A stretch of 64,000 nt of DNA from Siphonodentalium dalli (Eukaryota > Mollusca > Scaphopoda > Gadilida > Siphonodentaliidae): positions 81,370,705 through 81,434,704 of the forward strand of contig CP136067.1 in assembly GCA_032622095.1 (NCBI GenBank), given 5' to 3'. Both the position numbers and the translations under genes were made by a program. Under the pieces are notes generated by a model. It saw only the letters and a program-made list of their open reading frames with translations. It searched no databases and had not been told where the DNA came from. Within the stretch, counting starts at the first letter, position 1; the number at the start of each line of letters is the position of its first letter. This document shows positions 1 to 64,000 of this stretch, piece after piece.

Positions 1-780
1 ACATGTATATTGAATCAACGGATTCAGTGGTTTTGTCCATCAGTCTATAAAATTTGCGGGGAAAACATGGCCACAAGCAGTACACCCTGCTAAATTTCGA
101 ATTTGAATCAATTGGCGCATCCTGCAGCCAGCGTTTATTGGAGAACTTTTTCTCATGTGGATATTTTGGGTCACCGCTAGAAGTGAGCCATATTTTGTTC
201 TCAAACTGTCCTTGTGAAGACATCACTGCCAGCGGTGATCTTGAATTTTACTATTTTTATGGCTAAATAATTTGGTTGATCCTACAGACGACACCCCTTG
301 TCCGATCGTAACCAGATTCCACAATGATCTTCTGGATAACCAGGGTGAGAGTAATCTAATTTTCCCGAATTTCGTTAAAAAAACATTACCACAGGCAGCA
401 ATTTGGTATCTTACTGTTTGATCCTCTTTTGCATGTTTAGCAACTGTACAGACATATCCCTCATCTGATAGTCACCAAACTTCATATTGATCTTCGGGCT
501 GACAACTAGATGTGAGCTATCGAATGCTTTGAATTTTTTTGGAAAACATTGTCGCCAGCAGTCATCTTCTATTTTGGTTTTTATATACATGTATATCTCT
601 TCATTCGGATAGCCAGTATTACGTAGGTACTTCAACTTTCCGCATTCCTGTCATCATTTGAAATATAAAAATTTACCTGATACATGCACCCTTCAAAATT
701 TGTTTCGTCGTATCTATTTTAATGACCCGTATGGTAATATTGATACAGATATATTTGTCAAACATTTCTTTGTACAATAT
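1..780. other. Intergenic, nothing recognised
   Basis: AT-rich sequence. The short open frames here lack conserved motifs and splice context, and I see no gene or clear repeat boundary. Confidence 0.5.
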
Positions 781-782
781 AC

Positions 783-1244
783 AGGTATTTTCGGAGAATT
801 GCGCGATTTAACCTTGAATTGACCATTTTAAAGATGAACGTCATGTCGGGTCACGATTTGACCCGTCCAAAACACTCCCCGGACAAAAGTCACGACAAAA
901 GTACCCGTCGAAATCCGCCCGGCTTTACCCGATTTTACCTTGAATTGACAATTTTGAATGTCAAGATCAGGTCAGGGTCATTATTTGACCCACCCGAAAC
1001 ACTCCTGGGACAAAAGTAACAGTAGGTATTAAATTTCGTTGAAATACTTCCGTTTTACCAGAATTGACCTTGAATTGATCTTTTTGAATGTCAAAGTCAG
1101 GTAGGGATCAACATTTGATCCGTCCAAAATACTCCCTGGAAATAATTTCCCCTAGGTATCAAATTTCGTCAAATCTGTCCGGCAGTTTTCCCGGCCATAG
1201 CTAACAGACAAACAGACAGACAAATGTCCAAAATATATATTAAA
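783..1244 (-). mobile_element. Truncated Helitron-like element
   Basis: Read on the minus strand, it begins directly after the CTAG end of the neighbouring element with a TTTAATATATATTTTGGA head and a TCTGTCTG run. It continues into the 'gaccttgaattgacc' repeats shared with the elements at 43.6-44.2 kb and 55.5-56.8 kb. The 3' hairpin/CTAG end is missing, so I infer truncation near 783. Confidence 0.45.
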
Positions 1245-1614
1245 CTAGCTGATGTACTCGACTTCGTTCGGGCTATTTAGGGATTTTTTTTGTGATCGCC
1301 TCCATCTGGACAGTACCCAGTATATACAGCGTCTGGCCAAACTATTGTTCAATTGGTCCAGAAACATGCCTATATCAGCACGTCCGAGAACATGGTCCCA
1401 CGTGAAATTGGACCCGTCCATATTACTCCCGGGATCGAAGTAGTCGGATCGGTCAAGGTCCAGAAAGATGCCTACGAGCGAGGTCAAGTTGACACGTTAA
1501 ATACCAAATCCGAGTCGGATCAGTCGAGCAGTGTTAGAGTCTATAACACGTACACACATGCATTCATGCATACACACATACATACAGACAGGTGTTCCAA
1601 AAATGTATAATCGA
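1245..1614 (-). mobile_element. Helitron-like non-autonomous element
   Basis: On the minus strand it starts A|TCGATTATACATTTTTGG at 1614. It ends in CTAG at 1245-1248, followed by T, after a short hairpin-like 'cccgaacgaagtcg' block. TC..CTAG termini inserted between A and T, with a subterminal 3' hairpin, are the Helitron hallmark. The internal sequence is diverged and no protein is encoded. Confidence 0.5.
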
Positions 1615-3022
1615 TAGCTACAACAATTCTATGGTAGATAGTTCACGGCCGACCTGATGCATGCATCTTAGTTTTCTTGTAGTAAATTAGCAGGACTATG
1701 CGTGGGTGTCTTCCAGTCGGCGAACGACAATCGACAAAATAACCCTCCAGCGACATCAAGGGGAAGAATCCCACCAAACTTATTTCGAAATTTGCGAAAA
1801 ATGTCAGACGTGGACGTGGCGACCACCTGTCAGGAGGCAGCCTGAAACCAGTCAAACCCGATACACTTACACTCCTTATGCCTTTTTGTCAAATCCCCTG
1901 TCACGTCCTGATAACACACACATGCAAATTTTATGAAGTACATGCAACGAATCGTCTAAAACTAAGTACATTTTAAGTAAATATGCATTACCATTTAATA
2001 TAAATTGTTATCCGCACGTGACAGGGGATAGGTATTGTTATTGTAATCTGTCTCTGTACCATGTATATTGGAGGAGAGAATAAACATATATTACAGGGAC
2101 AGAGATTGTTTTGCGCGAAACTTTGACCTAAATGTTCAATAGTTGCTAAATTAATGACTGCGATGCCACATCAGTTGATGTAAACAGTATTTATTCCATA
2201 TAATTCAAATACAGTGCATGGTACAACATATGAAGCATGAATATTGGTTGTATGGAGGGGATCCGACATCAAGCATATTGCTTATGGGGGTCGTTTCCGA
2301 TTACGTGTGAATAGGCCCACACTGTGATAATGATGACATAATATTAGGTAATTGTGTTCATAATAATTTTTAGAAGATCGTTGTTGGTATATATGTTACT
2401 CAGCTATTCACAGTGTGTGCTGCATGGATCGATAGATATATCAAAATGAGATTTTTTTCCTTATGGAGTAATAAGAGGAAGAATATGATTGAAAATAGAT
2501 TTAGTATAGCGGAACGAAGTATATATAGGTATAGACAAGAGTGCGATGTGACATATCAAACGTTTGGGTGAGTCTGATATGCAGTATATGGAGGGGAGGT
2601 GTGGAATGTAAATGATAAGCTATTTCTTTTAATTTATGCACTAATTTTGTGTTCTGACCTAGCATTTTGGCATCCGAGCATCAGTTATAATAATAGAAAT
2701 AGGTTGACATTTATCTGATGTTAAAATTATAATCTTTTTTACTTTCGGTCAAAATTTGTGGCATGATTTGGAAAAGTTACCACCATAGCCGTTGTTAGGA
2801 GAGACATATCCAACAATTGTAAAGCTTGGGGTACCAGTAATGTTTTACAATTGCAGTCTAAATCGAATTATTCAGCTTTTGGTTTGGTTCTAAGGGGAAG
2901 TGTAGTTGGAAATTCATTGCTGGAAATGTCCAGACGGAAACTACTCTTTGGCGACCATATTTAAGTATAACATGTTAATTGCCAAGCCAAATAAAAAAAC
3001 GCACTGGACGGCCAGTGACAGT
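1615..3022. other. Intergenic with a dispersed repeat
   Basis: No gene is visible. Sequence near 2251-2330 ('tatggaggggatccgacatc', then 'cttatgggggtcgt') recurs in diverged form at 52353-52421, so it belongs to a dispersed repeat family of unknown type. Confidence 0.4.
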
Positions 3023-3026
3023 TTAA

Positions 3027-3226
3027 CCCTTTCAGTGCCAAGTCTGATTTTTGTATCAACCCATATTTCCTTGATCATTTTTCAAATGTATTGATTATAA
3101 TAATGTGATACATTGATGGAAATAGCTCTAAGAGCTCTTTCCATCAATGTATCACATTATTATAATCAATAAATTTGAAAAATGATCACGGAAACATGGG
3201 TTGATACAAAAATCGGACTGGAAGGG
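3027..3226. mobile_element. TTAA-flanked palindromic MITE
   Basis: TTAA at 3023-3026 and 3227-3230 flank an almost complete palindrome. The arms start CCCTTTCAGTGCCAAG and run through 'tttttgtatcaacccat' to a centre near 3130 (agctctaagagct). TTAA duplications are typical of piggyBac/Kolobok-type transposons. A related element with the same CCCTTTCAGTGCCA ends lies at 46703-47077. Confidence 0.8.
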
Positions 3227-3540
3227 TTAATGCGCAATATGCATAACTCACTGAGCCATCATCGACTCAAAGCACTGCTAACATGACAACGATAGTGTGC
3301 ACAGTCCATAAATATGGCTGAAAAAATTATTGTGGTATATATTTTTATTCATAGCACCAAATTAAATTATGTTAAACCTTATGTTAACTTATCATATAAA
3401 AACATGACGTTAACGTTTGCGATTCGCCATACACCATTTGAACACCAAAAACGACACCGTATGTATATACATATATCTGAGACCCCAGGGCAAAAATACG
3501 GAGATTCCGTTTGTTGGTCGTGGTTTGCGGTGTGACTAAT

Positions 3541-3605
3541 TACCGCCCGGGGACCGCCCGAGACCGCCCGGGGACCGCCCGGGGACCGCCCGGGACCGCC
3601 CGGGC
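3541..3605. repeat. GC-rich (accgcccgggg)n tip repeat, left
   Basis: Several imperfect copies of a 10-15 base 'ggggaccgcccg' unit sit just inside the left terminus. A mirror-image block (gggcggtcccc)n is at 18238-18310. Confidence 0.8.
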
Positions 3606-5838
3606 GGCCCAACGAGCCCGTGGACACAATATCTCGACGGTATAACGTAGCGACATGCCACCTGAGGGCAACATAGAAAAATTTACTCGCTCGCTCGTCT
3701 CCGGCCGGTCATATTAACCCCACAAATGCCGATATTGGCTAAAAGAGCCTGGGTGATTACTGGTGTCTTCGTGTGTGTTCAGACAGATTATTTTGGTGAT
3801 TCTCGGTAGTGCAATAAGTGCAATACACCTGAGTGTTAATTCCATGTATTGAATCGTTGACGCGTCCACGGCCGATGTTATTAACCCCTAAAATTCCGGT
3901 AAAATAGTGTATAAACAAAAGAACCTTGGAACCGCCCGGGACCGCCCGGGCGGCCCCATGGGCCCGTGGACACTATATCTCGACGTTATAACATAGCGAC
4001 ATACCCCAAGAGGTCAACATACAAAATGTTACTCCCTCGCTCGACCCCGGCCGGCGTTATTAGCCCCTCAAAATCCGATAAAATGGTAAATAGACAAAAA
4101 GAACATTAGGACCGCCCGGGACCGCCCGGGTGGCCCCACGTGCCCGTGGACACAATATCTCGACGTTATAACGTAGCGATATACCCCATGAGGTCAACCT
4201 AGAAAACGTTGCTCGCTCGCTCGACCCCGGCCGGTGTTATTAACCCCTCAAAATCATACAAAATGGTATATAGACAAAAAGAACATTGGGACCGCCCGGG
4301 ACCGCCCGGTGGCCCCACGTGCCCGGGGACACAATATCTCGACGTTATAACGTAGCGACATACCCCATGAGGTCAACCTAGAAAATGTTACTCGCTCGCT
4401 CGACCCCGGCCGGTGTTATTAACCCCCCAAAATCCAACAAAATGGTTTATAAACAAAAATAACATTGGGACCGCCCGGGACCGCCCGGGAGGCCCCATGG
4501 GCCCGTGGACACTATATCTCGACGTTATAACGTAGCGACATACCTCACGAGGTCAACATACAAAATGGTACTCGCTCGCTCGACTCCGGCCGGTGTTATT
4601 AACCCCTCAACATCCGATAAAATGGTATATAAACAAAAATAACATTGGGACCGCCCGGGACCGCCCGGGAGGCCCCATGGGCTCGTGGACACTATATCTC
4701 GACGTTATAACGTAGCGACATACCCCATGAGGTCAACCTAGAAAATGGTACTCGCTCGCTCGACCCCGGCCGGTGTTATTAACCCCTCAAAATCCGATAA
4801 AATGGTAAATAGACACAAAGAACATTAGGACCGCCCGGGACCGCCCGGGTGGCCCCACGTGCCCGTGGACACAATATCTCGACATTATAACGTAGCGACA
4901 TAACCCACGAGGACAACCTATAAAATGTTACTCGCTCGCTCGACTTCGGCCGGTGTTATTAACCCCTCAAAATCCGATAAAATGGTATATAAACAAAAAG
5001 AACATTGGGACCGCCCGAAACCGCCCGGGAGGCCCCATGGGCCCGTGGACACTATATCTCGACGTTATAACGTAGCGACATACCCCATGAGGTCAACCTA
5101 GAAAATGTTACTCGCTCGCTCGACCCCGGCCGGTGTTATTAACCCCTCAAAATCCGATAAAATGGTATATAAACAATAAGAACATTGGGACCGCCCGGGA
5201 CCGCCCGGGAGGCCCCATGGGCCTGTGGACACTATATCTCGACGTTATAACGTAGCGACATACCCCACGAGGTCAACCTACAAAATGGTACTCGCTCGCT
5301 CGACTCCGGCCGGTGTTATTAACCCCTCAAAATCCGATAAAATGGTATATAAACAAAAAGAACATTGGGACCGCCCGGGACCGCCCGAGACCGCCCGGGA
5401 GGGCCCATGGGCCCGTGGACACTATATCTCGACGTTATAACGTAGCGACATACCCCACGAGGTCAACCTACAAAATGGTACTCGCTCGCTCGACTCCGGC
5501 CGGTGTTATTAACCCCTCAAAATCCGATAAAATGGTATATAAACAAAAAGAACATTGGGACCGCCCGGAACCGCCCGGGAGGCCCCATGGGCCCGTGGAC
5601 ACTATATCTCGACGTTATGACGTAGCGACATACCCCACGAGGTCAACCTACAAAATGGTACCCGCTCGCTCGACCCCGGCCGGTGTTATTAACCCCTCAA
5701 CATCCGATAAAATGGTATATAAACAAAAAGAACATTGGGACCGCCCGGGACCGCCCGGGAGGCCCCATGGGCCCGTGGACACTATATCTCGACATTATAA
5801 CGTAGCGACATACCCCACGATGTCAACCTAGAAAATCT
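3606..5838 (+). repeat. Left satellite array, ~180-bp unit
   Basis: About twelve units repeat at 180-bp spacing (for example the 'gtggacactatatctcgacg' box near 4506, 4686, 4866, 5046 and 5226). Each unit has a palindromic 'gaccgcccgggaccgcccgg' box, a 'ctcgctcgctcgac' box and a 'tattaacccctcaaaatcc' box. The terminal block at ~3720-3900 interrupts the first unit. Because 180 is divisible by three, the array keeps open frames of up to 172 codons. I treat these as artefacts. Confidence 0.9.
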
Positions 5839-6012
5839 TACTCGCTCACTCGACTCCGGTCGGTATTATTAACCCCTAAAAATCCAATATTGGATAAGAG
5901 GGCACGGACAGCTCGGTGTCTTCTTTTGATTTCAAACAGCATATTTTGATGATGCATGGTAGTGCAATACCACCTGATAGTGACTTCCAGATATTGACTC
6001 GCTGACGCGTCA
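5838..6012 (+). repeat. Diverged internal copy of the element terminus
   Basis: After the last left-arm unit, the sequence follows the terminal block in diverged form: cggt..attattaaccc, 'atattggataagagggc', 'ggtgtcttc', 'ggtagtgcaata', 'gctgacgcgtc'. It marks the inner edge of the left arm. Confidence 0.65.
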
Positions 6013-6431
6013 ACACAAAATACCGTATCACCATAAATATTCGGCTCTACATGATCGTAAATATCGCAATTTTCTTGAATGTTTTCAATAAAAATTAATA
6101 ACTTTACACCTATAATTTTTATATTTTGACACGAGCGGGTGTAATTGTGTTGATTTCGACAGCAACTGCTTGTCTGAAGAGAGCCGCGGCAGCTGTTTGA
6201 ATGTGTTGATATCAATTAGCAGTAAAACGGTATCGCAATTGTTATATTGTATACATTGTAAGACATATTGGCGGATTTAAACCGAAACTGTGTTTTCATA
6301 ACACTTGGGGAAGACGAACAGGTAATCTCATGACAACAGCGGAGATTTGCGATGAGGTTTCCGTGTTTTTATTGCAATCGAAAATGGTCGTAATCCCAAA
6401 ATCTTCTTGGTGCTAGACAATAACGATCGAG
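6013..6431. other. Core of the element, possible promoter region
   Basis: Unique AT-rich sequence between the left arm and the first PHD-OTU exon. It is where a promoter would be expected, but I recognise no defined core promoter motif. Confidence 0.3.
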
Positions 6432-6651
6432 ATGACGAAGAGAGTATTTGTGATATTGGAAACCCGTGTACTTAATTTGCTTACCGACCAATCACACGAT
6501 ATTACGTTATGGGGTAGATTATATATTATCGTGTGTGAATTAAAAATAAAATATAATTTTAAATATCTTAAAATCATGCGACCACGTATTCGATTCACGC
6601 TTCCATCCATGGTGCTGTATCCGTGTTCCGTCTGCTCTACTGAAGCTGAAG
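6432..6651 (+). CDS. PHD-OTU gene, exon 1 (start of PHD finger)
   Basis: The open frame from ATG 6432 (alternative in-frame ATG 6576) ends with PCSVCSTEAE and a clean GT donor at 6652 (gtgagt), phase 1. The C-x2-C pair is the first zinc ligand pair of a PHD finger completed by the next exon. The first ~48 codons are hydrophobic and AT-rich with no domain, so the later ATG at 6576 is equally plausible. Zinc-binding PHD fingers usually read histone tails. Here the domain is fused to an OTU domain inside a transposon-like element. Confidence 0.65.
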
Positions 6652-7129
6652 GTGAGTAAATATATTGTATATGACCATATTACATATTATATATTTTCTT
6701 TATTTGCTCCACATATGGAGAGTATGATGACCTCCATCACCGGGAATAATGTTTTCAGTCCTTGCCCAACAGGTCGTGGGTTGGGTTGCAATATGGGGAG
6801 GCACTTCGACCATGCAGGAAAATCATATTATACATGTCCAGTTGACATCAGATGTCTTAAAAGGGCACTAATTATTAATAAAATAAAAACATTAATTATA
6901 TAACCAAAATTGTTGAAATCTAATCGGTGAAAATTGAAACATGTGGGTAAAATTGGCCCATGGCGTGTCAAGAGAAAAGGGCACTAAGTATTGGTAAAAT
7001 AAAATAATTAAATTTATAACCAAAATTGTTGCAATCTGATCGGTGAGAATTGAAACATGTGGGTGAAATTAGCCCACAGCGTGTCAAGAGTTATAGATGC
7101 TGTTGACTTCAGACGACTTAAAGGGGCAA

Positions 7130-7353
7130 ATACGATCAATAAACGCTCTGTATTGGTCATAATATGATAATATTCCAGGCATGTATAAATTGGTGCGTTA
7201 GATTAGACTAGTCGAACCTTAAATAGTGACTTTTCAATTTCTATAAGTGGAGATAGACCTGCGGAACAAATATATGTGATCTGATTTGGTTTGTGGGGGG
7301 GGGGGGGTAACGTTTCCCCCCCGAACGCGGCCAGTGGCGAGCTAACCTGCTAG
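7130..7353 (+). mobile_element. 3' end of a Helitron-like element
   Basis: It ends 'gcggccagtggcgagctaacctg' (short hairpin GCC-agt-GGC), then CTAG at 7350-7353. The next element starts immediately. The start near 7130 is a guess, as the left boundary is not visible. Confidence 0.45.
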
Positions 7354-7759
7354 TCTATACTATATATTTTGAGACTTCGTATATATATGTGTCCTCGATA
7401 GAATTGAAAACGGCTGACTCGATTGAGCTCAAACTTCCCATCTAATGGTAAAATCGCTAGGGAATCGTCGTCGCGGCGTTTTGGAGAAGCTCTCATTGAA
7501 AAAAAAAAATTAAATTAAAAAACAAAATGCGTGTTGTGTAATTCTTATGTCTGTCGTTCCTAGGAAGGGGGAGATTTTCATCGGGTCAGTTTCTGCCCGA
7601 TGTACCGTAAATCATACCTATTATAGAACGGGTACCATCATTTCTCTTGATTAAAAAGGCAGAATTAACTCATTGAAAGAAAAAAATTTAAAAAAGGCAG
7701 AATTAAAAAAACAAGTCATGTGTCTGACCAACCACGCCAGTGGCTGGCTAACCTGCTAG
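7354..7759 (+). mobile_element. Helitron-like element, 406 bp
   Basis: It starts TCTATACTATATATTTTGAG directly after the preceding CTAG and ends with a GCCAG-tgg-CTGGC hairpin, 'taacctg', then CTAG at 7756-7759, followed by T. Internally it shares 'ggctgactcgattgagctca' and 'cgtcgcggcgttttggagaa' with the copy at 10064-10696. It has no coding capacity. Confidence 0.65.
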
Positions 7760-8592
7760 TTCAATATATAGAAGGCAGAATAGCCAATTATGTACATCAA
7801 CCATAACTTGACTAGAATCCCAATTGTGAATTTTTGTGAAATTTTATACCGAATTCTGTAAAAATCGAATTTTTTTAACATCATATTTTCAACCTCTGGC
7901 GTCCATTTTGGCAGCCATCTTGGAGAAGGAGTTTCAAATTTGAATTATAAAAGTGTCATTGTGTCTAACCCATGGAACAAACTACCGACGACTCGGATTC
8001 AATTAGAATTAGACTCGAGTTTAATTCATAATCCGTCTGTTGAAACAAACGTCGAATTTAATTCAAGACGAATCTAAATGATTTCTTAAAATGGCATAAA
8101 GCGTTTCTGAGGATTTTGGTCAAAACGGCTAAATTATGAAGTTATATATAAATTCTAGAACGTAACATTTAGTGAGAAAATGTGGCTTTTGATTTCTAAG
8201 CGACGAAAGTAATGTTAATTTTCTGAGGAGTGGAAATTATTGATTTTATATCGCTATTTCGTAGGGATTTGACACCTATTTTAGGTCGGACATGATTCTT
8301 TAGGTGGTATTTTGTTCTGAACTTGTCTGAGAGATATCAGGTCCAGTTTATTTTATACGAAAACGTTGTACCTTTTTAACAATTTAATAGCAAGTTGAGA
8401 ACAACGCTGTATAACACTATGTTGTGTCAGTATATGCCTATCTAAAACCACGTGGTAAAATAAACATGTATGGCGGGCAGGGACGTATAGCTAGAGGGTC
8501 TCCAAGGTGCATAATTCAATTAGAACCCCGCTTGGCTGTTCCTTCACACGCGTGGATCAGTAGACTTGTGATCATGCACTGAGTCGTCGGTT
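7760..8592. other. Core sequence with diverged MITE remnants
   Basis: Intron of the PHD-OTU gene. At 7970-8080, 'ccatggaacaaactaccgac' and 'gaaacaaacgtcgaattt' resemble the ends of the MITE at 8593-8943, indicating an older, decayed copy. Confidence 0.45.
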
Positions 8593-8943
8593 ACCCTTGG
8601 AACAAACGTCACACTACCGACGACTCGAATTAAATTATTATTATTTGAATTCGAGTCGACAAAAGTGCGACTTTTGTTTCAAATAAATGCGAGTAGACCC
8701 ACTACGGACGAAGCATGCGTGTGGTCAACACGAATTTAATTGCTGGTGCGTCTGAGATCCGTGTTTGAAACAAACGTCGCATCACCGTCGACTCGAATTT
8801 ATATCTGAGAAATGCAAACGAGCTGCATATAATGATATGCTAATGAGGGAATTCAATTGAAACTGGAAGGCATCAACGAGCATGACGTAATTTGGTGATA
8901 TTTGAATTCGAGTCGACGGAAGTGGGACGTTTGTTCCAAGGGT
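8593..8943. mobile_element. MITE with ACCCTTGGAACAAACGTC ends
   Basis: The left end ACCCTTGGAACAAACGTC is matched in inverted form at 8926-8943. The arms continue through 'gacgactcgaatt' and 'aattcgagtcgac'. Internal direct copies of 'aaacaaacgtcgca' (near 8769) suggest nested or duplicated termini. It lies in the first PHD-OTU intron. Confidence 0.65.
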
Positions 8944-9469
8944 GAGCTTCACGAAAATATATACAATTTACTAGAGTTCCCGCTATAATTGCCATCAAAC
9001 TAACTAAGTTCCTAGTCTAAAAAACGGCATCCGTCATGGCCGCCATCTTGTCTGGAGTCTACACGGCCACTTTTTTTCTTGTTGACATTGCTTTAAAGTT
9101 TAAGGACATGATAGAGAACAAAATTAGTGGGGTCAAGTTAGGTCCCAAGTGGGCACAAGGGTAACCCTATTAGCTCCCGGACTATATGCCAATATATACA
9201 TCTTTTTGTGGCCGGCCTCTTGATCGCGCAGTTCGACTTTTAAACTAATAAACCGGAAAAACCATAAAACATACATGGGACGATGGAATTTTATAATTTG
9301 GGCTACAGTATATATACACGCGGGCGTGCTAATTACGCAAACATGTAAAACCAGAATGTTATGTATATTTTTACATAACATTTATGAGACCAATTGGAGA
9401 AGAGAAACATTTGTATTTTCATCATATTACCCAATGCAGTTGATCATTCCACAACACTTTGATATGTGC

Positions 9470-9490
9470 AGCAGCGGGTCGCCCTGCTAG
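9470..9490 (+). mobile_element. Isolated Helitron-like 3' terminus
   Basis: 'gcgggtcgccctgCTAG' followed by T matches the CTAG terminus of neighbouring Helitron-like elements. The 5' boundary is not recognisable. Confidence 0.35.
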
Positions 9491-9589
9491 TTTCAAATAT
9501 TCAGACTGGAGTGTACATTCTGATGTCATTGTGTAATCTATATTTCGCGTTCTCATCAATTAATTAATCGTATTTATTTTCTTTGATAG

Positions 9590-9728
9590 GTACACAAGCA
9601 GTCCTTTGCAATTCGTGTTGCAAATGGGTCCACGACTCATGTGTCCCCATGAGTCCAACACAGTACGTCAAGTGGGGGAAAACGGACGTAGAATTTCTCT
9701 GCCCGAAGTGTGTTTCCTGGTCTGGCAG
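9590..9728 (+). CDS. PHD-OTU gene, exon 2 (rest of PHD finger)
   Basis: The acceptor 'tttgatag' precedes the exon and the donor is gtaagc at 9729. The phase-1 entry joins exon 1 exactly (split Gly). It encodes VLCNSCCKWVHDSC, then 27 residues, then CPKC. With exon 1 this gives C-x2-C, C-x2-C, H-x3-C, C-x2-C, a full PHD ligand set of eight zinc ligands. The exon leaves in phase 2, matching exon 3. Confidence 0.8.
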
Positions 9729-10063
9729 GTAAGCTTATGACATGAACTAAATATTGCCACTGTTCGAATAGAATTTGAAAAAAAAAGAGAATTGGGGCTT
9801 TTAAATCTCTGTGAAAGTTCCACAGCGGGGAGGGATGTTTCCCTGGGATTTCCAGGGATTTGGTGTACTTGGTCACACAACCACTGTGATAAGATTGCTA
9901 CCACCAGAACTGCCTCCTGGCAGTTTGCTCAGAAGTTGAAAAAAATGGTTGCTGATTTTGATTATTATGGCATAAACAGAGTGGTCAGAAAAACGAATTA
10001 TACACGCACAAAGAAATTGTATTTATTCTCCAGCTCGTTATGGTTTCTTAATTCTTTCTTAAT
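9729..10063. other. Second intron of the PHD-OTU gene, 5' part
   Basis: Intronic sequence between the PHD exon and the nested Helitron-like element. No conserved coding segment was recognised. Confidence 0.4.
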
Positions 10064-10696
10064 TCTCCTATATATTTTGAGAACTACGTATATATATACA
10101 TAGTCGCTATAGACTCCAAAACGGCTGGACAGATTGAGCTCAAACTTCCTATCTATGGGTAAAAATCAACGGGAATGATCGTCGCGGCGTTTTGGAGAAG
10201 CGCCGACCACCCGTTCTTCACTTCCAGTCACAAAAACGGCACTGCGTGGTTAATCGGGTTGATAGATAAGAGCGTTCCTATCCGCAGTGTAGTTGATAAA
10301 GAGCGTATGTGCGTAATGTGATTATTACGTCTGTGCACGGGCGTCAGCGTCGGTATCCAGACATGAGCGTGTTGTGTGATTCTTACGTACTTAGGGCTTC
10401 ATAGGAACGGGGATCGGGTCAGTTTTTCCGCCCTAGGTGATCTTCACCTTGAAACGGTAACCCAAAAATAATATATATGTGTGTGTGACCTACGGGAAGT
10501 GTCATGGGCGGTTTAAATTGTGACCCTGACCTGACCTTGACAATGATCAATTCAAGGTCAAATCGGGTAAAACTGGCGGATTTCGACGAATTGAAAAAAA
10601 CATTAATTAAAATAATTAATTAATTAAAAAAATGAAAAACGTTTGTTCGAACAAAGCCACGAGACGAACCACGCCAATGGCGGGCTAACCTGCTAG
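10064..10696 (+). mobile_element. Helitron-like element, 633 bp
   Basis: It starts TCTCCTATATATTTTGAG and ends with a CGCC-aat-GGCG hairpin, 'ggctaacctg', then CTAG at 10693-10696, followed by T. It shares its interior with the element at 7354-7759 and inserts extra sequence, including the 'gaccttgacaatgatcaatt' motif known from the other Helitron-like family here. Confidence 0.65.
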
Positions 10697-10942
10697 TAAG
10701 ATATAAAAGAGAAAATCGGTCTGTCCGTGTTTTTCTCCGCGATCCCCTGGGACGATTTAAACCACCAAATTTGGACTGGTGACTTCGGGTATACCCCGGC
10801 CCATGTTATAACGGGCTTTTTATTTTTGCAAGAGATGTAAATGTGTGCTTCGTGTGACCGTTTGTACAATGGATGCAGTCCGATATGGTCCAGTATATTA
10901 TAAATAAACGACCACTAATCACTACTTTCTTGAATTTTTCAG

Positions 10943-11469
10943 CCAGTACTCGTTCTCCTCAGCGTTAACCAGAATTGTTGACTCGACCAAAAGCCAATCA
11001 AACCAGCTGCAACTTCGACTCCGAACAGAGATAGCCCTTCTTGACCAGTATCACAACGACCTTCCCACTCGCATACCACCAAGTCCAAAAGACCACACTG
11101 TCGACACAGTTTCCAAGAGTGTGTTGCAGAAGTGTCAACCATCCGTTCTCAACGACTATGTTCCGTTAACAACATTCGGCGATGGCAACTGTTTATTCCG
11201 TGCAAGTTCCATCGCATTGTTCGGGACTGATTCTCACCACTTACAGCTCAGATATAGAACATGGCTCGAACTCGCAGAACATCCTGAACATTATGATGTC
11301 AGTCACCGTAGATACTCTTCACCGTTGCAGAATGATCAACGTATTGTTCTTGGCGAGTACAACCAGTATATCAAGGACACCCCCGTTCAGGACTCGTGGT
11401 GCGACATCAACCACATGCTTGCGTTAAGTGCTGTCCTTGGTATCACAATCCAAAGTTTCTTTCCACCAG
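10943..11469 (+). CDS. PHD-OTU gene, exon 3 (OTU-like protease domain)
   Basis: The acceptor 'tgaatttttcag' joins exon 2 with matching phase (2 to 1) and the donor is gttagt at 11470. It encodes 175 codons: a ~60-residue helical lead-in, then FGDGNCLFRA, the OTU catalytic loop with nucleophile Cys, then HHLQLRYRTWLELAEHPEHYD and SWCDINHMLALSAVLGITI. This order matches OTU/vertnin-like proteins. OTU enzymes cleave ubiquitin or related conjugates, and the Asp and Cys of the active site are present. The C-terminal catalytic His would lie downstream and is not seen. The element context suggests transposon cargo rather than a housekeeping gene. Confidence 0.82.
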
Positions 11470-11559
11470 GTTAGTCATTTAAATGTCACTTGAAGGGACG
11501 GACGACCTTCCGTGTAGGTTATAAACTAGAAATAATATTATCAACTTATGATAATTTCC

Positions 11560-12190
11560 TAATTTTGGACGTTTCGGCACCTGGGCGTTTTGGTACCCGA
11601 TTTGTCGGCACTTCGGATGTTTCGGCACATGTCAATTTCCGGACCAACGTAACACTCAGTGATTACAATAAATTATTTTGATTTTCGTTCTTTAGATCAA
11701 TACAATGTGGTAAAACATAAATACGGTAAACAAAACAGGATGTAACACAATGCTAAAGACGGCGGTTACCGTTCCAATAGCACCACCAAACACACTAATA
11801 TACCTGTTAGGTCTTCTACGTTCCGAAGTGCCACAATAAGCGATTTAGAATTGTACTCCAAGCCTTTACTGCGCGCATAGAACGTTCTTTGTTACATTTA
11901 AAATTCCTGATAATTAAAACAATAAAGAGCGTTTATCTGACTTATGTGCAAAATGTAGAAATTTCAAGATACACAGTACTGCTCCAAGCTTGTTAAAGGT
12001 ATAGATAGTCCACATATTAGTACAGCAAGCATCTATTTTTTAAAAATATCAAGTGCCGAAACGTCTTCGACAAAGTCCGAAAATGTCCAGATGCTTGGGC
12101 CGAAACAGCCAAATACCGAAATCTCAGGTGCCGAAACGTCCCAAAAAATGGGTGCCGAATCGTCCAGGTGCCACAACGTCCCGCACCCGT
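11560..12190. repeat. Inverted repeat with GTTTCGGCAC boxes
   Basis: The left side carries repeated 'gacgtttcggcac' boxes (11570-11630). The right side (12050-12190) carries the reverse complement 'gtgccgaaacgtc' in four or more variants. Subterminal repeated boxes in opposite orientation around ~450 bp of unrelated sequence suggest a MITE or other non-autonomous DNA transposon. Confidence 0.55.
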
Positions 12191-12508
12191 AATGAATATA
12201 GTATAGCATAATAATGATATGAATGCGATATTATTCACAAAACACGTTTTGTGTCCGAGAAAATACAGATCGACTGTTGTTTGTTTATTAGATGCGTCAC
12301 GATATTGCGTTATTTCCATATTTAGATTCGCGTGCTATACGTCGGTTGTAAAACTCCTAATTTGGTTGCTTGCAACTTACAATACGATTCATCGTAATAT
12401 TGCTCACTAACAGGGTTACCAGGCGTTGCTCATGTTAAAGTGATGTGAAACCCTCTGTATGTTGTGGATATTTGGTGGGAATAGAGATTACTCTTGCTCT
12501 TGTTACAG

Positions 12509-12567
12509 GCATTCCACCAATAAGTATTTATTTATTTTCTGCCTATACGTTAGACGTTATGGCATAA
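12509..12567 (+). CDS. Possible terminal exon of the PHD-OTU gene
   Basis: A good acceptor (pyrimidine tract, then 'gttacag') precedes an exon that takes the phase-1 junction of exon 3. It adds GIPPISIYLFSAYTLDVMA before TAA at 12565-12567. The resulting protein would be about 314 residues and stop before an OTU catalytic His. Only the splice signal and phase support it, so the real 3' end may be different or decayed. Confidence 0.3.
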
Positions 12568-13484
12568 CGCATGAACATCATATTAAACACATTGTTTCGC
12601 ACAAGATGACAACCGGGCTTTACATATATAGAGATGTATCAATCAATCTAGTTGGTTAGACTAAAATTTTAGGATCCTGGCTATCATGTCCTTATGAAGA
12701 TACAGATGTTTTCTGCGATAAGATCACTGGCATGTAAACATTATACGCTGTAAACAGCCGTCAATTTGAGTTACATCTTTACAATATGGGAAATCTAATT
12801 ATTTTGTTCAAAGGTGCTGAAAATGTGCCTTTCAACCTGTGCAATGCCGGGTAACGTTGATAGTAATCAATACTTTCCAGTTACGCGTAGATTCATTATC
12901 TATAGTTGTGGATTGATATTACTCGTTGGTTGTAATTCTCCTTGTAATCCGTTTATTTGAAAGACAAACACCGGCCGGGGTCGAGCGAGCGAGTAACATT
13001 TTCTAGGTTGACCTCATGGGGTATGTCGCTACGTTATAACGTCGAGATATTGTGTCCACGGGCACGTGGGGCCACCGGGCGGTCCCGGGCGGTCCTAATG
13101 TTCTTTTTGTCTATTTACCATTTTATCGGTTTTTGAGGGGTTAATAACGCCGGCCGGGGTCGAGCGAGGGAGTAACATTTTGTAGGTTGACCTCGTGGGG
13201 TATGTCGCTATGTTATAACGTCGAGATATAGTGTCCACGGGCCCATGGTGCCTCCCGGGCGGTTTCGGGCGGTCCCAATGTTCTTTTTGTTTATATACCA
13301 TTTTATCGGATTTTGAGGGGTTAATAACACCGGCCGGAGTCGAGCGAGCGAGTAGCATTTTGTAGGTTGACCTCGTGGGGTATGTCGCTATGTTATAACG
13401 TCGAGATATAGTGTCCACGGGCCCATGGGGCCGCCTGGGCGGTCCCGGGCGGTTCCAAGGTTCTTTTGTTTATACACTATTTTA

Positions 13485-13760
13485 CCGGAATTTGAGGGGT
13501 TAATAACATCGGCCGTGGACGCGTCAACGAGTCAATACATGGAATTAACACTCAGGTGTATTGCACTTATTGCACTACCAAGAATCACCAAAATAATCTG
13601 TCTGAACACACACGAAGACACCAGTAATCACCCAGGCTCTTTTAGCCAACATCGGCATTTGTGGGGTTAATATGACCGGCCGGAGACGAGCGAGCGAGTA
13701 AATTTTTCTATGTTGCCCTCAGGTGGCATGTCGCGACGTTATACCGTCGAGATATTGTGT
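13485..13760 (-). repeat. Embedded copy of the element terminus
   Basis: The unique terminal block (aacatcggccgtggacgcgt, 'caggtgtattgcacttattg', 'aatatgaccggccggagacg') occurs here, 4,459 bp before the true right terminus, but continues into satellite instead of ending. It suggests an old terminus swallowed by arm growth or unequal exchange. Confidence 0.8.
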
Positions 13761-14389
13761 TCACGGGCACGTGGGGCCACCCGGGCGGTCCCGGGCGGTC
13801 CCAATGTTCTTTTTGTCTATATACCATTTTATCGGATTTTGAGGGGTTAATAACGCCGGCCCGAGTCGAGCGAGCGAGTACAATTTTGTAGGTTGACCTC
13901 GTGGGGTATGTCGCTACGTTATAACGTCGCGATATAGTGTCCATGGGCCCATGGGGCCTCCCGGGCGGTCCCGGGCGGTCCCAATGTTCTTTTTGTTTAT
14001 ATACCATTTTGTCGGATTTTGAGGGGTTAATATCACCGGCCGGAGTCGAGCGAGCGAGTAACATTTTCTAGGTTGACCTCATGGGGTATGTCGCTACGTT
14101 ATAACGTCGAGATATTGTGTCCACGGGCACGTGGGGCCACCCGGGCGGTTCCGGGCGGTCCCAATGTTCTTTTTGTCTATATACCATTTTGTCGGATTTT
14201 GAGGGGTTAATAACACCGGCCGGGGTCGAGCGAGCGAGTATCATTTTCTAGGTGGGGTATGTCGCTATGTTATAACGTCGAGATATTGTGTCCACGGGCA
14301 CGTGGGGCCACCCGGGCGGTCCCGGGCGGTCCCAATGTTCTTTTTGTCTATATACCATTTTGTCGGATTTTGAGGGGTTAATAACACCG

Positions 14390-17300
14390 GCCGGGGTCGA
14401 GCGAGCGAGTATCATTTTCTAGGTGGGGTATGTCGCTATGTTATAACGTCGAGATATTGTGTCCACGGGCACGTGGGGCCACCCGGGCGGTCCCGGGCGG
14501 TCCCAATGTTCTTTTTGTCTATATACCATTTTGTCGGATTTTGAGGGGTGAATAACACCGGCCGGGGTCGAGCGAGCGAGTAACATTTTCTAGGTTGACC
14601 TCATGGGGTATGTCGCTACGTTATAACGTCGATATATTGTGTCCACGGGCACGTGGTGCCACCCGGGCGGTCCCGGGCGGTCCTAATGTTCTTTTTGTCT
14701 ATTTACCATTTTATCGGATTTTGAGGGGTTAATAACGCCGGCCGGGGTCGAGCGAGGGAGTAACATTTTGTAGGTTGACCTCGTGGGGTATGTCGCTATG
14801 TTATAACGTCGGGATATAGTGTCCACGGGCCCATGGTGCCTCCCGGGCGGTTTCGGGCGGTCCCAATGTTCTTTTTGTTTATATACCATTTTATCGGATT
14901 TTGAGGGGTTAATAACACCGACCGGAGTCGAGCGAGCGAGTAACATTTTGTAGGTTGACCTCGTGGGGTATGTCGCTACGTTATAACGTGGAGATATTGT
15001 GTCCACGGGCACGTGGGGCCACCCGGGCGGTCCCGGGCGGTCCCAATGTTATTTTTGTTTATAAACTATTTTGTTGGATTTTGAGGGGTTAATAACACCG
15101 GCCGGGGTCGAGCGAGCGAGTAACATTTTCTAGGTTGACCTCGTGGGGTATGTCGCTACGTTATAACGTGGAGATATTGTGTCCACGGGCACGTGGGGCC
15201 ACCCGGGCGGTCCCGGGCGGTCCCAATGTTATTTTTGTTTATAAACTATTTTGTTGGATTTTGAGGGGTTAATAACACCGGCCGGGGTCGAGCGAGCGAG
15301 CAACATTTTCTAGGTTGACCTCATGGGGTATGTCGCTACGATATAACGTCGAGATATTGTGTCCACGGGCACGTGGAGCCACCCGGGCGGTCCCGGGCGG
15401 TCCCAATGTTCTTTTTGTCTATATACCATTTTGTCGGATTTTGAGGGGTTAATAACACCGGCCGGAGTCGAGCGAGCAAGCAACATTTTGTAGGTTGACC
15501 TCGTGGGGTATGTCGCTATGTTATAACGTCGAGATATAGTGTCCACGGGCCCATGGTGCCTCCCGGGCGGTTTCGGGCGGTCCCAATGTTCTTTTTGTTT
15601 ATATACCATTTTATCGGATTTTGAGGGGTTAATAACACCGGCCGGAGTCGAGCGAGCAAGTAACATTTTGTAGGTTGACCTCGTGGGATATGTCGCTACG
15701 TTATAACGTCGAGATATTGTGTCCACGGGCACGTGGGGCCACCCGGGCGGTCCCGGGCGGTCTCAATGTTATTTTTGTTTATAAACCATTTTGTTGGATT
15801 TTGAGGGGTTAATAACACCGGCCGGGGTCGAACGAGCGAGTAACATTTTCTAGGTTGACCTCATGGGGTATGTCGCTACGTTATAACGTCGAGATATTGT
15901 GTCCACGGGCACGTGGGGCCACCCGGGCGGTCCCGGGCGGTCCCAATGTTCTTTTTGTCTATATACCATTTTGTCGGATTTTGAGGGGTTAATAACGCCG
16001 GCCGGGGTCGAGCGAGGGAGTAACATTTTGTAGGTTTACCTCGTGGGGTATGTCGCTATGTTATAACGTCGAGATATAGTGTCCACGGGCACGTGGGGCC
16101 ACCCGGGCGGTCCCGGGCGGTCCCAATGTTCTTTTTGTCTATATACCATTTTGTCGGATTTTGAGGGGTTAATAACACCGGCCGGGGTCGAGCGAGCGAG
16201 TTTCATTTTCTAGGTGGGGTATGTCGCTATGTTATAACGTCGAGATATTGTGTCCACGGGCACGTGGGGCCACCCGGGCGGTCCCGGGCGGTCCCAATGT
16301 TCTTTTTGTCTATATACCATTTTGTCGGATTTTGAGGGGTGAATAACACCGGCCGGGGTCGAGCGAGCGAGTAACATTTTCTAGGTTGACCTCATGGGGT
16401 ATGTCGCTACGTTATAACGTCGATATATTGTGTCCACGGGCACGTGGTGCCACCCGGGCGGTCCCGGGCGGTCCTAATGTTCTTTTTGTCTATTTACCAT
16501 TTTATCGGATTTTGAGGGGTTAATAACGCCGGCCGGGGTCGAGCGAGGGAGTAACATTTTGTAGGTTGACCTCGTGGGGTATGTCGCTATGTTATAACGT
16601 CGGGATATAGTGTCCACGGGCCCATGGTGCCTCCCGGGCGGTTTCGGGCGGTCCCAATGTTCTTTTTGTTTATATACCATTTTATCGGATTTTGAGGGGT
16701 TAATAACACCGGCCGGAGTCGAGCGAGCGAGTAACATTTTGTAGGTTGACCTCGTGGGGTATGTCGCTACGTTATAACGTGGAGATATTGTGTCCACGGG
16801 CACGTGGGGCCACCCGGGCGGTCCCGGGCGGTCCCAATGTTATTTTTGTTTATAAACTATTTTGTTGGATTTTGAGGGGTTAATAACACCGGCCGGGGTC
16901 GAGCGAGCGAGTAACATTTTCTAGGTTGATCTCGTGGGGTATGTCGCTACGTTATAACGTGGAGATATTGTGTCCACGGGCACGTGGGGCCACCCGGGCG
17001 ATCCCGGGCGGTCCCAATGTTATTTTTGTTTATAAACTATTTTGTTGGATTTTGAGGGGTTAATAACACCGGCCGGGGTCGAGCGAGCGAGCAACATTTT
17101 CTAGGTTGACCTCATGGGGTATGTCGCTACGATATAACGTCGAGATATTGTGTCCACGGGCACGTGGAGCCACCCGGGCGGTCCCGGGCGGTCCCAATGT
17201 TCTTTTTGTCTATATACCATTTTGTCGGATTTTGAGGGGTTAATAACACCGGCCGGAGTCGAGCGAGCAAGCAACATTTTGTAGGTTGACCTCGTGGGGT

Positions 17301-17880
17301 ATGTCGCTATGTTATAACGTCGAGATATAGTGTCCACGGGCCCATGGTGCCTCCCGGGCGGTTTCGGGCGGTCCCAATGTTCTTTTTGTTTATATACCAT
17401 TTTATCGGATTTTGAGGGGTTAATAACACCGGCCGGAGTCGAGCGAGCAAGTAACATTTTGTAGGTTGACCTCGTGGGATATGTCGCTACGTTATAACGT
17501 CGAGATATTGTGTCCACGGGCACGTGGGGCCACCCGGGCGGTCCCGGGCGGTCTCAATGTTATTTTTGTTTATAAACCATTTTGTTGGATTTTGAGGGGT
17601 TAATAACACCGGCCGGGGTCGAACGAGCGAGTAACATTTTCTAGGTTGACCTCATGGGGTATGTCGCTACGTTATAACGTCGAGATATTGTGTCCACGGG
17701 CACGTGGGGCCACCCGGGCGGTCCCGGGCGGTCCCAATGTTCTTTTTGTCTATATACCATTTTGTCGGATTTTGAGGGGTTAATAACGCCGGCCGGGGTC
17801 GAGCGAGGGAGTAACATTTTGTAGGTTTACCTCGTGGGGTATGTCGCTATGTTATAACGTCGAGATATAGTGTCCACGGG
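14390..17880 (-). repeat. Higher-order duplication, 1,791-bp period
   Basis: Variant-bearing units recur 1,791 bp apart: the 'gaggggtgaataac' variant at 14543 and 16334, and open frames 14683-15012 versus 16474-16803 and 15310-15732 versus 17101-17523, nearly identical. Ten satellite units were duplicated together recently. Confidence 0.85.
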
Positions 17881-17914
17881 CCCATGGGGCCGCCCGGGCG
17901 GTCCCGGGCGGTTC

Positions 17915-18324
17915 CAATGTTCTTTTGTTTATACACTATTTTACCGGAATTTGAGGGGTTAATAACATCGGCCGTGGACGCGTCAACGAGTCAATACATG
18001 GAATTAACACTCAGGTGTATTGCACTTATTGCACTACCGAGAATCACCAAAATAATCTGTCTGAACACACACGAAGACACCAGTAATCACCCAGGCTATT
18101 TTAGCCAATATCGGCATTTGTGGGGTTAATATGACCGGCCGGAGACGAGCGAGCGAGTAAATTTTTCTATGTTGCCCTCAGGTGGCATGTCGCTACGTTA
18201 TACCGTCGAGATATTGTGTCCACGGGCTCGTTGGGCCGCCCGGGCGGTCCCGGGCGGTCTCGGGCGGTCCCCGGGCGGTCCCCGGGCGGTCCCGGGCGGT
18301 CCCCGGGCGGTAATTAGTCACACC
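17915..18324 (-). repeat. Right terminal inverted repeat
   Basis: Reverse complement of 3529-3930 with only scattered substitutions and small length changes in the GC-rich tip repeat. It ends 'ggtaattagtcacacc' at 18324. Confidence 0.88.
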
Positions 18325-18452
18325 CGTGGTTTGTATCATTAGGCTGCCATTTTCATTTTCAGTATATACGGTTTATTCTGATTTAGGGATATTTCAGTCA
18401 CATGTATATTTAAGAAATAAATAAATGGAGCATCTGTGTGTATACGCATATT

Positions 18453-18780
18453 ATGGAATCCTATTAGGGCCACTTGCTAATGGTGCTTTCGGCGCACTTT
18501 TTGTCGCTTTCGGCGCGCGCCGAAACATACCCTAATGGCGCACTTTTTGTCGCTTCCGGCGCGCGCCATTAGGGAGTGGACCTAATAGTATGCCTAATGG
18601 CGCTTTAGGCGCGCGCCGAAAGCGACAAAAAGTGCGCCGAAAGCGACAAATAGTGCGCCGTAACGGCGCATATTTTGTCGCTTTCGGCGCGTTACTAATG
18701 GCGCACTTTTTGTCGCTTTCGGCGCTTTCGGCGCATCGCGCCGAAAGCGCCATTAGCAAGTGGCCCTAATAGGATTCCAT
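18453..18780. mobile_element. GC-rich palindromic MITE
   Basis: The arms 'atggaatcctattagggcca' (18453) and its inverse (ending 18780) extend through 'cttgctaatggtgctttcgg'. The interior is built of 'gcgcactttttgtcgctttc' boxes in both orientations, so a strong fold-back is expected. The inner tip TTAGGGCCAC is shared with the transposon ends at 26926 and 31210. Confidence 0.8.
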
Positions 18781-20750
18781 AGCATGTAGTCGAATTTGAA
18801 CACAGAGAAACTGATTGTAAGTTGCCACGAAGCGGAGTCCTACAATCGGGTTCTGTGGTAAAATTCGACTATACAGGCATATGTGCCATGTGCTCATTTC
18901 TTTTATAATTCGACTGCATATGATTTGGTCGAAATTGTAGACCTGCATGACGTCACTATTAAACGGGGACTACTTTTCTTTGTCTCTTCTCTAAGCGTTT
19001 CAGTTCTGTACGGTTTATTTATTGCTCTTGCATTTCAAATCATAACTAGCGTTGGTATAGGTATAAACATGCCAAGTCTCTTTCATTACCATAGCATGTT
19101 TGTAACCAAGTTGTCTGTGCTTAGAATTATGAGGGCTCTTGAAGTTTGAGACAGTGATAGTGGGAACACAGACTGGTGACCATTCAGGAGAGATAGTTTT
19201 ATTCCTCCATATCAAAATAAATATGGTACAATCAGTGTTCAAATATATAATACATTACATAATATCACATTATAAGATATAAATAGTGGCAATTCGTTGT
19301 TGATTATCAAATGAAATTATATGCATAATGCCGCTAAACACCACGAACATAAAGCGGACAATGCTTAAAACATTGTTCCTCGTCACAAATTAGGTGTATT
19401 TCCGAGCGTATATAATACATCCAACGAAATAGTTTGCTAGAAACGTTCTTTCGGTCATTGAATCTAACATATTGTAAATTGCAACTGGATAGTTGTCAAT
19501 AATAAAGTACCAGAATGAGCTTCGCGTTTTCAGTGCGAACTCGGAAGAACAATCAGTGTACGTACATGTATGAAACAACTGCAGAATATATATTGGTGAT
19601 CCTCCCGTGCGTTACAAATGTTGACTATCTCAAATGAAATTATAAATACAGGAAGGATAGGACTGACAGCATCCACAAACACACCACATATCATTATGTA
19701 TATATGTCATGTTCGTCATTGTAGTTTGAAAATGCAAATAGGAGAGGGGCGGGTGTAAGTTGTCAAAACTTGTGGCCTGATCCCTCTTGTAATATTATAT
19801 TACAATGAAATATGTTTAAATAAAAAACAAATAGACAACTGGTTGGAAAACGCTCGTTGTCAGTGATGGCGTAGTGAATGATCGTCATATGTCGTTCTGT
19901 TGAGAATGTTAGCCATCTGAATACTTAAAACAGAGAGGGGTTGCCCTTCTTGCCATAGACACCATATTATCCAAGTGCTAAATGTGTCTGGTTTAACTTG
20001 GTAGAACAAGCGCATATCCGACCAGTTATAATTCAACCGATTGCCAGAAGTTCTTTAAATTATAACTTTTACGGAGTTATCTCTTCTGCACCCACACTCA
20101 TATTATACCTACAAACTATTGCTTGAAAATTATCGAAAAGTTCGAAATTAGTGTAACGGGATGTTCCCTTTAGATTTGTTTGCGTTATCTCGTAGTTATT
20201 GTACCACTAGTGTGCTTACTTTACAAGATACAAGCCACAAGCTACATGTGGAACATCTCTTATGTTCAACCTTGTTGTAGCTTATTTCAACGGAATATGA
20301 CGTTCAACTCATTTGCACCATCTAAACACGAAAAACGACGATGCATGTGTATGCATGCATGTGAACATCTGAACAGCAAATGCGGTAACTTAAATTAAGA
20401 GTTATCTTTCTGGAACCATGGGTATCGTATTGATATTTGCAGAACAATACTCGCTTGTCTCGTCAATTCTGTGGCAAACCTTGCACTTTTAATTGACAAT
20501 TGTCATGAGGGTTCCAGTAGCACACCTCGTTTGAAGAATCATGGCGCATTAGATTTCCATCGAGTGAGTTCACGGGTATGCGTGTACAAGGACGGCATTA
20601 TATATACATGTAGGTACATCCGCATGTGACTGATGCACATCTACCGCATGTTTTAAAGCTGAATTTAATCAACCTATCTGATGAAGTCGGTATATTAGAC
20701 ACCGAACCATTGATTACACACGGTTTAATTTAGATGTAACACGGTGTTAT
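18781..20750. other. 3' flank of the lectin-receptor gene
   Basis: No open frame with recognisable content. On the minus strand, variant polyadenylation hexamers ATTAAA lie at 20724-20729 and 20664-20669, just beyond the stop codon at 20751, and a canonical AATAAA sits near 19198-19204. The 3' UTR end cannot be fixed. Confidence 0.4.
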
Positions 20751-20977
20751 TTAGATGTTAACACTCTCATCTTCCGTTGAGTACGTCGCATTATCGAATC
20801 CAGACACGCCCGATTTTGACGACGTCCCTGCAAAAATCCACACTTGTCTTCGCTTGAGAATAACAAGAGCTACGATAAATGTCACCAGCGTTGCCATGGA
20901 AATGATGAGAATGAGTGCGACGATCCCTCCAGAAATACCAGGGCTCGAATTGTTATTGTTGCTGCTGCTTCCTAGTC
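20751..20977 (-). CDS. Exon 24: transmembrane helix, cytoplasmic tail, stop
   Basis: The acceptor 'ctagtttcag' and phase-1 entry match exon 23. It encodes a Ser/Asn-rich stalk, a ~23-residue hydrophobic helix (codons about 20856-20926) stopped by KRR, and a tail ending in DESVNI before TAA at 20751-20753. The tail contains FDNATY (20781-20798), similar in pattern to the FENxxY/NPxY-type endocytic signals of mannose-receptor tails. Basic residues after the helix fit type I topology. Confidence 0.88.
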
Positions 20978-23900
20978 CTGAAACTAGAAATAGTTCAGAG
21001 AATTACAGACCTTGTTTTAAGCAACAGACTTCGACTGCAGGAGGTTATTGTAATATTTGCACATGCAGTCCAGGTGACACCAACTACACGTTCTGGAACG
21101 AATAGAGAGAAACACATGACACTGATTGATTTAATACTCAAATAGCACAACAAAGTACAAACATGTGTAAACACGAACATATCTACAAGGAAAGCTATAT
21201 ACACATTTAGTACTGCGGTGCAGAAGCTGGTTCATTATTTCAAAATCGCTAGTCTAAGTAAGCCATCATCGTCGCCATTGCCCTTGTCGTCGTCGTCATC
21301 ATCGTCGTCATCATCATCATACTCATCATCAGCATTGTTAATCATCAGTAGCATCGTCAGCATCATCGACATCATGTTAGTCGTCGTCGTCATCGTTGTA
21401 GTCGTCGCAATCTTCGTCGTCGTCATCTCTCGTCATCACCTCATCCTCATAACCATCGGTATCGTCATTGTCATCATCACCACCACCACCATCATCATCA
21501 AAAACCTATTACGTCAGTCTGTCAATCACAAATTCCACGCATCTATCTTCTGATTGGCTAACGATCAGACATGCGCCAATTTGTAATTGGTTGACGCTGA
21601 CGTAATATTTTAATGTAATGAGACAGCCTGCTATTGGTTCCAGTATATCGAACGCACAACTGTTTTAGATACATGTAGTCTAGGTTCACAGAGGCACATT
21701 GTAGGTTGTTGAAGGAATTAACTCTAAAAACAATCCAAATTATAGGATCACGTGACCGACATAATTAACTTTTTCACACATTACAATTAATGCCAGAGCT
21801 ATCAAACAGCGGAGAATCCCATTCAACTTAAAAAAAACTATTACGTTAGTGGCAGTCAACCACAATTTTGACGCATCTATCTTCTGATTGGCTATCGATC
21901 ATATATGACGCAATTTGTAATTGTTTGACACTGACGTACTCTTCTCAAATGCAATGGGACTCTCAGCCGTTTGTTCCAGTATATAGAACGCATAACTGTT
22001 TAAAAAGCCTGGGTTCACGCAGGTACATTGTAGGTTGTTGTAGGAATCGACTCCGAAAACCTTCCAATTTAGAGGGTCGCGTATCCAACACAATAAATAT
22101 GTTCATACATTACCCAATAATAACAGAGATATTGATGTATAACGGTTAATTCGCCCATGACTAAATCAGTCACGTGACATGTAAAGCTACGTGACTACAC
22201 TCGCATGTCATCCGAAAAAATGCCACCATTAACAGAGTTCTATGATTATTTTAAACATAAGAATGAGGCTGTCCCAGTCGTGAATGTAGTACAAAATCAG
22301 AACTCACAATCACTAGATATATCCCTAGACCAATCACCACTCAACAGTGACTTCACGTTACAAGAAATAGAAAATGTGGTTAAAAGCCTAAAAAGCGGTA
22401 AGTCACCAGGTGTGCATGGTATCAGAAACGAGTATATAAAGACAACGTTCGATCAATTGGCCCCAGTTTATTTTCGACTCTTTAACTTGATACTCAGGAC
22501 CGGGGCGATTCCAGAAGAATGGGGTACCGGTATTATTCACCCAATTTTCAAATCAAAGGACCCAAAACAACCCGATAATTACAGACCCATAACGCTAGTT
22601 AGTTGTATTTCAAAGCTATTCTCGGCTATCTTGAGCAAACGAATCTACTCATTCCTCCAAATAAATGACCTTTTATCGGAAAATCAAGCCGGCTTTCGAG
22701 AAAACTACTCCACTACTGATCACATTTTTACACTTCACTGCTTAATAGATATGGTTAAGAAGACATCAAAACAAAGCCTATACTGCGCATTTATAGACCT
22801 TTCGAAGGCGTTCGATAGTGTTTGGAGGATAGGTCTTTGGACAAAGCTTTATGATATCGGAATAAACGGCCGTATCCTCAGAGTGATCATGAATATGTAC
22901 AATGGAATAAAGTCATGTGTCTCCGTTGGAAACCAGTTTTCACCCCCATTCCCATGTGATACTGGAGTAAGACAAGGAGAGAACCTCTCTCCTATCCTGT
23001 TCTCGATCTACCTCAATGATCTTGAAATATTTCTGTCCCGTACGAAACAGAAAGGAATTTCCCTATCCCGCCTAAATGAAACTACTTTTTTTAATTTGAA
23101 ATTATTTTGCCTGTTATATGCAGATGATACTGTTCTTTTTGCAGAAAGTCCAACTGAAATGCAAAATATATTAGATGCATATTCATCTTATTGCCATGAA
23201 TGGAAACTGACTGTTAACAACAGCAAGAGTAATGTAGTCATCTTTGGGAAAGATAAAAAATTTAAACCGTTTTTTCGATTAGACGGACAACAGATAATTG
23301 TGGCGGACGAATATAAGTATTTGGGCGTAACATTTACGAATAATGGTTTGTTCAACATAGAAAAGAAGCGACGATGTGAAATAGCAAAAAAGGCTATGTT
23401 CTCAATCATATGTAAGGCTAGGAAACTAAAACTGCCACTAACATGCATCATTGATCTTTATGAGAAAACTATTATACCTATATTGACTTATGGTTGTGAG
23501 ATTTGGGGTGTAAGCAATAATATAATTATTCAGCGCACAGAGCTCTGGTTCCTTAAATTCGTTTTTAAGTTAAAAAAATCAACTCCCACATCAATGATAT
23601 ATGGTGAACTAGGTTTGCTCCCAATAACTGAAAAAATAAAACACAGAGTGTTGAACTACTGGTCACGAATAATAAATGGCAATAAGTCGAAATTATCATA
23701 TGTACTATATGCTACTATTCATAATATGCTCGATAGGCATAAATCAGGTTTTACTTGGATCCGGTATGTAAGAAACTTATTAAATGGACTAGGTATGTCA
23801 GACGTATGGCTATCCCACAACACAATTAGCGAGAAATGGTTCAACAATGCAACACGACTTAAAATTCGAGATCAATATTTACATAATTGGCGGTCCTCGT

Positions 23901-26900
23901 TGCAATCATCTGATAAATATAATTTTTATAAAACTATTAAAGATGAGTTCCTGACAGAAGAATACCTATCGATATTATCAACTAAAGAAGCACTGACACT
24001 TATGAAGTTCAGAACGCGAAACCATCACCTACCCATAGAAACTACGAGCTGGGCAAATATGTCTAACAACAAATCCTGCACCTTTTGTAGCAACGGAATC
24101 GGTGACGAGTATCATGTGATGTTGATCTGCGAGAAATTCGATGAAAATCGTGCTAAACTAATCCCCAAATACTACTATAAATACCCAAACAATTTAAAAT
24201 TACGCCAATTGATGGAAACTACTAAAATACAGGTAATGCGCAATGTCTATCATCTGATCAAGGTAATAATGTCTTCTACCTGAACGCTCTTTATCATCAT
24301 TTCACCCCCCCCCCCCACATTGTCACAACGAAGTACGCCCCACTAATCTCAGTGGGAGGACCATCATATACCTCCTACTGCGCCATGATGGTCTTTTTAT
24401 TGTCTACTTAGACACCCGTAATGCACACGACAGTGTGCAAATTGGCGAGTCGGACTATTTTCCATCGATGACCCCCCCACCCGCCACACAGGGCGTTCGC
24501 GTCCCTGTGTGGACTCACCAAATGTCGTGGATATTATGCTCCATCACGCTTACTATATTTATCACGAATATTTTGAAGGATTAAAGCCTGGTGTATATAA
24601 TAGTTACTGTAAAATGTACCGTTGATTTATTATAATGAACACTATACTCACGGTGGTGCAACTTGAAGCATTCCAGCGTTTTCACCCTAACCTCCCGACT
24701 TTCGTGAACACAGCCACAACATACCACTGACCCATATTTCAGACGGTGATTCCCCGAACAACTCGAATGCAATCACGTGACATTGATATTTTATTGTGGG
24801 ATCATCGAATGCGTGAAATAGTACCTGACGCGTGCCACTCAGTTGACCTGAGCACGATTTTGACAGGATTCGCTTGATCCTCACTGAGCACGCAGGATTT
24901 ACTTGATGTGGACATGCACTTGATGCGATGGGGTCTATTAGCAATGGTGTCTCTGTCTGTTTATTTGAAGCCCGGCTTTATTCTAAACATTATTATTCGA
25001 ATACATCCACAACTTCGACCTCAAGTTATATGCTGATTAAAACATACAATGCAGATTTTGTCCATACGTTTTTTTCTTCTTTTTTTTTCCAAATTCAAAG
25101 TTATATCTGTGGCTCATGTGCCCCATCGTCTCAAGTCAACATTTATGTATATGCATGTCGCTATGACAGTATTCCTGTGTAAATGACGCGAGTATCAAAG
25201 TATCAAATAAATAGATAGTCTTATATATAGTATCGGGCACATCCACCCTGTTTTGGGTGGATGTGCCTTCGATGTATGCATTAACATTAATATTACATAT
25301 ACTATAAAATATATTTATGTACCTGTTAAATGTGCTTTTGTCATATATTTGTATTTGAATCTTGTATATCTCATATATCATGATTATTGATTTATTGAGA
25401 TTAAAGAATTGAACTTTCAAAAGAAATATATCGCACTGTATTTGTGTATGTACCGTATTTACTATATTGAGATTGTATTATGGAATAACATTGATAAAAC
25501 GTTACGTCTTTCTCTTGATCTGAAACACTGATAATTATGAATCAAACTATTATGTTTCGATGAACTAAAGAAGCTAGAAAATAATCCATATGTTTATTAT
25601 TGAGGTAGATTTCGTTCTTTACCTGTACCTGTGAGCAATTGGTTGTGTGTATGGTGTGGCTGCAGCATGGATGGGCCACTGTAGTCTTGGTAATGAGGAC
25701 CCACTCAGACAGTGGCATACACACAGCCATTTGCAATATGAATTTTATATATAATGTATCTAATACATTAGTCTCACCTTTTGTCCTCTTATAAATTCAT
25801 TTTGATATAACCATCCGTCCTTTTCTCACATTGCAATGTATACCTTGCACCTGGATGTCGACCTGTCGCACATTAACTGCCAAGCTAAACCACCACATAT
25901 ATAGACACCGTGGGGTGGTTGTATATGGCGTTCGGTTTCGAGTATTACTGGTACATATGTATGATCGACTTGTATAACTCATCCTGACTTACGTAGTCTA
26001 GTAAATAGACCCCCATGCAACAATATTATTATAATTTGTATGTAGATGTATTTATATAAACAATATATAATTGTGTTCAAGCATATTCTTGTTGTGCACT
26101 GTAACACAAACTTAAACTGTAAACTATGTGTGTATGTGGTGGGTTAGTTATTAAATAAATTCAGATGCCTATTAAACGACGGACGACCCGTAATTACAAA
26201 ACAACTATAATTTCGCATTTCTTGTGGCGAGTTTCTTAGATGTTTTAGCAAAACACAAGCAACAAAGGGTTGAATTGAAATTAAGTGATCATATTGATTC
26301 GAACTTATTGTGTTTGGATGTACTAACACAAAGACTCTTTCGCTACGTGTGCGTTCAGATGACTCAAATGCTATGAATGTGATTGGAAAAATAATCACTC
26401 ATAATATGCATACGATTTAGAATAAGTTTGTTGCTAGTCACGCATCAACATCGAACTCACTGATACTGAATACATAATACATTAAATCTTAAAAATGCCC
26501 CATTGCAATTTGACATCATAAACAACTAATATTGGTAATTTTTCTATAATAATTCTAGTCGTTTGCCCATTATTGTTATATTTTGATGGTCAGCAATCGA
26601 ATTTCAAAAAAAGTTTTAACATGTTTTCGATTTTTGCCAGACTAGTAAATTCCATCGTCTCTGATAAAGAACACCCATGCCTTCGTTTCCCAAACAGAGA
26701 AATGTAGTAAAGTAAAAGAGTATCCTCAATTATGAGCTCTTTGTTTTACTGATGTATGATGTAGTGCATTTCCGCTACCACTGTGCCACACGAGTGGAGG
26801 TGAATGCAAGTACCTTTCATTTTTATTTTGCACGATAAGCGGAATCTGACTAATTTGGTGTCAAATCGGACCGGGAATATTCAATTAGTGGGCACTTATC

Positions 26901-29900
26901 AAACTGTATTATTACCAAAGCGTATTAGGGCCACCCGAAACAACACCGCACCCCCAAATATAAAAATACAGGTACACAACTCGTTATAACGACTTGAAAG
27001 TCGTTATACCGACTTCTAACAACGCGTTATAAGGACTTCATCTTCTTCTTCCGCATAAGGCAAATCTCTTATAAGAGTGTTTAAAGCCTGGCACATGCAT
27101 GATAAAACAGTTAAAATGTGTATACACACTATACAGTTAAAAACAGCCCCGGAGTTACTTATTCTTTTTCTTGTCAGTGGTGAATGCTGGGTTGGGTGGC
27201 TGGCCGGCAGCTTGTCCAACTCCACTCTGAAACTCTTTGTGTCAAATTCTGGTGTGCATGTTACCTGGGAGAGTTTGTTCCACTGTCTGGTGGTGCGTGG
27301 AAAAAAACGACTGGTGGTATACGTCGATCCCAGTGGTGCTTTGATATAATTTGTGTTTGCCCCGTGTTCTTTCATCGCCTTGCATGCCTGATGTACGAGT
27401 CTGGATTGATGTCGACCACTCTATCCTTAATTTCCCTGAGCATCATGATGCGGTCTTTCGCTCTTCTGTGATGGAGAGATTCCCAATGCAGGTCCCCTAG
27501 CATGTCTGTCATTACTCCTAGTGTTCTGGACCACTAGTTGCTGGTGGTGAATCGGGCGGCTCTGCGTTGGACTCGTTCTAGTTGAGTAACCAATCTCTCT
27601 GTGTGTGGGTCCCAAAACAGTGGAGGCATACTCCAGGATAGGTCTGACAATGGCTGAATATGCTGCTGCCTTAACTTCTTTCCGACAGCCTCGCATATTT
27701 CTTCTAAGGAATCCGAGCGACCGCTGTGCCTTGGATGTTATGAGGTCAGCGTGAGGTCCCCATCGCAGTTGGTTATTGATCACTACTCCCAGATACTTGC
27801 TGTTTGTTACTGTTTCCAGGGTGTGACCATGCAATTTGTAGTCTGTTAACATGGGACGTTTTTTTGTTGGTAATGTGGAAGATGTTGCACTTTTGAGGGT
27901 GGAATGACATCTGCCATGTGGATTCCCAATTATCTAGGCATTGTAGGTCTCTTTGCAATTTTCTAGTATCTGATTTAGATGACACCTTTTGGAAGAGAAG
28001 ACAGTCGTCGGCGAACAGTTTTGTTGGAGAAGAAGTGCAGTGTGGAAGATCGTTAATGAAAACTAGGAAGAGTAGGGGTCCTAGCACAGTACCCTGGGGC
28101 ACGCCGTTGTAGATTGCTGTTGTAGAGGTGTGGCATTCGAGTATCACTTGTTGGGTGCGATGTTTTAGGAAGTCTTTGATTCAATAGAGGGTTACCTTGT
28201 CCATGCCGTAGTATGACAGCTTGTGGAGCAGTCTTTTTGGTGTGGCACTTTGTCGAAAGCTTTGGCAAAATTCAGGAGGATGACGTCAGTCTGGTGGCCT
28301 TCTGCCATATTGTTTGCGATGTCGTTGATTGTGACTAAAAGCTGCGTTTCACAAGACCGTCTGGGCCTGAAGCCATGTTGTTCATCTGCTATGATCTTGT
28401 TCTTATCTAGGTGGGCCATGGCTTGGCTGTGTATTATGTGATCCATGATCTTGCAGGGAATTGATGTGAGTGACACAGGTCGGTAGTTAGATGCTTGGTG
28501 TATGTCTCCTTTCTCAAACATCGGTGAGACTAGTACCTTTCTCCAGTCATCAGGGATGGTGCCGGTGTCTAAAGAGAATTGGTAGACGTGCTTCAGTTCC
28601 GAAGCAAACGACTGGAGGAATTTGGCCGGTATTAAGTCAGGGCATGTTGCTTTGTGCGGGTTTGTGTTCTTCAGCTGCAGTCGGAGTACCCCATGTTCAG
28701 TGATGTTTATTTTTCCCATCTGGTTGTGTGGGCGTGCTCCTTTATATGATATGGAAGAAACATCCTCTTGAGTGAAGACAGACTGGAACTGGGCATTCAG
28801 GATTTCTGCTTTACTCTCCTTGTCATTGTGAAGTAACCCATCAGATCCAATCAAGGGTGCCTCCCACTATAATCTTGATTCTTGCTTTTTAGATAGGACC
28901 AACATTTCTTAGGTGAGGAATGGAGTTGAGGGCTGATAACATCTTTTATGTATGAATTGTGCGCTTTCCTCGTTTCCGTTTGTGTATCCCTTTTCAATTT
29001 TGAGTATCTTTCCCAATCTGTTGTGTTATTGGTCTTTCTCGCTCGTTGGTAGGCTCTGCGTTTCCTTTTAGATAGTGTGTTGATGCTGCTATTCGCCCAG
29101 GGGTTTGTGAACTTGGGGCTGGAGAGCTTAGATGGAATGTGTTTGTCCATGATGTTAAGACAAGTGGTCTTAAAGTCCATCCACATGGTATTGATGTTAG
29201 TATATCTCTCTCGGCAGATTGTCTCACGAAATATCCTCAAGTCTAGGCTGATTAGAATACTCTCTGCTCTATTCCATAGTAGGATCTTCCTTCTTGGTGT
29301 TTTCTCTCTTTTCGCTGTCAGAAGGTTGTGAATTAGGATGATATCATGATTTGATTTCCCTATTGGTGGGAGAGGTTTGCAGGTGTCGATGAGGGATGGA
29401 TGGGAGGTGACGAAAAGATCCAAGATATTTTCCCCTCTTGTCCGAAAGTCGATTATCTGCTCCAGATCAAGGTCCTTTAGGACTGATGTTAGTTTGTCAC
29501 TTTGTTTAGGAGGGCCGTCGTCTGGTTGTGAAGATGTTCCTTTCCAGTCGATGTCAGGAAGATTGAAGTCCCCCCCAACGAGAAATATTGCATTCTTTCT
29601 CATATTTCTGAGTTTGACAAGATCCTCGCATGCTTTCTCTAAGTAATTATCATCGGCACTTGGTGGTCTATAAAATGCTGTGACAATAGTAGATTTTCCT
29701 CCACTTAGTTCTATCTGTACGCTGATTAGTTCTGTGTCTTTTCCAGACAGTACCTCGGTGCAAGTCAGATCACTTTTTGTCGCAATCAAGGCACCACCAT
29801 GAGAATCTCCTGGGCTGTCTCTTCTTCGGACTGTGAAGGTTGGTGGTAGAATTTCCGAAGACATGATGTCGTCATTCAGCCAGGTCTCTGTCCCCAAGAT

Positions 29901-32900
29901 TATATCTGGTTGTGTGGAGTCAATTAGGACCTGCGTTTCTGGAACCTTATTCTTGATGCTCTGGAAGTTGATTACTAGTAGCCGTAGTTGGTTTCTTACA
30001 TCCACGCTAGCTCTGTTTCTAGCTTTGGGCGATGATGCTGCCTGTGGGCTACCGATTGAGTTGAGGGTGTCAGAGGTAGTATTTAGGACACTGTGAGCGC
30101 CAGCTGTTTCAGGCGACATCGAACGGGTGGTAGAGGAGTCGATGTTGGAGGATGAAACTTTTGTGTATACAATTGATGAGTGGTTTGTTTTGTTGCATGA
30201 GATGCAATACCATGACACTGATGGGATAGCGTAATGCTGGAATGTAGCTGATGACATACCGATACATGCTTTGTGGTACCATTCATCACATTCTTCGCCG
30301 GCAATGCATTCTTGACCCCATCTGCAGGCTTTGCGAAAAGACACGCACGGGTACTTCACTCGTGTTCTAGGGCCCGGGTTCGTCTCTATTCCGCTCGGGA
30401 TGAGAAGCAGAAGTTGGAAATTCTGCTGTGGTACACCAGGTTTGAAATTAATACACCTTGATTTCCTACCACGATAGCTGGACCAAATAGCTATCGCATT
30501 CTTGTTGGTAAGACTGTCTGGTTTGGGTGGTGCAAGATGGCAGTGCTTGTTCCCATCTTCCAGGTCTGGTTTGTTTATTCGGTTGACAAGCAGAGTTAGG
30601 AATGCTGCATGGAGTGTCAGTTGTACACATTTGAGTGTTGGTGATGGAATAGCCTTGTTCCGATCCATTTTCTTTGATGTGCAATCCATATCTCAACCTC
30701 GCAGTCGTATCCTTGACGTTGTCACGAAAGTTGTTTGCATCGAAAATAGGAAATGTAAAAATATAAAAAATAATATCACCGGTGATTAGTCAAGTCAGCT
30801 CAGAGTAGTGTTCGATCCGAGCAGGTCGTATTCTACATTGATAGATCTCATAATTCAAGATGAAATAGTCTTTGATTGCTAGACATATACGGAAAAATAA
30901 CTTCCGCGTAAAATTTAGCAGTTTTTATCGCGCATGCGCAGACAATTCATTACAACGACTTGTGCTTATTTCTACAAGTCGTTATGACGACTTCCAACAA
31001 CTCGTTACATACCTAGTTGCAAGTCATTATAACGATTTGCTGGAAGTCGTTATAACGATTTGCAGGTCGTTATGACGAGTTGTAAGTCGTTGTAACGACT
31101 AGGGATTCGTTATAACGAGTTGTTGGAAGTCGTTACAACGACTTGCAAGTCGTTATAACGAGTTGTGTACTTGTATATTAAGGGGTCCGGTTGTGCTTTG
31201 GGTGGCCCTAATGCCCTTTCGTAGTATTATATTGAAAGGAACGCCTATATACCTTGCACGTGTAGGTTTCCTTGTGGTGATGTTGTTGTATGTCCTCTGA
31301 CGGATGACGTCGTCGTTGTTTTTCCTGGTTTGGCCGTATACCATTGAGAGCTTGTTCTAACCTTCATCGTGGGCGACCGTGGTGGTGACTGTGTGGCCGT
31401 CGGTCCGATCATTATTGGTACGACTGAATTCAACAAAATGTGCATTCAATATATTTGTGACTCTCAAACTAATTATACAGAGCGATGAGCACATGTTAAA
31501 GATACGGGCGGCGTTTGCGGTGGGTATGCTGTTAAAATATTCAGCTCCGTCAAAAGCCGCCATAAGCAGAAATAATAGTGAAATATAGACAGACTTTGTT
31601 CTTATACCAATCAGAAATATGACATAAACAGTATGTTATTGTCAATTGTTTTTCCTTTGTTATGTAAACAAAAGTAAAAAACGTTACATTACCTGGCTTT
31701 TGTTTAGATCCGATATGGTAAACATAAAGAGCGTTATTTGTTACTGTTTTCCTGATATGGAAATAATAAAGAGCGTTTATATCATTTTTGTGTGATTAAC
31801 CAATAGAATCACAACTTCTGTAACACGAGCAGGCTCTTGTTTGCGTACACCATCGTACATCTTGACGACAACATACTATTTACGCACTGATTATGTTTGG
31901 CATATGAACAAAACTATATATTTTTTAATATTCCTTCTGTTGATAGCGATTTGAACAAATATGAATATTTCTGCAACGAACGCCGCCCGTGCCTTTAACT
32001 GTATAATATTCAAATTGTCGACAGTTCTCCAAAAATGTATGAAAATAAATTACCAAGGAAATTGGCACTTCGGTCGATCTGACACAATGTCATACCAAAA
32101 TAGGTTAAAATTGTTTTGAAAGTATGATTTTTCAACCACTATTTAGTGTGAAATTGTTGTTTTTAGACAAAAAGTCGACTATGTTGAGTATGTTCCTAAT
32201 TTCAGTTAAAACGTTGAACTCAAGTGAACACCACTTTTTAAATTTTCCAAAAAATATGGGGTGCCAGGTTGGAAATTTTGAGGTTGAATAATTGGAAAAT
32301 TCGAACCCGTAGGGAATGCAAATGCAAATGGAATTCTGCGTAAATTCCAAGATAGACCCACTCAGCGGAGACCATCTATAGCAGCGTGCCTGCATTGTCT
32401 AACTGAAGTTGAGAACTCACCCTTTGGCGCCTTGCACATGAATAACAATGTCGAGTAACAGTTAACGTCGTTCCATTTAAAATCAGTAGAGTATACCTCC
32501 ACACACGCTTCTTTCCCGTGAGTATTTGTAGGTTCGCCGTCATCCCAGTTAACATAGTCAACTGCAGTACCATCTTGCCACACGAACCCGCCTGTCAAGA
32601 TAGGATTAAATACATACTGTGGACTAAATACAGCGAAAATATATTTCTATATATAAATAAAAAGTATAGGATCTGCTTGTCTATCTGTCTCTTCGCGATT
32701 TTTCTCCCAGACCCATGGACCGATTTCAACCAAGTGTGGTGACTCGGACAGATGTTATAACACCGTTAGTATTTATAAAATTTGATTTGAAAAAAAAAAA
32801 AATATTAAATAAAAATTAGCTTTTGTAAAAGAGATCAAACGGCCTTAGTTTTTTTTAAATTTTGTCCCCACGGGATATTTCCCCACCCGCTCTGAAATCA

Positions 32901-35900
32901 ACAAAGCAGATATTTCCCACACGGACATTTCCCCACTTACTAAATGTCATCGGCGAACATTTCCCCACATTAATCCACCTGACATTTCCCCACTTACTAA
33001 ATATCATAGGCAGATCTTTCCCCACCCGGATATTTACCCACCGGACATTTCCCCACTTACTAAATATCATAGTCGGAGATTTCCTCACTGTCTAGATATG
33101 CAGCCTGGATGTTTGCCCACATTTGGCTGATACATACTATTGGTGTGTGCTATATAATGCTTGCGGGGAGCGGAGGTTCATCACAGTTTTAAGAACTTGT
33201 CCTCCAATCTCCCAGTTGCCGCCGTATCATGTTATGCTAATAAGCAACATTAAAGATCATGTGCCAGTGCAATCTTATATATGCGAGTCTCCCATAGGGA
33301 GCCTGGAATATATAAGAAATTGAACTTGCTTACAAGGTCAAGGTAAATATTGTTAGGTCAATGCTTTCCCTAATGGACACTCGAATATGTAAGATAATGC
33401 ATTGGCAAGGGGTTCCAAGAAGAAGCTCCCGTCCAGGAAGGGTTAATAGTATCAAATCAGATGGAACACCTTCAAGCAATAAACAGTTTAAACGAAAACA
33501 GGGAAACGATTAAATTAAATTAAATTAAATTAATACCTGTTGCACCCTTCCCCAATCCGACCCAGAAAGAATTGAGAGATGGTGCCATTGCTGACACGTT
33601 TGCTACACTCGTCTTGAACACTGAACTAATGTAGCTCACTTCTTCAAGCGAATGGACACTAGCAAGGTTCATTCCCAACATCTTGCACTCGTGGTTGGCT
33701 TCCGGCCATGATCTCAGCTGCTTGGGGTCAAGGTGATAACAATAGTCGCCCAACTTTTTCCAGCGTAGATCTTTGCAATAACCAATAGGTGCTGGTGTTG
33801 AAATTGGAGGTGCCACTATATATAAATAAAAAGATAAATGAATCGATTATAAAAACTTACTGAATCGCAGCAATGAAAAAACTATTACTCGATATGAGTC
33901 AATAGGACTGACATAACTGTATTTGTGTCTTTGTCTGGTGGACAGAACATTGGTTTTGAAAATTTTGACAAATCAGTTGTGAAAATCGGATGCGGTTGAA
34001 ACACAATTTCTCGGAATTTCCAAGACCGACATGTATATGACTGGATGAATATGTTCGTCTCATGGACACAACAACTACGAAAGCCACCATCCATGTACAC
34101 AAGGAAGATCGGAGCACAGCAATGCAGATTGGTGTGACAAGTACGCTTTAAAGGAAATAGAATCCGTACTCACAAACGACAACTCGAAACGACATCATGA
34201 ATACATGTTTCTAAAATGTATGTTGATTTGCTGGCATTCCATTGGATATGGATGTGAGTGTTGGTCTGACAGTTTGTGTAGATTGCAACAAGCGTTCCAT
34301 AATAAAACAAATCAGACCAATTTTCATTTATACTCCATGGAACGCAACAAAATCAACATTCATTCCTTATATTTAGACCCAACTGTGAGATAAAACAGAT
34401 TATTTAGCGCCCAGTTCAGTGATATTCTGGCAGCTTTAAGTTGCTTCTATGCAACATGAACACAACTTGGAGCCCGAATGGGACGTCGCATGACATTATT
34501 TCAACCAACCAGCGTCCTGCATTCATGTTCCACAGCACGCATACCAGTCTGTTAGTGCAAATATTGTATAATAATAATTGATATATTTACCTGTGCTTAT
34601 TTCACAAATATAGTTGTACTGCCCAGAGCATGCTGTGTCGTTCCATGTACCGTCTTTGTTCATGACAACACAAATCTCACTGGGCTTTCTCGATGGGGAA
34701 TTCGGCCCCCAGTTTGAGTACGATAATGCCCAGCCGTCAGACCAAATGAATATCATGTTCAGCTTAAAAAGATGAAATAGTAATTAGGGTACGTTCAAAC
34801 GGTGGTAAATATGACGACCAATTGTGCAGGCAATTGTTATTATGTGATATGATGTGAATGAAAAACTATACTTATAAAATACACCTGCCCAACATTTTAC
34901 CACATGCACAGTGGGATCGATGTAATTCCTGTATACATTATCTGAAATAGCCTTCGGACAGCTGGCGAGAATCAATCGCGAAATAATCCGTGGCATATAA
35001 AAATAATCGAAGACACATATTCTGCAATTCTAAAATTTATTTAAAAATTGTCCGGGAATTTCGTAACGTAGCTTTGACTGTCCTTGAATAGAATGTGAGC
35101 TCCAAAATAATACCCATGTTAATTTTCACATTATTTTAACATTTGACTAATTCCACACCAGTTGTGCTATATATGCTACGAATACCTGAATATTAGGATA
35201 CATGTAGATTTACAGAGGACACGTGTAGATGGGACATGCACATTTATCGTTATTTCAGTCCATATCACGTCGCTGTTAGTGCAATTAGAGGAGAACATTT
35301 TGCACAGAGGGCGAGTGTCACTAGGAAAACGTTCCATTGAACCATGAACTGACTCCAAGGATTAATAAACTGACAAACTTGCCAATATACACGAATACGG
35401 TCATCCTCTATGTGTGCATTATCCCAAGCGATTTTGTGCTCGCTGTATGACGACATATTGACGTGTTCACTGACATATACCGTGGCGCTCACATGGAAAT
35501 AAGGGGGTGACAAAATACTCACCGGGTCGGTTTTGAGACCGATCCACACGGGTGTGTTCGATTGTTGAACGACGACGTGAAGGAAAGCTTGGTCCATTCT
35601 GTTCGTGATGGACACGAGGTTACCATTTTCGGCCATGCACCGTCCTTTGGCATTGGACCACGTGTCAGCGGCAGTGATAAGTTGGTAGTAGTTCGTCCCG
35701 AGGTGTATGTATCCAGGGTAAATCGAACTCATGGTCGGCTGTATTACGGGTAACAGTGCATCTGTAAGAAAATATTAACCATCTGAGCCGTGAAGGGATT
35801 CTTCCATCATTTCTATTCCCAATGGATTCTTCAATCAGTCATAAAAATATATATTGAAATGGTCTATTATTCTTCTGGAGTAACTAATAAACAACTGTTA

Positions 35901-38900
35901 TAGCTAGGTGAGACGTCGGCCAAGTGAAATTGGTCATCACGAGCACTACTCGAGGACGCGATTGATTGTCGTAGATAATTGGCTCTACATTGAACGACGA
36001 ACACCTTAATGTCGCTGCGACATGTCGCTGTCGTGACGGCAGGTGGGAAAAGACCCTAAGTATTTTTATGTATTTTCTATCTATGCTTGTATCAGGAGAG
36101 GGCAAGTTGTAATTCCATAACTTTTTCTCCGATTCCTATATATCTAGATATATTAAACTATGTTTAAAGTAAAGTAACGCTATCTGTGTTTATAATAATT
36201 ACTTTTATTAATCTGGCAGATGTAGCCATTCAGATCCGAACAACCACGATCGTTCCATGTTCCAGCGTTTGCCACATTTCCGCTGATTTCTGCACACGTT
36301 TGCTGAAAGAAATTGAACACATGGCAAGACTAATATAATATATGTGTATTTAGAGTGACTAATAACATAACTTTTTGTTCGAGCCTCATCAACTACACGT
36401 CCCTTTATATATAGTTTGTATATATTTTATATTGGGGAAATTCTTTGTGTAGAAGTTCATTTACTGTAGCGGAACGTTAAACCTCTAGTCTTAAAACCAA
36501 CAGTTTACAATAAATATTTGCTGAGAAACTCAAATAGCAAACCAAGCAGAACATATTAAATTTCCAGCGACTTCCATAATTTTAGACATAATTATACCGT
36601 ATAAACTTAACCTTTATCTAGATAAAAAAAAACTCACTGTATTGCTTTGATGATGGAACATATGGTGTAAATTTGAGGAAGGTGTATGTCTGTGTTCACT
36701 CGGCTGACCTTTATCCCAATTAGTGTAATCGTTGCGAGAGTTGTCTAACCATAACCACGTGTGCGAGGATTTCCGGTTGTTGAAGCCTATCCAGAAAGTT
36801 GATGAGGTCCCCTGTAGGAGGGTGGTTATAACATCTGGAATCGATCACATATAATTGGATGAGGTGTATGATGGTGGTTATAACATCTGGAACCGATAAC
36901 ATAATTAGATGAGGTCCCTTGTAGGAGGGTTCTTATTACATGGTTATGTCGTTTTATGGATTTAAAAAATCCGTGTTCGGGTCTAGTTCGGTTAATCAGG
37001 CGCTAGTTAGCAGCGACAGGCATTTACATATCAACCGGTCAACTCGGCCACCCCTGTGCCAGAAAAGAGAGTAATATATAGCTATCGGGACTTTTTGTCT
37101 TAATGTGGTACAGTTTATCAGATTACAATTGGGAAACATGATGAAAATAGATGGTATTGAGGTGTTAAATCTATGAACATCATCACATATACCCCCTTGT
37201 TTAATTACTGGCAATCAGCATTTACCCCTCTTTTAACTGGTATTCAATATTCACCCATATGTTAACTGGTATTCAGTATTCCCCCTCTGTTAACTTATAT
37301 TCAGTATTCAACCACTGTTAACTGGTATTCAGTATTCACCCTTATGTTAACTGGTATTCAGTATTCACTCCTATGTTAACTGGTATTCAGTATTCACTCC
37401 TATGTTAACTGGTATTCAGTATTCACCCCTATGTTAACTGGTATTCAGTATTCACCCCTATGTTAACTGGTATTCAGTATTCACCCCTATGTTAACTGGT
37501 ATTCAGTATTCACCCCTATGTTAACTGGTATTCAGTATTCACCCTTCTGTTAACTGGTATTCAGTATTCTCCCCTCTGTTAACTGGTATTCAGTATTCAC
37601 CCTTATGTTAACTGGTATTCAGTATTCACTCCTATATTAACTGGTATTCAGTATTCACTCCTATGTTAACTGGTATTCAGTATTCACCCCTATGTTAACT
37701 GGTATTCAGTATTCACCCCTATGTTAACTGGTATTCAGTATTCACCCTTCTGTTAACTGGTATTCAGTATTCTCCCCTCTGTTAACTGGTATTCAGTATT
37801 CACCCTTATGTTAACTGGTATTCAGTATTCACTCCTATATTAACTGGTATTCAGTATTCACTCCTATGTTAACTGGTATTCAGTATTCACTCCTATGTTA
37901 ACTGGTATTCAGTATTCACCCCTATGTTAACTGGTATTCAGTATTCACCCTATGTTAACTGGTATTCAGTATTCACCCCTATATTAACTGGTATTCACTA
38001 TTTACCCCTATGTTAACTGGTATTCACTATTTACCCCTCTGTTAACTGGTATTCAGTATTCACCCTTCTGTTAACTGGTATTCAGTATTCACCCTTCTGT
38101 TAACTGGTATTCAGTATTCACCCCGCTGTTAACTGGTATTCAGTATTCACCCCGCTGTTAACTGGTATTCAGTATTCACCCCTATGCTAACTGGTATTCT
38201 GTATTCACCCCTATATTAACTGGTATTCAGTATTCACCCTTCTGTTAACTGGTATTCAGTATTCTCCCTTCTGTTAACTGGTATTCTGTATTCACCCCTA
38301 TGTTAACTGGTATTCTGTATTCACCCCTCTGTTAACTGGAATTCAGTATTCACCCCTCTGTTAACTGGTATTCAGTATTCTCCCTTCTGTTAACTGGTAT
38401 TCACTATTTACCCCTATGTTAACTGGTATTCAGTATTCACCCCTATGCTAACTGGTATTCAGTATTCACCCCTAAGTTAACTGCTATTCATGCAGTATTC
38501 ACCCTGTTAACTGGTATTCAGTATTCACCCCTCTGTTAACTGGAATTCAGTATTCACCCCTCTGTTAACTTGCATTCGTGATTCAGGGGGTGCACGACAC
38601 CCTCCTGTGTGAGAAGTTCTAGGTATACATGCACTACTCGGTATAGGTCGAGTCTTCATTAAATTTTGTTGTGTGGCTTCTGAATTTGGAATTCAGAATT
38701 GCAAGATCTGCATTGACACCTGTCAATGATAAGGTGAAAAATGCTGTACACAAATGCTTGAATACTAATAAACGACACGAATAGATCATTATACAATGCT
38801 ACCCAAACTATGAAAGTAATTGTTGACTTGGAATTCATGGTCAACTAACCACATTTTGTCAGACCAGTTTACTGTCAATCAACCACGTGCATTGTCTACC

Positions 38901-41900
38901 GACAGTTCTGATCATCCGTATAGCCACTCTTAAAAAAGATATGACCAGCACTGAATGTAAATTGTTTATTTGGTCTCTCCATAAAAGAAACCAACGTAAT
39001 TAGCGTCACAAAGAAGTAGTCCGATTGTAATAACAACTGTATTCGTATTTCAATTGTGGAAATGAATGAATGATGGAATGAAGAACGTATGAATAAATCA
39101 AACAATATAGGTATATTAGGGCTAACCATTTTCGATGACGGAGTGTATGCTGACCAGTGAAGCACCAGCCGCTATCTGCTGACACATGCTGATGGCTGTA
39201 GTGTAGTTCACCTTCGCTGTAGCTGTCTTTCCTCCCACCGAATAACACTTGTTGCCTGGAAAACAAATATCATATTATTGGACTCCCAAATTAAAATAAC
39301 CATTGTTGGCAAACAAGGTAAGTCACATAATGATCCTGGCATATTTGAGAGATATTATTTATTATTTTTCACAACTTCGTAAACTATGTTCATTTTCATA
39401 TCTAATCATATATTCTTATAGGCGTACTGGGGGCCTCGGTGGCTCAGTCGGTTAGGGGTCAACTCCAAGCCATCTCGCCCTCCAGCGCTGGCGATGAGGG
39501 TCCACATCCTGGTATTAAAACCAGGCGACAGACACAAAAATAGATAGTACGAGAGATGAATGGTTCATATTCCTTGCTTCTAACACAAAAGTATACAATG
39601 TGCCAGTTTTGAACAGTTGCCCACTGTTATACAAGTACATTTTATCTGGCGTTTACATGCACTGGATGCTGCTTCCGTTATTATTGATCTATGCAGATAA
39701 GCGGAATATACTGAGTACATTGCTCCTGAGATTGAATAGTCTCACATGACTTCTGGTTAAGGCAATGAAAGATGCACCACCAGCATAAATTATATATCTG
39801 CACGAGTTACGAACAACGTGACATTCAACAATATTTCTATCACATTCGTCAATAAACACAAAGAGCCATGGCAATATACAGTAATATTATTACTGGAAGA
39901 GCTATAAATATACAGTAATATTATTACTGGAAGAGCTATAAATATACAGTAATATTATTACTGGAAGAGCTATAAATATAAAGTAATATTATTACTGGAA
40001 GAGCTATAAATATACAGTAATATTATTACTGGAAGAGCTATAACTGATTTGATCCAGAAAATTGAGCTTGTATTTTGATGTACATTCTGATACATACCGA
40101 ATCCCACAAATCCGTTGGGGCATCCTCCGGATATAACAGATGGGGTCTGAGTAACAACAGGGCCGGTCGACTGTTTACATACGTAACCCCTCTGTTCCCC
40201 ACAATTATTGTCGTTCCAGTATCCTGCCGGAAGATACAAATATACTCATATACAACACCAGTTAGAAGATATGATAATGCAATGCATTCTGCACGGTTGG
40301 TGCTAGCTCACATGTTCAAAACTACACCGTGACACATCGTCCGCTCGTTGCAGGTTCGTGGATATTTTCGAGTGCAAAAATAGCATTTGCTGAACCACAC
40401 CAAGACAAAGTATGTAAATGTTGTAGTTGAAATAAGATCTTTATTTGAAATATGTGTATGCCAAACATCTGCTGTACAGTGCATCGATATAATTTTAAAT
40501 TTAAACAATATTCACAACATTTGATTAACATGCCACGTATTATCAAATCCGAATCACTACTCTTGGTTGGACAGTCCAGCCGAACCAGTTTCACGCGAAC
40601 TTACCATCGATAGTCCTCATCTCGACACATTGCTCTCCTGAGAATCCGTCATTTGGTTCGTTTTTGTTCCAGTTAGTGTAATCTTCAGCTGTGCCATCAA
40701 CCCACCTATATAGCAGAAGTTAAACGTTTAGCGCAACGGTTCTAATTTCCCTTCTCCCTCATATCTCTGCATGCTTCCTGTTGTATTAAACAATAGTCAA
40801 TATACGCACAGAGCAAACACCATTTCATTTTGAAGGAAACGTTATAAACCATGTTTTATCTTTCGAAACAGTCAACAGTCAGTATACTGCATAGTTGTAT
40901 TAATTCAGATTCTCCATTAAAAGAACATTTGTCATTATAAAAAATTATATCGCGCTATTTCAGAGTAACTACTTATATTACATACACATACTCACTTCAT
41001 GAATATAACGTGTTTACTCACTTCAAGAATAACGTACTTACACGTATTTGGATAATCCAAGCACATTCAAACCTGTCCACACCCCGTTCACCGAGAATCT
41101 GGCCGTCTGAAAAATAAGAGATGGATTCATTATCGACACACACTGCCCAGATCAGTTTACAACATTATCATTCAAACAAGGTTTAGAACAAAAAACCCCG
41201 AAAAATATGCAGCTTTTAAATAAGGATATGATGACAATTTTCCCTGTCAAAACATAACCGATGTACTTATGCCGCTAATCGATGAACACAATAGTTGACC
41301 GCCTCTTTGGTAATCTAACTGATTTATTGATTCAACAACTTATAGTTGGGTGGTTGTATTGTCTACTGACAACTTGATGGCAGCAGAACCTGGTCAATCA
41401 TGTTGTAAGACACAGATACCTTATTTCCAAGCCAACCTCACACGTGATACAGTTTGTGTATTCTTAATAATCATGCATGGTATAACGGTCTCGTGTCTCT
41501 TAGTTTAAACATGTTACTCTCACATTTCTTGAAGTGATTAGCGCTGCATCCTCTGTACGAATACGGTTCGCAATATAATACACACAAAATAATGCCATGT
41601 TAGAAACAGTATTACTTCGTTATAGTTGGCAATAACCAGCATATTTCTAGTATATGTGAAACAGGTAAACGATGTTTCCCTGGCATCCATTTAAGAATTA
41701 CTGTATATCAAGAGAATGTATTTAGTGTAAACAATATTTTACTATGAAGAACTAGCACATATAAGACATAATATAAAGATATTAACAACTCAACACGTGG
41801 CCATTTCATTGGTATATTTATATTGCATCATGGTCTGATTGCGCCTGAATGATGAATTGCCTGTTCCACAAGCACCCGCAACCAACCCCGCGGCCAATTG

Positions 41901-44900
41901 CTGCATGTCCGCCACATCCCCCACACACACTCACATATCTGGCATGCATGGGTATACGAGAGCATAAATTTTGTTTAGGCTTTTTGGTTCACGCCTTACA
42001 GTTCATAACCATATTATATGTCGGTTAACTCGTTTTGTATCGTCGAATGTATATTTGTGTATCATGCAAACTATACCATTCCCAGTATGACGTTGTTCTC
42101 GTTCATACTATGTATGCTGGTCAGGTAACCACCCTTCTTCTTGCAGTCGTCGCGGGCAGAGTACCAGTCTTTCGGTGTGTCCGTTGCCCAGTAACAGGAT
42201 CCGTTGTAGTAGCCCCACTTTAGAGGACCAGAGCCGCACTGTGGAGCTGAAATGTTGCAAACGCGATGTCAAACAAGTCACCTGGTTAACATGTGTGTAA
42301 AACAAGGACAGCAGGGAGAAGCTCTTGTGGATCGAGATAAATTGTTCCGACCCAATCCGCCCTCATGAAATCCAATTAAGAAGGGTAGCAATCAATTTCC
42401 TTAGTAGTCTATTCAAACAATTGTTATCAAGTATGACAACTGTGTTTTTTTTTACTAAATTTGTTGACAGCAGTAAGTATACAATTATGCATTAATGCTT
42501 CGCCATACAGTTCCCATTTTCTATTTTTCGGGGGACATTCTCGCGAATGTAGGGTTTCTGTAATTGATGTCCATTGCTCTGGGGGTTATATACTGCTCCA
42601 TTTGGGCTAACGATGGCTCCACTGGAGTTTTCAAATGGAGAGGCATTGCATATCCGTGAAATTGTGAACATCAGCCAAAAAATGTAACTACCATCTACTG
42701 GTTAACAAGTCAATTTATATCATAGTTGCGTGGTCATTGAACACTTGTTATAAAGGGAATATATGAAATGGCACAGCAGCAATAGCGGTACAAATAATGA
42801 CCGCACTTCTTGATTTATGTAAATCTGTAGAGCAAAGCGACGCTGTTGATTGTAGAACAAGGTGCTATTTTTTATCAGGATCGTTTAGGTGGAGTTTACA
42901 TACTCGTAATTTTGTTGCAGGCATTTCGATACCAAACGTTATAATGTGCGGCTTGTGCCATAAAATGGATGCAAATAATCTTATAACATGCATCTCTGCC
43001 ACAGCTATCTACGTGAACAATAACATTTCCTTAGTTCCACGTGCAGAATACCACCTAAATTTGCCTGAAATAGCATGCAATTATCTCGTAAGAATCAATC
43101 ACGCATGTGCATGTATTTGAAGGCAAATGTTATCACGATGTACCGTTACATGTGGAACTACATTTTTACTTCGCATGTTAGATTAGGTAAAGATGCATTT
43201 TATGAGCATGTCGTCGTTCCTATTCTGACACCATGTGGTTTCTATGAAGAAATGTCTGAAAAACGTACCAGGCAAACTTGGCAGTGTGTCAATGTACAAT
43301 AAGGCCTTTTGGCAAAACTACCGCAGGACAACTTGGCAGCAGACGCAGATCTATGAAGAAACACTTACATGACGTTTGCGTACTGGGCTTCACCGTGCTG
43401 CTGGGTTGTACTTGCTGTCCTGTAAAATCCAAATAGTAAAATTATGCCCGCAATTTTAGCATATTGACAATTGTGTACATGTTCGCATCTGCTCGGTAGT
43501 CGTTATATGTGTGCAACAATGCTCATAATGGCTCATGAATGTAAATCGAAGTCATCAGAACAGATACATTACATTAATAATGACACTCTGCACAGAACAC
43601 CAAGAACCTTTCCAACATATACAACTACTAGCAGGTGGATCCGACTTCGCCCGGGCTGTTTCCACTCTGCTTTTCGGCGAATTGCGCGATTTGACCTTGA
43701 ATTTTCCATTTTGAAGGTCAAGGTCAGGTGGGGTCACGATTTGACTCGTCCAAAACACTGCCCGGACAAAGTACCCGACAAAAGTACCCGTCGAAATCCA
43801 TCCGGTTTTACCCGATTTGACCTCGAATTGATCATTTTGAAGGTCGGGGTCAGGATTTGACCCGTCCAAAACACCCAGTGGACAAAAGTAACCCTATGTA
43901 TCAAATTTCATGGAAATCCCATAAAAATTAGCGATTTGACCTTGAATTGACCCGATTTCAAGGCCAAGATCACGTCGCACGGGCAAACGAATAGGTATCC
44001 CTAGACACTAATTTTCCTCGAAATCCCGTGATACTCGGGCGTTTGACCTTGAAATGACCCGATTTCAAGGTCAATGTTACGTCGCACGGGTAAATTAATA
44101 GGCCCATGCCACTTCCCGGCCGAAAGTATCCCACATACCAAGTTTCATCGAAATCGGCTCGGCCGTTTTCAAGCCAATCGCGAACACACAGACAGACAGA
44201 CAGACACACACACCCACACACACAGATCTTCCAAAAATATATAATAGACTAGCCGATGAGCCCGACGTTGTCCGGGCTATTCAAAAACCAAATTTCAAGT
44301 CGATAGCTCTACTCGTTTCCAATATCTGGTCTGCGCATGCGCGAAGCTGGCGTCGCACGGGCTCGGCGACCCGATAACATTCGTATCCGGGGCAAGATAC
44401 ATTCACATACCAAATTTCAAGTCGATAGCTCCACCCGTTTCCGAGATCTCGTCTGCGCATGCGCGAAGCTGGAGTCGCACGGGCTCGGTGACCCGATAAA
44501 ATTCGTATCCGGGGCAAGATACATTCACATAGCAAATTTCAAGTCGATAGCTCCACTCGTTTCCGAGATGTCGTCTGCGCATGCGCGAAGCGGGCGCCGC
44601 ACGGGCTCGCCAATACGACAACGACGACCGCCTGGTCAAACTACACACACGTACCAAGTTTCGTCCCGATCGGTCGAGAATCGTAGATTTGTATAAATGA
44701 CAGACAAACATACAGACAGACAGACAGACAGACAGAGGTCTTCAAAATATATATGAGATTTTTGAATAATGCAGTGTATGAAACAAGACATTGACACCAA
44801 ACACCCATCTGTCAGTTAAAGATATAACTACTATATATAATGAACAATCCAGATTTTCATGACTTGAAATTAAGTAAAAATCAATGTAAAACATCAATTG

Positions 44901-47900
44901 GAGGCATACTTTCTTGCAAGAATATGTTGTGGTTGGAATGGATGACTATAATGACCGATCATTTCAAATGACGATACGGATTATGATCACCATTTCGACC
45001 AATTGCTAACTACGGATTAAATGTCTACATGTAAAACGCACCTCGAGGCACCTTGCATATGAAATACCGCGCTGTGAAGCAGTTATTATCGTTCCATGAT
45101 CCTTCCCAACTGACGTACTCTGCGCAGTCCTCATTGTGGTTGGCGTCGTTTGGTTCCCCCGACGACCAGTTAGTGTACAGGTTAGCAGTACCATCACTCC
45201 ATTTGTAACCTGTATGACGAAATAATCACACATGAGTGGATGGTGTGTCTTTCCCTTAAACTTTCTGGATTGCAGTTGGGGTATAACATTTTGAGGAGCA
45301 TATGTAACTAACATTCTTCCTCAATATGCAGGGCTGGGCCTGTAAAACAAAGTTCGTACGCAGGGGTGAACACAAATTCCGCTCAACCGGGGACCCCATG
45401 ACAATTAGAACTTTCATCATCATACTTAATAATGGCTAAAGTATGCAAATTTATCAGTGATAGACTATGTGATGTAGATAAATAGAGGATATCCACACTT
45501 TTTCAGTGGATATTGGTTATATCTCATGAGTGATGACAAAACATTGAATTTCCACGAGTGGCTTTATCCACGAGTGGAAATTCAAATGTTTTGTCATCAC
45601 GAATGAGATTTAACCCATATCCACTGAAAAAGTGTGGATATTCTGTTTATTATATACTTTAGTCAATACATCAGAAATTTCAAGCTGATATCACTCACTA
45701 GTGGGATATCACTTATATCTCACTGCTAAAACCTTATAATTCATGAGCAAGTATATAATAAAGTTATTTATCTGTTAACGTTAACCGTTTAGCGGATATC
45801 ATATTTGCCAGTGTATACCTGTCTTAGAATACCAAGATTTGACTTAACAAATTTGCAACTCAAATTTTGATTCAAAGTTGAATGGTATACTTTTGATGAT
45901 TTTTATCGTTAGTAACAATTATTTGCATGTGAATGAGATTGTTCTGTCTTGTGTTATTTATAGAATTTAATGTGGTATAGAATATCTATATTGTGTACGT
46001 GTGCATGTAATTGCCCACTTCAATTTTGATGGCCAATGTGTGCATATTTAAACAGAGAATGTTTCAAGTAAAAGTTTACATATTATTTAAATAATTGATC
46101 TATCTTGGCTCAGGACCACCCACCCAGTGGCGCGGAAATTTCGTCAGACACCACCCCCCCCCCCCCCCCCGGCTGAATAATTTGAAAAATGTTGCTATTC
46201 ATTTGTGATGTGTGTCGGCTTTTCTGTTGAAAATACTTTAAGTGAAATTTGTAAAACACCATGTTTCTCAGCTTGTTTTTGTATAGCTATAATATAAACT
46301 GACTTCAAAACGAGTTTCATACAACTTTTGTTATGTCGTCCTGCTAATTTGATATGATGTTGGTGGGTTCTGCTGAATTACTATGATGCTGGTGGATCAA
46401 AGCGATGCTGTTAAGAAATTGTACCGTCATTTGTCTCAAGTTGTCATTTTCGTTGCATTTGGATTACCTGGACGAATCGAGGAAAAAAACATACTGTGTT
46501 TAAACCGTCAAAAATATATGTTTAAAAATATATAAATAATGACTGCTTATTGTTGCAAACCGACCAAGACCTCATTCTGCAAATGACAGACACACTATTT
46601 CAAGGCTTGAAACCGACCAAAATCAAAAGTTCTATTCCTGTCGTTTTACAAACACCAGCGCAGCCATTATTGAAATATCTTTAAATGTATATGTTATTTT
46701 TACCCTTTCAGTGCCAGGGGCCGATCTCATCGGACCTAATTTACGGTCTGTAAAATCTTCCCTTTTTTGGGTATGCTTAAGCATGCTATAGCGAATTTAA
46801 AAACAAACTGGATAAAACCTTAGGGGCATGTTATAACTCAAAACTATCACCAAGTATTCATAGTAATAATTTTGATGCCCATGAAAAACGTAAGATTCCC
46901 TGGCACTAAACCTACAAAATAAGTCTGTTAAAGAATATAAGAAAAAATTATTAAAATTGTAAAAAAAATTGTAAAAACAATAACAAATGATGAAACATTG
47001 TTAGGCCAATATATAAGAGAAAGCATTGGCAAAGGGTATATGGGTTGATACAAAAAACGTACCTGGCACTGAAAGGGTTAAACCGCTCGGATCAGCCATG
47101 TGAACACCGCGAAATTTACTACATTAGACAACCCAAGGAGGGGTGCAAATTTAATTTCTCAAACTTGGATTTTTTTGGTCTGGTTCGAGGAAAGGATTGC
47201 AGTTACAATTTCAAGCCGGACATCCTCTAGTAAACGCATGAATCTAATGCGCTACCCTTCTACGGAAGCAGGGATCTGTGAAAGCGCTCGTGTTGAAAAA
47301 CCTCCCGCAAAACGGATATATTCTATCCACGCCCCTGATGCCGACGTTTCATGATACTGAATTATGAGCCTCACCTCCCTCATTACTCTGGTCGTTCAGT
47401 CCAATCCAAAAGCCAGCAGTGTAGCGTCTGCAAACAAAAAGCATCTTCAACATTACGAATAATGTGCTAACCCTTTATTTACTTAAATACATATTATGAA
47501 CTTGTTCTGGTGCGTGAAACTGATCAGTTAGTATCCACGCGCTATGCCAACTGGGGGAATGTAGCATTCTACTAATATCGCCAAAATCTGAAGAAAATCG
47601 AGCGTACCACTCGAAAGAAAACATCGTCTGAACTACGCTCAAATGTAAATATTTACTACTCGATTCGGGACGCATCTATCGGCGATAAACTAACGAAAAC
47701 GATTTCGCTATCCAGAGTCACTACATTTAACTAATATATAAGAATGGCGGTGTGTGCTGTAAATTTGGATATAATATTTGTTAAAATTACTACTTTGAAC
47801 AAGATTATTCTCCATTTATATTTGATCATCATGCCGGAGTGTTTCACATCACTTTAAAGTGTTGTCCCGTCAGTTATCAGATTATTGTTCATATTGTCTA

Positions 47901-50900
47901 TTATCTATTTGGAGGGGCGTTCGAGAAATATGGGCAGAGGATGGAAAGACGAAAAGATAATACAAGTGCAGAAGAATTCATTGGTGGCAAATGTTCAAGT
48001 GGTAAGTTCAACCATGTTTCTTAAAGGGTACATCCTGTACACTAAATTTGTGTTCTATGAACGATGTAAACAACGTGGTAATTTTTTTTTTTTTATGAAA
48101 ATGACTCAAGTAATAAACTCATTTTCATTATAATGACCATGGTGTTTGAATCGGTCACAGTGCACACGAGTGTATTTAGAATTAATCCATGGCTCAAATT
48201 CATTCATTTGTTGTATATATTATGTTGAGTATAAAAGTAGATGGTTCAATAAAAGGCCTGATTTAGTGTACAGTACCTCTAAGTGAATTACTAATCAAAG
48301 AGTAGTTAGTAAGAAAGCGTTAACTTGATATGTCTAATTTTAAACTCGATATTATGTATACGTGCATGTAATTTGTAAACATTTGACAGATAGTAGGGAA
48401 ATATTCGACGTTGGTCTAAAAACAAATGTCACAACTAAATAATGGTTGAAATATCAAAATATCAGAACATATTCAATCTACTTTTGGTCTGAGTTCCAAC
48501 TAATGTTACATAATTTGTACAAAGTTTTGTGGGATTAAGACACCTAACCGATGTCACCAGTTCCCTGCGATGTATGATTCAAGTTTACTTCAGCTCATAT
48601 GAACAATGGAATCAGGTCGGCTCAAACATAGACCAACACACCATTTTGGTTTTAACATAGGCCAAATAGATGCTGCCACTGTTGTATGTATCGGTCGTGT
48701 TACTGCCAACTCACTTGAGTAGCTGTTTGCTGATAAAGTTGTTTTCGTCGGTGCTGTGAATGCTTGCTAGGTAACCCCCGTAACCATGACAGAAGTCATC
48801 CGCCTCTTGCCATATCTTCTTGTATCCGAACACGAATGGCTGCAAGCAATATTGTACCAAATGAACCAAACCCGTCCTTTATTCTCTGCCCAATGAACAT
48901 ACGTAAATACGTTATAAACAGGACATTTACCAGCCTCAATGCAGATACATTCAGGAGATTATATGTAACTAAATATTGAATATTTCAACACGCCTCTCTT
49001 CTCAATTAACAGTGCATTTCTTTGTAGAGAATATGGTCCCCAGCTGAGAAAATTCGAATACAGACAACTGTTTATAAAGTTGAACATGAAGTCCGTTAAA
49101 TATAAACGATTTAGAAGCGACCTCATCCAGTTTTATAGATATTTGGAAACTTATACAATGTTAACACAGAACAGTTCGTTTGTGAATCACAATATAACTC
49201 AACACGTTGACATAGCAAGAAACTACAGTAAGTTGTGTCATTCCAATAAAGGACATTGGTAAATAGTTCGTCGCGTTGTGATAAATTGGAAAAACCTGTC
49301 ATATTTTATTGACGACGCACAATCACTAACGTACTTCATTCGAGTGATCGACTCATATTTCTATAACCTGAAGTATGAGTATGATGGTATGCAATTCGCA
49401 TCTATTTATGTTAACATTTTCGCATACCTACATTTTTTAAAGTCATATTTGTAAATGCAACTTTGAAACCTTGTTATAGGGATCTTCAAATCTAAAAATT
49501 GCAGTACACGCTGCTGCATTTCTGTCTTTTGTTCGACAGTGGCTAGCACCATGCTTGCAGGTCAGCAAAGTTTTTTTCTGGGAGATAGACACATCTGAAG
49601 CAAGTAAGCTTATAGTTTGGCATAATTACTCACTCGATAACAGAAGCCGTTGAAGATGGTCCATCCTTTGACACACGGTGTGGATGATGATGGAAGGGTT
49701 GGAATTGGTGTTGTGAATCCAGTCCGGGGAATTTCGCAAATATAACCAGTCATAGTATCACACCCGAGATTAACCCACAGACCAAGTTGCATCCCAGTGT
49801 TCATAGCAACACATGTCCGGCGTTCGTTACCTGGAATAACAGCGCAGATTGATCAAGAAATGTGTTTTATTTTCACGATATTCTTCCGGCAATTTTAATA
49901 GTTGGTTTACGAACATATTTATTTATGGAGGAAGGAGGAAAACGAAACAATACTTTAACTGGTGTATGGAAATCTCATATCTTCACTTGAAGATACACCC
50001 ACCATGCAATTCGAACATATACACATTATATATACACAACAGAAACCGTAATATCGTATTCGTCATTTCCAATTTAAATCTCAGAGTTTAAACGGGGTTT
50101 AAAGGGGTTTAAACTGGCATTGGTGGTTTAGCCAAACCGTTGTAATGGGACGTTTGTTGTCGATCAGTAGCGAGCTGTTTCGGCGAGATATGCATGCAAT
50201 CAAACTACCATGCAGTTACAAGGTGGATCACAAGTAGGCCGGTAGATGCCACACACTCAAGCAACGCGAACAAGACACGTTTATAACAATTAGCGTGTAT
50301 ATAAATGAATCAATTGTGATATACCAAGCCACCATTCTCACTTTATAGACACACCGTCAATGTGGATTATTAACAGCTCCACCAATTGAACTGGTTATAT
50401 AACAATCAATATAAACCGCGGCCCAGCAAATATGAATTCGTCATCTCAAGTCTCGGCTTCCTAAACCACGTTTCGATGGACCGATGAGCGATACAGTTTA
50501 ATGGCCGGTTTAAGGTTTAAACACGTAAATTAAATATCGCAATTGACGAAACACTTATCCCCACACACATTACATGTGTACACGCATCTCACTTAGAAGT
50601 TTCCTACCAGTAAGGTGTGCTCTTTATTATCGATTTTCGCTGTCGATAGAATGCGGTGGTCCGCATCAGGCAAGTACAATTGTTTAGCTTGACGATGTAG
50701 CTCAGGGTCATTATTCATAGATTTGTTGGGGCCTATCTGTTGCGTTTGGGAAGTATCCCATGCTGTGGGTACGTCATATGGTCATTCTATCCGCCATGAT
50801 CCCTTATATGATTAATGTACGTGCGTGACCTCAGAAAAGTCAGTTTTATAGATGCTTTTATTTGGAGACCTAATTTCTGTGAATTGTTACACCGTCAGAA

Positions 50901-53900
50901 ATTTCAAAGCTATTTAAACTTATTGATGGGATACTCAACTTTGAAAACAATTATTTTTTGGATGAATGTAAGATTTGAACTGAAGTGTCCTGATCCCAAA
51001 ATAGAAATTTAGCTGCATTGCATATGTGACATAAACATATTAAGCGTGTGAGTTTTAAAAATAGTAACCATTAAAGCTAGATGTTATTAATGATCAGGGA
51101 GACACGGTGATTCGCAGGAGCAATATTGACAGGAGTAATTCCTAGCACTTGTAAATTATTTCATTGGTGCATTTTACATTCATCAGTCCATCAGTGAAAC
51201 GAACTTAGAACAATACATTGTAATCGAATGCATAAATCTGAATTTTATTTTTCGTTTCATCTTGAAGAAAATGGTTACCGGAACCATGAACAGTAAATAC
51301 TTTCTGAACCAGGTTGCATGCTAATATGGATATTGTTGTTGAAAAAAGGTTGATAGTTTGATGATATACTACTGTAGTTTGTACAGTGAAACCTCTCCAA
51401 ACCGGACCCTCTACAATCCGAATCCCTCTCCATTCCGAACGAATTGTTCGGTCCCGAATTTACCCAAGTGCATTGTCACTAAGGATTACCTCTGTAATCC
51501 GAAACCTCTGTACTCCGAACACGGACGGTTTTCTAGTCCACAAGTGAACGAATACATTAATTGTTACCTCCGAAATCCGAACGCGGAAAGCGATACCTAC
51601 CGAACGAATGTATATGTTCTGTCATTTATTGAGATTTATTTGAAGCTTCATAACGACAACGTGTGAAAATTGAAAGTACTCAGAAACAAGTTTTAGCAAT
51701 ACCTCAAGTCACATTTATGTACATCTGAAAATGGAATTTCCTCTGTATGATGCTCTTCCTTTGTTGAAAAGTGCCGTACGTAATTACAATATAATACACA
51801 TGTATTGAAGAAAATGGTTACCGGAACCATGAACAGTAAATACTTTCTGAACCAGGTTGCATGCTAATATGGATATTGTTGTTGAAAAAAGGTTGATAGT
51901 TTGATGATATACTACTGTAGTTTGTACAGTGAAACCTCTCCAAACCGGACCCTCTACAATCCGAATCCCTCTCCATTCCGAACGAATTGTTCGGTCCCGA
52001 ATTTACCCAAGTGCATTGTCACTAAGGATTACCTCTGTAATCCGAAACCTCTGTACTCCGAACACGGACGGTTTTCTAGTCCACAAGTGAACGAATACAT
52101 TAATTGTTACCTCCGAAATCCGAACGCGGAAAGCGATACCTACCGAACGAATGTATATGTTCTGTCATTTATTGAGATTTATTTGAAGCTTCATAACGAC
52201 AACGTGTGAAAATTGAAAGTACTCAGAAACAAGTTTTAGCAATACCTCAAGTCACATTTATGTACATCTGAAAATGGAATTTCCTCTGTATGATGCTCTT
52301 CCTTTGTTGAAAAGTGCCGTACGTAATTACAATATAATACACATGTATTATATGGAGGAGATTCGGCAACAAGCTAATAGCTTATAGGTGTCGTCTCGGG
52401 TTATGGTGTGGCCGAGCTCACAACGTGAGTGTGCTTGATTTAAGTGCTTGAGGTTCACAGACGCAAGTACTAGGTGGAAAATTACACAGTACAAATCGAA
52501 TCCCCCAGTACATATTCTAGGAATATCCCCAGCACAGATTCTAGGAACATCCACTAAAATTATGCTATTATAATATAGGTGTAGTATATGAGTATTAATT
52601 TATAACACCCATATATCACATCAGTTTAACTCTTATGCTGGATGATCGATCTCCGGAGTCTCATATATTAAACTTTTACTATGGATGTCAAACATGTAAC
52701 GTTACGTGCGTGACAAAACAGACAGCACCGTCTTAAAACCAAGATATTAAAGAACAAAATAAAATAGAAATATCCACTTTGACATACAGTAAGAGTTATA
52801 TAAAAACTCAATGTCTGAGACAATACACTATATTTGTTACAAAAACTTCAATGTTAAAAGCGTTACGTGTGAGACCACCAACTGGAATTTTACCAATTAA
52901 TATACACATAGCTCAAATACAACTATATTTGTTCAAACTAACATAGCATTTACAAGTTTCGACTAACCAATGTGTAAGTTGTCAACATATCGATTTCACA
53001 AGATTTGACTGTGACGATGTCCTTTTACTCAAATTCAACACAATTTTATCACCAAATTGTAGTCAGCATAACATTTTACTGACAGGTGAGGCAATAGTTG
53101 TTATCTGCTTTCCAGAATCGTTGCAATCTATAAATCATCTTTAAAAAAGGTCTTGTGAGATTGAAAATGTTCATATTTTGCCATATGTTGTCATCAGCAT
53201 GATCAAATCGCATATACACTACAGCTAAACCACGTTTAAATCACGGTTTAGCTGTAAAACTGGCGGTAATTAAAGCTAGGGGTTTAGAAAAGCCAAGTTT
53301 AAGCCGGAGATGACGAATCCGGCATAAATATAAACACGTATAAGATTGAATGAACCACCGGGTGGTTGCTCCAAGCTAAGAAATGTATTCTTTGAAATAG
53401 ACTCGTGTTGCGTCTAACGAAACATAACTCGTCTCCGTAATGATGATGTCGCGATTGGTTCAGTTGATAAAGAAACACACTGTGTATGTCACAACAGTGA
53501 GAACTAACCCGTATGATTGCGAGACCAGTCTGTGTAATGAGGCACAGCTCCGCTCTCCCAGGAATAGTTCCCCGGAGTTCTGAAGTCAGACAAACCGATC
53601 CAGAAATATTTCCTCGACGAATGCAGCGCAATTTCACTTGACAAGAATGCTTGAGTCACGCTGCAAAAAAATCATACATTTGTTTTATCAAATGAGCATC
53701 GAGCAAAATATGAGAAAGTCAAGTATGTGGTAGACATATCGGATATTTCGGGAAGAGAAATATGATGGCTGAGCAATGTCCCAGATTTTGTGGAGCTATA
53801 CAACCTGACATATATAGATGTCCAACATTGAAGTGGAACTGTATGCTTATAAACTGCACGCATCTTCACGTAAAGCATGCGGAATAGGACACATTTTATA

Positions 53901-56900
53901 GTTAACAGTTTAATGCTCATATCAGTATGATTGTGGTCTTTTGTTCAAAGTGTCGACCATTTTCCGATTTTCAGTCAAATATGTTACATTCAATATGTCC
54001 CAATTGGGAAACTTCCGATGCGAAAGGCCGTCAATCGAATGAGAAATATTGTAAATGCACTCTACTCTATAGTACCATGTGTTCTATTAAAAAAATAGTG
54101 AAGCAACATATTTCTCAATTTGAACATTCATGTACATGTGTAGTATGTCATTTTCCCAGCTGATAAGTCCAAACATACCCGTCGTTGACAGTAGCTAGTT
54201 GGCCTCCCAGAGAAGAGCACGAAATTCTCGCCGTAAACCACGTGAGTCGTTGTGTATCGATGAGAATGTAGCAGAACGGACCGTTACCCCAAGAGTTCTG
54301 TAAGAACAAAGCAACGCAATTCCTGAACTAGATGCCTCTTTAACCCTTTACCCAACAGAACGGCCCTGTGCCAATGCATTCTCCTATATATGCGAGTCGA
54401 CCATAGGTCGCCTCGCATATATAAGAGAATGCATTGGCTTAACACATTAAAAATTATAAAATTGTTAAAGAATGTAAGAAAAAATGGTAAAAAGTGTTTA
54501 GGCCAATGCATTCTCTTATATATGCGAGGCGACCTATGGTTGACTCGCATATATAAGAGAATGCATTGGCACAGGGCATAACTGTAACCATCACAATGTG
54601 GTCAATGAGCCGGTTCCAATGATATCCATATTTGTATGGTTTTATTGAGACAGACCCAAGATAATTTAGGCTGTTGCAGCTTTATTTGGCCGTTTTTGGC
54701 CGGTTTGTTAGGTAAAGGGTTAATTAACTTTAATTTAATGTCTGCATGATAGACCCCTTTGAGGAACACGAAATTAGCCTACATATCTACATGCATAGAT
54801 CAGGATAATAATATAGTACACCAACGAAACACTTACGCAGCCACACCAACAACAAAATTGTACAACATGTGCTTTTCAGAAATATGATTCTTGGAACAGG
54901 AATAGATGGATAAATATAGACTGTAATATACCATGTAGCTTCAGATTCATATAATCTCCACCTCCAAGCAGTATGCAGCCAACATGAGTCGACGAAAACA
55001 ACTTTATCAGCAAACAGCTACTCAAGAGAGTTGGCAGTTACACGACCGATACATACAACAGTTGCAGCATCTATTTGGTCTATGTATGACTGGTTTTGGG
55101 GTATATGTATGAAAAAACCTGAGTCAATCTATGTATGAGACAACCTGAATCCATGTGCTAAAATAAACTTGAAACAAATATCCCAGGAAACTGGCGACAG
55201 GGGTTAGGTGTGGGATTGATATCGCCCCCAGTTGCGATTTTCTAGCCGTTGATGTACCGCACCCAAACATATAATCATATGAAATTTGACAGATTGTGAG
55301 ACTTTGGTCTGTTTCAATAACTGGTGGAGTTGGACATTTGAAGTTAGACATCCACCCACCAGATTCATTTATTCACTCTCTGAAACGTGTTTATGATATG
55401 AGAGGTACAACATAAATTGAAAACTTATAGTCGCTAGGCGTTGGTGGCAATTAACACAGCCTGGCAATGGTATATATTTATATATGTATTCATAATATAT
55501 GATGTCATAGTTTTAATCATCTATTATATATTTTGGAAGATCTGTTTGTGTGTGTGTGTGTGTGTCTGTCTGTCTGTGTGTTCGCGATGAACTCGAAAAT
55601 GGCCTAGCCGATTTCGATGAAACTTGGTATGTGGGGGTATTTTCGGCCGGGGGGTGGCATGGGCCTATTAATTTGTCCGTGCGACGTGACCTTGACCTTG
55701 AAATCGGGCAATTTCAAGGTCAAACGCCCGAATATCACGGGATTTCGATGAAACTTGGCATGTGTGGGTACTTTCTTATGACGAGTCTCATAAGCATATT
55801 CATTTGCCCGTGCGACGTGACATTGACCTTGAAATCGGGTAACTTCAAGGTCAAATCGCCAATTTTGATGGGATTTCGACGAAATTTGATACCTGGGGTT
55901 AGTTTTGTCCACTGATTGTTTTGGACGGGTCCAATCGTGACCCCGACCAGACCTTGACATTCAAAATGATCAATTCAAGGTCAAATCGGGTAAAACCGGA
56001 TGGATTTCGACGGGCACGTTTGTCGGGTACTTTTGTCCGGGCAGTGTTTTGGACTGGTCAAATCGTGACCCCACTTGACCTTGACCTTCAAAATGGACAA
56101 TTCAAGGTCAAGGTGTGTGTGTGTGTGTCTGTCTGTGTGATCGCGATGGACTCGAAAACGGCCGAGCCGATTTCGATGAAACTTGGTATGTGGGGGGTAT
56201 TTTCGGCCGGGGGTGGCATGGGCCTATTAATTTTCAGATCCGAGGTCAACTTTTCACGTGCCGAGGTCAAATCTGTTTTTACGCCGTTTTGCGCTAATAT
56301 ATTTCAGTTCGGTGCTCACAAATCGATTCGATATAGCGCGAATAATAAATTGCCAGTCATATAATGTGCACGGTTAGAATCGGTGGCGCTTTCTCTTTAC
56401 AATGATGTATCACACGCCTGTGTACGTTTAAAGTTTCTACCTTAATTATCGGGAAGAACGCAGGACCATGCTTCGCTCATCGAAAAACATTCCGTAAATA
56501 TATTACGCCGTCAACAGATCGTGACGTGATCGAGTTTAACACTTAACCGGCCGATGTCGCGTTAACTCATCACCGGCCGAGGTATCCGCAAATGACATTG
56601 GGCAATATATATATCTCGGAAACGGGTGGAGCTATCGACTTGAAATTTGGTATGTGAATGTATCTTACCCCGGATACGAATTTTATCGGGTCGCCGAGCC
56701 CGTGCGGCGCCAGTTTCGCGCATGCGCAGACCAGATCTCGGAAACGGGTGGAGCTATCGACTTGAAATTTGTTTTTTTAATAGCCCGGACGAAGTCGGGT
56801 CACCTTCTAGTATTATATATTGGATACAATCAGATAAATGAGATGAGGTGGTGGTGAAGTAGTTAGATTTGGTTTGTACATGTCTCACAAAACACCGTAA

Positions 56901-59900
56901 ACACGCTGGTCACATTTCTCACAGCGTTGCATTCAAATAGGCATATACTGAGATAAACTCACAGCCGGGCATCCAATAGAAAGCTCCGACTTTGTTCCTG
57001 TCTTTGCTCGAGCAGGTTTCTGGCAAATAGCTCCGTGTTTGGTATGAAGACAATCATCATCGTTCCAAAAACGACCTCCCTGAAACCAGTGGATGAATAC
57101 ATTTATCCATTAAGATATCCTCGTCACCCGTATAAAATTAGTTCACCTATTAAGGGGGAGGTCAAGTGAACAATTGTGAAGTGAATGGGGATTTCCATTC
57201 AAATCTCCGGAGCAATAGTTATGCATGAAGCAGTTTTCCGGAAACAAATGCAGACATATCATTCAACATACATATAAATATTTAACGCAAGGTAGATTAT
57301 AAAAATTTGGCAATAAATATATTTTTGAGAAGTTTTTTTTCTGGAATTACATCACATGACCTACATTTTAAAAATCAATATAAAATTCAAAAATAAATAC
57401 ACCAACATTATAATGTAACAAGTTCCAAGCGCACCCGCCAGATAAATACATGTTGTTTCTAATACCACAGCAAGTCACACTTAGAAGTATATGCAACTCT
57501 GTAACATTTGTTCCGCAGATTTGCATGGAGGTCCCCATTCAAAATTGGTAACTTTTTGCTCAGATCACAATGTTCTCGCACTGGGCCAATAGCCTACCAT
57601 TCAGTGAGATACCAGCTGGGGGAATTGGAGCACAAGTTTCGAGGCAAATTAAGCAAACCTGTGAGTTTGGTCTGGTTGAAGGGGGGGGGGGTGTAGTTGG
57701 AAATTCCAAGGTGGACACCCCAAACAGAGACCATCTAGTCACGTCCCTGCGTCAGCAGCTAATCAATTTCGACCACATCCGCGTGCGTTTTCAAAGATTA
57801 TATACAGTCAGAATTAAAGTAGCCCATGTATTTTTTGACCAATGTTCACCCCCAGAAAGTGATAAGAATAAAGAAACGACTCGCTTAAACTGACTCGTTT
57901 GAGTCCCAAAATTAAGTAAACTTAATTTGGTAAGAGGGATATCAACTTAATAACTACGCGGAAGATTTCCCAACAAACTCGTCGACATAGTGCTGAATAA
58001 ATTAGTTTTGCTTCGGCATACTTTTCGGCATACTTAATATCGTTTCGTTTCGTTTTAATCAGCGATCGTGTAAAACAAAACACAAGTAGACCATGAGAGT
58101 TGTCGTCGTTGTGAAACGTTTATGGTAGGCCCTTCTGCATAATTTTGATGCTTAACCCTTTACCCAACAAACCGGCCAAAACCGGCCAAATAAAGCTTCA
58201 ACAGCCTAAAATATCTTCGGTCTGTCTCAATAGAACCATACAAATATGGATATCATTCGAATCGGCTCCTTGACCACATTGTGATAGTTACAGTTATGCC
58301 CTGTGCCAATGCATTCTCTTATATATGCGAGTCGACCATAGGTCGCCTCGCATATATAAGAGAATGCAATGGCCTAAAAAAAATCTTTTTTTACCATTTT
58401 TTCTTACATTCTTTAACAATTTTATAATTTTTAATGTGTTAAGCCAATGCATTCTCTTATATATGCGAGGCGACCTATGGTCGACTCGCATATATAAGAG
58501 AATGCATTGGCACAGGGCCATTCTGTTGGGTAAAGGGTTAAAACGAAGAGAAATATGTGAAGTTAAGATCGTTTCCTTTAACTATTTCCTATTCCGGAAT
58601 CTCAATGAATACAAATGGCATAACAAGAGTTCAGACCCCAACATTGCGTTCGAAGTTGTATTTGTAATTACTTCAATACCATTTTGGAACTAATACTGTT
58701 TGTATAGAAAGATATTTCGGGTACTTATCGACCTATTTCTATGCCGGGAAAAGCTAATATGAGGTCTACCTGAAGTGCAAATCACCATGTGGCTTTAAGG
58801 TTGGGGTCAGGACTATACGAGTCGCTTAGGCTAAATTATGCTTCTGTTTGTTATTTATAGTTTAAAATATCGTTAATTTCCGACGAACTACATACATGCA
58901 GAACTAAACAGCAACGTGATATTCTGACTGAGAGCTGTTACGTTAAGATAATTTTAAATGATCAATGGGGCATATGGAGTATGCTAGGCATATCTACTTA
59001 CTTTCACCCAAACGTTGACGCAATCTTCCGAATTGTCCACGTTGTTGGGTTCTCCTTGTCCGAAGTTGGTGTACCTATTCGGGGTATGGTCTGCCCAAAC
59101 GAACACGCCCTCGTTGTCAATATCGTTCAACCCTATCCACACACCCCCTGCTATACTTGGAACTGGAATGCAATGGTATGTGGGATACACGTGTTGTGGG
59201 TCTGAATAAACAAGAGATACAGTGGTGAAGAAATCTATGTTCCGCACGTGGGGTGGAGTGTGTGTATGTGGATATATATATATCTACATACACACACCCC
59301 AGCCACTATTTGACCATGCTATCCAGCCACTATTTGACCATGCTATCCACATATTCTAACCAACCAGAATTTCAAATGGTTATGCTTACTTTACTTACCA
59401 CACCCGTCATACAGAAAAAGCCTGTCAGTATGTTTGATTATTATTGTATGTTTTAAATATGGTCTATTATCTAATCCGGACCACAATTACAACAACATAA
59501 TTTTTTTTGATATAAATCCCGATTTCAAGACCACGAATTGCTAATTTGTAAACAAAATACAGATAAAACTGAAGACGTGGCATATTATTTGTCTATAAAT
59601 GAAGGTTTATTTCGATCGTAATTTTCGGTAAATCACTTAGCGATCTGCAATTTCCCGTGATTGAGGCTGTTAACCCTTTACCCAACAAACCGGCCAAAAC
59701 CGGCCAAATAAAGCTTCAACAGCCTAAAATATCTTCGGTATGTCTCAATAGAACCATACAAATATGGATATCATTGGAACCGGCTCCTTGACCACATTGT
59801 GATGGTTACAGTTATGCCCTGTGCCAATGCATATATAAGAGAATGCATTGGCACAGGGCCGTTCTGTTGGGTAAAGGGTTAACAAGATAAATATATCTTG

Positions 59901-62900
59901 GTACACTCTTGGTACCCTCCGAATGTTTTCGCGCGGATTTCTGTTCTAAAAATAGCCATTAAAACTGTCCCATGAATACAATAAGAAATTCTAAATAAAA
60001 CTGATATTAATTGTTAGAAACTTTTCCGAACAGGTGTCCACGATGCATTATCTATTATTGTACACCCCGGAATCTTTATAAAACTTGGAGATCTATCATC
60101 TTTAATATATACTTTTGGTCGTTTGTTGAACTTATTTTCTGAACATATCCTTTTAAAGGGAACTTCTCGCCATGAATATTTAGTATAGAAAGAGTTAACA
60201 CAATAAAGAGTCCCAACTTATTCCCATATGAATTTTCGAACGAGGAATGCCATTTTATCCCTTTCTTTACAAAAATATTCATGGACGAGTAGAAATATTC
60301 AGATAATAAGTTCAACAAACCGCCATATATACACAATTTGTTGAAATTATTATCTGAACATTTCCCACCGATGGATAGAATCAATCCTTGTGAACTTATC
60401 TATTTGTGTGCCTGCCATATATGCTTATATTTACTGAATGGCTGCGGACACACGTACCAAGTAGCGATGGCATAGTAGGTGTGACAATTTATTATGGTGG
60501 AGATTGGTGACAATTGGTCGTCATAATTAATATGCCATAGCAAGTCATGTCGCCCTCTGCAAATTCGCACAGTGAGCTTATACCAAGCTCTATCAGCGAC
60601 GGTCGATCTCGCAAGGATGTAGCTACCTGAATGTCTTGTCGCTGTTGATCTTTACTCAACACGCAGTGTTATATTGTGCATGCTAACACACAAGTCTACT
60701 TGATAGCTTAATGAATAACCAATTTCTGTCAACAGCCATGATTGTTCTTACTAATGAAATCGATATAAGTAGATAAACATGCATGCATTGAGATCATATA
60801 AAAAAAACGTACCACATGCATTATATGTGAGTCAATGAGGAATTGCCACCAGGTCACGGTCAAACACAATTCTGGACGATCTATCGAGCAATTATATATA
60901 TCGTAGCGAATACAATTTAGCAAAACGTAATGAGTATAGAGATCAACCTTGGTGAAACGCAATGGGTTAACTGGTCGAGTCGACTCATTGTGCGGAAACT
61001 CAGCGGGCAACATGGCTTGCTATGGCATATTAATTATGACGACCAATAGTAACAAACACCACCATAAAAAATTGCCAAATATGAATAATAGACCACTCAA
61101 ATGTATACTTTTAAAACTGCATATGAGAATCAATTTGAATAAAGAAAGGGTTGACTTCGTACTCACTGCGCACTAGCTGTGGCCATAAGAAGTCCTCCAC
61201 TGATCTATCAGCAATACTGGCTATGTCACTATAATATGATTTGCAGTTTGTTCTTGCAGCAAACCAGTTCATTCCGCTTGAATTTGTGATCACTGTATAG
61301 CAATGGTCTCGATACAAGTACCATGATGGATTATCACATCCCCATACTTTACCAACTGTGGATACAAAAGATGGTAGGCTGATGTCTCCACGTGAATGTT
61401 TAAATTTGTTTTTATATAGAAAACTGAATTCTAAATTTGACGCTTTCATCGGAATTTTTTGTAGTAAAACGACTCCAATACTGTTTTTAAGTTTCAAACA
61501 ACCATATTCAGATATTGCATGGTCGCTATACATGTGCAAGTGTATGTCGTTGCGCTCTCCAAACTTAGTAGGATAGGATAGGATAGGATATTTTATTTCA
61601 ATATACACATATTAATGCATAGTATATTTGACAAATATTATATTGTATATTCGAGGGGGTGTCATAGTCAGGCTAGACTGTCTTACTGCCACCCCCTTAA
61701 AGATGAAAGATGTTATGATAGGCCGTCAATATTTCTTGTACAATGCATACATGTCCATACGAAACGTAAACCGGCCTCGATGAAACCAGTGGTCAATAAA
61801 AGAACAGCAGATACACGCATGAAATGGATATACACACAGAGGTTAAATGTTATAAATCTATTAGGAAAGAAGTTCTGACACAAAGCATCGTTACATATAC
61901 TTCCTTATGGAAATAAAGATTTCCCAAGAGTACGAACTTTAGATGCTGTTAAACAGATGTTATCCAATCAGATTTGGGTGTCGCCCTCCTAATTGCCAAT
62001 TTTTCTTCACGAGTGGAGACCAAATTCCAACCTATATTGGGGCAGACAATTTCACCTTTTCAGATCTTCACTATTGTAAAAAAACAAAAATCATCTACTC
62101 CATTTGAACTGTATATCCAACGCACATATCGATACTACCAAAATTGACGTGACACCCCTTGAATAGTTATTTATGCGTGTACCTGGTGGTGTCTCGGTGA
62201 TGATAGGCGGAATCGTCGACACACTGCTCCCTGAAGAAAAAAAATCTAGTTAGCATGATTAGTTGAGAATTGCGGCTTTAGGATTATGATGCTTGGGAAA
62301 ATATGTCTATATCGGTGGTTAATTTACCAAACTACGATGACATGATTTATTCACCCGAACAAACAGAAACGTTTCAAATTATCAGTTGAAAAGTATTTGT
62401 CTAGTTTGTAGAGTGCCTAACGACAATCACTTTAAATACATGCGAGCTGACGGATCAGATTAGTCGATTGGGTACGCCATCTTAAATGTATACCCTCATC
62501 TTTTCTAAATATTCATTAATGTTGTTGATTAGTTCCTTTTAGGAAATGCTCAGATAAAACGTTTTAAAGGTTGTTTGTTGAACTTATTATCTGGACATTT
62601 CCCACCAATGAATATGAATTCGTCTGAACTTGTATGCTGGCCTGCCTATATATATATCGTTTGTTCCTATTACTCGAAAACCCCTCCAATTGAGTAGTAA
62701 ACCGTTCCAATATATAGACTTCTATAACTGAACGGGATAATCCATTTAGTGTAGAAAAGTTTAATTCACGGACATATCACACACACCACCTTGTTGTGGG
62801 ACATACAAGTGTCGGAACGTATTGAATCATCTTGGTTGAGAGAATCCGTTAAAAGTTCGATAGTCACACATTATATAACAGATTGGCACAAACGAGTAAA

Positions 62901-63591
62901 TTCTATGAGTAAATGTTCTTTATATAAGGTTTTCAAAACCGATTTTAGAACAGAACGTTATTTAAATAGAACGTCTATGAAGGACGTCAGAACTATAGCT
63001 AGGTTCAGATGCAGAAGCCATCACTTACCCATTGAGACTAGTACATGGAATGAATCCAGAAACACTCAATTATGTAACTTGTGCAGCGGAGATAGAGTTG
63101 GAGGCGAATACCACTATATCATGAATTGTGACGCTATATGTTCAGTGAGGAGACGATTTATACCTTTGTCGTTAACAAGTTCCCCTAACTTGATACAGAT
63201 TAAGATCATCATGCATGGGAACAAAAGACGCTGTTTTAATACACAAAATGTGTGATTTTATCAGAAATATAGAACAACTAACGGGTTCACCGCCAAGGCA
63301 AAGAAATACAACATAGTAATGTTTATATATTTAACGACGTCATCGTCATATATTGTTTATGTTTTATTATGTGTGACCTCTCAGACATGTCAATTTATTG
63401 ACCTATTGAGAGTGAATAAAGAATTGAATTGAATTGAATTGCTTCCCTAGTGATACCTTGCACAACACATATCTCACCCATCTTTTTGCAGATATAACCG
63501 TGGACGTTGGAACATGGAACGTCGACCCATGATCCATCTGATCTAACAACAACAGCGCAATCTTCTGAGTGTCCTTGGTCGTTCGGCTCAC
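20751..63591 (-). CDS. Mannose-receptor-like multi-CTLD membrane protein (3' 24 exons)
   Basis: Twenty-four minus-strand exons (63478-63591 down to 20751-20977) join with consistent phases to 3,470 coding bases, ~1,155 residues plus stop. The order is partial CTLD1, linker, CTLD2-4, linker, CTLD5-8, a transmembrane helix and a ~34-residue tail. Tandem CTLDs followed by one helix and a short tail with an aromatic internalisation motif is the layout of the macrophage mannose receptor/PLA2R/DEC-205 family, endocytic pattern-recognition receptors on the cell surface. EPN-type Ca/mannose sites occur in CTLD1, 2, 4 and 5, with EPT in CTLD8 and QPS in CTLD6. CTLD3 and 7 lack them. Signal peptide, ricin and fibronectin-II domains, if present, lie beyond the window. 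Small symmetric exons could be missing in the 11.4-kb last intron. Confidence 0.88.
21262..21505. repeat. (TCA/TCG)n trinucleotide microsatellite
   Basis: Imperfect tcatcatcgtcg-type repeat. It creates low-complexity open frames on both strands that I do not call genes. It lies in the last intron of the lectin gene. Confidence 0.9.
21507..22100 (+). repeat. Two direct ~260-bp repeats upstream of a LINE
   Basis: 'cgcatctatcttctgattgg', 'caatttgtaattg', 'gttccagtatat' and 'aacgcataactgttt' recur in order at 21507-21760 and 21838-22100 with ~15-20% divergence. A tandem duplication, or monomers of a LINE 5' region or promoter array. Confidence 0.6.
22205..24283 (+). CDS. Non-LTR retrotransposon reverse transcriptase (intact 692-codon ORF)
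   Basis: LINE-type reverse transcriptase: GKSPGVHGI (~residue 62), NYRPITL, NQAGF, AFIDLSKAFDSV with the first catalytic Asp, GVRQGENLSPILF, and LLYADDTVLF with the catalytic YADD. A thumb region and a C-terminal HHLPIET...C-x2-C...H-x4-C zinc-knuckle-like segment follow (near residues 600-640). No apurinic endonuclease domain precedes it, so the copy is 5'-truncated, yet the frame has no stops over 2 kb, indicating youth. It lies in the last lectin intron on the opposite strand. The clade (RTE- or CR1-grade) is uncertain. Confidence 0.92.
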   Translation: MSSEKMPPLTEFYDYFKHKNEAVPVVNVVQNQNSQSLDISLDQSPLNSDFTLQEIENVVKSLKSGKSPGVHGIRNEYIKTTFDQLAPVYFRLFNLILRTGAIPEEWGTGIIHPIFKSKDPKQPDNYRPITLVSCISKLFSAILSKRIYSFLQINDLLSENQAGFRENYSTTDHIFTLHCLIDMVKKTSKQSLYCAFIDLSKAFDSVWRIGLWTKLYDIGINGRILRVIMNMYNGIKSCVSVGNQFSPPFPCDTGVRQGENLSPILFSIYLNDLEIFLSRTKQKGISLSRLNETTFFNLKLFCLLYADDTVLFAESPTEMQNILDAYSSYCHEWKLTVNNSKSNVVIFGKDKKFKPFFRLDGQQIIVADEYKYLGVTFTNNGLFNIEKKRRCEIAKKAMFSIICKARKLKLPLTCIIDLYEKTIIPILTYGCEIWGVSNNIIIQRTELWFLKFVFKLKKSTPTSMIYGELGLLPITEKIKHRVLNYWSRIINGNKSKLSYVLYATIHNMLDRHKSGFTWIRYVRNLLNGLGMSDVWLSHNTISEKWFNNATRLKIRDQYLHNWRSSLQSSDKYNFYKTIKDEFLTEEYLSILSTKEALTLMKFRTRNHHLPIETTSWANMSNNKSCTFCSNGIGDEYHVMLICEKFDENRAKLIPKYYYKYPNNLKLRQLMETTKIQVMRNVYHLIKVIMSST
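24284..24600 (+). other. LINE 3' untranslated region with hairpins
   Basis: Follows the RT stop. It contains a C12 run (24306-24317), an accatcat/atgatggt stem near 24360-24393, and a perfect 10-bp stem ccacacaggg/ccctgtgtgg (24484-24512). Such 3' stem-loops can be recognised by the LINE's own RT. That role is inference. Confidence 0.45.
24601..26925. other. Intronic sequence of the lectin gene
   Basis: AT-rich, with only short frames and no recognisable exon. A perfect 13-bp hairpin lies at 25234-25267 (ggcacatccaccc, loop tgtttt). Confidence 0.5.
27773..28147 (-). pseudogene. LINE reverse transcriptase, palm/thumb part
   Basis: Contains [21 protein letters not shown] and LFADDCLLFQ (catalytic FADD), then LDNWESTWQMSFHPQKCNIFHIT. 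It is separated by frame breaks from the parts on both sides. Sites in 27427-27852 (NSKYLGVVI) and 27016-27375 (TYTTSRFFPRTTRQWNKL) continue the CR1 C-terminal region in further frames. Confidence 0.85.
28192..28854 (-). pseudogene. LINE reverse transcriptase, N-terminal part
   Basis: Continues the preceding ORF after a one-base frame break. IGSDGLLHNDKESKAEIL is the usual CR1 RT entry, followed by NYRPVSLTSI, EQHGFRPRRSCETQLL and NFAKAFDKVPH, where the first catalytic Asp is kept in the AFDKV block. The frame breaks near 28230, after PHQ. Confidence 0.85.
28851..30689 (-). CDS. LINE ORF: PHD finger plus APE-type endonuclease
   Basis: 612 codons. LLLIPSGIETNPGP near residue 95 resembles the 2A translational-recoding motif found in some CR1-like LINEs, but the usual Asp before the Ile/Val-Glu is replaced. 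A C-x2-C/H-type zinc finger follows (YHKACIGM ... WYCISC). The endonuclease then shows INFQSIKNK, ILGTETWL with the metal-binding Glu, GGALIA, GDFNLPDIDW and the terminal SNHDII. The frame is lost at the junction with the RT domain. Confidence 0.88.
   Translation of the reverse strand: MDCTSKKMDRNKAIPSPTLKCVQLTLHAAFLTLLVNRINKPDLEDGNKHCHLAPPKPDSLTNKNAIAIWSSYRGRKSRCINFKPGVPQQNFQLLLLIPSGIETNPGPRTRVKYPCVSFRKACRWGQECIAGEECDEWYHKACIGMSSATFQHYAIPSVSWYCISCNKTNHSSIVYTKVSSSNIDSSTTRSMSPETAGAHSVLNTTSDTLNSIGSPQAASSPKARNRASVDVRNQLRLLVINFQSIKNKVPETQVLIDSTQPDIILGTETWLNDDIMSSEILPPTFTVRRRDSPGDSHGGALIATKSDLTCTEVLSGKDTELISVQIELSGGKSTIVTAFYRPPSADDNYLEKACEDLVKLRNMRKNAIFLVGGDFNLPDIDWKGTSSQPDDGPPKQSDKLTSVLKDLDLEQIIDFRTRGENILDLFVTSHPSLIDTCKPLPPIGKSNHDIILIHNLLTAKREKTPRRKILLWNRAESILISLDLRIFRETICRERYTNINTMWMDFKTTCLNIMDKHIPSKLSSPKFTNPWANSSINTLSKRKRRAYQRARKTNNTTDWERYSKLKRDTQTETRKAHNSYIKDVISPQLHSSPKKCWSYLKSKNQDYSGRHP
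31211..32420. other. Intron sequence with short dispersed repeats
   Basis: No exon recognised. At 31660-31790 the segment 'cataaagagcgtt' with upstream 'tgttactgttttcc' occurs twice about 50 bp apart. The same ATAAAGAGCGTT motif appears elsewhere in the window. Confidence 0.4.
32421..32591 (-). CDS. Exon 23: C-terminal half of CTLD8
   Basis: Acceptor 'tcttgacag', donor gtgagt, phases 1/1. It encodes FVWQDGTAVDYVNWDDGEPTNTH, where EPT replaces EPN, then WNDVNC and FMCKAPK. The WND motif and Cys spacing are those of a complete CTLD long loop. Confidence 0.88.
32600..33110. repeat. Intron repeats: Helitron-like head and ggacatttccccac boxes
   Basis: Near 32650-32770, 'ctgcttgtctatctgtctct' and 'catggaccgatttcaaccaa' resemble the 5' region of the local Helitron-like family. 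At 32870-33085 the box 'ggacatttccccacttacta' with 'aatatcat' occurs three times at ~60-bp spacing, with shorter 'atttccccac' variants between. Confidence 0.55.
33537..33815 (-). CDS. Exon 22: linker and N-terminal half of CTLD8
   Basis: Acceptor 'tttatatatag', donor gtatta, phases 1/1. A short Pro-rich linker (APPISTPAP) is followed by CKDLRWKKLGDYCYHL, SWPEANHECKMLGMNLASVHSLEE and SFWVGLGKGATG, the canonical first half of a CTLD with the WVGL strand. A TTAAA microsatellite (33508-33535) abuts the donor. Confidence 0.88.
34591..34762 (-). CDS. Exon 21: C-terminal half of CTLD7
   Basis: Acceptor 'tctttttaag', donor gtaaat, phases 0/1. It encodes FIWSDGWALSYSNWGPNSPS, then ICVVMNKDGTWNDTAC and YNYICEIST. 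Where EPN or QPD is expected it reads GPNSPSRKP, so Ca-dependent sugar binding is doubtful although WND is kept. Confidence 0.87.
35523..35761 (-). CDS. Exon 20: linker and N-terminal half of CTLD7
   Basis: Acceptor 'tttcttacag', donor gtgagt, phases 1/0. After a short linker it encodes GTNYYQLITAADTWSNAKGRC, NLVSITNRMDQAFL and PVWIGLKTDP. The usual first Cys of the CTLD is replaced (NYYQL instead of xCY), matching a short-form or decayed domain. Confidence 0.86.
36203..36302 (-). CDS. Exon 19: C-terminus of CTLD6
   Basis: Acceptor 'gaaatttctttcag'-type tract with cag at 36305-36303 and donor gtaatt, phases 0/1. It encodes QTCAEISGN, then TWNDRGCSDLNGYICQ, closing CTLD6 with a WND calcium motif. 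Confidence 0.85.
36638..36834 (-). CDS. Exon 18: middle of CTLD6
   Basis: I place the acceptor at 'gattccag' ending 36835, because only this site keeps phase with exon 17. It gives DVITTLLQGTSSTFWIGFNN, then WLWLDNSRNDYTNWDKGQPSEH. QPS stands where EPN or QPD is usual. The donor is gtgagt at 36637, phase 0. A closer acceptor (cag at 36814-36812) would break the frame. Confidence 0.83.
37215..38575. repeat. 29-bp minisatellite, ~47 copies
   Basis: Unit 'ttaactggtattcagtattc' plus 'acccctatg', with a ctctg/ctatg variable end. It is uninterrupted over 1.36 kb inside the intron between exons 17 and 18, that is within CTLD6. Runs of variant units (acccttctg then tcccctctg, repeated near 37540 and 37745) show block duplication. 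Confidence 0.95.
39127..39255 (-). CDS. Exon 17: N-terminal part of CTLD6
   Basis: Acceptor 'gttttccag', donor gttagc, phases 1/1. It encodes NKCYSVGGK, then AISMCQQIAAGASLVSIHSVIEN, the alpha helices and SIHS strand of a CTLD. The first Cys and CPNGFVGFG are supplied by exon 16. Confidence 0.86.
39429..39535 (+). repeat. tRNA-like SINE head (or tRNA pseudogene)
   Basis: ggcctcGGTGGCTCAGTCGG has a good polymerase-III A box (TGGCTCAGTCGG, 39440-39451), and gggtccacatcc (39498-39509) is a weak B box at suitable distance. The stems of a functional tRNA do not form well. A tRNA-derived SINE fragment is the likeliest reading. Confidence 0.45.
39872..40043. repeat. 34-bp tandem repeat, 5 copies
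   Basis: 'tatacagtaatattattact' plus 'ggaagagctataaa' repeated five times with one substitution (aaagtaat in copy 4), ending 55 bp from the donor of exon 16. Confidence 0.95.
40098..40223 (-). CDS. Exon 16: end of CTLD5, linker, start of CTLD6
   Basis: Acceptor 'ttccggcag', donor gtatgt, phases 1/1. YWNDNNCGEQRGYVCKQ closes CTLD5, a Thr/Val/Pro linker follows, and CPNGFVGFG opens CTLD6. Confidence 0.88.
40605..40705 (-). CDS. Exon 15: EPN segment of CTLD5
   Basis: Phases 2/1, donor gtaagt. It encodes WVDGTAEDYTNWNKNEPNDG, then QCVEM. EPN with the downstream WND is the mannose-type calcium site. Confidence 0.88.
41042..41106 (-). CDS. Exon 14: core strand of CTLD5
   Basis: Acceptor 'cttatttttcag', donor gtaagt, phases 0/2. 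It encodes TARFSVNGVWTGLNVLGLSKY, corresponding to the WIGL strand of CTLDs (here WTGL). Confidence 0.84.
42077..42246 (-). CDS. Exon 13: N-terminal half of CTLD5
   Basis: Acceptor 'aacatttcag', donor gtatag, phases 1/0. It encodes CGSGPLKWGYYNGSCYWATD, then WYSARDDCKKKGGYLTSIHSMNENN. The first two conserved Cys and the SIHS strand are present. Confidence 0.86.
42247..43368. other. Intron between exons 12 and 13
   Basis: Non-coding on the minus strand. Plus-strand frames here show no family features. No repeat recognised. Confidence 0.4.
43369..43419 (-). CDS. Exon 12: Ser/Thr/Pro linker
   Basis: 51 bases, acceptor 'ggattttacag', donor gtaagt, phases 1/1. It encodes QQVQPSSTVKPSTQTS, a probably O-glycosylated spacer between CTLD4 and CTLD5. 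A symmetric exon, so it could be skipped without frame loss. Confidence 0.82.
43628..44248 (-). mobile_element. Helitron-like element, 621 bp
   Basis: On the minus strand it starts TCTATTATATATTTTTGGAAG at 44248, followed by a TCTGTCTG run. It carries 'ttgaccttgaaatcgggtca' type repeats and ends with a cccgggcgaagtcgg hairpin, 'atccacctg', then CTAG at 43628-43631, followed by T. It abuts the next element head-to-tail. Confidence 0.68.
44249..44758 (-). mobile_element. Helitron-like element, 510 bp
   Basis: Minus strand: 5' end A|TCTCATATATATTTTGAAG at 44758. The 3' end is a GCCCGgACaacGTCGGGC hairpin, 'tcatcgg', then CTAG at 44249. The body holds three ~130-bp direct repeats ('aatttcaagtcgatagctcc', 'gtctgcgcatgcgcgaagc'), which give the tandem open frames here. 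Confidence 0.68.
45042..45209 (-). CDS. Exon 11: C-terminal half of CTLD4
   Basis: Acceptor 'cgtcatacag', donor gtgcgt, phases 1/1. It encodes YKWSDGTANLYTNWSSGEPN, then EDCAEYV and SWNDNNCFTARYFICK. Both EPN and WND are present, predicting a Ca-dependent mannose-type site. Confidence 0.9.
45488..45641. repeat. Long near-perfect palindrome
   Basis: 'atatccacactttttcagtg' at the left is mirrored by 'cactgaaaaagtgtggatat' at the right. The arms run through 'gatgacaaaacattgaattt' to the centre 'cgagtggctttatccacgag'. A MITE or fold-back sequence of ~70-bp arms. Confidence 0.85.
46703..47077. mobile_element. TTAA-type MITE (CCCTTTCAGTGCCA ends)
   Basis: Ends ccctttcagtgccagg and cctggcactgaaaggg. 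TTAA follows on the right (47078-47081) and TTTA, one base off, on the left. It shares 'gggttgatacaaaaa' with the MITE at 3027-3226, and 'agcattggcaaaggg' with the MITEs at 54-60 kb. Confidence 0.75.
47375..47427 (-). CDS. Exon 10: core strand of CTLD4
   Basis: Acceptor 'ctttttgtttgcag', donor gtgagg, phases 2/1. It encodes RYTAGFWIGLNDQSNEG, the WIGL strand. Confidence 0.88.
47428..48714. other. Intron between exons 9 and 10
   Basis: No additional exon seen. Part of it (48600-48714) is the source, or sister, of the inverted copy at 54990-55160. Confidence 0.5.
48715..48839 (-). CDS. Exon 9: helix region of CTLD4
   Basis: Acceptor 'attgcttgcag', donor gtgagt, phases 0/2. It encodes WQEADDFCHGYGGYLASIHSTDENNFISKQLL, i.e. 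the two helices with the second conserved Cys and the ASIHS strand. Confidence 0.88.
49634..49830 (-). CDS. Exon 8: end of CTLD3, linker, start of CTLD4
   Basis: Acceptor 'gttattccag', donor gtgagt, phases 1/0. RRTCVAMNTG, then WVNLGCDTMTGYICE closes CTLD3 with WVN instead of WND. A Thr/Pro/Ser linker follows, and CVKGWTIFNGFCYR opens CTLD4. Confidence 0.88.
49831..51260. other. Intron with gtttaaac-rich segments
   Basis: Part of the 3.7-kb intron between exons 7 and 8. Repeated 'gtttaaac' and 'ccaaaccg' stretches (50085-50140 and 50460-50525) recur with variation at 53220-53310, suggesting decayed repeats. No gene. Confidence 0.4.
51264..52349 (+). repeat. 543-bp tandem direct duplication
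   Basis: 51264-51806 and 51807-52349 appear identical base for base, including an identical 102-codon open frame at offset 543. The unit contains 'cagtgaaacctctccaaacc' and 'ctctgtaatccgaaacctct', resembling pogo/Tigger-type transposon ends. Confidence 0.92.
52350..53508. other. Intron sequence, dispersed repeat and hairpin
   Basis: 52353-52421 resembles 2251-2330. A hairpin with 11-bp arms (acagctaaacc/ggtttagctgt) lies at 53220-53255. No exon. Confidence 0.45.
53509..53660 (-). CDS. Exon 7: core of CTLD3
   Basis: Acceptor 'ttttttgcag', donor gttagt, phases 2/1. It encodes VTQAFLSSEIALHSSRKYFW, then IGLSDFRTPGNYSWESGAVPHYTDWSRNHT. The WIGL strand is present. The EPN position is lost because NHTG runs straight into NERRTC of exon 8. 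Confidence 0.88.
54179..54297 (-). CDS. Exon 6: N-terminal part of CTLD3
   Basis: Acceptor 'gttcttacag', donor gtatgt, phases 0/2. It encodes NSWGNGPFCYILIDTQRLTW, then FTARISCSSLGGQLATVND, including the first two conserved Cys and the ATVND strand. Confidence 0.88.
54344..54719. mobile_element. TTAA MITE with internal palindromes (copy 1)
   Basis: Exact TTAA at 54340-54343 and 54720-54723. Ends CCCTTTACCCAACA and tgttaggtaaaggg. Two internal palindromes of 'gccaatgcattctcttatat', each ~65 bp (near 54376-54440 and 54506-54572). It lies only 43 bp upstream of exon 6. Confidence 0.85.
54990..55160 (+). pseudogene. Inverted partial copy of lectin exon 9
   Basis: 'gacgaaaacaactttatcag' through 'caaacagctactcaa' copies the 3' part of exon 9 (DENNFISKQLL) and ~100 bp of the following intron, but on the plus strand, about 6.3 kb from the source. 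The splice donor is ruined (gtgagt became gagagt) and the later part is more diverged. Confidence 0.85.
55520..56810 (+). mobile_element. Helitron-like element, 1,291 bp
   Basis: 5' end A|TCTATTATATATTTTGG at 55520, a TGTCTGTCTG run, and repeated blocks 'gatttcgatgaaacttggta' (55611, 55742 and 56169). The 3' end is a cccggacgaagtcggg hairpin, 'tcacctt', then CTAG at 56807-56810, followed by T. It shares its interior with the elements at 43.6-44.7 kb. Non-coding. Confidence 0.7.
56963..57079 (-). CDS. Exon 5: end of CTLD2, start of CTLD3
   Basis: Acceptor 'ccactggtttcag', donor gtgagt, phases 0/0. It encodes GGRFWNDDDCLHTKHGAICQ, closing CTLD2 with WND, then a basic/Ser linker and IGCPA opening CTLD3. 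Confidence 0.88.
57080..58151. other. Intron between exons 4 and 5, 3' part
   Basis: No exon or repeat recognised apart from a G-rich run near 57680. Confidence 0.4.
58156..58537. mobile_element. TTAA MITE (copy 2)
   Basis: TTAA at 58152-58155 and 58538-58541. Ends CCCTTTACCCAACAAACC and 'tgttgggtaaaggg'. Same internal palindromes as copy 1 but in the opposite overall orientation. Confidence 0.87.
59002..59162 (-). CDS. Exon 4: core and EPN segment of CTLD2
   Basis: Acceptor 'ttgcattccag', donor gtaagt, phases 1/0. It encodes GGVWIGLNDIDNEGVFVWAD, then NFGQGEPNNVDNSEDCVNVW. The EPN motif joins WND in exon 5, predicting a mannose-type calcium site. Confidence 0.9.
59248..59350. repeat. Hairpin and 25-bp direct duplication
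   Basis: 'gtgtgtatgtggatatatat' and its inverse form a near-perfect hairpin (59250-59303). Directly after it, 'ccagccactatttgaccatg' plus 'ctatc' occurs twice. Confidence 0.8.
59674..59878. mobile_element. TTAA MITE (copy 3, shortened)
   Basis: TTAA at 59670-59673 and 59879-59882 with the same ends as copies 1 and 2. The internal palindromes are reduced to one partial 'gccaatgcat' arm, an internal-deletion derivative. Confidence 0.87.
60111..60326. repeat. Inverted-repeat element, GTTTGTTGAACTTATT ends
   Basis: 'cgtttgttgaacttattttc' (60119) is mirrored at ~60303-60326. Another copy of this end with 'atctggacatttcccacca' occurs at 62575-62610 and within 60340-60370. Probably a non-autonomous DNA transposon. 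Confidence 0.6.
61167..61355 (-). CDS. Exon 3: N-terminal half of CTLD2
   Basis: Acceptor 'ttgtatccacag', donor gtgagt, phases 1/1. It encodes WGCDNPSWYLYRDHCYTVIT, then WFAARTNCKSYYSDIASIAD and SVEDFL. It has WxxYRDHCY, the second Cys and the ASIAD strand of a CTLD. Confidence 0.9.
61571..61900 (-). mobile_element. Probable LINE 3' end fragment
   Basis: Read on the minus strand, unique sequence runs into 'tattgaaataaaatatccta' and a (tatcc)4 tail at 61569-61591. A poly(A)-signal-like hexamer plus a short tandem tail is typical of LINE 3' ends. No RT is retained. Confidence 0.4.
62183..62230 (-). CDS. Exon 2: Ser/Thr/Pro linker
   Basis: 48 bases, acceptor 'ttttttcttcag', donor gtacac, phases 1/1. 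It encodes SSVSTIPPIITETPP, a mucin-like spacer between CTLD1 and CTLD2. Symmetric phase, like exon 12. Confidence 0.8.
62791..63441 (+). mobile_element. LINE 3' fragment (RT C-terminus and tail)
   Basis: A 154-codon frame carries FRCRSHHLPIETSTW, C-x2-C and GGEYHYIMNC, the same C-terminal module as the LINE at 22.2-24.3 kb but well diverged. It then runs to aataaagaattg and a (gaatt)4 tail at 63419-63441. It ends 36 bp from the donor side of exon 1, on the opposite strand to the lectin gene. Confidence 0.8.
63478..63591 (-). CDS. Exon 1 in window: C-terminal half of CTLD1
   Basis: Acceptor 'tctacttatag', donor gtgaga, phases 1/1. It encodes EPNDQGHSEDCAVVVRSDGS, then WVDVPCSNVHGYICKK: EPN present, WVD in place of WND. 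The upstream CTLD1 exons lie beyond 64000. Sequence from 63592 to the right edge looks intronic. Confidence 0.88.
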
Positions 63592-64000
63592 CTATAAGTA
63601 GAGTACAAGAAAACCATAGTCAGAAATGGTAACGCGCTCAAGATCATATATTATATACCCATGATTATAATTATAGAATATAAAATATATTGGTTTCACG
63701 AATGACCAACTCAGAGAATTACTAGCCTTGCACTTCTTGGCATCCGAATAATAATTGAAATTGAAATTCCCAACTACATCTTTTAACGGACTCGGCCTCC
63801 CATTCTATAAATAAACCCCCAGCGCCCATATGATACAATGATATCTACATTAGTATACACGCAGAATAAGCTAAGGTAATATAATCGGACGCCGGTTATC
63901 TATCTGTGTTCACGTAGAACTTCCTTGGACAAATTTTCTTTTTCGTGTTTACTTTGTTTGGAGTTTATCGTCATTTCAGCCGCTTGGTAATAACACGAAG

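Follow-up and report, generated by a model that had tools for sequence, protein, structure and literature searches.

The 14,798-bp element at positions 3528 to 18325 of the window (the whole 64-kb stretch of DNA that was analysed) very probably belongs to a foldback-type family of DNA transposons in the Mutator (MULE/IS256) superfamily, as a non-autonomous copy with an internal deletion. The earlier note had read the two opposite-facing satellite arrays in this interval as the arms of a single foldback-like element with Mutator affinity rather than as two satellites, and this is borne out by 21 other elements with both tips, by exact target site duplications in 18/22 elements and by a MULE/IS256-type transposase in two of them. 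Long inverted ends that are internally built from tandem repeats, and a variable or absent core, place the family in the foldback class. Its 8-bp duplications agree with the 8–11 bp target site duplications of the Mutator superfamily, as does a MULE-type DDE transposase with a CxxH motif, encoded by an exon that the window copy does not have.

A family of related elements in the host genome

We used the left end of the window copy to search the host genome (2.23 Gb, 9 contigs) and scored 40 of 1,485 candidates. All 40 (window included) span the full query, one of them a base short, at 98–100% identity, and high-scoring ends were found on all nine contigs. As the query was a C-end (defined below), the sample covers those family members that lie closest to this end. 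We read 20 of these 40 loci, one element reached via its transposase (L033+L034) and the window copy, giving 22 elements with sizes of 3.5 to 18.8 kb. Both tips were present in all 20 loci, within 9.9 kb in 17 and in longer sequence for L009, L027 and L011, and the left tip of L033+L034 has one base changed; a lack of other copies with both tips, which the earlier note had named as one result that would speak against its proposal, was thus not what we found. The target site duplications are exact over 8 bp in 18 elements, have one mismatch in two (L014, L027) and are unrecognisable in two, L028, which adjoins a poly-C run, and L018, with flanks that are inverted copies of each other.

The arms within one element diverge by a mean of 1.15% (22 pairs), and the ends of different elements by 1.20% (924 pairs). 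Arm identity therefore dates nothing, because ends of the same element are no closer than ends of different elements; we rejected it as a clock, and the suggestion that near-identical arms indicate a recent insertion is not upheld.

The transposase gene and its remnant in the window

A complete four-exon frame is present in one copy, the 18.8-kb element L009+L029, and encodes 1,294 residues with no stop: part of a PHD finger, an OTU protease domain, a linker and a Mutator/IS256-type DDE transposase, in that order. This model starts at the second half of the PHD finger, with the earlier exon(s) outside it. The OTU profile match ends at position 84 of 128. Exon B of the window (see below) has six OTU-like relatives, and the exon with the catalytic His was assigned by its 29% identity to one of them, P0001, in a stretch where both sequences have NHFVPLI. 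A sub-threshold Pfam match of the Ser/Thr/Pro-rich linker to TFIIA was taken as an effect of composition.

Two elements, L009+L029 and L033+L034, have the transposase exon between their tips, and it is open in both. For the first of these, scores are just below the Pfam cut-offs (MULE 26.3, cut-off 27.6; Transposase_mut 17.4, cut-off 21), and the NCBIfam IS256 score of 26.2 is far below the equivalog cut-off of 150. Among 20 transposase sequences, all from the host genome itself, Pfam reported MULE in 16 and Transposase_mut in 10 at E≤0.01, and D81, D157, C178/H181 and E276 are invariant in 20/20, with the CxxH motif between the second D and the E. The AlphaFold model of the transposase is of middling confidence (pLDDT 72.6, pTM 0.67); its top fold match is ISCth4, with a loose superposition (rmsd 5.5–6.7 Å) and 9–15% identity in the aligned part, and a search of the PDB by sequence gave no match. 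Pfam found neither FLYWCH nor THAP domains in the scanned exons, a set beginning after the first exon(s), so that a placement near Phantom, which the earlier note mentions, finds no support there.

The core of the window copy (6015–12966, + strand) consists of the 5' part of the core shared by the family, together with Helitron-like and other nested repeats. It contains three exact GCTAACCTGCTAGT sites (0.17 expected by shuffling, up to two mismatches), which we take to be Helitron 3' ends nested in the core. Exon A (9590–9728, + strand), bordered by the splice signals AG and GT, encodes the second half of a PHD finger (PF00628, E 4e-6), and exon B (10943–11469, + strand) the first part of an OTU protease domain with a DGNC motif (PF02338, E 2.4e-6); the two are in frame and give 221 residues. 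Comparison with the full core places the deletion junction between core and right array at 12967–12968, with a shared AA, and the breakpoint within the intron preceding the OTU-His exon, with the C-terminal part of OTU, the linker and the MULE exons gone. The window copy could therefore move only in trans. A Pfam search of 20 open reading frames in or beside the window core found no transposase, and only sub-threshold matches to DUF7791 and Clr2_transil.

In the window taken alone, the gene resembles a truncated host gene without a transposase, and the earlier note had described a spliced gene carried by the element. Foldback arms that have picked up a host PHD-OTU gene, as in Pack-MULEs or Ising's TE, would explain this appearance, but pieces of the same core are present in eight other copies, and L009+L029 has PHD and OTU exons that are predicted to join the transposase exon in frame by splicing. 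We rejected host gene capture on the basis of this shared core and in-frame transposase gene in the sister copies, and consider it very unlikely: where a Pack-MULE has a core of host gene fragments, the gene pieces in the window are those of the L009+L029 transposase gene, and represent the 5' part of the family's own gene. A distant ancestor may itself have captured a gene.

Other superfamilies (hAT, P, Merlin) also have 8-bp duplications, but we see little chance that one of them mobilises the elements and that the MULE gene is a passenger. Between the tips we found no transposase other than the MULE/IS256-like one, which is not P-type and has an open exon in both elements that have kept it. 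In addition, the available text of two papers (PMC4079207, PMC3169594) describes duplications of 8–10 bp for Tetris and Tm1, which their authors assign to Mutator.

Element ends and target site duplication

The 16-mer tip GGTGTGACTAATTACC occurs once per strand in the 64-kb window, at 3529–3544 (+ strand) and inverted at 18309–18324 (− strand), and is also found in the other copies, while CGTGGTTTG is confined to 3519 and 18325 within the window; both were correctly located in the earlier note, each once per side. When two random window positions were compared with an offset of 0–1 base per side, a flanking 9-mer match arose in 245 of 2,000,000 trials (~1e-4).

A single base separates the duplication from the tip, and on the + strand this is C..C or G..G in 21/22 elements, the sole exception being L018, which has C and G and palindromic flanks. 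Joining the two flanks of L015 gives a sequence that aligns unbroken to L017:9419-9699, where ATTTTTAG stands once and no C intervenes. From this pattern and the C-less unoccupied relative of the L015 site, the outer C/G base is part of the element, and the ends are CGGTGTGAC at one side and GGGTGTGAC at the other; the window copy has C at both + strand ends, with its C-end on the left and its G-end on the right. The ninth matching base in the window is therefore the element's own C, which sets the element at 3528–18325 and the duplication at 8 bp, GTGGTTTG, with a left copy at 3520–3527 and a right copy at 18326–18333. A target duplication at both ends, as first proposed, thus stands, but its proposed length of 9–10 bp does not: a 9-bp duplication was rejected in favour of 8 bp on the flanks of 21 further copies and the unoccupied L015-site relative. 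The window and the host loci read contained no unoccupied relative of the site in which the window copy lies. When 23 C-ends were compared with 21 G-ends, base frequencies differed by more than half only at the outer base and at one GC-rich length difference. Two separate inverted satellite arrays flanking ordinary genomic DNA, with the 9-mer there by chance, would fit the Helitron-like ends and other common repeats in the core, as in ordinary genomic DNA, but are next to inconceivable given the low chance of the flanking match, the 21 other tip-bearing loci, the exact 8-bp duplications in 18/22 and the eight other copies with the same core, and are already refuted by these copies.

Structure of the satellite arms

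In the window copy, ~180-bp units face each other in two arrays, with 11.2 copies at 3869–5889 and 28.1 at 12967–17974. Each arm has the same order from the outside: the tip, GC-rich ACCGCCCGGG repeats and a 346-bp unit. The arm-against-arm alignment suggested in the earlier note confirmed this relationship, with 96.6% identity over 682 bp counted from the tip. The GC-rich repeats, ACCGCCCGGG(G), are at 3542–3619 (+ strand) in the left arm and at 18224–18311 (− strand) in the right arm, which has one extra 10-bp unit compared with the left; by eye, they resemble an extension of a unit motif. The 346-bp terminal unit, a 180-bp unit plus ~166 bp, lies at 3620–3965 (+ strand) and at 17878–18223 (− strand), with 342/346 positions identical, and an internal copy in the right arm (13419–13764, − strand) is identical to both ends at 339/346 positions. 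The left array (3966–5774, + strand) comprises ten ~180-bp units, and at its inner end (5775–6014, + strand) the terminal unit recurs in diverged form. In the right array (12967–17877, − strand), a block of ten units (1,791 bp) is duplicated in tandem (14250–17833, − strand, outer limit approximate), with 11 mismatches over a 1,873-bp comparison that includes the ragged ends.

The unit consensus contains a perfect palindrome, ACGTTATAACGT, and the best conserved 20-base stretch among 35 units is GTTATTAACCCCTCAAAATC. Sub-threshold Pfam matches of reading frames in the arrays (Birna_RdRp_palm, RadC, fn1) were taken as chance. Over the 22 elements, the arms comprise 1.46–7.87 kb of ~180-bp units.

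Loss and orientation of the core

A core piece of 87 bp to 12.6 kb is kept in 9/22 elements, and the other 13 are array-only. In these 13 the arrays abut directly, with a junction that by eye differs in each: 10/13 share 0 to 8 bases, L019 and L025 have overlaps of 15 and 33 bases, respectively, and L026 has a 19-bp spacer. L018 is among the 13 and may be an artefact. With the 12,645-bp core of L009+L029 as reference, and counting stretches of at least 80 bp above 93% identity, all nine cores are pieces of this one sequence at 96–100% identity. The stretch covered is 6,735 bp in the window, 7,440 bp in L027, 4,723 bp in L033 (3' end only), 3,321 bp in L013, 3,058 bp in L011, 1,384 bp in L010, 669 bp in L023 and the last 89 bp in L015. 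Relative to the C-end, the core has one orientation in the window, L010, L013, L023 and L015, and is reversed in L009, L011, L027 and L033, from which we infer exchange between the inverted arms.

Comparison with known elements

In anatomy the family appears closest to Tetris and Tm1, judged from their descriptions rather than from aligned sequences. Drosophila FB and FB-NOF and the composite Ising TE have tandem-repeat inverted ends and foldback structure, with a core and repeat unit unlike those of the family described here. The bacterial insertion sequences IS256 and ISCth4, which are without arrays, PHD or OTU, provide the NCBIfam (IS256) and best fold (ISCth4) matches and have the same DDE arrangement, but the aligned part is just 9–15% identical to the transposase here. 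Galileo, a Drosophila element of the P superfamily, has 7-bp duplications and a P-type THAP transposase, whereas that of our family is MULE-type. Galileo is named in PMC4079207, where the available text gives it long internally repetitive inverted ends, as here, with internal repeats that hold extra transposase binding sites.

Tetris is a foldback transposon of Drosophila virilis that its authors put in Mutator and, as far as the available text goes, it resembles our family in its long inverted ends, where an outer flanking domain accompanies a variable tandem array (with repeats of ~220 bp in Tetris), in its duplications, which are of 8–10 bp in Tetris, and in array expansion into satellite (PMC4079207). 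Its ends reach 1,735 bp compared with arms of up to 7.9 kb here, and its authors found no complete transposase-encoding element, whereas two elements read here carry the transposase exon (PMC4079207, same text). Tm1, a Mutator/Foldback family of root-knot nematodes, is similar in its composite tandem-repeat ends, mostly 9-bp (8–10) duplications, MULE transposase in some copies and short non-inverted motifs at the extreme ends, but has repeats of ~14 bp and a Phantom-like transposase with FLYWCH (available text of PMC3169594), whereas the family here has 180-bp units, a one-base asymmetry, PHD and OTU, and no Pfam FLYWCH in the exons scanned.

The PHD-OTU-MULE architecture was not described in the literature searched, and an unpublished or library-only relative may exist. 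In the available text of a review of giant transposons, which also covers the Ising TE, the sole mention of OTU concerns Helentrons (PMC6431247), and that of two bivalve papers contains nothing comparable (PMC10294476, PMC5139131). The tip and satellite had no match in viral contigs, and the tip had none in prokaryote genomes.

Proposed mechanism and significance

The DDE transposase of complete copies would recognise the tips, and probably also the repeated 180-bp units, excise the element and join it to a target with an 8-bp stagger, giving rise to the 8-bp duplications. Cores have been lost repeatedly, probably when excision was followed by end-joining or by repair that broke off early, and array-only elements remained. 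Unequal exchange would lengthen and shorten the satellite arms (compare the 1,791-bp duplication), and exchange between the two inverted arms would flip the core with the outermost bases staying put.

A broader joint reading is offered tentatively, as one that may well prove wrong. In a Mutator lineage, the transposase would have acquired a PHD finger and a domain resembling an OTU deubiquitinase, perhaps enabling it to recognise chromatin marks and to remove ubiquitin at its targets or from itself; the 180-bp units would serve as transposase-binding arrays and as a seed for genome-wide satellite; the outermost base, never homogenised unlike the rest of the arms, would mark ends with fixed roles; and arm-to-arm exchange would produce the two core isomers.

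The family is unusual in its 1.5–7.9 kb arms of 180-bp satellite, the strict C/G asymmetry of its termini, the orientation isomers of its core and its PHD-OTU-MULE architecture. Foldback elements are mostly known from broken copies. Here one genome, with an end divergence of ~1%, holds an open PHD-OTU-MULE frame together with copies deleted to different degrees and others that are array-only, and because all stages are present in one genome, the path from a coding transposon to a pure satellite hairpin is directly readable. With satellite arms of up to 7.9 kb and ends on nine contigs, a MULE-type element of this kind provides a route by which satellite is scattered genome-wide.

Probable nested insertions and sister copies

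The core of the window's transposon, the segment between its satellite arms, contains three exact GCTAACCTGCTAGT sites (7341-7354, 7747-7760 and 10684-10697) against 0.17 expected, and these are likely to be the 3' ends of Helitrons nested in the transposon. The core of the sister copy at locus L013 includes about 530 bp that the window's core lacks, and this extra stretch, which is 94% similar to a repeat of 122-bp units at window positions 44234-44759, is a predicted nested insertion. At another sister locus, L015, the transposon itself is inserted within one copy of a palindromic MITE-like family, which was the source of the unoccupied site; other members of this family are present in the window at 54339-54723, 58152-58542 and 59670-59832, as well as at several further loci. 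The element at L018 (positions 1-4190) has a C-end at both ends, and its 140-bp flanks are perfect inverted copies of each other, a locus representing either an inverted duplication or an assembly artefact from a folded read.

Other features of the window and related transposases

Two tandem repeats lie elsewhere in the window: a minisatellite at 37207-38585 (29-bp unit, 47.6 copies, 91% matches), and a 545-bp stretch repeated in tandem at 51262-52349, its copies being 100% identical, which either was duplicated very recently or reflects a mistake in the assembly. Coding frames outside the element comprise a 701-aa frame for a LINE-type reverse transcriptase (22178-24283, Pfam PF00078), an endonuclease frame (PF14529 and PF03372) followed by reverse-transcriptase-like frames recognised by eye (27016-30692, minus strand), a C-type lectin exon (35265-35774, Pfam PF00059), and a second lectin-like frame at 61111-61611, also recognised by eye and without a match in Pfam. 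Diverged MULE transposases are numerous in the host genome (33-80% identity), and some of them lie in open frames roughly 900-1,280 aa long.
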